DNA from: Protonemura montana
Lineage: Eukaryota > Arthropoda > Insecta > Plecoptera > Nemouridae
DNA: 64,000 nt
Direction of reading: 5' to 3'
Assembly (NCBI GenBank): GCA_947568835.1
Contig: OX387610.1
Location: forward strand, 11,761,001-11,825,000
The notes beneath the pieces are model-generated. The model searched no databases, was not told the DNA's origin, and worked only from the letters and a program-made list of their open reading frames with translations. Below are positions 1 to 64,000 of this stretch, in pieces. The translations under genes were made by a program, and so were the position numbers. Position 1 is the stretch's first letter, and the number at the start of each line of letters is the position of its first letter.

Positions 1-204
1 CCAGCGTAAATAGCTTTGATCTATTCCGATAAATAATAGTATTTGCTAATTTAGTTTGTTTCACTGCCACTGCTGATTTTTCTGTCAGAACCATCTCTGT
101 TCCTCGTGATCGGGTTTTCATTCAGGTAGCCATGTCTCTATTAGGATGGTTTATCTTTCGAGGCTAGGTATATCTATCACACAATTAGACTGATATTGAC
201 TGTT

Positions 205-210
205 TTTATT
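205..210 (-). terminator. Poly(A) signal AATAAA of the membrane-protein gene
   Basis: TTTATT on the plus strand reads AATAAA on the minus strand, 21 bases past the stop codon of the upstream membrane-protein gene. Confidence 0.5.
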
Positions 211-230
211 ATTTAAAACAAACAAAAGTC

Positions 231-1428
231 TCACATTCTCAATTCGGTGTTTGACCGTCGGTATCGTGCTAGACGTTGGGCACTGCGGCTTTGCTCAGAA
301 CGCAAAGACATCGCGAACGAGACGTGTTCGTCTTCAGCACGAGTTGTTGCTTTATGCAGTGCAGATAGCCGACACTCTATCGATATCACTGAAAATCAGA
401 TTGAATGTATAGCCACTGTGAGGATATCAATCACATTCTCAAGTTTGCAAATTAATTTCTTTCGGGTAGGTATATAACGTACATATCTTATGCCTTCCTT
501 CTGCATATTAAGAAAGCTTCATAAGGCTATGCCATTAGGATGCAATGAATAAATATTATAACTGTATTATTGATTTCTTTGAGGTTTTGAGAGCTGTTGG
601 TGTATGAGACTTGTGTTATAGCAATTATCAATTGCAGAAAATATTACCCAGAAAAATAAATTCATACTGTTTTATTTCTGTACTACGAGCCCGTCGCTCT
701 CTACCAACCAAGGGGATGGGCATCTTTGAAATCAAAATTGTTACTGCCTGTCAATGAGACCAAACAAGTGTACAAACTTGATTTTGGACTGGTTTTGAGC
801 GCAAATGCTCCCCACTTCTAGTTTTTCTATTGTTTAAAAAAAAATTAGCGATATACTCACAAGCTACCACGACAACAATAGCAAGACAAATGCCAACAAT
901 TACTGGATACACCCAATGAGCTGACTGTTTAGACTTCAAAACTTTGCCATTAGCAGCTGAAACAACAGATATCAAAGCTATAAAAGATTTTTCTTACGTA
1001 GGCCAATCAAAGCGAGCATTTTAATTAAAAGTTAGCTTACACTCCACAGCAAACATACTGATCCTATCGGTTTCGAATTCAAGGAGTGGTTCCGGATGTT
1101 CTGATGCTCTTAAGCACCGGCGGTAAGTTATTCTCGGCCGGAGGGTTCCATAGTGTGTTCCAGCATTGTGACAGTTCCAATTAGCCACTCTTTCCAATCC
1201 AGTCTCCACACTGTGTTGAGGATGTCGTCGGGGCATTGTGAGTGTACAGGGAGAGAAAATGTTGACTCTACCAAGAATGTTTTACGACGTTGTTTCTATT
1301 TGACAAAGCTTTCATATTTTAAAAAAGTCTAATACCTTCTTGGACTGTGCATGACACTAACGTAGGTACTGGACTGCACAGCCGCCTTGAGTTCAAACGA
1401 GCTCCGATTTTCGGCCAATCCCAGAGCA
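231..1428 (-). CDS. Unrecognised single-pass membrane protein (5' end missing)
   Basis: I do not recognise the family. Four minus-strand exons join in frame: 1428-1336, 1210-1041, 956-861 and 388-231 (stop). Each has AG/GT borders and the phases agree (2, 1, 1), which is the main evidence. The joined product starts inside an ectodomain with only a few Cys (WNCHNAG, YRRCLRASEH). It then has a hydrophobic helix (VYPVIVGICLAIVVVVA) and a cytoplasmic tail of about 50 residues rich in Arg, Ser and Ala, ending SNTELRM. This predicts a type I membrane protein. The upstream exon(s) with the signal peptide must lie above 1428 and end in phase 2; I could not place them. A poly(A) signal on the minus strand lies about 20 bases past the stop. 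An open frame on the plus strand at 247-477 is the shadow of the last exon. Confidence 0.6.
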
Positions 1429-2644
1429 CTATTGAAAGGGTTGATATTAGTCTTTGGTTGATATCATTGGTTGATATTATGCACGTGACTCAAGTGACGT
1501 TTGTCAGTTGGTTTTGATGATTTCTGCGTCTTTGATTTCTGCAGTGCTTGGTTAATAATTATAAGAAATGTAGACCGCCTGAGCTTCTAATATGCAGAGG
1601 GTGAGTTTAAAGACAGTTTTGCTTACCTTTAACGTCCGTTTATTGAACCATTCATGAATCAACGAAACGGGATTACCTGACAAACAGAAGATATCTGCTA
1701 AACTAATCTCACCAGTCATTATTCAACAAGTTATTAGCAATCAATCAGTCGCAGTAAGGTTAGCATTGAATTTGAAATATTTGTTCATTGTTTGAAGGTT
1801 ACTTTTGGGATTTAGGACTCGCAGTTAATCAACCAGAAGAAATGTTAACAGACCTCACCAAAAACACTGTACCATTCAGACTTAAAATGCATTCGCTTCA
1901 CATGGTACAAAGCGAAAATGAAGACACAAGTCCACGCACCATCTATAATAGCTAGCAAATTGTCGTCTGTCAACGCCGCGTGATTGATGCCTGTCACTTT
2001 TCACTTGCCGTGAGCGAGATCAAATTGCGGAACGAAACGAAAATCTCGCTGAATGAAGCTGTCAAAACTTGCGCGAAGAATGTGTCACATATCTCAGCTT
2101 GTCGCTTGTCCTTGACCACGTGCAGCCTCGGTCGCGTGACAAGGGAGCCGTGAACCTGACAATGAAAGCTCGACTTCCTTGCTCCAAAGATTATTGGCTG
2201 CGTTTGACACAATGGCCTGGTTCGCCGTCATGCCCGACCCGGCGCCTAGGAGTCCTGCCCAAAGAGCACTCCAACTTTGATCGCTTTGCATCTAAGAGAA
2301 AAACAAACCGAAACTTTAATACATTACCACATTGCGAGATTGTAAATAAACTAAAAGGTCAGCGTGTTAGAAACTCCAAAAAATATGTTTCTGCAGTTTA
2401 AGACGGTGACTTTTATAAGTGGCCAATAATTATAGGAGAATTAAAACAGCCAGGTTCGAAAAAGCGGCTGGATTGCAGGGATTTGTCTTATTGCGTTCAC
2501 TTCGGTTGCCTTACTTTCCTGTAGCATTTGAGTATAACTACCCGCAGCGGGATCACCCTCGGCTCCCTGCCAGGCTATACCAGCTACATCATCAGCCTGT
2601 AATCACCCACAGAGACAGTGCCAACTCAACGAGTGAATGGGATA
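1429..2644. other. Spacer with no supported gene
   Basis: Should contain the 5' exons of the minus-strand membrane-protein gene, but no exon with a start codon and matching phase was found. A short stretch at 1627-1675 (minus) has acceptor and donor, yet carries a stop in the required frame. The overlapping open frames at 1994-2401 on both strands have no domain signal. Confidence 0.4.
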
Positions 2645-3300
2645 AACAAGGCTAAGCGGTGGCAGGTCCTTGGTGCTGTTGGACAGGAGTAGCCAACACA
2701 GTGTGTCAAAGTGACAAGTCTAAGCGGTGGCCGGTCCTTGGTGCTGTTGGACAGGAGTAGCCAACACAGTGTGTCAAAGTGACAAGTCTAAGCGGTGGTC
2801 GGTCTTTGGTGCTGTTGGACAGGAGCAGGCAACACAGTGTGTCAAAGGGACAAGGCTAAGCGGTGGTCGGTCTTTGGTGCTGTTGGATAGGAGCAGTCAA
2901 CACAGTGTATCAAAGGAACAAGGGTAAGCGGTGGCCGGTCCTTTGTGCTGTTGGACAGGAGCAACCAACACAGTGTATCAAAGAGACAAGGCTAAGCGTC
3001 GGCCGGTCCTTGGTGCTGTTGGACAGGAGCAGCCAACACAGTGTGTCAAAGGGACAAGGCTAAGCGGTGGCCGGTCCTTGGTGCTGTTGGACAGGAGTAG
3101 CCAACACAGTGTGTCAAAGGGAAAAGGCTAAGCGGTGGTCGGTCCTTGGTGCTATTGGACAGGGGGAGCCAACACAGTGTGTCAAAGGGACAGGGCTATG
3201 CAGTGGCCGGTCCTTGGTGCTGTTTTGGACAGGAGCAGCCAACACAGTATGTCAAAGGGACAATGCAAAGCGGTAGCCGGTCCTTGGTGCTGTTGGACAG
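2645..3300 (+). repeat. 68-bp minisatellite, array 1 (about 9.6 copies)
   Basis: Head-to-tail 68-bp monomers, each starting near GCTAAGCGGTGGCCGGTCC and containing TTGGTGCTGTTGGACAGGAG and CAACACAGTGTGTCAAAG. Monomers differ by a few substitutions. The array is followed by a piece of 5S-SINE body (GGCCGGCACCGGGTT at about 3307). It lies just upstream of the secreted-protein promoter. Staggered 66-residue open frames arise because 68 is not a multiple of three. Confidence 0.95.
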
Positions 3301-3427
3301 AAACAGGCCGGCACCGGGTTCACCTTCTGCTTCCTAGCCAGACTTTTTCCCCCTCAACCACTAAACATTGTAAAGTACCTAATCAACGACTCGCCTATGA
3401 CGATACGGAATCGCGCAACTAAAAACT

Positions 3428-3455
3428 TGAAACCCCCCTCCCCCCCCCCCCCCCC
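3428..3455. repeat. Poly-C tract
   Basis: Near-pure run of C upstream of a TATA box. A similar run of about 22 C lies at 13685-13706 and a shorter one near 29727. Confidence 0.9.
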
Positions 3456-3479
3456 TTCTCACAGACTCCCACGCGACGC

Positions 3480-3513
3480 TATAAAGTCGGCGTCGGGTTC
3501 GTGCCCCGCCAGT
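3480..3513 (+). promoter_or_regulatory. TATA box and initiator-like site of the secreted-protein gene
   Basis: TATAAAG at 3480-3486 is followed about 30 bases later by an initiator-like CAGT (3510-3513). The first ATG of the next gene is 230 bases downstream, leaving a plausible 5' UTR. It is the clearest TATA promoter in the window and suggests a tissue- or stage-specific gene. The start site is inferred. Confidence 0.55.
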
Positions 3514-3743
3514 AAAACAGATTTACGCCGAAGACAACGTCCTCAGGCTCCTCCGATTTCGGCGTCCCGTCGCGTCGAGGAGTGCGCCTTCCGACGCCAC
3601 CGTCCAGTCGATCTCAGGCTTTATTTGACTTGATTTTTAGCTTAAAGTTTAAAGTTCGTTCAAATTCGCGTGAACCTCCAAGTCAACCTCCAGAAGACCA
3701 GAAAATCAAGAGTTTTCCTCGACGCCTACACTAAGACGGCGTC

Positions 3744-6700
3744 ATGGAGGGTGTCCTAGCACGACTCACGATCGTCGTCGTCTTGCTGGGAAGGGGTGGC
3801 GTCGATGCCGGGCATGCGCTGTTGCCGGGAGAGGCGTTTAACTATCACGGTACGTGGTTTCAGAGTAAGAACCCTTCTGCTGACGCTGGGCGTGCTAGGA
3901 GGTTCTTGGAGATTTCTAATGTAATTTTAAAACCAAACAGGCGGCCATGATTGAGAGACAAAATTCTCCAAAGTTAGGAAAAACAACCCCGTCGGCTGCT
4001 TACAAATATTTGGGTTGGTAAAAACCCTGAGTGTTAATCATCAACAAGAACTTCCCGTGGTGGGTTAATGCCTAAGCTGAGACACGTGATGCCCCCACAT
4101 CTCCCTTGGGGGTAGGGTCCCCGTTAGGCAGGGCGAGATGGGGCAGGGTGGGTTCTTGGCACACTTCAAGCACAGCCATGTTGTGGTTCATACACCACGA
4201 ACATCAGTCAGCGTCAATAGACCAGTGCCACAGGGAGAGCGCCAACACAGTGTGTCAAAGGGACAAGGCTAAGCGGTGGCCGGTCCTTGGTGCTGTTGGA
4301 CAGAAGCAGCCAACACAGTGTGTCAAAGTGACAAGGCTAAGTGGTGGCCGGTTATTAGTGCTGTTGGACAGGAGCATCTAACACAGTGTGTCAAAGGGAC
4401 AAGGCTAAGCGGTGGCCGGTTCTTGGTGTTGTTGGACAGGAGCAGCCAACACAGTGTGTCAAAGGGACAAGGCTAAGCGGTGGCCGGTCCTTGGTGCTGT
4501 TGGACAGGAGCATCTAACACAGTGTGTCAAAGGGACAAGGCTAAGCGGTGGCCGGTTCTTGGTGTTGTTGGACAGGAGCAGCCAACACAGTGTGTCAAAG
4601 TGACAAGGCTTAGCGGTGGCTAGCCCTTGGTGCTGTTGGACAGGAGCAGACAACACAGTTTGTCAAAGGGACAAGGCTAAGCGGTGGCCGGCCCTTGGTG
4701 CTGTTGGACAGGAGCAGCCAACACAGTGTGTCAAAGGGACAAGGCGAAGTGGTGGTCGGTCCTTGGTGCTGTTGGACAGGAGCTGTATGCGTGCTGACAC
4801 CAGGTTCACACTCGACTTCATTCCAGGCACGGGGTACGATGGGGTGATGCTACCTACTGACGGCGCTGTCTACGATGCTGGCTCATACTCGGGAGATGTC
4901 TTGCAAATTGGCGACCATCCAGGGTACACGACTCGGGGAGGACATTACGGGTCTCCGCCCCCCCGAGGGGGGTACCACCATCACCACTACGACGGTGAGG
5001 CTTGGCTGTTGTGCACAGGTTTGGTCCCAGTGAGGAGGAACCAACGAGGCATACACGTATCCATCACTTTAAACACAGTATTAGACTATTTGGCTTGTTT
5101 GACAGTTCTTCTCATTTTAGTCCGCATCACCCAAGCACAACAAAGTTACCAAAAATGGGAACTGTCTTTTTTCCCGAATCTTAGCCATTCACTAATCGCT
5201 CAGGCCTTGACCAAATTTTGGAAACATGAAGTCAATTTGTTGAGCTAAGCTTTGCGTTTCGATTGAGATCTACGTCACTCTAACTGCGCCCCGTAAATTT
5301 AACTTCAGCGCAACGTTTGTATGTACTTGCGGCTCCACACACTTGTAATTACACCTCCGCTGTCTCCCGCCGCAGGACCTCCCTGCGGCCACAGCGAGCA
5401 CCACGACTCTTCTCTCATGGATGCGTTGTTGCACCTGGGCGCGGCCAAGCTGGGGATGGTGGGCGTGGTCAAAGGGGGCGTGGCAAGCCTATTATCTAAG
5501 CTGCCGTGGTTGCTTGTGAAACTGGCTCTCAAGCTGCTTCTTCTCAAGCTGCTCACGCTACCGCTGCTGTTGCCGCTGCTCATTCCGTTGGCCACTGCGT
5601 TTCTACCGCACCTAGCGGATAAGGTTCGAAGTTGGTCTGGTTCTTGCGGTTGTAAAATAAGTCTCGGAAGACTATAGCTGTCTCAAAAATGTATGCCCAA
5701 ACGGGGACCAAGTGTCGGGGGCAACCTATCGCGGGTGTTGCTCTAACTTATTGAGCTACTTGGACACTGGCTTTTTGAGACGATTTTAGTGTATTTGATG
5801 AGAATGACGGATCTCCAAGGAGTAGAACCAAGAGGCTATAAATACTCATTTTCTAGTGACGCTATATCACGTCACAACCTGTCAATCTCGAGTAACTCTA
5901 ATTTGACGTTGGATGCGTTAATTTTTAGAAGAAATCTTATTTAAATTGCAAACGCTTGCAATATGCGGGGTATTTTATTGTTATAGCGTTCATAATAATA
6001 AAATACCCCGCGCACTGCAGAGCTTGCAATTTAAATAAGATTTCATCTAAAAAGAATGGGAAGTTTTTTGATCCATTATTACAAACACTACTTCCGTAAT
6101 ATCACAGCACTAAATTTAATTAAATGTTGCATCGTTTATATTTTGGATTAGTATTTATATCCCTCCTGAGCTTGTATGTGCCGTGCTATGCACAAACTAA
6201 CGCACGGCAACCGTCTTCAGTTCTCGTGCTGCGGCGGAGACGGCGACGACGACGATGGAAACTCGACGCGAAGCTTTGCGCGGATGGCGCATCGAGCGCT
6301 GGCGGCCGACCGATGCTTCGAGCGCGCGGCCTGTGAACTCGGTGCACTCAATTCCCCATCCCAGCATAACAAGCCTGTGTTGTGGTAAGATGAAACAAAA
6401 TATACCTCCTCGGTTCCATTGTCGTTCTGGTACTTATACAGAAGTGCAGCCAGGGCTGCGATTATATAGCTGTCGTGGTTTTGATATTACTCTTTTTGAA
6501 AACAGATTCATAATTGCACCCCTGGCTGAAGTATACTGTATTTTCAAATAACTTTAAGCACTACTTTGGTACTAACTCTTTATTTTCAAGCTATGCTTAG
6601 TAAAAATAATTTTTACTTTAAAAAAAACAATTTCTCTGAAAAAATGAAGCAACTCTGGGACCAATAAAATATGTTTGTCTCAATGCACTGTTTGATTGTA

Positions 6701-7806
6701 TGCAATTCTTGGGAGCTATTTTTTTTTTTTATTATATTGAACCAAGGAAACAAATTTGAATAGGTATATTAATGCAATCCTTGGAAGGGGATAACAGCTC
6801 GTCGAGAAATGAGACGCAAATTTAGCAATTTGGAATTGATGCAAATTAAAAAAAAATTCAATAATACTAAAAAAAATATGAGAATTCCGTAGATACATTC
6901 TGCCCCACTAACCCAGGTTGGTCGAATCCCCTTTCTGTTCAGTCTAGTAAATTTTGAAATGTAATTTTTACTCCAACAATCACAACATTTTCATCAGAGG
7001 CCTAAAGCACCTCCAAAACCCCTTTTACAACCTCGAGGAATATCGCGCCACAACAACACAACACGGACCCCTGAACTTCCACAATGAAGACTAATTATTA
7101 TAAACTATCATATCGTTGAGTGTAGGTTATAGGTAGAGTTTCAACGTCAATGTTACAGTCTCTGCGTGAAAGATGGCAGCCAAATGACCACCTTACCGAC
7201 AAAAATGCAGAGTACCGGAACATCACGTTAAGTGGAGCCTCTGTCGTCTGAATTTTAATTTCGATATTTCTCGTAGGGTAACTCGCTTTTGAGACTTTTC
7301 ATGCTCAAAAAATCTCCATCAATGTTTACCTCAACGATTGATATACACATAACGATATTAAAAAGCGAGTAACCTACGATAAATATCGAAATTAAATTTC
7401 ATACGACAGTGGCTCCACTTAACGTGACGTTCCGGTACTCTGCATTTTTGTCGGTAAGGTAGTCATTTAACAGCCATTTTCACGCAGAGACTGTAACATT
7501 GACGATGTTTCTCTACCTATAACCTACACTCAACGATCATACCATAATTACTATTAAGCTCATACAGATATAATGTACCTGTCCGCAGCAATAAGTAAAC
7601 TGAAACCAACGATTGAACACCGCCAATCCTTCATTTCCAGGGCGCTGAGTGCGATGATGCGGAGCGATGAAGGTGCCGTCAGACTCCGCAGCTACAAGGA
7701 GGCGTACGTCGTCGGCTTGACAGAGCGTACATGTGATCGTGAAGTCTACCCTTGCGATCTCAACGGCCTTGTAAGGACCATGGCCACTCCCGACCGAGAA
7801 CGTTAG
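3744..7806 (+). CDS. Secreted Gly/Tyr/His-rich protein with Leu/Lys hydrophobic segment and Cys-rich C-terminus, 283 aa
   Basis: Five exons: 3744-3849, 4827-4994, 5376-5623, 6221-6384, 7641-7806; all phases agree. I do not recognise a named family. The overall plan (signal peptide, low-complexity linker, Leu/Lys block, paired Cys) resembles arthropod extracellular proteins such as Osiris-like ones, but no defining motif was seen. Visible parts: signal peptide (LTIVVVLLGRGGVDA); a Gly/Tyr/Asp region ending in YHHHHYDG; a long Leu/Lys/Pro block from about residue 112 to 170 with SLLSKLPWLLVKLALK and LLPLLIPLAT; an acidic stretch with a Cys pair (SCCGGDGDDDDGNS); and a C-terminal part with CFERAACELGA and two further Cys. 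Acid and Cys residues flanking an amphipathic block suggest a processed or membrane-active secreted protein (inference). The third donor (AAG/GTTCGA) is weak. Intron 1 holds minisatellite array 2. Confidence 0.78.
4241..4782 (+). repeat. 68-bp minisatellite, array 2 (8 copies), in intron 1 of the secreted-protein gene
   Basis: Same 68-bp monomer as at 2645-3300. The left flank (GACCAGTGCCACAGGG, about 4219) matches the 3' part of the 5S-SINE. The right flank (about 4783-4826) matches the SINE body and runs directly into the exon 2 splice acceptor at 4825-4826. The last monomers share an open frame with exon 2, so intron retention would stay in frame for about 200 bases. Confidence 0.95.
5675..6052 (-). 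mobile_element. tRNA-derived SINE with palindromic tail
   Basis: On the minus strand a tRNA-like head is visible: an A-box-like TAGCTCAATAAGTTAGAGC region, then the family's CACCCGCGATAGG, then a decayed B box. The head is flanked by TGTCTCAAAAA and TTTTTGAGACG. The adjoining 5935-6050 is an inverted repeat of two arms containing CAAACGCTTGCAAT and ATAAAATACCCCGCGC around a short centre. The same arms recur at 10680, 36285, 36610 and 42185. Lies in an intron of the secreted-protein gene. Confidence 0.75.
6995..7110 (+). mobile_element. Short LINE 3'-end fragment (possible)
   Basis: CAAAACCCCTTTTACAACCT and the following bases resemble the 3' coding end of the LINE fragment near 61940, giving a similar peptide (QNPFYNLEEY against QNPFYSLEGY). 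Decayed and too short to classify alone. Confidence 0.35.
7115..7534. mobile_element. Foldback MITE, Mutator-like by target duplication, copy 1
   Basis: A 420-bp palindrome with arms of about 190 bp, starting GTTGAGTGTAGGT and ending with its complement. Flanking 9-mers TATCATATC and GATCATACC match at 7 of 9 positions, consistent with an old 9-bp target-site duplication. A second copy lies at 51145-51569. It has no coding capacity. It sits in the last intron of the secreted-protein gene. Confidence 0.85.
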
Positions 7807-9834
7807 CGATACTCGTTTTCTATATATTTTTTATTTATTTGTAACGTGACAATGGAGTGGATGGAATTGAGGTCTTAAAAATGGGTTTATAGATAGTCAA
7901 AGTCTCAGCGCTATAGTATAATACAGACCGATGAAAATTTTAGTTGCTACTAGGTTTTTTTTGTTATTTCATGTAGATTTATTTCATTCGAGACTGGCGT
8001 ATACTCACTTTATCTTTATTAATGCTTAACCTCAACGACTGATGTTCATGTATCGATATTAAGATTCTTTATTATTGAATCGTAGTTTGCAAAAAAGGCC
8101 GGCAGCAAGCACCATCTGGTGAGGCTATAGAACGATCAACATTAGCGCTAGCACTTGTGACGTATTTTAAACCCAATGGTCTAAGTTAGTATGCCAGGGC
8201 CATGCGGTGGGTGCCTGACATAGGTATGCTCTAATTTATACAATGTAAATACTGATTTGAACTCGAAAACTTAGAACTACGCTCTAAAAAACTGATTTTT
8301 TAAGGCGGTACAATTTTTATATTTATTGGATAGACCATCTTGGAAAAAGGAGTAACTGATGAAACAAACTATGATAGTTAACCGGCCTACAGGTATTGGG
8401 TCCATATTTTTAAATACTAATACTAATGTTAGGAAAGGATAGTCGTCGGTTTGAGAAAGGTAGCTTTGCATTGTTGTCTTTATGGAAATTATCTGCATTC
8501 AAAATTTTGTACTGGGTTCGTGCTAAATAACCAAACTAGACTTTATTCATCTGTGCTAAGTCTAATACCACTTTAAAAATCTTGCCAATACTCCAGATAC
8601 TCAAGCAAATTAATTAAAAACAGACCAACCAACTAACCCATTATTGTCACGCTAAAAATGACCCTTGTTAAAGGCTAAGCCCAAATCTCACAGTAAAATT
8701 AAGATGGTAATTGTGTTTTGGTAGCTATTTATATCTTATTTATGACTTTGATTTAAGACCGGAAAGGAAGACCTTTGCGGTCTGCTATGCTCGTTGACGT
8801 TAGATTTTAGATAATTTAAAAACAAAATTGTAATAAAGCATAATTGTAAGCATTATTATAAGCAATAATAATTGCAAATCTGTTTCAATAAATAAATTAA
8901 AAAAAAAGGCGGTCATGCAAAAAGATTTTCACTGGCAATCACTTTGGGAATTAATTGGACTTGCTCTATGACTCACTCAAACTCCCATTGATCCTATTTT
9001 CAAAGAAAAGTTGGCAACGAGGCAAGGTAACAAGAGACTAGCAACACAGCAATAAAACTAGCAAAACTAGCAACACTCTTGCTCTGAAACCTACTTGTGC
9101 TGCAAAATACCCCACAGGCAGTTCCTGGACCCAGTTCCTCTGGTGTGTATTTATTTACTAAGTCATTACTATCTCTACCAGTGACAAAGCCAACTCGCAA
9201 AAACTTATCTATCCTCGACAAGTGCGCCACGCAAGGCCATTCTTCATCTCCGGTAAGTTGAGCTCCTTATCTCTTTTCTTCTTCACCACAACATCATCCT
9301 GCCTCTTGGCATCCTACTCGCATTGACATCAACGATTGATATAGACATGAGTCTAAAAACCATCATTTTGATACACATGAATCGATATTTATTTAAAGAA
9401 GTTTGTTAACAGAACAGACTCAAACACCATCTGGTGGCCACAACCATTACCACGTGTTGGAGGCTGTAGAAGATTTAAAATTAGCGCTGTGACTCTGTTT
9501 AACGTTAAATCCAATGCTTCCTTTCTTTCCAGTTCTTCTGACAAAAAGATAATAATAATAATAATAATATATGTTTATTGCATGAATAGTTATTAATACA
9601 TGCAAAGAGTCACATTCAATTCAGTGGTATTAAAAATCTATCTCCTAACATCACATTTTGCTGTTCCATGCAGATTGACAAGGAAGGAGCGTGGATTTCG
9701 AGGTTGGCACACGAAACGGCTCGAATTGTGAGAAGAGTAAAACATTTATTAGCCTAGTGCGCCGCAAATCTCTGTACACTTGCAAAGCCCCGCTTACGGA
9801 GACGGGGTGAGGGGAGCTGCTTGCAATTGGTCGC
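7807..9834. other. Intergenic spacer, repeats only
   Basis: AT-rich. It holds short relics of a dispersed repeat (CTCAACGA..TGAT..CATG near 8030 and 9330, and GACATGAGTCTAAAAACCATC at 9346) and an AAT/ATA microsatellite near 9550. No supported gene. It should contain the 3' UTRs of the flanking genes. Confidence 0.4.
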
Positions 9835-12036
9835 TCACATTCGAGAACCCTTTTGCTGAAGCACCTGCAACAATCGATAGCATTTCAATTAGAGGTTATT
9901 TGTGGTAGGATGGCCGGAGAATGACAAATTCTTTTACAAAATAAAGAAAAATCTATTTGAAACTGGGGTTTGGATACAGAGTAAAATTCAACTAATTTAC
10001 CCTCTCAATTACTTAATTATAAAGTGATAATAAAATAATTAGGTACATTCTTTCTTATGTCTTTGAATTGCTCTGAATTGACAGGTAAACATGGCTGTAT
10101 TGCATATCTGTTTTCAAACGCGTTGTTAAAAGTTACACAGTCACAATAAGATGACAAAAACAATGCAAATAAGAAAATTGTCGAGACTCTAATAAGGCAC
10201 AGCAAGGAGTTCAAGAGACTTGCCTATTTCTAGGGAAAACAATACAATTGCACAACACATTTTAGCAACAAATATATTGGTTACCGTTTTGGCATTTAAT
10301 ATATTCGTACAGAGCGAAACAAAAGGGTACAGAAAAGATGAGTGTACTCATTTCGCAGCTGACAAATGCATTGATTAATAAATTAGCATAGCAATTATCT
10401 CCATTGACAAGACCTTTGCAACACCTGGGTTACCTGCACAAGTCTTCTTTGAATAATATGTTTCCTGTATGGCTTATATTTCACCAAACTGTGATTTGTG
10501 ATAGAAATAATGAAGAGGGTTTATTCAGCTTTAAGGTCACTCAAACATAAGATACATTTTTGAACATAATCACATAATTAAAAATTTGCAGAAATTTTGT
10601 ACATTTCTTGATGCCTTTTCTCTTGTTTACTTGATACATTTCTGTTTAAAATTCCCCATATTCTTAGAATTATTAATTTCTATTGGAAAAAAAATAATAA
10701 GAAAAAATACCCTGCGCATTGCAAGCGTTTGCAAATTCAGGTTTTGCATATCCATTTGCTCTACATAAAATGTAGTAGACACTCAACGGTAGTAGGTATC
10801 TGCATTGAAGCCAAATTTGATCCATTTTTGGTTAGTGCATTATAGTTTATAACTTTTTTTTTCTGGCTAGTTTGTTTCCTAATATCTACCTACTAAGGTT
10901 GACGTAAGCGGACTTCATGTATGTTTTATTTCATCTTGACGCCTAACAAGTAGTTCACTTATCTTATTGGAAAAATTATTTCTAGATTTTGGAAAAAAGT
11001 GGCTTTGTATAAAGTATTTCATACCTTGGCACGATCGGTGGGCTCTGTCTCCTTGGCGTTGAGAGCGGTGGCGCCGTATTCGCGTGACACCACACAAAGG
11101 AATTCCGCGTGGTCTTCGTTTCCATAATTGTACTGGCTGCCGATGTTTACCAGCTGCCACGAAACCGTATACAAACATTAGCGCAATCATACATAAACCC
11201 TTAAAGCTATGTAGCAAGCTGTAATAGTCCTCAGAAATAATGGTTGCGTTCTGGAGTCTTACCTGCTCAAATTTCCATCCATCTGACATAGTAGACACCA
11301 TTTGTGTGAGCTCGTCCTCGTGACACTGTAGTACGCGGAACACATGCTTCTTTGCATTTTGTGGTCTGTCGTCTCGTATTGAGATTCGCTCCTTGACAAG
11401 CCGTATCAGCTCTGTCACATTGTAGAATTCAGCTTCTTCTAAAATGCCTGCCCCACAACAAATAGCTTGTAACATTATTTCTGCTATTGGAAAAATACAT
11501 ACAGGGAATTCGACTGGTTAATAGGTACCAACCTTCTTCTGCAAGGTCCCTGTTAATGACAAGCTTGCCATGTCGGAGGTAGTTTACGACAGGACTGAAG
11601 TATGTCGGATCTCTGTCGATCATGTACGCACCCGTCGCATCCTGAAGAAAAACAAAATGAACTCTCCCGCTAGAAGGCGATGTTTTCTTCTCAAAGTTTC
11701 AAAGATTGAGCCCAAGCAGAAAAAGTTTCCCAGATAGACGATATTGATCAGATAGGCATTATTAAAAGCTTGGAACAAGTAATTTGGTGAAATAAGGATT
11801 GGGGGCAGTTGCATGACATTTGTTGTGGGCTGGTCCAAATGTCAACCAACCTTGTCAGTGTCTAGTTCTGAGTCTTCTTGGCAAAGGCGGTAGAGAAACG
11901 AGTTAGGATCTCTAGAAAGGGTTGTTTTGGTAGTTAAAAAGTAGGTCCCGCCGACGTTTAGTCGAACCCATTGCTTGCTTTCCCGTTTTGTTCTATTCTG
12001 TTCAGGAATACAGGTTGTTTCCTTGTGTTCCGCCAT
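9835..12036 (-). CDS. KCTD5: BTB/POZ adaptor KCTD5 / insomniac, 212 aa
   Basis: Substrate adaptor for CUL3 ubiquitin ligase, related to human KCTD2/5/17 and Drosophila insomniac. Five exons: 12036-11851, 11641-11533, 11447-11263, 11153-11025, 9864-9835. The BTB/T1 domain (about residues 20-115) opens with [16 protein letters not shown] and carries [20 protein letters not shown] and [14 protein letters not shown]. The conserved C-terminal domain has [16 protein letters not shown] and [18 protein letters not shown]. The last exon encodes only VLQQKGSRM plus stop, about 1.2 kb from the previous exon; it matches the family's end (ILQERGSRM), so I am confident of it. Length equals the insect orthologue. 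The start ATG lies about 540 bases from the divergent GID4 start. Confidence 0.95.
10680..10750. repeat. Tail fragment of the tRNA-derived SINE family
   Basis: AAAATACCCTGCGCATTGCA and GCGTTTGCAAATTC match the arms of the palindromic tail at 5935-6050. Lies in the last intron of KCTD5. Confidence 0.5.
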
Positions 12037-12576
12037 TTTAAAACTGATGGGGTCACTGACGTTTCACAAAATACCAACATAATAAAAAAAAACTAGTCTT
12101 TGAGTTAATTGAGTTATAACTTGAATTAAAATAAACAGCAAAGGGATAGAAGATGCAAAAGGAAAATACATTAACTGCTAAGAGATAAATGTCTGAATTC
12201 TTTATCAGCCAGCAAGAAGCAGATACAAGCGAAGCGAATTTGTAGATCAATCAATCATGGGATCAAAGTTATCAGATGGGTCTATTATTCGCACGGCTAC
12301 CATTATTGAACGTTTAAACTGACTTTTGTTTATTAAATGTTGTGTTTAACTTAAAAAGCGTGACTTTAATAAATTCTGACCTAACTCTTAACATTAATTT
12401 GTTTAGAATGGAAATGCGTTTTTAAAGCCGAGTAGAACAGTTCGTGGTAATATTTGAGTACCATAAGTTTGCAACAGTGGACGTCAGACGAAGGAAGATA
12501 ACGAACTCGTCAAGGAAGGAGTTGAAGGATTTCACTTTAGGTCGACAGCTTTTCACGGAATTCCGGTAAATGTGAG
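12037..12576. promoter_or_regulatory. Shared upstream region of KCTD5 and GID4
   Basis: 540 bases separate two divergent start codons, so both promoters must lie here. No TATA box or recognisable motif was identified. Bidirectional activity is inferred from the layout. Confidence 0.5.
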
Positions 12577-14096
12577 ATGCCCGTGAAGGTGCAGATTGTC
12601 CCGCCACCACCAGCGAACTCCAAACAACCCGGAATTACCAAATCTTTGCTTTACAACGGTTCCAAGTTCCAGGGACACCAAAAGTCCAAAGGCAACAGCT
12701 ACGAGGTCGAAGTAGTCTTGCAGGTTAGCTGTTAATTATTTTACTCTTCTCTTCTTTTCCGGGTTTAATTTAGGATTTTCAGTATTCAATTGACTTCAAT
12801 TGCCTTTTGGTTGCAGCACGTAGACGAGGAAAACGCTTACTTGTGTGGCTATCTAAAAATCAAAGGACTGACAGAAGAATTCCCGACTCTGACAACTTTC
12901 TTCGACGGGGAAATTATTAGCCGCAAATATCCATTTCTGACTAGGAAGTGGGACGCAGATGAAGACGTAGACAAAAAACATTGGGTGAGTTTCCTGTTTC
13001 ATCCACTGTTCGTTAGCTTAAAAATATGTTCTTGAATTCCATTTAACTTAATCAATGCATTTATTTCAGAGCAAATTTGACTCATTCTGCGGCTACGCTA
13101 AGACTTTCAACGGAGACTCGTTTGACTTTGCAGCATTAGCCGCCACAGACTTTGTGTTTATGCGCTGGAAGGAACATTTCTTAGTACCAGATCACACAAT
13201 TAAAGTATGTTATTTGAAAAGGCATAGAAGTTGTAGACAATTATTGCGGTTGTTTAAAATTTTGCCTGTTTTCAGGACATCAACGGCGCATCGTTTGCCG
13301 GATTTTACTATATTTGCTTCCACAAATCGGCGGCTACCATCGAGGGTTACTATTATCATCGTAGTTCTGAGTGGTGAGATGAGCTATGTTTCTGACTAGA
13401 TACTCTAGTTGCATTACTATCAATTAACCATTTTTTAATGCAATCCTTTTGGCTACTTATGTAGTTTGCTCAACTAGATCACTCTTAGTCACTGTCAAGA
13501 GGACAAATATCCTGCTTTCTTCCTGAATGTGTGAACGCATATTGGAATTGTTATAGAAGATGTCTTTATTTCTCTTTAACAATAATTCTGAATTTATAAT
13601 CTAAGTATATATGAGAATTTTGACATTACAAAAATGGATTTATTAGAGAAAACCAGGACAACTATGGAACTTAACACGTTTCATCCCCCCCCCCCCCCCC
13701 CCCCCCATCTAATGGACGTACTTGACCGCTAGTGCCCTGCCAAACATTCTGAAAGGTTATACTGGCCCAAGTTACACAACTTGACTTGTGCATCATTTGT
13801 GTAAAGATGCCCAATGAGTTTTCGCGTGTTATTGATGTCACGGTCCAATTGAAACCCAATGTTAATCATAGGAAATTACGTTAAGGCGGGACAATCGACA
13901 ATTTTTACACAATCACCCACCAGAATAGTTTAGGTTTTCCAAAAAAGCCAAGAATTTGTATAAAAATCACACAATTTGAGCCCTGTGCCGCCTAGCAAAA
14001 TTATCGGCCCTGACCAAATGTATTTTCTGCAGGTACCAATCGTTAACATTGCAACACGTCCCCGAACACAGCATCCAGATCTACGAATTCAGGTGA
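12577..14096 (+). CDS. GID4: GID4, substrate receptor of the CTLH/GID ubiquitin ligase, 203 aa
   Basis: Recognises Pro/N-degrons for the CTLH (GID) E3 complex; the yeast homologue Vid24 targets gluconeogenic enzymes. Five exons: 12577-12723, 12817-12984, 13070-13204, 13276-13373, 14033-14096; all phases agree and a Trp codon is split over the last intron. Nearly every signature is present: [108 protein letters not shown] and the terminal [13 protein letters not shown]. This covers the beta-barrel that binds the degron. The protein lacks the long disordered N-terminus of the human form. A poly(A) signal lies at 14195-14200. Confidence 0.96.
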
Positions 14097-14194
14097 GACT
14101 CATCGGCATCGACCATCACGAACCAACCATCGCAACGTCGGAGATTCCATCGCCGCGACCGGACTATCTGCTAGCCTAGCCCTTGTCCGTTATA

Positions 14195-14200
14195 AATAAA
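14195..14200 (+). terminator. Poly(A) signal of GID4
   Basis: AATAAA about 100 bases past the GID4 stop codon. Confidence 0.75.
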
Positions 14201-14407
14201 GCTATTTTAATGTTACGCAAACCAGTTGGTTTTTATTTATTGCCTGCCCAAACCTATGTCCCATGATACTTGGTAAGGGTCTGTTTAGCCAGTTCTATAC
14301 ACCTTCGATCTAGCCTTATGTGATATTTGTTCATTATCACTTCTTGCCGTGTGGTGGATGGCTACACCGCTGTCTTGCAAACAGTTTGGTGAACAGTTTT
14401 AATCTTA

Positions 14408-14665
14408 AGAAAAACTTTTTGAACTGGGGTTTGAATGCTAAGTAAAGGGCTACTAAATTTCCCAACGTTTCGCAACATATACTAGTTACTTCTTCAGAGG
14501 TTTGAGCAGTAATTGTTATAATTTTATGTGGTTCTTTTGTTATCGGAAAATCTTCAGGACTGCTTAAACCTCTGAAGAAGTAACTAGTATATGTTGCGAA
14601 ACGTCGGGAAATTTAGTTGCCCTTTACTTAGCATTCAAAACCCAGTTCAAATAGTTTTTCTTAAA
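14408..14665. mobile_element. Foldback element, family with AACTGGGTTTTGAATGCTAAG ends
   Basis: Two inverted arms of about 100 bp around a short centre. Both carry the complements of AATGCTAAGTAAA, AAATTTCCCAACG and ACTAGTTACTTCTTCAGAGG. Relatives occur at 49545-49745 (same layout), 44005-44180 and 52210-52310, usually followed by CAAGTAGACATGAGTCTAAA. No coding capacity. Confidence 0.7.
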
Positions 14666-14669
14666 ACTA

Positions 14670-15290
14670 CTGCTAAGGATAAATCAAGTAGACATGAGTC
14701 TAAAAACCATCAGTTTTAATCTTAATGGTATGTATGCGTGGTGGATGGGGACTTTGAGCATGTGGTGAACATACAGCACTAGCAAATAAGTCGCCTTTTT
14801 GGCATCTTGAGTAACATTGAAGACCAGTGATCAGATTGTTAAGATTGGCAGTTTCATCAAATCAGTCCTTGATATCTCTACTCTACATGTTGTGGTGAAG
14901 AAGCATAGAGAGGAAAATGCCACTTATTGGCGAAGAAGATTCGCATGGTGCACTTGACGAGAAATTTCTAGAAAACCTAAAATATGATTTGTAGCGTGTT
15001 CAAAAGTGACAGTTGGTTACTTTAAATTTAAATTATATTGCTCAAAGAGTATAACAGTGATTGGCTATTCAGTATCCAGCAAACAAGAAGGGAAATTTAA
15101 TAAGGATTGTTGAACTCACCTAGATGGGGAAAATAGTTATCTGCTCACTGTAGCGATGAAAATGACTACCTGGAAAGAACTGCTAGTGTGTATTCCACAA
15201 CTCGCACCCATACACACAACTGGATAGGAGTTGAAATGAACGATGGGTATCCATAATTTGAAATTACCTTGCCAATTTGGCACAGTGAAA
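14670..15290. other. Spacer, no gene seen
   Basis: AT-rich sequence. Only the end of the foldback family (GACATGAGTCTAAAAACCATC near 14691) is recognisable. Confidence 0.4.
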
Positions 15291-15299
15291 CTCAAAAAG

Positions 15300-16720
15300 G
15301 GAAGTGGAAAGTTAGGGGAAATTGAAAAAAAACACTGTGTAAAAACCAGGAGTGTTTAATTGTAATAGTAAATAGATTAGATGCGCCATGGTGGGTACAC
15401 ACGTAGCCACGGCTAAAATGCTGGAGGGAGGGGCCAATAAATAACATTTGGACGGCCAATAGCTGCCATGCAATCTCTCCGCACAAACAGAGTCCTCACG
15501 ACGCAAGCACTCGCGACACTTGCACATTCCGTGCGCTTCCAGTTTATCGCACCTTCTTTCGCGGCGGTAGCCAAACGATTACTTACGAGACTTTCTACAC
15601 AGTTCAAGAATCGAGACGATCGTATTCTTAGATTTCTTACATTCAGTGGTGCTGTGCTTGGCGTTGTAGAAACAGTCGACAGAGCGACGACACTGTGATA
15701 AAAACAACCTGTGGCATTTCACAAATGTATTGGTAGACATATTATCAGCTCGGACTATGGGCGTTCGTTCACAGCTTGAGATGCCCGCTGTACTCGTCTT
15801 TACAAATATCACCTTTCATTCGACAGAGGGCAATCGGTACCAAGAAGAGGCTTTGTACACTGGATCCAGGTAAAGGGAAATATTTCCTTTGGTATTTTAC
15901 CTCTGGTAGAGTTACGACAAAAGGTTCAGAGGTTTCGTACATAGTTTGACCAATAAGTGTTGGATGAGATTCAGTGCAGCCTTTTTGATTAAAAAATACA
16001 ATGCCAGTTAGGAGCATGTCTGGCTCACAAATTTGCAAACCAATTGCATGTAAATATAAATTTTATAAAACATGATTCAGAAATTGGGTCAATTAAAATT
16101 TATCTGAGATGCTGAGTATGGACTGATTTCACACGAAGAATCTGTCGAGATTTGGTTCTGTAGGATACCAATCAAAATCAGATTCATCTAGCAACTTCCG
16201 ATTATCAAGGTGGCACTGTCTCTCCCTAACAGTGTGCATTTGGGTTTTGGATTATTAACAAATATCGTTGGGAATATCCCTCGATATTCCTGTCCTTGCA
16301 TTTCCATTCCACTTCCTTCCTCCTAGTCCAATCACATTCCAACAAAACCAACAGTCACAACTAGTCACAACCAAGGGTGAAACTGATAACAGCTGACCAG
16401 ATTCTGGATTGCTCGAGGCAATGTAGATGGACAGCTTTGGATCCAGTGTCGACGTATGCTCAAATTCGCAATGCTCGACATCTTTCATTGTCTCTTTGTT
16501 GCAGAAGCCGCTCAGCTGGAAGTTCCTCAGAGGAAACGTGGGCCAAATCCTCTGTCCGTTGCCTCGATAGAGTTTGGTATCCACGCCGCTGTGCTTGAAA
16601 TGAACAAAGGCGTATTTCCTTAGCCTTGAATTCGGGGTGGGAGCGGAATTTCCAAGTGGTAGATCCCAAGTGGGACTCAAGCCGATCTAGCAGATAGTGA
16701 TGTTGGTGTTCGCACTTCAA
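15300..16720 (-). other. Possible Cys-rich multi-exon gene or pseudogene, downstream of RAB40
   Basis: Several minus-strand blocks look coding but were not joined into one clean model. Around 16690-16390 a frame with strong codon bias reads LRKYAFVHFKHSGVDTKLY and FQLSGFCNKETMKDVEHCEF, ending at a GT. Around 16030-15890 lies CEPDMLLTGIVFFNQKGC to VVTLPE/GT. Around 15863-15815 an exon-like CTKPLLGTDCPLSNER sits between AG and GT in matching phase. Around 15770-15640 the frame reads CERTPIVRADN, FVKCHRLFLSQCRRSVDC. The many evenly spaced Cys suggest an extracellular protein. No family recognised. It could instead be the RAB40 3' UTR with chance open frames. Confidence 0.3.
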
Positions 16721-16837
16721 GGACTACCAGATAAAATAGCCGACCACATAGTCTTCTAAGCCCAAAAGAGTGACGGTTTCTATGGCGCTTTCGAAGCTGA
16801 ATTCGCCGGCACCGAATCCTGGGCGTCTGAAGCGAGC

Positions 16838-19525
16838 TTAGCTGATGCGGCAAGAGTTGCGCCCGGCGCAGCTTGACCCTGATTGGACAGGGGGCGTTGT
16901 ATCAGGTGCACGATGCGACAGGTAGCGGAGTTGCGTGCCCGAGCACGTGAGAGCGTACGACTTGAGGTGCTGCTTGACTGTTGTCGGTAACGGCAGGGCG
17001 TCGATGCCATACACGGTCGTTCTGGCGACGATAGCACGGCACGCCAGCTCTTGAAGGCTCAGGACTGTTGGGGCAAAGGGCAGAGGGTTTAGCGCCAAAA
17101 AGGAGGACTTTTAAAATAATATAATTGGGTAGGCAGGTTACGTCAGTGCCAACTATGGTGCAACTGTCTTTGCAAAAGTTGCTACCTATAGGTACAAAAT
17201 TGACCACTTTAGTGGTCAAAAATGGGAGTTGTTCCTAGATAAGGTCACCATCATTTCAAGATTGAAGAAATTTAATTTCGTCGTTTCTTAAAGATTACTT
17301 TCAAACACTCAATGAATCTTTACACTCTAATACACAGATACACATGTTTTGTTATTTTGAAACGTAATTATTCAATCATAGAGGTTTATTAAAAAGGACA
17401 GACCCAAGCTTCATCGAGTGACCACCACTGTTACCATGAGTTGCCGACTCATTTGCTCGGCAGAAAGTTTAACATTAGTGCAGCTACTCTAACTAACTAT
17501 AAGTATGCAATGATAGTATTAAAATTTAAAAGCCATATTAGTGATAAACCAACGTTTCTTAACATGTACCAGTTACTTTATCAAGGTTGAAAGCTCGACT
17601 GACTTGACGTCCCGTAACAAAAGAATCAACAACCAACTTGCGAAGACTATCTAGCTAAAAATATAGCTTCCTGCTTCTCCTATTGCTTTTCATTTTCCTT
17701 TCCTGATTTACCCTCCTCTCTTGTTATGTTCCTGTTTTTGACAGTGGATGTAGAGCCGTGATTGTCCATTTACTCTAGGTGTGCATTAAAAGGTCATCCA
17801 TTCCTCACCTTGCATGTTGTAATGTCTGAACTCCACTCACTCAGGAAAAAAAGCTTTAGGCTAAAATATTATTAACCAGTATGACATTCCCTCCTGTTGT
17901 AAAATGTACAATAGTATTGACTTTAAGGCAATCCCACCGTAGCAGAACTTTTCTTTACATTCCATTTAAGTCTGGACCGCTCCAATGAACCATTCTCTCC
18001 TAAAATTCATAAACCTTCAGATAAAAAACTGGCCATGTGCATGGCCAGTGTCATTCTTCATCAACTCATTGCACAGTTGTTGAGTTCCCTCCAAACCCTT
18101 TTTCTCGAACTAACCGTTACCCACTCAATACTGTCAATCCACATTTGTTCACACAACTGTGATACTTACAAACCTGTCCTAACCAAATTAGTTTGTAGAG
18201 CACCTTACCTAACTGACAAGGAGTTCAAATCAATGCTTTGAAATTACAGAGAAATGTTTAAAGTCGTGTCAAAAACTTTTGTCAAGTGGGTTTTGTCAAA
18301 ACTAGTGCTTAGGTTAGATAAAGCAGACTCAAGACTAAAAGATGTAAATATAAAGGCAGAAATTAATAAAAAATGTAACATAATTAACAGATAGTCGATA
18401 ACAATCAATGTCATATTCAAGAAGTAAGTAAATATGTTTGTTGTATTATGTAGCAATACCAAGTGGCAAACAATACAGATTATACCAATTGTACATAGAT
18501 ACATTCGTATGCACACACTCAACTCACCCTTATTTGGCCGCCAGAGCCTCTCGAGTCCGTTCCGCTGCAGAGCCATGCGACTGAGCTCGCGAAAACTCTC
18601 CCGCACGTTGAAGTCGCACAGTGGACTGACCTCGAAGAACGTCATGCGGTTCTTGGCGGCGTAGGCTTCGGCCTCGCGGGCGCCGACTTGCCGCTTGTAC
18701 GCGAGGTGAAGCCGGTTGCCAACGAGCACCTTGGGCACTCCAGGCGCGTGCTGCCGAAACGAGGGCTAGGTGTTACGAGATTTCGATAACTCTTTTTGTT
18801 CTAAGCAACCTTTTTAAGTAGAAACACTTGGAGAAAGAACATTGGACAGTCAGCATGTATGTTGCATGGCTTGGCAAATAAATCTGTCACTAAAATAACT
18901 GATAATTAGAAACAAAGCTGCATAACTGAATGCTGGACATCCTAATTAGAATAATATCTAATTTCATGGTGTAAATATGTTGACTCTGAATTTTCAAGCC
19001 TATAAATGAGCCTCACCTCTTCAACCTCCTTAAGCCAACGTCCGATGCCATCGAAGCTCCACTTATTTGTGATGTCGTAGACAAGAAGTATGCCTTGTGC
19101 ACCACGAGAGTACGACCGGATTATGGTGCAGAAACGGCCCTGCCCCGACGTGTCCCACAGTTGTAGCTTTACGCGTTTCCCATCCAGGAGTATCGTAGTA
19201 GTCTTGTATGCTATTAAAACATTCCTTATTAAGAGTGGCTTCTTTTGGAAAGTCTTAAATGATAGGCACTTTTTCGGAAAATGTTAACAAAAGAACACGA
19301 AAGCCGGGGGCGGGAAATACAGCAGGTAGTTGCTTAACATTGAAATTTGGTGGTTGTGACTTTTCTTACACAAAATATAAACTTACCACTGCCACTGCAG
19401 AAGGGAGACTCCGTTGAGCCATCTTCTAGCCCGCTCAGAATCTCCTGCTTGCCGACATCACTGTCCCCAACCAACAAGAACTTGAGAAGGTAGTCATATT
19501 GTTTGGGCAAAGGCTCGATAGCCAT
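16838..19525 (-). CDS. RAB40: RAB40, SOCS-box small GTPase, 260 aa
   Basis: Atypical Rab that serves as substrate receptor for CUL5/Elongin ubiquitin ligases at membranes. Four exons: 19525-19387, 19210-19017, 18750-18528, 17064-16838. The GTPase fold shows the Rab40 variants: P-loop GDSDVGKQE (Gln where most Rabs have Ser/Thr after GK), [25 protein letters not shown], and [12 protein letters not shown] in place of NKxD. The SOCS box fills the start of exon 4: [13 protein letters not shown] for Elongin binding, then IDALPLP, the CUL5-type box. The protein ends NSCRIS, where CRIS is a CAAX prenylation motif like the human CKIS. Human paralogues are about 280 aa. Its start lies about 1 kb from divergent HADHB. 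Confidence 0.96.
17065..18527 (-). other. RAB40 intron 3
   Basis: Mostly unstructured. Near 17530-17590 and 18270-18335 are relics of the foldback family (AACCAACGTTTCTTAACATG and GGGTTTTGTCAAAACTAGTG). No nested gene was seen. Confidence 0.5.
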
Positions 19526-20516
19526 CTCCCTTTCGCCGCGACCGTTGGCATAATATCGGGGGGCTAAGTGCGACTGCGATCACCCGAAACGATTCCTAAA
19601 CGATTTCATTTTCCCTTACATACTTTACAGTTTACACAAACTAGATGGCCTACTTTTGTGTACAAAACAAATTTTGTACTAATGCTGACAGACGACGGCA
19701 GCCATCTTTATGTAGCTGTCACATGACAGTTGAGCTTAGGAAGCTTACTTCACGCAGAGCTCAACTGATAGGAAAGTTAACTGAGCGCGGGTAAGTAAAT
19801 GCGGGTAAATTGAAAGAAGTTGTTGCCAAAAATCGTACAGAAATACAGTTTGCTCTGTCTAAAACGCAATGATGAAGCTAACCTCTAAGCTAATACAACC
19901 CGTATTCTTTTCTCTAAGTTAATATTGTCTAATACTTAGGATCGAAAGGCTGATGTTAGTTAAAATAGCTGGTTACAATAGATGCGGAGTTTTGCTAAAT
20001 ACAATGTTTCGTCTGTTTTCCTTGTTCAAAATTAAAATTAAATGTTGCCGTGATCAATTCTATAAAAACAATCATCTTATTAACAACGAGTAAGTATATT
20101 GTAACAAAGTGTAATAACTGCAAACAATAAAGATTATACAATGAAAAAAAATCAATAATTTTGATCATGTTGAAGTCTGCAATCTCCTGCAAAATGCGAT
20201 CTCTCTTTACAGTCATAGTCAGTAGATCTTAGAAGATTTATGGACTGGAGCCGGTTCACTCACTTCGCTTTTCACTTCATTCACTCTCTTTCACCCAACA
20301 GTGCCACAGAGCCCGTTGGTGTTATGTTAACAGCATGTCATTAAATACATCAAATCAAGCAACCAATACATTTTTTATATGCTTTCATCCTGTTTGCTGG
20401 AGTTGGATGAACAATTCACTACTAGTCAGTTGCTCAAGCTATCAGCGGGAAAAGCGAACAGATTTATTCCCTATCTGTTGACATTATCATTCCATTACGT
20501 CACGGTCTCTTCAATC
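19526..20516. promoter_or_regulatory. Shared upstream region of RAB40 and HADHB
   Basis: About 990 bases between divergent start codons. No TATA box or clear motif was found; promoters are inferred from position. Confidence 0.4.
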
Positions 20517-23500
20517 ATGGCTGCTCATCTAGCAAAAAGTTTTGGTAAACTACCTACAAATGTTAATATTTCTACTGTAAAGTATGGTAAGTACTTCATA
20601 GCTTGCAGTAAGTAAAGATAAATAAAGTTTTAACACAAAACAATTTAATATGTGTGTTAGTAGGTGTCTCTACTTAATATTTGGCATTTTACTAGTCTTG
20701 GGTGCACACTGACAACCTTACTTATGCTTACATAAGTGCCTAGGGTCAAGTGGACGGACTTTGCTTTACCTCTATCAGCAAAGTATCTATCACCTCTATA
20801 AACCCTTTTCCTTGAATTGTTCCTTGAATTGAATGGTTCAATGTGATTCTTGTAAATTACGAGTTAATGTTTTTGCAGGCGTTGTCCGCGGTCTGTCCAC
20901 TACGAGCACACACTGTGCGCTTAAACCATCCAAATGCAAAGACAAGACGGGCAAGAACATCGTTTTTGTTGATGCCGTGCGAACACCATTCCTCCTTTCC
21001 GGAACACAGTACTCAAAGCTGATGCCACATGACCTTGCCAGGCATTCACTAGTGTAAGTCCTGTTAATACCAGCTCTTGTTCAAACATGCCAACAAGTGG
21101 ATTTTTATTATTTCTATTTAAGAAGGAACCATAATATATTTTTACCTCTAAAGAAGCCTGTAAAGTTCTTATTGGTTGTTTGACTTTCATACAGTGAGCT
21201 GGTGCGCAAGACTGGAATCCCAAAAGAACTTATCGACTATATCATCTACGGCTCGGTGATCCAGGAAGTGAAGACGAGCAACATCGGCCGTGAAGCCGCG
21301 CTCAGTGCCGGTTTCTCCGACAAAACCCCGGCACACACTGTCACCATGGCTTGCATCAGCTCCAATGTCGCTATGACTACAGGTAAGGTCGTTGCTGAGG
21401 TGTTTCTTTACCCGGCCCCTGTTCAATGTCCTCTGGCCTTGGACATTCAAGACATTTGTGATGAATTATGCACTGTTAATCAGCAAGGACACACAGTTAA
21501 TACCGACAGAAAAGTTATTAACTCTTTTGTTAAGTCCAATGTTGTTGTCCAATTTTATACCATCCAGGTTAGGAATCAGAGGTAAAGTATGTGGACATCA
21601 AAGTAAATGTGTTCAAACACACATAGAACGACTTCGGTCCCGTTCAATTTAAGACCCTCCTAACCACAAATCGTTCCAGGTGTCGGCTTGATTGCCTCTG
21701 GCACCTATGACATTATCGTCGCGGGCGGCGTCGAGTTCATGTCCGACGTTCCAATCCGTCACTCGCGGCCAATGCGTAGCTTGATGCTGCGAGCCAACCG
21801 CGCCAAGTCAATCGGCCAGAAGCTGTCGTTGCTGGCGACGATTCGACCGAACTTCTTCGCTCCAGAGGTATGCACACCTTCGTAGATGGTCGGGTTGGCT
21901 TCATCATCAGCTTGTAATTCACCGATAGTCAAAAGATCAGTGCCACAAGAACAGCGGTAACACAGTGTGTCGAAGAGACGAGGCTAAGCGGTGGCCAGTC
22001 CTTGGTGCTGTTGGACAGGAGCAGCCAACACAGTGTGTCAAAGGGACAAGACTAAGCGGTGGCCGGTGCTTGGTGCTGTTGGATAGGAGCAGCCAACACA
22101 GTGTGTCAAAGGGACAAGGCTAAGCGGTGACCGGTCCTTGGTGCTGTTGGATAGGAGCAGCCAACACAGTGTGTCAGAGGGACAAGGCTAAGCGGTGGCC
22201 GGTCCGTGTTGCTGTTGGACATGAGCAGCCAACACAGTGTGTCAAACAGACAAGGCTAAGCGGTGACCGGTTCTTGGTGCTGTTGGATAGGAGCAGCCAA
22301 CACAGTGTGTCAAACAGACAAGGCTAAGCGGTGGTTGGTCCTTGGTGCTGTTGGACAGGAGCAAGCTGAATGCTGGCCCTGGGTTTACTCTCGTTGTTTT
22401 TCTTGTAGCTGCCTGCGGTGGCTGAGTTCAGCTCGGGCGAGACAATGGGGCACTCTGGCGACCGGCTTGCCGCGGCATTCAACATAACTCGCAAAGAGCA
22501 GGACGACTATGCGATGCGGTCTCACTGCCTGGCGCAGGCCGCGCAGGAGAAGGGATACTTCACGGACCTCGTGCCAATGAAGGGTAGGCACAGCTCGGGT
22601 TTGCTTAAGTTTCCTACCAAAGTGTTTGGTGTGTTGGAAACATCAGTCCTCGTAAGATCACCGAAGTTAAGCAACACTGCTCTGGATCCAGTATGAGATA
22701 GGTGAAAACCGAACGGTTTGGCATGTTGTAATCACCAAAGTTGAGACACAAAATTTAAGTATCCAATACATTTTAACCAGTAGCATAGCTATTTTGCCAG
22801 TAACAAATTAAACTTGACAAATGCCCATTTATTTGCAATCCTTAAGGCTTGCCTTTATTTATTTATTTTTATTTTGTTAGTTTATTGTTCTAGATTGAAA
22901 GTTGCATAGTTAATTGTTATGTCAATGCTATATACATGCTAAGGATACCTGATGTTTTATAATTATTGGTTCACGTTCTTTTTGATTTCCATTTTCTGTC
23001 GCACATTTTTCCACACTACAAATAAATACCAACTTTTTGTTGTTGTTTTGTTGTTAGTACCGGGCATCGACAAGACTGTGGACAAAGACAACGGCATCCG
23101 TGTTTCTACGCCAGAGCAGTTGGCTAAACTGAAGCCAGCGTTTGTCAAGCCTCAAGGCACGGTCACCGCGGCCAACGCATCGTTCCTCGTAAGTTTGGCG
23201 CACAAACAAGAAATTAAATTTTGTTTTTCTTCGGAACTTTTGCTGCCTTCAAGGTCTACCCACAGTTGAATTGCAATACCCTCAAGCATTGTGCACAAGG
23301 ATTTTAAAACTAATAGAATCAGATGGGAATGCATTCAATCGATACAAGTAAACATATATGGCTATAAAGTAGCTGCACTTAACAACGATCTGAAGGGTAT
23401 AGAGACTTCAGCTCACGGTGGAATACACAGAGGTCGACTTCACATCGTAATTCCTTTCTTTCAGAATCACTTCAGAATATAAAAAAATCTACGACCTGTG

Positions 23501-26500
23501 TCTATCTTATATAGGATGCAGCTTACTAAGATTAAAAAAGATGTTTGAGGCAGATGGAGAGAGTTGGATGGCGTTTCATCCACACCGGCTTGCTCTTGCA
23601 AAGAAGCAGATAGATGAGAGAATTTAGAAGGTGACTTGACCGAAACAACTTCGCATCTATTGCCACCAGCTATTTCAGCCTCGGAAAGTTGCGTTCCTTC
23701 TTTCCTCTACCCCATTAAAATCTCACAAAGCGTGTCCCTTAAAGTTTAAACACTTCCCCCTGTCGCTGACTTCGTGCCTGTGTTTTTCGCAGACTGATGG
23801 AGCTTCTGCGTGCCTCATCATGACCGAAGCCAAGGCCAAGGAGCTCGGACTCAAGCCCAAGCTTTACCTGCGCGACTTTGTCTACGTTTCCCAAGACCCC
23901 GTCGACCAGCTACTGCTTGGGTAGGTGCACAAACGGAGAGATAAGGGGACGAGTTTGTACCGCTCAGGATCATATTGGATATGGTGTCGGCCTAAATGTG
24001 TAACAGAAACTTGATGTCTTTGCAAGATCGTAAATAATTGCCGGCTGATAAACCGCGAGTCATAAATTCGTACACAAAGTCGTGCCAGTCGGAGTTATGT
24101 CCAACAGGTTGAATTTGGGGTACAGGAACGTTACCACTGTAAGTTTACTAGAAATAGCACTGCCAGACGAGGTTTCAAATCGTGACGCCTCATAAGGCAA
24201 TGTTTATATCATTCAACGGCAAGACCAAAAAAGTAAACATACGTTAAAGTGTTTCGGAAATTGAGAATAATTCCTTTATTGATTTGTAATGTGCCAAAGG
24301 GCTGGGATAACGAGTATGTTGATTGGTAAAGTAAAGGGAGAGTACGGTACTTACCGAGCGGGAGAGGCAGGTCGTGGAGATTCTTTGTTTAAAGTTTCGG
24401 CTGTTGCCTTTATCTCTGGAGAAAAGAGACTCAGAGAAGAGTCTCTTCTCTCCAGTGATAAAGGCAACACCTTACTAGATTTCATGCTTTCTTATCTAGT
24501 TCCATTTCTGTACTTGTTGATTTAACTCTTTTCAAACTTTGTGGCTAAGTATTGTTTTCAGCGTTTTGAAATTTAAATGAAAGCAAAACCATTTATATCT
24601 GATTTCAAGTGTGGCAATTTGTTTAAAAGCACTGCCTCCTTGATTTGAACTTGAATTTCAAGCCTCGTTCCGCAGATCTATTCCTAGTGTATCAAAAGCG
24701 GGAACTCTAAATGAGAAGGCCTGGTTTACAAATTTACAAGTATTAACCGAAATCGGCCAAAGCTGTAGTCCTCAGGGAATTTGACTTTCAAGCCCCGGAG
24801 CGTCGAAACCTTGACAGGATTCCTTGGTTTCCAGTCCTGCGTATGCGATCCCGAAAGTGCTGCAGCGTGCCGGCCTCACTATGTCTGACGTCGACGTGTG
24901 GGAGATGCACGAGGCATTCGCCGGACAGATTCTCGCCAACATGAAGGCGATGGACTCTGACTGGTTCGCCAAGACGTACATGGGACGCACCGAGAGAGTC
25001 GGCTTGCCGCAGCTCGAGAAGTTCAACAACTGGGGCGGTTCGCTGAGTATCGGCCATCCCTTCGCTGCCACAGGTGACTTAAAGGCTTAGACTGTCTTGC
25101 AGGTGTAGTGCCTTGAGGCTTAGAGGCTTAAAAATTGACTTAGAGTGACAAAGCGCTCTGACTCGGAGCTGGTGCACGCCAGTCGAAAATGCAATTAGAG
25201 TGAATTAGAGATTGTGAGCCAGATTTTTAATGGCATGTTAAGTAATTATCAGACTATAATCAATTAAAACATACCTTCTGATTGGCTGTTGCCAAGCGAA
25301 TAGGAAATTAGCGGAACTTAACGTACTTAACGTGACACTGAAAAGCTGGGACTCGAGACGTTTTGTGATCATTTCAAATGATATTTTTAGAATATATTAT
25401 TGTTTGGGAAAAAAATTAGATTTACCTTCTAAGTTTACTAATGGGAGTCCGAGTGCTGAAAGGCGGGTATACGTATATTGAAAAGGTGGTTGCAAAAGAT
25501 GCTGAGAGTTGTATCTCACGCAACCAGGTTTTTCAACCTTGCTAAGTTGTGTTCCTTCTTTCCTTTTAGCCTTCTCCATTATGCTATCTTAGTTTGACAG
25601 AATATGGGAAGACAGCTAAGATTTTTAAATATATTAAAATATTAAAATGTTTTAAATATTTTTAAATAGTTTTTAGTAATTAAATATCTCCTGTCAATTT
25701 TGGAAACACTTACACTTGTTTCTATTGGGTTAAGCACAAATTGAAGAAACAAAATCAGTTTTATTTTTTACATTGTGTGGATAGTTCAGTACATCAAAGG
25801 AAGACAACCAACTTAAAATATTGGTTATTTGCACAAGTAGGTACCATCTGTAATTAGTCATAAATACCAGGATAGAAGATTGCCCCTCTAATCTGCTGTA
25901 GGTCTTGCAGACTTGTTGCATTGTAAAAGTGGAGACGTTGAAATGTTTGTGACAACGTGCATTGCTTGCAGGCGTCCGATTGGCCAGCCATGCAGCCAAT
26001 CGGCTGATCCGAGAGGACGGACAGTATGCTTGCATCGCTGCTTGTGCAGCTGGTGGACAGGTAGGTTGCCGCAGGATGGCACGAAGCTTTGCTAATGCAC
26101 AGTTATCGTGGCCAGTTGATATTTAGCGTCAACAAAAAGCTGAGAGCTGGTGGCAGCAATTTATTATAATGCCTAGAGGTGGTCAGTTGCATTTTCTAAC
26201 AACTCCAGTCTGGCTTTGTTTAATAGCCTAGGTTTTTATGCCTTGGTTTAATAACTAGAACAGACAAAAAATTGTGGGAATAATGAAAATTGCGCTCGAG
26301 ACACCAAGAATTTTGATATTTTTTATTTTTGACATGGGTTAGGCATAAAATATGTTGTATGTGTTTTCTAATAGCCAGAGTTTGAAAACAAATAGCAAAT
26401 CACATGTCACAAGACCTCATGGAAGACTGGAAATGTATTTTGGAAAAGAGATAAAAGGAGCTGATAAGTGTAGCACCATAGAATAAAACCTGGAGATGCA

Positions 26501-26842
26501 ACATTTTGATTTCAACCTTTTGCACTGAAATGGAGACAAAAGAGCTTATTATTACCCCTGCTGCTCATCATTTGGGTTTTTTTATTTTATGGAAGATACG
26601 TTTTAAGGTTTCTCACTCAAATTTGGTGCAAATGTTGCGCAAAAGCGAATGTTTTCTCTCATAAGAATAAAAAAGAAAGCCCCTTGGATCTTTACGTCCC
26701 CAATTTTTCTCCCTGACTGAACTTCCCCATAGGTTACCATTATAATTTGACAAATGTGTTTTGGTTTCGTACCTGACGGATGTGTTTTTGCCGCCAGGGT
26801 GTTGGAATGATAGTCGAACGCCACCCTGATGCCAAGATCTAG
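20517..26842 (+). CDS. HADHB: Mitochondrial trifunctional enzyme beta subunit (3-ketoacyl-CoA thiolase), 475 aa
   Basis: Last step of long-chain fatty-acid beta-oxidation: thiolysis of 3-ketoacyl-CoA in the matrix, in complex with HADHA. Ten exons: 20517-20586, 20879-21053, 21195-21382, 21680-21867, 22409-22583, 23058-23188, 23793-23920, 24835-25073, 25972-26060, 26798-26842. Phases agree throughout and length matches human (474). The N-terminus looks like a mitochondrial presequence. Catalytic features: nucleophile Cys in [10 protein letters not shown], His in [12 protein letters not shown], and the second Cys in [11 protein letters not shown]. Other signatures: [63 protein letters not shown]. 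The usual GHPFGATG reads GHPFAATG, a Gly-to-Ala change next to the active site. Intron 4 holds minisatellite array 3; its SINE-like flank forms the exon 5 acceptor. Confidence 0.97.
21958..22362 (+). repeat. 68-bp minisatellite, array 3 (about 6 copies), in HADHB intron 4
   Basis: Same monomer as array 1. The left flank (TTCATCATCAGC and AGTGCCACAAG, 21899-21945) matches the 3' half of the 5S-SINE. The right flank matches the SINE body and ends at the exon 5 acceptor (22408). Array plus flanks make up almost all of this 541-base intron. Confidence 0.95.
22617..22730 (+). mobile_element. 5S-rRNA-derived SINE, head fragments
   Basis: GATCACCGAAGTTAAGCAAC, the core of eukaryotic 5S rRNA including its internal promoter region, preceded by TGTTGGAAACA and followed by a second partial head ACCGAACGGTTTGGCATGTT. 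Lies in HADHB intron 5, 34 bases after the donor. Confidence 0.85.
23690..23720 (+). repeat. Short pyrimidine-rich dispersed repeat
   Basis: GGAAAGTTGCGTTCCTTCTT followed by TCCTCTAC. Variants at 25535-25565, 27400-27425 and 49068-49100, all on the plus strand and AT-rich on the 3' side. Probably the conserved end of a longer, decayed element. Confidence 0.5.
24280..24480. repeat. Dispersed repeat with nested hairpin, copy 1
   Basis: Shares GAGAGTACGG..ACTTACCGAGC and TTTCG.CTGTTGCCTTT with 61253-61455. A near-perfect hairpin (TTGCCTTTATCTCTGGAGA and its complement) lies at about 24408-24470. HADHB intron 7. Confidence 0.7.
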
Positions 26843-27024
26843 AGCCGGCATCACCCGGCCATACCGCTGAACAGGAAGCTACGTTCTTGTTTGAAGCGGG
26901 CCCTGAACCAGGGTTGCCTTCACAGTCGCGGTCGCAGCCGTCGACTTGACTGAACGTCGGCATGGCGTCGGCGGATATTCATTCAACACGAATGTATTAA
27001 TTTTTAAATTATTCAGGTGTTTTC

Positions 27025-27030
27025 AATAAA
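27025..27030 (+). terminator. Poly(A) signal of HADHB
   Basis: AATAAA 183 bases past the HADHB stop codon. Confidence 0.7.
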
Positions 27031-29790
27031 TATGTTTAAAGTAACTGCGGTGTTGCTTTATTGAGAGCTAGTTGCACAAGGAAAAATTGGTTAAAATCGG
27101 CCACCACGAGAAAGTGTGGGTGAAAAACTCGGTAAAAACTTAGTTACCACGAAGTCAATTGTTGAAACTAGAAATGATGACCTCTATGCACACAACTCAA
27201 GAAGTTCACTACTCATCTCAATGTTTGCCTTTGAAGGCCATTCTCGACTCTTTATTTCTTAATCATACTTTTTTTATGCCAGCAGTTCCTTGCAGATTCC
27301 ATCATCAATGATTTTATGGACCTCAATCTTGCCAGTATCATGGAGAAACACAAGACAACATAGCTGAAATGCCGTAAAACTATCTCCACAGATAACTTCA
27401 GTAAGTTGCATTCCTTCGGTCCTCCCTATTACACGTTGGAAATAATTTAGAGATTATGCCAAAATTTTTGCGACATGATTTATTGAAGATGTCCGTTTGT
27501 ACAGCATGTCAAGATAAGAAACCTTGTTGAGACAGAGACAGGAACACGGCGTTGCAATTCTTTAACTTTTTTTCAGTGAAATTACGTGGAATAGTTGATT
27601 TATTCCTATGCTGACAACGGAACAAATGAAGTATTCTCATCGTATCTCATTTCTCTCAAAAACAGTTAAAGTATCTCACTCTTAAAATATAAGTAAAAAA
27701 AAAAAATCAAAGAACTGACACAATACCATAGATATCCAGCTATGGTACAAAACAGCTTGCAATTCCTCGGAGATAGTAACACGTTTGTTCGTATCAGTAT
27801 TACTACTAACCGTATTTAACCTTTCAACGTATTTCTGAAGCTGAAGGCTGAATTTTGTTATCTGTCGTGTTGTAAGTTTCAACAAAAGCATAAAAGCAAA
27901 TGAACCTAGAACAACGATACATTTTCTTCTAAATATAGTTTAGAAATCTGATTGAAAGTCTCGAAGAAGTTTCTGTCGCTGCTTTTAATGCTGGAAGCAT
28001 CGATCAAAAGCAACTTCTCTAAATCAGCTCAATATAAACACGCCTTATTCAATGGACAATCTCAGCCGTTATTGACATTGTATCACTTATTATTGCCAAC
28101 AAACTCTCAATTTTATTTATTTAACACTTTTTTTTTCATTTTGTACAAATCCAGGTTGGCAATATTCAGTTTAGAACTCAGTATGGTCTTCGCAAGTATT
28201 TGCAATTTGAATATCTTTTTTTTTTTTCTTTTCTCAAGTCGCCAATAAGTTGATGCAAAGTGTGGACTACTAAAAGCCCATCTCCCCAATTTTGTCAGCT
28301 TTACAAAACGGGAAAGTTACGACGTTCCCACCTCATAAACCGTATTATCAGTTCCACACATTCAAACCGATTTGCAATAGTCACACCCAATCAAATGACA
28401 AATGTTTCACCAAGGTTATAACAAAATAAATGCAAAACTTCTGCGCTTCTCGAGTGAAAACTGATCCAACTGTGACCGTGTAGGCACATACAAATGCATG
28501 ATCACTTCCTCTTTTTGTTAGATACATGTGACTGTGAAATAAACAAAAAGTACTATTTGCATATCTTCTTCTACCAAAAATAAGCTTCACAGCAATTTAA
28601 AATTCACTAGCAATTAATAAGTTCCAATTGTTATCAACTAAATGCAAGCCATTCGAACCTTGACAATACAAGGCAGAACGTAGGAAATTGTTACCAAGAA
28701 ATTGCCAGTAATTTTTCCGTGAGCAGATGTTTAGGTATATAAGATCATAAAACTGTTTTTTTTTTAATATTTATTTTAACCCCAGATAAGGAACAAATAA
28801 AAGAAGCAACATATAAAAGTATCCAAGCTGTGGATCATTCTTCAAACAGCACGATAACTGAATACAAAACCTCTCTGACACAATCTCAATGTTCATGTCA
28901 AACGTGGTGACAAGGTCAAGACTCTTGACAGAAACTCCATCGGATCAGTGCACAATAAATACCGACTTCTAGATGAACACATTCACATTTACACAATTCA
29001 GAACCTACTAACAAACTTATAATTCACATTATATGCACAAGTTTAATCTCACATATTTTCAATAAAAGTTATTTTACATCGCTGTCATCATATGAAAATG
29101 TTTCGCTATATTTATTTTTAAAATTTGGAACAACATTGAATGCTTGCCAGTCCCCATACCCTCTTAGCTGCTCTCGTTGAGCCAGATCGACGCCATACCC
29201 ATCTCAACACTTGTCACAATTTGTAGTGAACACGGAAAATCGGTGCCAGCTTCTTTGATGGCAAACAAAGCAAGCCACAAACCCCACCTAACACTCCACG
29301 AAATTCCAGTCACCTCCATTCATCCACAAAAATCTTTGGAAAACTTTCCATGTACCTACCGAGAAACTATGTGACACTGGCACCCCAACTGGAGCTGCTG
29401 AATGCCAAACAAGCATCTTTTTCCTGCCAACAGAGCTATCAAACTAATTCTGTTCATTTTATCTTCAAGATCCCAGGAAAGTCACGGCTCTCAGTTCTCT
29501 GCACCGCTAAATTTTCCATTTTGCAGATTTTGCCGATCGAGTCGTTCACAGCCAAAAGCGCCTTTGAGTTTTCCCTGGACGTGCCCCAAAGATTACCCAA
29601 AGGTTCAATGTCAATCCCCTTTCTGTTTACCTTTGCACTGATTTTACAGTTCTTTTGGGTTCCAAATTCTACCATCTGGCCAATTGATCTAACCATCATC
29701 TTTATGACTGCATACTTTGTGACAGCCCCCCCCCCCCCCCTTATCTGCGACTGTCCCAGTTGTGACTGTCTCGTTTGTGACCGTCCCATT
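27031..29790. other. Intergenic spacer, no gene seen
   Basis: AT-rich. The open frames here are short, overlap on both strands and show no domain or coding bias. One short dispersed repeat lies near 27400 and a poly-C run near 29727. The right end should hold the 3' UTR of the divergent endonuclease III paralogue. Confidence 0.45.
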
Positions 29791-32123
29791 TCACATGCCG
29801 ATCTCGGCAAAAGGGTCCTCCAGGCGTTTTCTTATCAATTCCCGCGGCCAGGGACACACGTCGCGGTTGGTGCACGTGGTGCATTCAGGATGCAACGCTC
29901 GGCACTTGCGCTGCCCGAAGGCGTTGAGCAGGTGCATCACCTGGTGGCAGCAGAAAAAACTCGTCAAACACCGGAATTTAAGGGAAGTTGCATAAAATGT
30001 ATTTAGAGCAAGCTCTGCAATGTTGTGCACGTCAACATGACGCAAGCAAATTAAAGAAAAAGTCTATCAAAAGATGACTCGCAGTCGGTTCCATTCGAGT
30101 CGCTAGCTGTCAGGTTTCCGATATTTAATGCTTAGCCTTTGTGCCATTTGGGTGGACGATCTACATCAGATATTCTTATATTCGTTTGGCAGATTTGCAA
30201 AGATGATTCACTACAAGCCGGGACCAATTCCCATTGGTTAGTACGATTGCACATGGGAAACATCCATGGTGTTTTTGTAGGAAAACTTCCTAGTTAAATT
30301 GAATCAAACCGTATCACTACATTTAAGAGGGAAAAAATAAAATCGAGACTTTCTATGTCCAACAATGCAGCTGGATCTTTGATTTCTTAGGCCTAATGCT
30401 TGAAGCTGTGTTTTAAGTTGTAACTTACCTCCTCTACGAGGTCTTTGGGCAGCCATTCCTTCAGCTGCTGCTTTCCATCCTCACACGACTTGACAGAGGT
30501 TGGGTCTCTTAGCCAGCCGATACGGCGGGCTACAAGCCAGCCCTCACGCAGGAGGTCTGCTGAGAAGGGCAGACATTAGGCGAGAACACATACATATCAC
30601 AGGTTTTGGTGCACGCGTCCCCAGTCTAAATGAACCATATCGATTTGAAGTTCACTCACCACCACCGTCCGATTCGCGGGAAAACGTGAGGCAAACAAGC
30701 GCAGTCTTCGGATCTACTCCCGGCAGCGTCATCAGCTGCTCAAGTGTGAGCGGCAAGTCGCCGCCGTGCTTTGCCACCAGCAGCTGCGTAGTGCTTGACA
30801 CCGCATGCGCCTTGCTCTGAAACGCAATCTTGGCGTTAAACCCGTAACAACATGAAGAGCCAGCAGCAACAAGAAAACGTGAAAACAGAGCCTGCCAACC
30901 TTCCAGCCGTTGAGCGGGTAGAGGATCTTGCAGATGGCTTTCTCGTCTGTTGCCGCCATGTTGGCGACAGTGAGTCCGTGCTTCCGCAGGCGCTGCATGG
31001 CGCAGTCAGCCACCGGGTCTTCGGTGGACTTCTTTAGCATCTGCGAGACCAGCGCCTGGTATCGCAGCACCTGCAGGCAGCATGGTAAGGTTAGAAACAT
31101 ACCGAACGAGCAAGGAATCCGTGAAAACATTCTTGGCGAGTGGGTAAGGTTCAGAAACGCTGGATGAATAGGTGAAAGGAACTGCTGTATGGAGAGTGTG
31201 AATATCCAACAGTTCTTTCCAAGTTTTTGTATAGACATTAACTAAATGATCACTCTTAACATAAAATCTTATGAACTCAAACAAACCCTCTGATTGTCAT
31301 GGTTGAAAGCCTGGAACTGAACTTGAATGCTTGAAAGTAGGTAGCTAGTCAGGAATTCATTAAGTATGTTGCATTAGAAACTTGTCTGCATTATTTTAGA
31401 CGATAGATGACCGGTCTTTTACTAAGCAAGGTGTGTGCATCGAATAATTTTCGAAAGTACCTCGGTTTCAAGAGAACTACAAAAATGCACCTCACTCACG
31501 AATCGTTGTGAAAGTTATTCCAAAAAGTGCACTAATTTAGTTGTAAGGTCAATTTGTAGCCGATCATTATTCAATGCTAGGAAGTAGTATCAACACAAAA
31601 TTTGCAGCCAATAATTTCATAATTAAAGTAATAGGGATTGAGCTAGATCATCAAATAGATCCTAGACCTTTTAAAGTTGTAGAACAGAGATGGTGAGCAG
31701 TTTAATATGTGAGGTTAACCAGCAGGTCAATGGACTTTGAAACCTGTGAAATCAGATCTGTAGATGCAACAAAAAGACGAAAAAGCAAACATGAGATGCA
31801 AACAAACAACTTACCACAGGGGAGACGTAGCCATCGATGCACAAATCGCACTGAGGTTTGCCTCGAACTTCCAGAAGGTGTTCTGTGCGAATATTCTCCA
31901 AGACTTCGGTCCAATTCGGCGGTTCCCACTTTTGGTCAGGGCCCAGCGGTACCACGGCCGACTCCGGCTCTTGTGAGTTCGATCTCGTCGATTTATTTAC
32001 ATTTTTCTCGTTTGATTCCACTTCTACTTGAACATGTGTCCGTTTCGTTGCACTGCAGTCGAATACATCTGCACTAGCTTTAATCTCTTGCTGCTGACCA
32101 TCCATCCTAGCAAACGAGAGCAA
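29791..32123 (-). CDS. Divergent endonuclease III (NTHL1) paralogue, catalytic Asp lost, 305 aa
   Basis: Related to the base-excision repair glycosylase NTHL1 and tandem to the canonical copy. Five exons: 32123-31815, 31070-30900, 30816-30660, 30559-30429, 29940-29791. Exon 2 has the same length (171) as exon 2 of the canonical gene, and the N-terminal KWEPPNWTEVLENIR matches its neighbour ([15 protein letters not shown]), showing duplication. The helix-hairpin-helix reads LPGVDPKTALVC and keeps the Schiff-base Lys (K197). The following [14 protein letters not shown] block is DLLREGWLVARRIGW; aligned without gaps, the catalytic Asp is Leu216 and both His are gone. The Fe-S cysteines are intact (C-x6-C-x2-C-x5-C in CRALHPECTTCTNRDVC). 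I infer loss of lyase activity with DNA binding perhaps retained. A second in-frame Met at 32105 is an alternative start. Confidence 0.9.
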
Positions 32124-34656
32124 GCCGTCAAACCCGATTCCGCAGCATCCATTAAAATAAAAGGAAATTATTCAGTCTTCTTGTCAGCAGTTCGTGCATT
32201 ATTAAACACAGTTTACTCATGGTGTAGTAATAATATATACTAATTTACAATTTGGGCACGAAGAGATTTATGTCAAACACATTTCGACGGCCATTGAGCA
32301 CAGGCCACCGCCCACTTAACCCTCTTGTCTCTCACGCAGAACGACGCAGCCTCTCAAAGCCCTGTGGGCTGTGAGCAGCGCGCCTATATTCAAAATTTGA
32401 GTTTGTTTAGTTTTATACAAAATACCACGCTGACAGAATGTAAGTTAAAAACTCAGCAAATAATAAATACGTTTACCAAACGATCACCTGTAACTGTTAA
32501 AGCAATGCAGCAAGCATTATTCACAAGCAATCTGATGCAATGCAACCTCAGAGCAGAACAATCATGATTTAACAACAAAAATAACTGAATGTATCATTCT
32601 TGGATGAGTGCAGTCAAGAAAGTAACGGTCTAGGATTACCAACACTTGCAAGGAAGGTGCTGGATTATCAGGTTAGTGGAGTTTTATAACTAAATCAGTT
32701 AGACGAGAAAAAGCAGTGCCAATATCAACTGTCGTCTAGGGCTGCTGGCCACATTTTAGGTTCTACGAGAGTACATCAGAAAGACACAATGCCAACTTTT
32801 ACGTTCAAAATTATGTAGGTGCCTAGAGCGATCCCGACAAACAGTAATAAACAGCCTGACATTGACACAGTTTTTCACGGTAAGTACTGGGTGACTGACA
32901 AAGCAAAGCAAGCAAATAGGGCATCACTCTCACACTAAAAAACTTTACTTACTCAAAAAAAATACAGTGGTTATTTAAACAAAATTGTTAAACATTCACA
33001 CAGAAAAGCACAAGCAAAAAAAATATGCTGATTAAACCAAACAGATTGTTTCAAAATTTCAATTCAAAGAATGCAAGACTGAGAAAAATGAAGCCTGGTT
33101 ATGTAATAATTAAAATATGTTAGATGTAATTTTCTAAAAATAAACAATAAATGCAAACATACAAATAAAACATTAGCACATCACGTTTAGGTCCCTTCAC
33201 CACCAAAGTTTTCAGTACAGAACTTAACATTTTCTTATAAAAATTGATAGGAGTAAAAAAAAAAAAAAAATGTAACTATGAAACTAGCTCTTGAACAAAA
33301 TGTAGCATGGCATGGTTATATGAATGGCACTCAGAATATTGGATTGCTTTTAGGGTGGTTCACCCACTAATAACCCAAATTAGACTAGTCCAGTACCTTG
33401 GCTAATGACTGGATCCTAGAAAAACCTCAGCAAATTTCCTTGAACTTTTCCACTTAAAATCACTCATATGATTCATACAAGATCATTTGTTGCAGTTCTT
33501 GAGAGGTATGTGGGCAAAACAAACATGAGTTTAAATGACAAGTTTAATGCAAGTAACGGAGCACTTATGTGGTTCTGGGATAATAATAATAATAATATAC
33601 GTTAAATACGATACCTTAAACCTGATAAGGTGAACGTATCCTCACCTGCTACAACGTGCAACAAATTATTTTTTTGCTATCTTGCTATCTAAAGTCAGTT
33701 TTGTTTATCTTAAAATACTTCTTTGTTAACATCTTTCTTTTGGCCCAACAAGGCCATCTTGTTGGGCATCTGGGGCAAAGACTATACATGATCTGGGGTT
33801 GCATTCCTAAACTTAACATATTTTTACTCGATCCAATCATGTTACGGCTTTCAATTCACTACGAGAGAGAGAGATGGAAACTGTTTCATCACGGTACATT
33901 TTCTCTAAATGTGATAAGCGTGCACTAGTGCACACTAACTAAAATATTGCTACCGAAAATATTGCTACCGGCTGTTTGTATCTGTACACCATTTAAACGT
34001 TGAACTGTCAAATAAAAATGAGAAACTGCTTGCTCAATTTCCAAAATTAATAGAAAAAGTTCAGTTTGGACCAGCAAAGTCATAGTTGCTTTAACCACCT
34101 ATAACTGTAATTTTAAAAACAAAAACCCATCACTCATTAACACCAAATTTAGCTTAAAATGTGAATGTGAAATCAAAGGTGAAACCAAAGAAAACCCCAA
34201 AAAGCCCAAAGAAATGGCAGCCGACAAAGATGATTCAACCACATAGTGCAAAGAAGGTTAAAAAAGTTTGAATTCGAGGTATGCCAAAACATAGCCACTG
34301 CAAAGAACTAATACTTAACAATGATTTATTTTCTCTCATCTGTGATTGCTTAACTCTGAATGCACGGACTAAACCTATAAGCCTAATAACAACAGACTAA
34401 CCTTGATGACAACGGAGGTAGGCTTGAAACTCTTTCAGAAGCTTCACTATAAAAGTGTCAAACATCGAGGATCCATGTCTCAGAGGACATGAGGCTAAGT
34501 TAAGTCCAAGGCCAGTATTTCTTCGTCCCATAAACCTCGTAATGTACAATGTCGTACGGTATAAATGATATAAATGCGTTAAAATAAAATAAACACAACT
34601 CCACACCAGAAACATCAACCCCTCAAAACAAATGCAAACCCATCAGTCCACCCCAT
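32124..34656. other. Spacer between the two NTHL1 paralogues, no gene seen
   Basis: AT-rich, with an ATA microsatellite near 33585 and no recognised element. It should contain the promoter of the divergent paralogue and the 3' UTR of NTHL1. Confidence 0.45.
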
Positions 34657-37600
34657 TCACCTGCTCTTCGCTGGCGTTGCAACTTTTCCCTTCCTCGCTG
34701 CGGGGCACAGTCCACGCGCCGCGTTGGAGCACCTAGCGCAATGCGGGAACCGCGGCAGGCAAGTTTGCTGTCCGAAGCCGACCAGGAGGTGGTTCACCTC
34801 AGACCACAGCGACTGCGGTAGCCACGCCTCTAGTGCGCGCCGCGTTTCCTCGGGCTTGGACGTGCGCACCCAGCCGAGGCGGTTGGCGATGCGGTGGACG
34901 TGGGTGTCCACGCCTGGCGATTATCATTATTATTATTTGTGCTGTTTAACGACGCACTGTTTTGACAACTGACCCTGCGGCACTGGTCTAATGTCGTCGG
35001 TGAATGAGTGGATGATGATGAGGATGATGATGAACCTAACCTAGCCTAGAAAGGAGGAGGGGAAACCCGGTGCCGGCACGTAGCCTACTCCTGTCGAAGA
35101 GCACCAAGGGTACCACCGGCTTCACGTTCCTTCCGAAGGACGGTACAATTCGAACAGCAGGATTCCTCCACAAATCCATGCTGTCGAGAGGTTGATAAGC
35201 AAGGCGAATGAAGTTGCTATACTAACTTTCATCCCTCCAACCTCTCTCCCGAACAGAACTGGTCATGTGTATAATGGTCACCCATTCAATACCTGACTCA
35301 GCGCAGTGTTGCTTAACTTCGGTGATCTAACGAGAACCAGTGTTTCCAACACGCCAAACCGTTCGGTACGCCTGGCGAACGGGAGAGACAGATCACATCG
35401 GGAAATCGAAGGAAAACTGTTGGGGGATTTAGCCCAGATTCCCAGCGCTAATGTTAATTGGACTTTAGCCTTCAGCAAGTGGTGACAGTTGTGACCACCC
35501 CACGGCGCTTATGTCTGTTCTTTTTAAAAAAACCTTTACAATGAGTAATTGTAAGAAATAGTGGTTCAGAGCAGTGGTTTGATAGTATACTGTTTAACGA
35601 GTTAGCTCTGTTAAGGTCGCTTTGCGATTTAAAAAATGATTCAGGCGTAAGCCTAAGTTTTGTCTGTGATTGTGCAAAGATATCCAAAAGAGTAAACGAG
35701 CCGTGAACCAAGGGTAGATCACTGTTCCGACACTGCAAGTCGCATTATCTCATTACGCGACAAGGACAATCTAAGAGGCAACCGAGATCAAAAAATGACC
35801 GCACAACACGAAAAACCGAAACGACTTGATCAGCGTGGATGCCAGTCACCAACAAGATCTTCCTGGACATTGCCCCGGAACTAATCTGGTCTCAGTCAAG
35901 ATGCCGAGTTCATGTGGTGCTCAAAGTTGTGGCACCAAGACTTTCAAAATGTCAAATAACTGCCCAGCCAGGCGCGCTCGTGCGGCAGCCACCAGAACTG
36001 AACCCAAGCCAACCAATCACAGGCTGTCTCGATCAGAAGTACTGGGAAGAAAACGAAAGGCTGTCACGACCTATATAACCGGAGACCATCGGCTGCTTTT
36101 CCACGGTTTCAAAGATGTCTACACCAAGGTCCTTTTATATAACCGCCAATCAATCGTAACAGAGCAACACCGTTAAAAAATTTACCAATAAAATACCTAA
36201 GGCTGAGTAAACTACTTGAGAATTTAATCACTCGAAATGACGGTGACTCCACATCTGGGCAACCAACAATTTTGTCTTAGGATGAAATCTTATTTAAATC
36301 GCAAACGCTTGCAATGCGCGGGATATTTTATTATTAATAACACTATAACCGTCTCAAAAATTGATGCCCAAATGCGGACTCGAACAGCGATCTCCACCTA
36401 TCGCGGGTGTTACTCTGAACCATTGAGCTATCTGGAAACTGGCTTTATGAGACGATTTAAGTGCATTTGATGAGAATGACAGTTCTCCAAGGAGTAGAAC
36501 CATGAGGCTATGAATACTCACAGTCACTCTGATTCTAGTGACGCTATATCACGTCACAACCTGTCAAACTCAAATAACTCCAATTTGACGTTGGATTCGC
36601 TGCTGTATTAGGATGAAATCTTATTTAAATTGCAAACGCTTGCAATGAGCGAGGCATTTTATTATTAACAACACTATAACCGTCTCAAAAATTGATGCCC
36701 AAATGCGGACTCAAACCCCGATCCGCGTTTGGGTATCAATTTTTGAGACGGTTATAGTGTTGTCAATAATAAAACATTTCTTCGATGTTGTAGCTATCGG
36801 TTGGTACTTTTTGCAAAGACGGTTTAACATTAGGTGAGATTCTGACTTAAGCCTGTGAACCTAAGGCCGCTACGTACCTATGCCTGTGACCTGTCCCCAA
36901 GCAACGTTCATACAGATGTGGGCCATCTTCGGGCCAACACCCGGGAGGCTGATCAATCCTGCGACCGTGTCGGGGATGTCGTCGGCAAAGCGCTGTCGAA
37001 GTATCGCAGTGGTACGGAGAATGTGCCGCGTCTTGGTCTGAAACAGGCATAGGCATTACTTAAGAGCTAGGTTGTACAGAGAAATATGTGATACAGCTTA
37101 TATTTCAATGAAACTGCTGCTAGAAGTATAGAAATCTGCAATTTCTCTTGTCTCACTTGCATTGCTGATCATCGAAACCGTTTTCTCTGTCATAAGCTTC
37201 TCTTTTGTATGATTGCCATGTTAACGTACCACACTACTGCAGTCTCATCCCCTAGAGAGGTTCCCTCATTTACCCTCAGAAGTTGGAGAATGTATGCCCT
37301 GATAGCTCAGTTGATTGAGCATCCAACTGGATTGGGAGGTCCTATGTCTAGGTTCGACTACACATTTTTGCAGTCTAGCTCCCTACCAACTATAGTAGTT
37401 ATTATTGGTTGAGTAATCTCTGCCCTATAGAGATGAAATATCTGTGGTTTATCTTTGCTTACAGGTTTAGATCTCCTAGTTAAAACATTGTATACATCAA
37501 TAAGACTTAACTCCAGAGCCCTTTGAAGCATGCAAGTCATGTCTCTTTCTAAGACTTAGTTTCCTTACCTTCCAGTACATAACAGGGTAGACAAGTTTTC

Positions 37601-39046
37601 CTAGCGTCTCTTCATCGGTCTCCAGGATCCGCCCGACAGTGAGCCCGTGCTCTCGCAGGCGCGTCATGGCCGCGTGATTCATGGCATCTTTTGTCTGGCT
37701 TGACAGCATCAGCGAGATCAGCGACTGATAGCGAGACACCTTTAGGGAGAAAGCGTTTGTGCCGTCAATAGCGGCAGGAGGCGAAAAATGTTTTGATTTT
37801 TGGCAAAAATCCCATGTCCCTGGCAATTAGTTGCCTTTTGGGCTGGCTTTAGTATAGGTGTATCTACTAGTGATTGTATATCTCTTTTTATTTGCCAAAA
37901 ATATCACTACAAACTTGTATCATACTAACTACTACTTTGTATCATACTAACTTAAAACTTGCACTAAGCCCAAAGGCATTGTAAAATGTAATACAAGTCC
38001 AAGTTCCACGACATGCATGCGCGTGTGGGAATGAGGAATTTGTAAGTAAGAAATATGAAAATGTAAGTAGAAGTTCTTAAATCCTTTAAAACCAAACAAA
38101 TGTTATACAAATAAATATTCGATACCTGATAGTTTGAAAGAACTGCTTAAAAATAATAGTTGGTTATTGGTACAGGTTTAGCAATTCATTTCCTACAGAA
38201 TGATATTTTATTTAACTATTATTCACACTGGCTAAATTTCTCCAAATGTTTGTAAACTTATGCAATCCCAGGTGGAAAATAGTACATTACCTTTGGGTCT
38301 TCGTCTTCGTCCATCCACAAGTCGCAGCCCATGGTATCGACTGGTGCATCCCTTTCTTTCCGCATTTCACGAATGTTTTCCACCACTTCTGCCCAATTTG
38401 GCGGCTCCCACTTGGGTTTCTTGCCATCAAACTCTTCTCCTTTCGACGTCTGCGTAGCAGTGCCGTCACCAGAATCAAAATACGGTGATGAACCCAACGT
38501 TTTCTCATCGGTCGAGTCAACTTTTTGTATTTCGTATGCGATTTGCACATGTTTGCGTTTTGCTACAGTTTTCGGCAAGGGTTTAGTCTTGTGATTCGGC
38601 TTGTCATTAAAGATATTGGGAGGGTTCACTTTACTCTCTTTTTCTTTTTCTAAAGTGTTCAAAACCGACGTTCTAACATGTTTTGGCTCCTGTTTAGTTA
38701 TATGATTCAACATGTCATTCGAAAAGTACGGAGATGAAACTTCATTTTCTTCTTTCTTTCTCACAACACTCAAAACCACACTTGTAACAGGGTCGGATAT
38801 CTCTCCAGAAGGTGAAGAATTTAGTTCAGTTGGTTCACATTTCACTTTCGCAAGATCTGACGAGGATTTTCCATCATCCGCTAACGCAGCTATTGTAGCT
38901 TTCCCATTTAGTTTGCGTTGCTGTTTTGCGCTAAGTTTACTCAACTCAACTTTGACGCTATTCTTTTCTGGCTTATTTTCTCTTCCAATGTTTGCTGTTT
39001 CTCTTATTGCTGCAGATCGTGTAATTCTTCGGGATGTTGTAGCCAT
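34657..39046 (-). CDS. NTHL1: NTHL1, endonuclease III-like DNA glycosylase/AP lyase, 447 aa
   Basis: Bifunctional glycosylase that removes oxidised pyrimidines in base-excision repair (nucleus, mitochondria). Four exons: 39046-38291, 37739-37569, 37037-36878, 34913-34657; phases agree. Exon 1 encodes a 250-residue charged, Ser/Lys-rich N-terminus, much longer than in human (about 304 aa in all). The catalytic core is complete: [17 protein letters not shown], helix-hairpin-helix [14 protein letters not shown] with K346, then [14 protein letters not shown] with D365, 19 residues later as in human. [12 protein letters not shown] follows. The Fe-S site has Cys spacing 6-2-7 ([19 protein letters not shown]) where 6-2-5 is usual. 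The exon 4 acceptor sits against the tail of a 5S-SINE. The start faces NUP37 across about 550 bases. Confidence 0.95.
34921..35367 (-). mobile_element. 5S-rRNA-derived SINE, near full length, in NTHL1 intron 3
   Basis: On the minus strand: head ACCGAACGGTTTGGCGTGTT, 5S core GATCACCGAAGTTAAGCAAC, body with CCAACCTCTC.. and CGTCCTTCGGAAGGAACGTG, GTAGGCTACGTGCCGGCACC, a (CAT)n-rich stretch, and the 3' end AAAACAGTGCGTCGTTAAAC followed by an ATA-rich tail. The best reference copy in the window. Its tail ends about 6 bases from the NTHL1 exon 4 acceptor. Confidence 0.92.
35368..36282. other. NTHL1 intron 3, unannotated part
   Basis: Includes a CCAAT-like and a TATA-like stretch (36000-36140) beside a plus-strand open frame rich in Arg/Thr at 35826-36176. 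No family match and no splice or poly(A) support, so no gene is called. Confidence 0.35.
36283..36790 (-). mobile_element. tRNA-derived SINE, two nested or tandem partial copies
   Basis: On the minus strand the head has an A-box-like AGATAGCTCAATGGTTCAGA and a canonical B box GTTCGAGTCC, followed by GCATTTGGGCATCAATTTTT and GAGACGGTTATAGTGTT. The left end carries the palindromic-tail arm (CAAACGCTTGCAATGCGCGG). A second partial copy, with an inverted piece, follows at 36610-36790. Lies in NTHL1 intron 3. Confidence 0.8.
37285..37440 (+). mobile_element. tRNA-derived SINE, second family
   Basis: tRNA-like head with ATAGCTCAGTTGATTGAGCA (A box) and TAGGTTCGACTACACA (B-box-like), then TTTTTGCAGTCTAGCTCCCT. 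Resembles the heads near 63360 and 63640. Not a tRNA gene: no closing acceptor stem and no 3' T run. NTHL1 intron 2. Confidence 0.7.
37740..38290 (-). other. NTHL1 intron 1
   Basis: AT-rich intron between exons 1 and 2. Nothing recognisable inside. Confidence 0.5.
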
Positions 39047-39597
39047 TTTGTAGGTTAATCTTATGAGGTAATCATAATAAACACACTTTTTGCCGCTGAT
39101 GATGGTATTAAAATAAGTTATTTTAAAGATTTTAGAACAAGTACTTCTAGCAGCTTTCGTGCAATCTTAAATTCAATAAATATATAAATAAGCACGAAAT
39201 CAATATTAATTGACAGATATCAGATTACCGCACCAACTAAATTCCAGCTGACAGATTCACGATACAGCTGGTGGTAAATCGGGAACTCTCGTCAGTCTCC
39301 GAAGTATTTCGATTTTGAACTTAAAAGATCATTTTAATTTAAATTTAATAAATTAAATTTGATAACTATTTCCATAAAATTATAATTACTTCACGTTAAA
39401 TTTTCTTCGCTGATTTTCATAGGATTACGGCACTGTTGATTGCTTTCTTGGGAAATAATTAAATATTTGTTAACTGTACCTGACTGTACCTACTGGCTGA
39501 AGGGCTGAAGTCACCGGTTGGTGAATGTTGTGGATTGGAGGGACTTGCAAAGTTGTTGATAGGTGATTTTTTGTAGCGCGTTTTATTCTGCTTTACA
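39047..39597. promoter_or_regulatory. Shared upstream region of NTHL1 and NUP37
   Basis: About 550 bases between divergent start codons, AT-rich, no TATA box identified. Promoter activity is inferred from the layout. Confidence 0.45.
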
Positions 39598-42500
39598 ATG
39601 GACATCGACAGATCGTTAGAGCCAACACACGTCGTTGATTTCAAGTCACACATTAATTGCGTCGAGTTTTCACCCTTCGAGTGGTCAAACAACTTGATTT
39701 GCGTCGCCGTAAATGACGAAATTTCAGTTGGGCTCGTCAAATTTCAGGTTAGATCGTCCTTAAAAATGAAAACATGCTGACAATCACGTGGAAATAAAAT
39801 GATTCTTGTTGATAAAATGCTGTTACCTACAATGATAACCGGCTTGGATTTTTCATCAGGAGGAAAATGAAGGTCAGGAAGAAGAATTGGAGTTTCATCT
39901 GCTACGCGAATTTCGTCAAGGCTGCCGAATTGAATCTTTAGCCTGGAGTCCTGAAACCTCACTAGGTGTCCTTCCCAAGGTGGTAAAGTTTGCCGCCGCA
40001 GGAAGCGACTTTGATATTCTCGTTATATACAGCGATCTCGTTGAACGTGACACTGTGCACAGGTTGACTGGACACAAGTCACACGTCAACACAATAGCAT
40101 TTGACCCAAACTCGACTCTGCTGGCATCCGGCAGCAACGATCACACCGTCAGATTTTGGGAAGATGACACTTGTGTTAAGAAGATACTTGTGCAGGCACC
40201 AGGTGCGTAACGTTTTCAAGCATTGCTCATTTTCATTGAGTTTTTGGCCGAAGTTAAAGTGATAGTAAATTAAAACATATAACATCACATATTCTACATC
40301 AATGATTCATTTCATTCGACTTTTGTTCTTTGTTTCCGAAACAAAAAATTGCTTAGCTGGTTTATTAGCACTCTAGCTAAGCTCTGCACGTGCTGGATCA
40401 ATATTTGCAAAACCTCGCCAATAGAAGGTGTCACGTGACCAAATCAAGTTCGCTCCTTTGCTGAAAGGAGGGGGTCCTTCTGTGAAGCCTTCGTGTAAAG
40501 TAGCACTAAACAAGGCATTAATCAGCACCCACTCATTCACTGCCGCCATTAGACCAGTGCCACAGGGTCCATTGCCAAACACTGCTAAAATGCAGGTTCT
40601 CTTTTCGGCAGTGGTCTCTCTTTGCTGGCACCGCTCGGAGCCTGGGAGCCTGCTCGTTGCGACGCTGGACGGTGCAGTGCGACAGCTCTCCACAGCGACG
40701 GGTCGTGTGCTAGCTACGCTGACAACCTTTGAGTCCCCTCTTACCGACATGCACTGGGCACCAAGCAACGCAAACGTCGTTGCCGCCACAGCAGGCACCA
40801 ACCTCGTCATGTGGGACATCAAACGACCTAGGTGCGAGCTTGGCTAATAAACTAGCGCCACCGGGACAGTGCTCACGCACTGTGTCAATGTAACAAGGCT
40901 AAGCGGTGGCCGGCCCTTGGTGCTGTTGGACAGGAGCAGCCAACACAGTGTGTCAAAGTGACGAGGCTAAGCGGTGGCCGGTCCTTGGTGATGTTGGACA
41001 GGAGCAGCCAACACAGTGTGTCAAAGGGACAAGGCTAAGCTGTGGCCAGTCCTTGGTGCTGTTGGACAGGAGTAGCCAACACAGTGTGTCAAAGTGACAA
41101 GGCTAAGCGGTGGCCGGTCCTTGGTGCTGTTGGACAGGAGAAGCCAACACAGTGTGTCAAAGGTACAAGGCTAAGCGGTGGCCGGTCCTTGGTGCTGTTG
41201 GACAGGAGCAGCCAATACAGTGTGTCAAAGAGACAAGGCTAAGCAGTGCCCGGTCCTTGGTGCTGTTGGACAGGAGCAGCCAACACAGTGTGTCAAAGAG
41301 ACAAGGCTAAGCGGTGCCCGGTCCTTGGTGCTGTTGGACAGGAGCATCCAACACAGTGTGTCAAAGGGACAAGGCTAAGCTGTGGCCGGTCCTTGGTGCT
41401 GTTGGACAGGAGCAGCCAACACAGTGTGTCAAAGGCACAAGGCTAAGCGGTGGCCGGTCCTTGGAGCTGTTGGACAGAAGCAGCCAACACAGTGTGTCAA
41501 AGGCACAAGGCTAAGCGGTGGCCGGTCCTTGGTGCTGTTAACATTTCTAAGGCTTCGAAGCCTTAGAAATAGTTAATATTAAGACTTCATTTTTTAAATT
41601 TACTTTGTATTTTGTACATTGTATGAATTGTCTAACTGTACTAATAGCTAGAGAAATAAAGAAACTTACTCACTTTACCAACTATAACTCTTGTCCTTGC
41701 AGCCTCAACGAGAACCTGCGAGTGGTCTACGGAGGGTGCGCGGCACGCGTCCGCGTTTGCCCAACCAACCACCAGGTAGTGGCTACAATCGGAGAGCCGC
41801 GACACGAGCTCAAGGTCACCCACTTGCAGGCCAAGTCTCCGTTGCTGGCGACAACATGCACGGTTCGTCACATGGTTGCCGTCTCCCGGAGATGGAGTGT
41901 TAATCATTACAAGTGCTAGGAAATTTAATTTAGTTTCTTCTTGCAAATTACTTGCATTTGAGACTTTTTTACGCTCAATCTTAATTTATGCCAATTGCAG
42001 CAATTGATATTTTGAGTCGCAATCATTGGATTGTAAAAAGGTTTGTTGAAAATGACGGCCGCAAGACGTCACAGATACCACATGAAGAATGTTTGACATT
42101 AGCGCTGAGACTCTGACTAATCTTATGAATCCAGTTGCAGCATTGTTTTTAATAATACATTCTCTGTCTACTCCAAGCTTTTGTAATTTAAATAAGATTT
42201 CATTTGCATAAAGTTTGATTACAGCTTGATTAGATCTCAATGCATCACTGGAATAAGAATGACTGTGAGTATTCACGGCCTCGTGGTTCTACTCGTAAGA
42301 AATCTGTCGGGTTCATCAATGACACTAAAATCCTCTCCAAAAGGTTGTTGGTTAGAGCAACGCCCACTTAAGGTGGAGACCAGGGTTCAAAGCCCTGATT
42401 GGATACACATTTTAGAGAGGGTAGCTGGTAATAAAACTGAAATATTCTCTGCCGATCCCTCCTGGTAAAAATTTCTTATTAGTTTATTTCTTATTTATTT

Positions 42501-42701
42501 ATTCAATTGAAACATCTTGGAAGCGTACAATTAGTACAGTGGTACGGTAAATATTTAGTAATAACCTATGTCTAGTCTGATGTGTTATCTTTGTCGGCCT
42601 GGTTTTAGATCTACGGGGGTCTCAGCTGGCACCAGAAGCTGCCATATGTCTGCCTTGGCATCGATCGCAAGCTCTGTCTGTGGAAAGTCGGTACCAAGTA
42701 G
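39598..42701 (+). CDS. NUP37: Nucleoporin NUP37 (WD-repeat), about 321 aa
   Basis: Beta-propeller subunit of the NUP107-160 (Y) complex of the nuclear pore. Five exons: 39598-39747, 39860-40202, 40612-40831, 41703-41862 (or to 41874) and 42609-42701. Matches to human NUP37 include VEFSPFE near the N-terminus, CRIESLAWSPETSLGVLPKV, VKFAAAGSDFDI, a WD motif LTGHKSHVNTIAFDP with ASGSNDHTVRFW, SLCWHRSEPGSLLVATLDG, TNLVMWDI and the C-terminal GGLSWHQKLPYVCLGIDRKL to LCLWK. Human is 326 aa. The exon 4 donor is uncertain: two GTT sites in the same phase are possible. Introns 2 and 3 carry SINE-derived sequence: a SINE 3' piece 30 bases before the exon 3 acceptor, and minisatellite array 4 starting about 45 bases after the exon 3 donor. 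Confidence 0.92.
40524..40590 (+). mobile_element. 3' fragment of the 5S-SINE in NUP37 intron 2
   Basis: CACCCACTCATTCACTGCCG and ATTAGACCAGTGCCACAGGG match the 3' part of the SINE at 34921. Ends about 25-30 bases before the exon 3 acceptor. Confidence 0.75.
40878..41539 (+). repeat. 68-bp minisatellite, array 4 (about 9.7 copies), in NUP37 intron 3
   Basis: The most regular of the four arrays, same monomer. It stops abruptly inside a monomer at a palindrome (41538-41576). Confidence 0.96.
41538..41576. repeat. Perfect palindrome at the end of array 4
   Basis: Arms ATTTCTAAGGCTTC and its complement with no spacer, 28 bases perfect (41543-41570) and imperfectly extended on both sides. Not present at the other array ends. 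Confidence 0.85.
42185..42470 (+). mobile_element. tRNA-derived SINE with tail arm, in NUP37 intron 4
   Basis: Begins with the arm AATTTAAATAAGATTTCATT, then the family-specific ATGACTGTGAGTATTCACGG and CTCGTGGTTCTACTC. The tRNA-like head has GGTTAGAGCAACGCCCACTT and B-box-like GGGTTCAAAGCCC. Related to the elements at 5675 and 36283, opposite orientation. Confidence 0.75.
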
Positions 42702-43036
42702 TCGACCTCCTCTCTGCTTGCAGAATTCTTCATTTATCATCTCATTTACCTTTGTTATAAACACATATACTCCATCTTGGTTTCTTAATTTTCATGTTTC
42801 CTTTTAAACAACTACTCCATCCTAAATTACTTATTCGATACAATTTCCTTGCCCTGTTTTGGTTATTTAAGGGAATTGTAGTGCCTCCATCTTCTTTTGC
42901 TGAGGAATCCAGGTAACAATATCCTATTTTTTTGTTCTTTATTTGGGGTTGGTTTAAACTGTTAAATCAACTAAAATGTTCTGGTGCAAATTTTGATTGA
43001 TTCGTTGTGTTTCGTTGTGTTGGTTGTGTTGTGATT

Positions 43037-43375
43037 GTTGTGTACGGCACTGGTCTAGTGGCATCAGTCAATGTGTGGATGAAGATAAGTGTACGATAAA
43101 CCTAGTCTAGCATAGAAGGGAGGAAGGTAAAACACGGTGCCTGCACTTAGCCTACTCCTGTTGAGAAACACCAAGGGGACCACCGGCTTAACGTCACTTC
43201 CGAAGGACAGTAAAACATGAAGAACAGGATTGCTCCACAACTCCATGTTGTCGAGAGGCTAATTTAAGTTGTACTAACTTTCATCCCTCCAACCAGAACT
43301 GGCCTTATATATGATGGTAAAAAATCTAATACCTGACCCCTCGCAGTGTTGCTTAACTTAGTGATGTCACTGCAA
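43037..43375 (-). mobile_element. 5S-rRNA-derived SINE, older copy
   Basis: Minus-strand copy with body motifs GTAGGCT (diverged), CCGGTGGTCCCCTTGGTG, GACAACATGGAGTTGTGGAG and the 5S core near 43350 (GCAACACTGCGAGGGGTCAG). More diverged than the copy at 34921. Confidence 0.85.
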
Positions 43376-44004
43376 ACGCAAAAACATTTCGTCTTTTAAT
43401 TAGAAAGTGAAACTTAATAATCAAATAATTCATTAAAATAATATATGAGAATTTTTTCTCAATATTTTTACTGTCACTGGATCCTTTTGTGGATTATAAC
43501 CTGTGCAGGAAAACCTTGAAATTCACTCCATTACCTCACATTGACTGCAATAGAGGTTGCTTTGCAGAGCATTTTGGCGGTGAGACCTTTTGTCTCAATG
43601 GAGGAAAAATGAACTTAAACTCAGTAAAACATTAAAATTTCATTTATTTGCGACAACACAACAAATACAGGAATGAAATGGTGTGCGTAGAATAACGTAT
43701 CGAACAAACTCTCGTGCATTATACCGAACTAAGAACACGAATGAACTCTACAGCTGCTAAAAAGAAACCCTTCCTCATAACAATAACAAAATTTTAAAAC
43801 ATCTTTACAGTGTGCCATGGATAAAACGTTTAGTTATGTTTACAAAAACGATTTAAAACTAAAAACAACCAATGCAACAAATACATTCACAATATGTGCT
43901 TTAAAAATGTCGATTAAATATCACAGTAGATTCCAGAGAAAACACTTGCTAAATTTGATATTGCCAAGATACGTTTATCTTTTACACTTACCTAGTTCCT
44001 AAAA

Positions 44005-44180
44005 AAAACTATTTGAAAACTGGGTTTTTATTAATGCTAGCGGCATAAGTTGCAAAACATCAGATAGATTTCTTGTTTTTACTTAGCATAAAAAAAAACT
44101 CAGTTTTAAAAGTTTTTTTTTTTTTTCAAAATTAGTACAAGGCTTAGATAAAGTAGACATGTGTCTTAAAACCATAATAA
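44005..44180. mobile_element. Foldback-family relic
   Basis: CTATTTGAAAACTGGGTTTT and GTAGACATGTGTCTTAAAAC match the element at 14408-14700. Arms are decayed. Confidence 0.5.
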
Positions 44181-44771
44181 CCTAGTTTATCCGTTGATAG
44201 TTCACCAAAAAGGTCTTTTAACCCTGGGCATCTTAACAACAAATCATCTTAAACTAATATTTCCGAGGAAAATGGCCCTCTTCATTGCAACTGGCTACAG
44301 TGAGACACTCGTAGTTACAGCGAGAAAGATAAACCAGCATTTCATGCTAGCCCAGTCTCATTTCAGTTTCTCCGGAAACTAATTATTGTCTTTCCCTTTA
44401 CTTGCCTGCTCTCTCAGAAGGGTGCAAAATGACAGTCAATCACTAAATGATAGTTGGTAAAAAAGGGGACGGACAGTCACAAAAATCGATTCCTGGCAAA
44501 CACCACTGGCTCGTTTCATACTGCAAATCGCCACCACTGAACATATAAACTGTTGTTTAAATGCTCGTTTCTTCTTGTTAGTATTTCTATATCTTCTTCA
44601 CTGACACTGTTCCAAAATGACCACACATAGTAAATATATAACCGCAAAGTCCAGTTTGGATAAGAGACAGTGATTACTCAACCTTCAAATCTTGTTATCT
44701 GTTCAATTTGATAAAATCCTCATTGCTGTCAACTTACCATTGCAATTTACATCACACGCACAAAATCCCCT

Positions 44772-55942
<11,171 letters not shown>

Positions 55943-56724
55943 CTCGTAGATTTATAACCGCAATGCCGAACTTTCGTGTCGAGTAGGTCTTTATGAATGG
56001 TGTAGTGAATTTCACATAGATAAAAAATATTTTGTGCATAATTCATTTGGAAGCTTAGCTAATAACGAATTATTTATCTCAAATGCCAGTATCACTGTGA
56101 CTGACTGTGACGTACGTTTGTTTATCAAAATATTTCACACCCCCATCTTCTGTCACATTGCTGTGAGCTGTCAACAGCACTTCGATATTAAACACCATTC
56201 TTACCGCGGCGTGTTGCTGCAAAACCGTTTTTTTGGCGATACCTTGCACTAGGCGGAATAATCAAATGAAACGTAAAAAGCTGTCTTTCCGAGCTAAAGG
56301 TCAGGACGTTAGTTTTCGATTTTTCTATTGTTTATTAGGTGTGGTGTATGCTAGAGTGCAATTTGCTACGGGATGTTGTTGCTCTTCCTTTTCTTTGTTG
56401 CAGATGTGTGTGTGTTAGAAATTATTGTTGTTTTTTTTGCGTTTTTTGGAACTCTTAGCACACGTGCGTTTTTCAGCTTGTGTGGTTGATGCTGGGCACG
56501 CTGGGTACGTTTAATTATTACAAAAACGGCCTAATTTATTTGCATTCATTACTTTCAGTTGTTAAGCATATGGAACACTTTCACTGTGGTCATATATGTT
56601 GTGAGACTATGGAATAGATAGGTGAAATTACAGCTTAGTGATACGACAGTGTTTGTTTCTCGAAATAGACACTATGATTGCATTGTCAGCACAACGTTTG
56701 ATTTACTTGCGTAGAAACTGAGGG
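55943..56724. other. Upstream region of ERN1, no gene seen
   Basis: Should contain the ERN1 promoter. No ER-stress element or TATA box could be named with confidence. Confidence 0.4.
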
Positions 56725-56832
56725 ATTGACCGAACGGTTCTGCGTGCTGTACACACCGGTACCTACTCATGAGTCATGAGATCACCGAAGTTAAGTACTG
56801 CGCTAGGTCAGATATCGATTGGGTGACCATTG
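56725..56832 (+). mobile_element. 5S-SINE head fragment
   Basis: GACCGAACGGTTCTGCGTGC, GATCACCGAAGTTAAGTACT and ATTGGGTGACCATTG on the plus strand; the body is missing and an inverted copy follows at once. Confidence 0.85.
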
Positions 56833-56844
56833 TTTGATTTGTGG

Positions 56845-57272
56845 GATTAAACGACGCACTGTTTTGATAACGGGCCCTGTGGTTCTGGTCTAATGGCGTC
56901 GGTAAATGAGTGGATGATGAAGAGGATGAAGATGAACCTAACTTAGGCTAGAAGGGAGGGAAAACCCAGTGCCGGCACGTAGCCTACTCCTGTCGAAGAG
57001 CACCAAGGGGACCACCAGCTTAACGTCCCTCCCGAAGGACGGTTCAACGCGAACAACAGGATTCCTCTACAAATCCATGCTGTCGAGAGGTTGATAAGCA
57101 AGGCGAGTGATGTTGTTGTAGGTACTAACTTTCATCCCTCCAACCTCTCTCCCGAACAGAACTGGCTATGCGTATGATGGTCACCCATCCAATACCTGAC
57201 TTAGCGCAGTGTTGCTTAACTTCGGTGATCTTATGAGAACCGGTGTTTCCAACATGCCAAACCGTTCGGTGG
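56845..57272 (-). mobile_element. 5S-SINE, near full length, inverted
   Basis: Minus-strand copy with the 3' end AAAACAGTGCGTCGTTTAAT near 56850, GTAGGCTACGTGCCGGCACT, GACAGCATGGATTTGTAGAG and head ACCGAACGGTTTGGCATGTT at 57253-57272. Very close to the copy at 34921. Confidence 0.92.
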
Positions 57273-57575
57273 GTGACCATCATCCACATAACCAGTTCTG
57301 TTCGGGAGAGGTTGAAGGGATGAAAGTTAGTACAGAAACTTCAGTCGCCTTGTTTATCATACCTCTTAACAGAATGCATTTGTAGAGGATTCCTTTTATT
57401 CGCGTTGTATCGTCCTTCGGAAGGGACGTAAACCCGGTGCCGGCACTGGATTTACCACCTCCCTTCTTGGCTAGGCTAAGATCATCGTCTAACGACATTC
57501 GAAGCCATGAGACCAGTGCCACATTGCCCGGTGTCTAAACAGTGTGACGTTAAACCCTAATAATCAATCAATCAA
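57268..57575 (+). mobile_element. 5S-SINE body, head-to-head with the previous copy
   Basis: Plus-strand GGGTGACCATCATCCACATA, CAGTTCTGTTCGGGAGAGG, CGTCCTTCGGAAGGGACG, CCCGGTGCCGGCACTGGATT, AGACCAGTGCCACATTGCCC and 3' end CAGTGTGACGTTAAACCC with an AATC-rich tail. The first part of the 5S head is shared with, or replaced by, the neighbouring inverted copy. Confidence 0.9.
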
Positions 57576-58820
57576 TTAAATACAACGAAACTTGCTTTCC
57601 CTCGGGTGGGCCCGTGTATACCCTGTCCCTCTACCCATCTAATTAGTCCGCATTGGAAAGGTCCTGCAACTTTGAGCATTTGTTAAGAAAACCCCCTATA
57701 ACATTGCATTTTTAAATGTTTACGCTTACAGTCTATTTCAAATAGATTTGCAGCATCAGAATGGATAGTTGGGAAGTCTCCATTGTTCATGTATTTTTGA
57801 AGTTCGTCACATACATTTGTCACATTGTTATTAGATTTGCGGTAATTTTTGGTCTGTCAATTGTTTGGTTCTGTGGTTTCGTACTGTGCAAATATCTTTT
57901 TACACTGGGAACATGCTGGAAACTAGCTTCATGTACGTTCGTCCAAGCCGCGAATGCAGTCCTTCGGTGCAGGCACTGAGATAACGAGCTGGGGAGAAGA
58001 TCATCGTAATTCCATGTATAAGGGTTGATGTGATTTTAGTCAAAGACCGTATATTGGATTTTGGTGCGTGCTTATCATTTTTGAATGTTTGTGGTCTAGT
58101 TCTGTGTTATTGAAGAGTGAGCGGGCAAGAGAAATCAGTATTCAGCAAAACACCAACAAGTGGAATTTTCCGATAGAACATGGCGGGCAAAGCAGCGGCC
58201 ACGGGGCGTTTCTACGAGCAAAGGTATTCTGCCGATTGACGCCTGTCCATAAGATATAATTATCAGTAACGCTGAGAGACATACGGATTGCTTTACTGTC
58301 CTACCCTATGCTGTCTATGCAATCTGTTGCATGGAGATAAGTAAAGACCAACGCCTCTTTCGCCGCGTGGACAACGGTATTAATTGTTGCTGAGGCGACC
58401 AAAGGTTTTCCCGAGTTATCATATTTGGCAGGGTTTTATGGGAAATTTAAAGGTGTTTTTTTTTTAAAAGCATTGTGCGTTGTGGGAAGGCTCTGGGATG
58501 TGCCAAGTTAACCAAGCCCCAACGCGAAATGTTACTGAATTAAGTCACCGAATGACGACCATTACTGGCCATGAAGATTGAAGTTTGGGTAATGTACGTG
58601 GTAGGTATACTAAAACACAAACTTGAGTAGTTGGTTGTCTTTGGTTCTTCCTATGCTTAGTTTTCATCTAAGGAAATCAGCATTAAAAAACAACAAATTT
58701 TAGAACTAGTGTCCAAATAAACACACTTCTAATGAGAATTAGGGGCCTTCATAATACCCCAATCTATTTATTGGTTCAAACTTGAAAGTTGTTTCAAATG
58801 CAACCTGTGTAAGTCTAGAT
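57576..58820. other. Spacer, no supported gene
   Basis: Holds a very hydrophobic plus-strand open frame (57761-57979, 72 codons) and another at 58068-58259. Neither has splice partners or a recognisable domain. Confidence 0.35.
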
Positions 58821-58829
58821 CTCATGCTT

Positions 58830-60070
58830 CTAGCGGGCAAATGAAAGGAACAACACGAGCTATCCGTCTGCTCCATACCACATACAGTGGGATTGCAGCC
58901 CCCTGGACATCCGACTGGACCACTACGTATTGGACATGGGGACGCTGTTCATGCAAATTAGACGGTTTCCAATATGTCCTTAAACTTCCACACTGGGGGG
59001 TAAGTGCCATTGGAGCCAGGGACATGTGAGTCAAGGTCTTGGTCCAAGCATGGATGTGTTTAGCTATGATTGACATCCACAATGGGTGCCAGGGACATTT
59101 TATCCAAGGTATAGGGCATGGTGCAAGCATGGATGTGACCAAGGTCGTAGCAGATATTATCAAATTTTTTTTAAACCTAAAACTTTCTCTTTGCAGGTGC
59201 AGGAAAAGGTAGCAAGAAGTGCATGCAAGACGAGCCTTTTAGCCAGCGTTTGATTGTTTAAGGCTCCATATCCACCGCGTTTAATCCGAATGCAAGCTAC
59301 AAGCAAACTGTCCTGACATGTGTGCCAAGATACAGGCCTGGAAAGCAATGCCTGGGCCAGAACTTGCCAAAAGATCGGTAAATTGGTTAATCTCGATCAA
59401 AAAGAAGACGTCTGCAGAAATAAAATGAGATTCAACTAATAAAGTGCAACACTTAAAGCCAAGATTGTTATGAGATAGGATAACAATCTCTATGATTTTA
59501 AGCAAGTTTCTTTTAGCAAAGGACAGAAAACCAACGGCAAGCAGGCTCGGCAGGCAGACGAGGGGGGTTTATGTGTAACTTGTTATCTGTGAGGTTTTGG
59601 GCCTGTGTGATTAGCTAGCAACGTGATTCAGGGAAGCATCCTTCTGACCTTGCCCATGCTGTTCGGGCTACTAACCGTTCACGGTGACTGGTATTTAAAC
59701 ATCCGGCTGAAGCACACCACCAGGTAAGCCACATGTTTTCAATATCAAAGGCATTCTTTCTGGATATAAATGACGGGGAATTTGATAGAAATGCAAACTA
59801 ATTCCCTAATAACCTCTAGAAAATGAGTTGATTTGTTTTCCTTGGTGCGCAAGGCCACAGACCAACACAACACCTGGCTCAACACCTGGCTCAACACCTG
59901 CGTGGCGAGGACCAAGGGGACACCGAATTTTTGCCATTTTCTCATCGATATGAAACAACACAAAACGATCGTTGGCGTGCTGCACCAGATTGACACATTA
60001 GGCAAGTGGTCACCCGGCAAAGCGCATACTGCCTATGTTTTCTATATCCCTGAAGTCATGCCATTCAGGT
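58830..60070 (+). pseudogene. Possible decayed integrin-alpha/FG-GAP-like gene
   Basis: Several plus-strand exon-like blocks with good splice borders occur in a row. A block at 58834-59000 ends at GGGG/GTAAGT. A block at 59201-59384 starts after CTCTTTGCAG and ends before GTAAAT; its frame reads KKCMQDEPFSQRLIV, stop (59259-59261), then FNPNASYKQTVLTCVPRY and GKQCLGQN. That pattern recalls the integrin-alpha propeller (Q-W-L-G-x-T..V-x-T-C-x-H-R-W). A block at 59627-59723 ends TTR/GTAAGC. A block near 59850-60068 has DMKQHKTIVGVLHQIDTLGK and AYVFYIPE, FG-GAP-like. The in-frame stop and unmatched phases argue for a dead host gene. The family call is weak. Confidence 0.28.
59020..59140 (+). repeat. 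Short imperfect tandem duplication
   Basis: GCCAGGGACAT..CAAGGT..GCAAGCATGGATGTG occurs twice about 80 bases apart, inside the candidate intron following 59000. Confidence 0.55.
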
Positions 60071-61252
60071 GATGTTGTGTAGATGACCTTGAGCAATATA
60101 TTACTTAATTGTGTTCCCAATAATAAAATACTGTGCCCATTTGGGAGCATTTACGATCTAAATAATATTTCACATTGAGTGATTATTTTTTGTTTATTTT
60201 TTGCTATTTTCTGCATAAACGTAGTTTTATGTTCATTTGGAAGAAATAAATAAAACGAAAAGAAATGCAGCATGCCGGCAAACTGTAAGTGAGCGTTAAA
60301 AATAGCTCTAGTATTGTAGTCGTCGGCATATATTGACAAAAATAGTAGTCACCCAGAGATCACAGTCTTATCAAGGGTCAATAAATGTAATTTCGTCGTG
60401 TCTCGCAGATTTCTCATATTTGTCTGGAAAAAAAGTCTAGGTAATAGGGAAATCTCTTTAAATTTTAAACAATTTTTTTTTTTTTTTTTGTGAGAAAAAA
60501 TCCAATTTTGAATAAAATATACCTGTTGAAAATTTTTGCGTTTCAGTCTTGTAAGAAAAGAGGGTCACCATTTTTTATGACGTATAGTGAAATCTGACGT
60601 CAAAAAATGTCAAGAAACAGTAGCGAACGCAAAGGTGACCCAAAATGACGTCAGAACAGAATTTCTGACGTCACAGCCCGTTTTCATCCCGTCACGAGAA
60701 TGTATATTTTAGCCATTCTTAAAACAAATATAAATAGAAAAGTTATGATCGGATTAGAAAAAGAAAAAAAAACGTCAGATTTTATTTTAAACGCGTACTT
60801 GAACACAATGATAATAATTAAATAATAATCTTCAGGAGATTTCCCTATTATCCCATACCATCGATACCATGGGGAAATATCTGCTATTGTATTACTAGCA
60901 TGTGAATTACTAACCTTAAGGTGAAACCACGTCCACCCATGCTGTTATCTTTTCCGTATTTTTCACAGCGCCCAGGCGGCAATGTAACTGCGTGGAGCAA
61001 CGCACTTGTGGGCGGGCTCAGTCTGCTAGTCACATGAATAGGACCGTGGGTCCGGTGGTGGAAAGCCACGGCAGCAGGGGAGGGTGCACGTTATTAGTAC
61101 ACAACCCTTTAATATACTATTCATTTATTTCAAACAGATTTGTGCAATGTTTATTGCGCCCGAGTTAATACATAATATATAAGCATTTAACATTTCTCAA
61201 TTTACCTTTTAATACTTGCCTAAAACTCTTTAAATACTTCAGTTGATTTGTA
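60071..61252. other. Spacer, no gene seen
   Basis: AT-rich, with runs of A or T (60475, 60760) and several GACGTCA-type motifs between 60595 and 60675 (TCTGACGTCA, ATGACGTCAG). No coding signal. Confidence 0.4.
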
Positions 61253-61455
61253 GTGTGCCAAAGGGATAACGAATATGTTGATTGGGGATGTAAAGGGAGA
61301 GTACGGAACTTACCGAGCAGGACGGGCAGGCCGCGATAGTGGAAATTCTTTGTTAACGTTTCGACTGTTGCCTTTGTAAAGGCATCGGGCTCATAATTAT
61401 ATCGCTGCCTGCCACTCCCGTTCGGTTAGTTCAGTACTTTCCCTTTACTTTCCCA
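61253..61455. repeat. Dispersed repeat with inverted ends, copy 2
   Basis: Arms GTAAAGGGAGAGTACGGAAC and its complement near 61440, with GGGCAGGC..GCGATA repeated in reverse as TATCGCTGCCTGCC. Shares its left half with 24280-24480. Confidence 0.7.
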
Positions 61456-61689
61456 ATAAATATTTACATACTTCAGTACTTGTTCATTCATTAGAATTTT
61501 TACCGACACTGCAAAAAAACCTGATCGTTACATTCATTCCATTTGACTTTAATGTGTTTTGAAGAGCCACATTATATTGTACCTATATTACATTATCTTT
61601 TCTATAAATTTATCTTAAAATAAGTCCTAAACAAATACCATGTACTTACTTGACTGCAGTTATCCAACGAATAGGTAACCCCAGAGCTC

Positions 61690-62090
61690 CGAGCAGCCGG
61701 CAAGTTAGGCAATTTCCTTCTTTGCCATCTCAAACGTATAGTCAACCTCCATCATCCTTATCACGTCCACCTCCACTCCCACCTCTCATACGGCATCCTC
61801 TTCTGGGGCACTTCCCCACAGGCCAAAAGAATTTTCATTGCCCAGAAACAGGCAGTCCGTATTATAGCAGGAATATCCCGCCGAAAAACCACCCACTGAA
61901 TCCTAGAATCCTTCAAACGTTGCTCCTTCGATTTAAACCTTCAAAACTTCATTCTCCAGAACCCTTTCTATAGCCTCGAAGGATACCTCATCACACCAAC
62001 CGTCTCTCCTTTGACTTCAAACTCCAAACCTTCCTCCTTAACAACCCTTTCTACTCAAGGAAAACCTCTCCAGAAATGAATAAATAAGTA
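61690..62090 (+). mobile_element. LINE fragment, C-terminal end of a non-LTR reverse transcriptase
   Basis: One frame reads HSHLSYGILFWGTSPQAKR, IFIAQKQAVRIIAGISRRKT and, after one stop, LQNFILQNPFYSLEGY. This is the conserved end of Jockey/I/CR1-like LINE reverse transcriptases (S-H-L-x-Y-G-I-x-x-W-G, Q-K-x-A-x-R-I-I). Truncated at the 5' side and disabled by stops. The family within non-LTR elements cannot be fixed from this piece. Confidence 0.8.
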
Positions 62091-63250
62091 AATGTGTAAA
62101 ATATTCCATTGTTCTCATTTAACAATCTATCTACTTTTAATCTTATGCGACTCCACCATCTTATTGTTAACCTGACGTAGCCTACACATGGATGATGTAC
62201 CTGTTACGAGTTATTTACTATCCATTATTATTATTACCTTTTATTATTTTATCTACTATCATTATTATCATTATTATTATGACTATTTTATTTATTACCA
62301 TTATTTTTATTTTATTTTATTGTTAGGTACTTATAGAATATACATATATTTTTTCAAACATGTTAATTATAAACTGTAATTAACAAACATGTTAACCCCT
62401 CGTATTTCCCTTCTAAGTTACCTACACTTCCACTTATGTACAGTTCCTAGCTTTAATCTAAACTGAGCTCACACAAATACCATGTACTTGTCTGCAGCTC
62501 AAAAAAACAAAAACAAAATTTTTTAAATATTTTCAAAGTATTAAATACACAAATTTAGATTTTTTTCTTATTCATTTTAGTGGCCGGTTACATATTCTAC
62601 TCGAATATACTACCCATATCAAAGCATCTACTTACGACTCGAACAATTTACTTGGTAAACAAGTTCTGTGAAATAACCAATTTAATTACTCGAGCCATAT
62701 TTGTTTACAATTCCATACCTGGAATTTCATATGCTTCTACCACATACAAAGTATTGGTTGAAAGAAACTGTTTATTATATGAGAAGTTTTACAGTAAGTA
62801 CACAGATATTAAGCCATAAAAGAAAATAGCTGAATGGTAAATTTATCACATTCCGCTGCACTGTAAATGTTAGCTGCACTTTGGTTTTAATGGTGTTGGA
62901 TTTCTCTCTTTGATTTAAGAGCTGTTTTGGAGTTGGCACTTCTGAGTTCGAAAAACGCTAGAGTTATAGTTGTGATCATCTGTCAAAATGGCACTGCGAG
63001 GTTTGGGAAGGAATCGGTGTGAATTAAACAAGGGCTAATTTTGGGTTTGATGAATTGTTTTTTCTCCGATGCTGGGTGTTGACTTGTTCCCTTGATGAAA
63101 GGGTTGTTTTCGGTGAAAATGGGGTCATTTTTGGTGGAAACCATGGGCATAACTTAACTAGCCAGTAAAGCAGAATTGGTAAATTAAACCAAGACAGTGG
63201 GTTATAGTGGCTTCTCATTTTTTTCTACAAATGCAATTTTTTATTCTTTA
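62091..63250. other. Spacer, no gene seen
   Basis: AT-rich with a TAT/ATT microsatellite at 62215-62330. Open frames at 62188-62379 and 62580-62819 are low-complexity or lack support. Confidence 0.4.
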
Positions 63251-63269
63251 TTTAGAATTGGTATGAACT

Positions 63270-63460
63270 GCTTAATCAACTAGAAACATCTTTTTGAATG
63301 GGAAGGAAGCTAAACTGGAAAAATGTGAAACCAAAGCAGGATACAACTCTGGGACCTCCCAATTGCTGGTCCGGTGCTCTGCCAACTGAGCTGTCCGGGC
63401 ACACCTGTTCAAGCTTTTGCAGGCTGGAATAAGGGATCCTCTCAAGGGGGAAGAGGCTGA
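63270..63460 (-). mobile_element. tRNA-derived SINE
   Basis: On the minus strand: GCCCGGACAGCTCAGTTGGC (A box with flanking 5' sequence), AGAGCACCGGACCAGCAATT, GGGAGGTCCCAGAGTTGTAT and CACATTTTTCCAGTTTAGC. The B box is decayed. Same family as 37285. Confidence 0.75.
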
Positions 63461-63588
63461 GTTGACTCTCATCGACGAGTACTTAGCAACTTTAGAATAG
63501 GATGCTAATTCAATGGGCACATGGACGAATACCATTTTTATCTCAAAAGGCAGACGGTTGTTGCAGAGTTTTTATTTTTCTGTTGTTT

Positions 63589-63759
63589 CCACTAGGGAGT
63601 TGAAACCAGCTTGCAAAGGATGAAAATGAAGGTAGAGCAGTTGGTAGAGCACTCGACTGGAAATTGGGAGGTCCAGGGTACGTATCCTGGTTCGGTTGCA
63701 CATATTTCCAGACTAACTTTCTTTCCATCCTTTGCCTGCTGGGTTCAGCTCCCTAGTGG
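63589..63759 (+). mobile_element. tRNA-like SINE core bounded by a 34-bp inverted repeat
   Basis: Arms CCACTAGGGAGTTGAAACCA (63589) and CAGCTCCCTAGTGG (ending 63759) are complementary over about 34 bases at roughly 85%. Between them lies a tRNA-like sequence: GTAGAGCAGTTGGTAGAGCA, CTCGACTGGAAATTGGGAGG and TATCCTGGTTCGGTTGCACA. Confidence 0.75.
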
Positions 63760-64000
63760 AAAGACCGGAAAAACCAAAAACCTGCATCCTTTGCAGATTA
63801 AACGCAAATTTTCTAGAAAGTTATAAAAAAATATCCAACACAAGAGGTTGAGCATATTTAAAAAATGCAAAAAGCTGTACTAAACCTATTGTCAGCTTTA
63901 CCAGAAGCAGCCATCGACATTAATAGACGGCTTACAAATAACTAAGAGTGACACTAAAATATCAAGGGGTTTCGCTAGTCTTTGGCATCTATCTCAAATA

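Follow-up and report, generated by a model that had tools for sequence, protein, structure and literature searches.

The 64-kb window, by which we mean the whole stretch of DNA analyzed, carries gene 1, HADHB, the paralogs NTH1a and NTH1b, NUP37-like and IRE1 genes, and KCTD-like (∼9.7–11.8 kb) and Rab-like (∼16.8–19.6 kb) genes, together with copies of a SINE and four arrays of period 68 bp (Table 1). Rfam searches located three 5S-like heads (RF00001; 35247–35367 and 57150–57270 on the minus strand, 46641–46759 on the plus strand), which marks the SINE as derived from 5S rRNA. The complete copies S1 and S2 are each flanked by an 11-bp target-site duplication, in keeping with a 5S-SINE. A flank search found no target-site duplication of at least 7 bp at S3 or at a copy near 43 kb, and an inverted copy at 57.2 kb has a 7-bp duplication only. 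By description, the element resembles the lepidopteran HaSE3, PxSE4, and PxSE5, which combine a 5S-like head, an unrelated body, and a 3′ tail of short repeats and are abundant in introns (PMC3272025, PMC8010984). In the text available from these sources, "tandem" and "minisatellite" are absent from PMC8010984, and "tandem" is absent from PMC3272025.

Table 1. Coordinates of exons, SINE copies, arrays, and associated features in the window
Feature	Position	Strand	Method
Array 1 left arm, similar to SINE body and tail; the acceptor-like module occurs here in a second copy	2541–2610	+	Sequence comparison
Array 1, 68-bp units, upstream of gene 1	2646–3300	+	Tandem Repeats Finder
Array 1 right module, without a known exon	3301–3343	+	Sequence comparison
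Gene 1 coding exon 1, signal-peptide-like start, without Pfam match	3744–3849	+	
Array 2 left arm, similar to SINE tail	4212–4256	+	Sequence comparison
Array 2, within gene 1 intron 1	4237–4783	+	Tandem Repeats Finder
SINE-body module whose end is the acceptor of gene 1 (AG 4825–4826)	4784–4826	+	nhmmer, alignment
Gene 1 exon 2	4827–4994	+	
HADHB exon 4	21680–21867	+	
HADHB intron 4, phase 0, between APE and LPAV	21868–22408	+	
Array 3 left arm, similar to SINE tail	21901–21972	+	Sequence comparison
Array 3, within HADHB intron 4	21959–22363	+	Tandem Repeats Finder
SINE-body module of HADHB; final 9–16 nt before the exon indistinguishable from an ordinary pyrimidine tract	22362–22399	+	
HADHB exon 5	22409–22583	+	
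Target-site duplication (11 bp), 3′ copy; holds the AG now beside the exon	34910–34920	-	nhmmer, repeat search
SINE S1, full-length, at the NTH1b intron 3 acceptor	34925–35367	-	Rfam, nhmmer
Target-site duplication (11 bp), 5′ copy; holds the former acceptor	35368–35378	-	nhmmer, repeat search
Piece of SINE tail, ending 27 nt short of the NUP37-like intron 3 (40203–40611) acceptor	40521–40584	+	
Array 4, within NUP37-like intron 4 (40832–41702); without right module	40881–41539	+	Tandem Repeats Finder
SINE S3, in antisense within an IRE1 intron whose acceptor is 16 nt away	46640–46909	+	Rfam, nhmmer
SINE S2, full-length, used as reference; 11-bp target-site duplication	56828–57270	-	Rfam, nhmmer, repeat search

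The arrays are built from the SINE: each 68-bp unit is a piece of SINE body fused to a piece of SINE tail. The sequence GTGCTGTTGGACAGGAG (up to three mismatches) occurs 34 times in the window versus a maximum of two among 100 shuffles. SINE tail-like sequence precedes all four arrays, with left arms that start at differing SINE positions. Three of them (arrays 1, 2, and 3) run on into the part of the SINE body that comes next; arrays 2 and 3 alone terminate at an acceptor. With two full SINE copies as nhmmer queries, matches extended from the last array unit into the following sequence in gene 1 (4746–4828, E = 1.8e-7), HADHB (22323–22394, E = 1.2e-7), and array 1 (3275–3343, E = 3.3e-7). The last of these agrees with a previous suggestion that array 1 ends in the same module without an exon, except that its right arm continues weakly beyond CTAG; for this reason, we dropped CTAG as a shared right terminus of the elements. 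No target-site duplication of at least 8 bp was found at the array elements in the flanks searched, where the best edge direct repeats were 5–7 bp. Exact-pattern searches with the array unit and the SINE body gave no match in prokaryote and viral sequence collections, an absence that says little given the content of those collections.

Splice-site comparisons used 35 annotated acceptors for ranking and 29 as the reference set of an acceptor matrix. An IRE1 intron at 53.8–53.2 kb, whose donor was set one base off (non-GT), is within the counts of 35 and outside the matrix; NUP37 intron 1 is included in the ranking, the placement test, and the acceptor scoring. Outside the annotation are the introns of the KCTD-like and Rab-like genes, the first introns of IRE1, its 51.9–51.0 step, and one NUP37 step. 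In sense orientation, the SINE body carries a pyrimidine run and CTAG of acceptor grade: the S1 CTAG scores 7.0, above 11 of the 29 reference acceptors and matched by only 16 of 1091 internal intronic AGs, and the S2 CTAG scores 5.1 (above seven of 29; 35 of 1091). The sequence-only reading had ascribed this motif to intact SINE copies generally; it is retained in two of four body-bearing copies and lost from the other two.

We then compared the module with the acceptors of gene 1 and HADHB. The stretch following GACAGGAG, with the array excluded (43 nt for gene 1 and 47 nt for HADHB), aligns locally to the SINE module with a score of 14, which was reached by four of 16,664 control windows (43 nt) or two of 16,702 (28 nt). 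This rarity and the nhmmer matches bear out the proposal that an array followed by SINE body leads to both acceptors. Without its last 16 nt, gene 1 gave a weaker similarity, equaled by 58 of 16,664 or 26 of 16,702 control windows. Ranking the 35 acceptors by the whole module gave gene 1 the top place and HADHB the second under three of the four module copies; under the remaining copy, gene 1 again led and HADHB was 12th. The last 16 nt alone gave mixed ranks for gene 1 (2, 14, 10, and 1) and ranks of 12, 12, 25, and 27 for HADHB. The junctions themselves (AG 4825–4826 in gene 1; HADHB intron 4 ending at 22408), as placed from sequence and protein similarity, agree with those proposed earlier.

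The two genes accordingly differ in how far the similarity reaches. The gene 1 acceptor can be aligned with the SINE module right through the AG, making it plausible that the element supplied that acceptor; the intron also holds >300 nt of 5′ sequence unrelated to the SINE. Because of the ranks of its last 16 nt, the HADHB acceptor looks ordinary and its AG is not demonstrably of SINE descent. An element origin of the acceptor thus appears likelier in gene 1 than in HADHB, and the claim that the pyrimidine-AG of the module serves as acceptor in both genes stands, as plausible, for gene 1 only. HADHB intron 4 is, as had been noted, almost wholly SINE derived: SINE-like arms and array span ∼21901–22399, some 499 of 541 nt. 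The remainder, ∼33 nt before and 9–16 nt after, is shorter than every other annotated intron (shortest 83 nt), so plain insertion that left an old intron intact is insufficient and loss or replacement must be added. A candidate duplication in this intron (CTTCGTAG near the donor versus CTTGTAG at the acceptor) was set aside: exact repeats there do not exceed 5 bp.

The clearest case in the window, overlooked by the sequence-only reading, is NTH1b, where an entire SINE has inserted and left an 11-bp duplication (TCGCCAGGCGT) spanning the acceptor (CAG/GCGT). As a consequence, one AG remains beside the old pyrimidine tract upstream of the SINE, and the second follows the SINE tail beside the exon. 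The intron position agrees with human NTHL1 c.709+1 (on a residue numbering that we assume), and by hand comparison the paralog NTH1a has an intron at the same position without a SINE there. The arrangement resembles the merle SINE of canine PMEL17 (PMC7349775), in which a SINE at an intron–exon boundary is flanked by a duplication containing the original acceptor (15 bp versus 11 bp in NTH1b). The merle insert changes which acceptor is usable, as the NTH1b SINE may also do. The merle SINE is tRNA derived and antisense, so that its poly(T) replaces the pyrimidine tract, whereas the NTH1b SINE is 5S derived and in sense orientation, with a tail that yields no such tract. The arrays of gene 1 and HADHB, unlike the merle SINE, lack a duplication. 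In SINE/Alu exonization, latent splice sites can be recruited and a sense SINE can hold an acceptor (PMC7349775); here, the SINE module would form the 3′ end of an existing intron, and no SINE-derived exon is claimed.

The antiquity of the HADHB introns was assessed against four human junctions documented in the literature (c.209/210, 254/255, 811/812, and 1389/1390). Two recur exactly (254/255 and 1389/1390, as introns 2 and 9), a window intron sits 6 nt from 811/812, and there is no intron at c.209/210; the latter two show that the introns of HADHB have not stayed entirely fixed, a point against the invasion of pre-existing introns. In human, the exon 8/9 junction is confined to c.568–693, since an exon 8 primer covers c.547–567 and exon 9 holds c.693. 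Intron 4 corresponds to human c.630/631, inside this interval, and c.630/631 is probably the exact human junction. No published statement of the exact junction was found in the papers searched, PMC7118068 among them.

We think it likely that the SINE and its derived minisatellites invaded pre-existing introns, at times taking over the acceptor. This is argued by the anatomy of the arrays, by SINE homology beyond chance at the gene 1 and HADHB introns, by the ordinary last 16 nt of HADHB and the exact agreement of its introns 2 and 9 with human, by the NTH1b duplication on an acceptor at an intron position shared with NTHL1 and NTH1a, and by the acceptor-like score of the SINE CTAG together with the frequency of SINEs in the introns of a moth (PMC8010984). 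In HADHB intron 4, the element would have filled or replaced most of the old intron, halting just before the original pyrimidine tract and AG. The acceptor now in use in gene 1 would probably be the pyrimidine-AG of the element itself, after loss of the sequence between element and exon.

It is doubtful that old introns were rebuilt in both genes, with both acceptors (pyrimidine tract, AG, and perhaps branch point) coming from the SINE module. The whole-module ranks of the two acceptors, the genuine-acceptor score of the SINE CTAG, and a similar spacing from a GGGTTT-like word to the AG in the SINE, gene 1, and HADHB would fit such a history; against it stand the last-16-nt ranks of HADHB, the loss of CTAG from half of the body-bearing copies, and the right copy of the module at array 1, whose acceptor score (0.36) is below all 29 reference acceptors.

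SINE pieces lie ≤33 nt from the acceptor in five of eight SINE-bearing introns, compared with a simulation mean of 1.6 (p = 0.0025, falling to 0.0005 when splice-site margins are applied; Fisher p = 0.027), under a cut-off and element ends chosen after seeing the data. This nearness, closer than random placement predicts, is counted against the invasion of existing introns. It could reflect SINE machinery or selection favoring sites just upstream of exons, which we consider unlikely: the Fisher p rises to 0.17 once NTH1b is removed, the introns leave little free space (39 nt in HADHB intron 4), and in three of the eight introns the pieces lie well away from the acceptor. The end of array 4 is 163 nt short of its acceptor.

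A broader proposal, which strikes us as quite unlikely, is that the SINE body and its minisatellite act as a portable 3′ splice site: the sense pyrimidine-CTAG would have repeatedly replaced acceptors and new copies would land on acceptors above chance, so that acceptors turn over with exon boundaries unchanged. If so, mobile elements would rebuild the 3′ ends of old introns with the protein unaltered, a step between exonization and intron gain. Under the ordinary reading, the invasion of existing introns, the window is a well-marked example, NTH1b showing one clean insertion of a SINE at an acceptor.

The earlier suggestion of intron gain, in which a SINE/array element entered an unbroken exon and was removed by splicing from the outset, appears very improbable. 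Introners (PMC9860276) are likewise repeated elements with similarity reaching near the splice boundaries, a hallmark that the SINE-like span of HADHB intron 4, close to both splice sites, partly shares; the similarity does not extend to both boundaries in gene 1 intron 1 or for array 4. Introners form introns at new sites, in many copies similar to both boundaries and often with target-site duplications or terminal inverted repeats (in many families, not all), none of which is shown for the window elements, whose array-edge repeats reach 5–7 bp at best. The proposal further conflicts with the lack of duplications of at least 8 bp, the differing left arms and the two arrays that end away from an acceptor, the non-SINE sequence of gene 1 intron 1, the same SINE at an old intron in NTH1b, the ordinary HADHB acceptor, and the position of the HADHB intron within the interval that must hold the human junction. 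Coincidence of pyrimidine-rich sequence is hardly credible: pyrimidine richness is common to all acceptors and would suffice for the unremarkable final tract and AG of HADHB, but most of the similarity precedes the pyrimidine run, immediately after the array, which largely refutes chance for the module.

The window carries nuclear, animal-like DNA with genes recognized by similarity: HADHB (685 bits against human trifunctional protein beta), two NTH1-like genes (NTH1a and NTH1b), IRE1 (kinase and Ribonuc_2-5A domains), and a NUP37-like WD gene (query sequence inexact, being misspelt). Gene 1 encodes a secreted-looking protein with no match in a Pfam search. All exon–intron junctions were deduced from sequence. 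Three SINE copies were flagged by 5S-like heads; two of these, S1 and S2, are full length, 88% identical over 447 alignment columns, and each bounded by an 11-bp target-site duplication. Further SINE pieces, some inverted, surround S2 (56729–57578), which suggests nested insertion. The unit of the four minisatellite arrays is a SINE body piece (model ∼247–292) fused to a piece of SINE tail. The left arms resemble SINE tail or body. In arrays 1, 2, and 3 the right arm runs on from GACAGGAG into SINE body, and array 4 ends within a unit, followed by a short AT-rich palindromic stretch.

SINE copies, 68-bp arrays, and distances of SINE or array pieces from intron acceptors
Feature	Position	Strand	Period or site	Distance to acceptor (nt)
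Array 1	2646–3300	+	68 bp	
Array 2	4237–4783	+	68 bp	
Array 3	21959–22363	+	68 bp	
Array 4	40881–41539	+	68 bp	
SINE S1, full length	34925–35367	−		
S1 with 11-bp duplication copies	34910–35378	−	NTH1b intron 3 acceptor	
SINE S2, full length	56828–57270	−		
Piece in gene 1				14
Piece in HADHB intron 4				14
Piece in HADHB intron 5				321
Piece in NTH1b				11
Pieces in two NUP37-like introns				27 and 163
Antisense piece in IRE1				16
Piece in other IRE1 intron				368
HADHB intron 5, two tandem 5S-like SINE head pieces	22616–22736	+	32 nt past donor	
NUP37-like intron 4 with array 4	40832–41702	+	array begins ∼15 nt past donor	

The sequence-only reading placed an array followed by a SINE-body stretch at the acceptors of gene 1 and HADHB intron 4, and this was upheld. 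nhmmer matches span the last array unit and the acceptor region in gene 1 (4746–4828) and HADHB (22323–22394); the same module continues from the last unit of array 1 (match at 3275–3343), as had been stated. With the array excluded, each of the two stretches scores 14, a value reached in four of 16,664 or two of 16,702 control windows. Gene 1 falls to 11 once its final 16 nt are dropped, a score reached in 58 of 16,664 and 26 of 16,702. Ranked on the whole module among 35 acceptors, gene 1 and HADHB came top with three of the four module copies. Because matches, control windows, and ranks concur, the resemblance is real and not due to chance.

The further claim, that the pyrimidine–AG of the SINE is itself the acceptor in both genes, stood in part. 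Alignment of gene 1 with S1 extends through the acceptor AG, and its last 16 nt alone rank 2, 14, 10, and 1 of 35 for the four module copies; in HADHB intron 4 the match stops 9–16 nt short of the exon, and the ranks are 12, 12, 25, and 27. On these ranks and alignment ends, the gene 1 acceptor is probably SINE-derived, taken over from the element, and that of HADHB intron 4 is not demonstrably, and probably not, of SINE origin. The CTAG ascribed to intact copies is kept in S1 and S2 but changed in the 43-kb (CTAT) and 57.4-kb (CTTG) copies. Scored with a matrix built on 29 of the 35 acceptors, CTAG reaches 7.0 in S1 and 5.1 in S2 (median of real acceptors 8.6). Of 1091 AGs internal to introns, 16 match or beat the S1 value and 35 that of S2; the right copy of array 1 scores 0.36, below all 29. 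Judged by these scores, the SINE carries a predicted usable acceptor-like site, though not in every copy.

Invasion of existing introns by the SINE and its derived minisatellite explains the data best. For HADHB intron 4, human c. numbering was transferred through the alignment of the window and human beta proteins; the intron falls at c.630/631, which we take to be the human exon 8/9 junction. Excerpts of the human literature document junctions at c.209/210, 254/255, 811/812, and 1389/1390: introns 2 and 9 match 254/255 and 1389/1390, intron 5 lies 6 nt off 811/812, and 209/210 has no counterpart among the window's HADHB introns. The excerpts put a primer at c.547–567 in exon 8 and c.693 in exon 9, so that junction must lie within c.568–693; none of them states c.630/631 explicitly. 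Because intron 4 falls in this interval, and at the position taken for the junction, it is likely, though not proven, to be old. Introner-like gain, proposed earlier for this intron, is disfavored by these positions (two of the four documented junctions exact, in the excerpts) and has the weakest support among the biological readings. Simple insertion also falls short: outside the SINE-like part there remain ∼33 nt at the 5′ side and 9–16 nt at the 3′ side, less than the shortest other annotated intron (83 nt), so sequence must have been lost or replaced besides.

Invasion of an existing intron has a further case, missed earlier, in S1, which adjoins the acceptor of NTH1b intron 3 (34914–36877). 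Its duplication TCGCCAGGCGT (35368–35378 and 34910–34920) spans CAG/GCGT, and the original pyrimidine tract now lies upstream of S1. With a score of 9.9, the former acceptor exceeds 20 of 29 reference acceptors; the exon-adjacent AG scores −6.5, below all 29 and equalled or exceeded by 696 of 1091 internal AGs. Splicing at the former acceptor is predicted to read into the SINE, with a stop after 19 codons. Compared by hand, the intron shares its position with intron 3 of NTH1a, where no SINE is present. The position also coincides with human NTHL1 c.709+1 (PMC6651865), on a residue numbering presumed to apply. S1 is a SINE inserted at a pre-existing intron, the same kind of event as in the dog merle allele (PMC7349775). 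NTH1a and NTH1b are adjacent (29794–32130 and 34660–38520, −); NTH1a is under Pfam cut-offs (HhH-GPD 20.3 vs. 26.2 bits) and seems to be without the VDTHV motif, and NTH1b is intact in these parts.

SINE or array pieces occur in eight of the 35 annotated introns, five of them with a piece ≤33 nt from the acceptor; under random placement the expected number is 1.6 (p 0.0025), falling to 1.5 (p 0.0005) when margins are applied. Combining by Fisher's method gave p 0.027 (0.17 without NTH1b). Because the element ends and the 33-nt cut-off were set manually, post hoc, acceptor preference is a lead only.

Inverted repeats comprise a long one at 7112–7537 (arms 7112–7280 and 7370–7537, 90%–93% complementary), perhaps a foldback element, and a nested one at 5922–6053 (arms of 35 and 28 nt). 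HADHB intron 7 contains another, of 31 nt around a loop of 6 nt (24402–24469).
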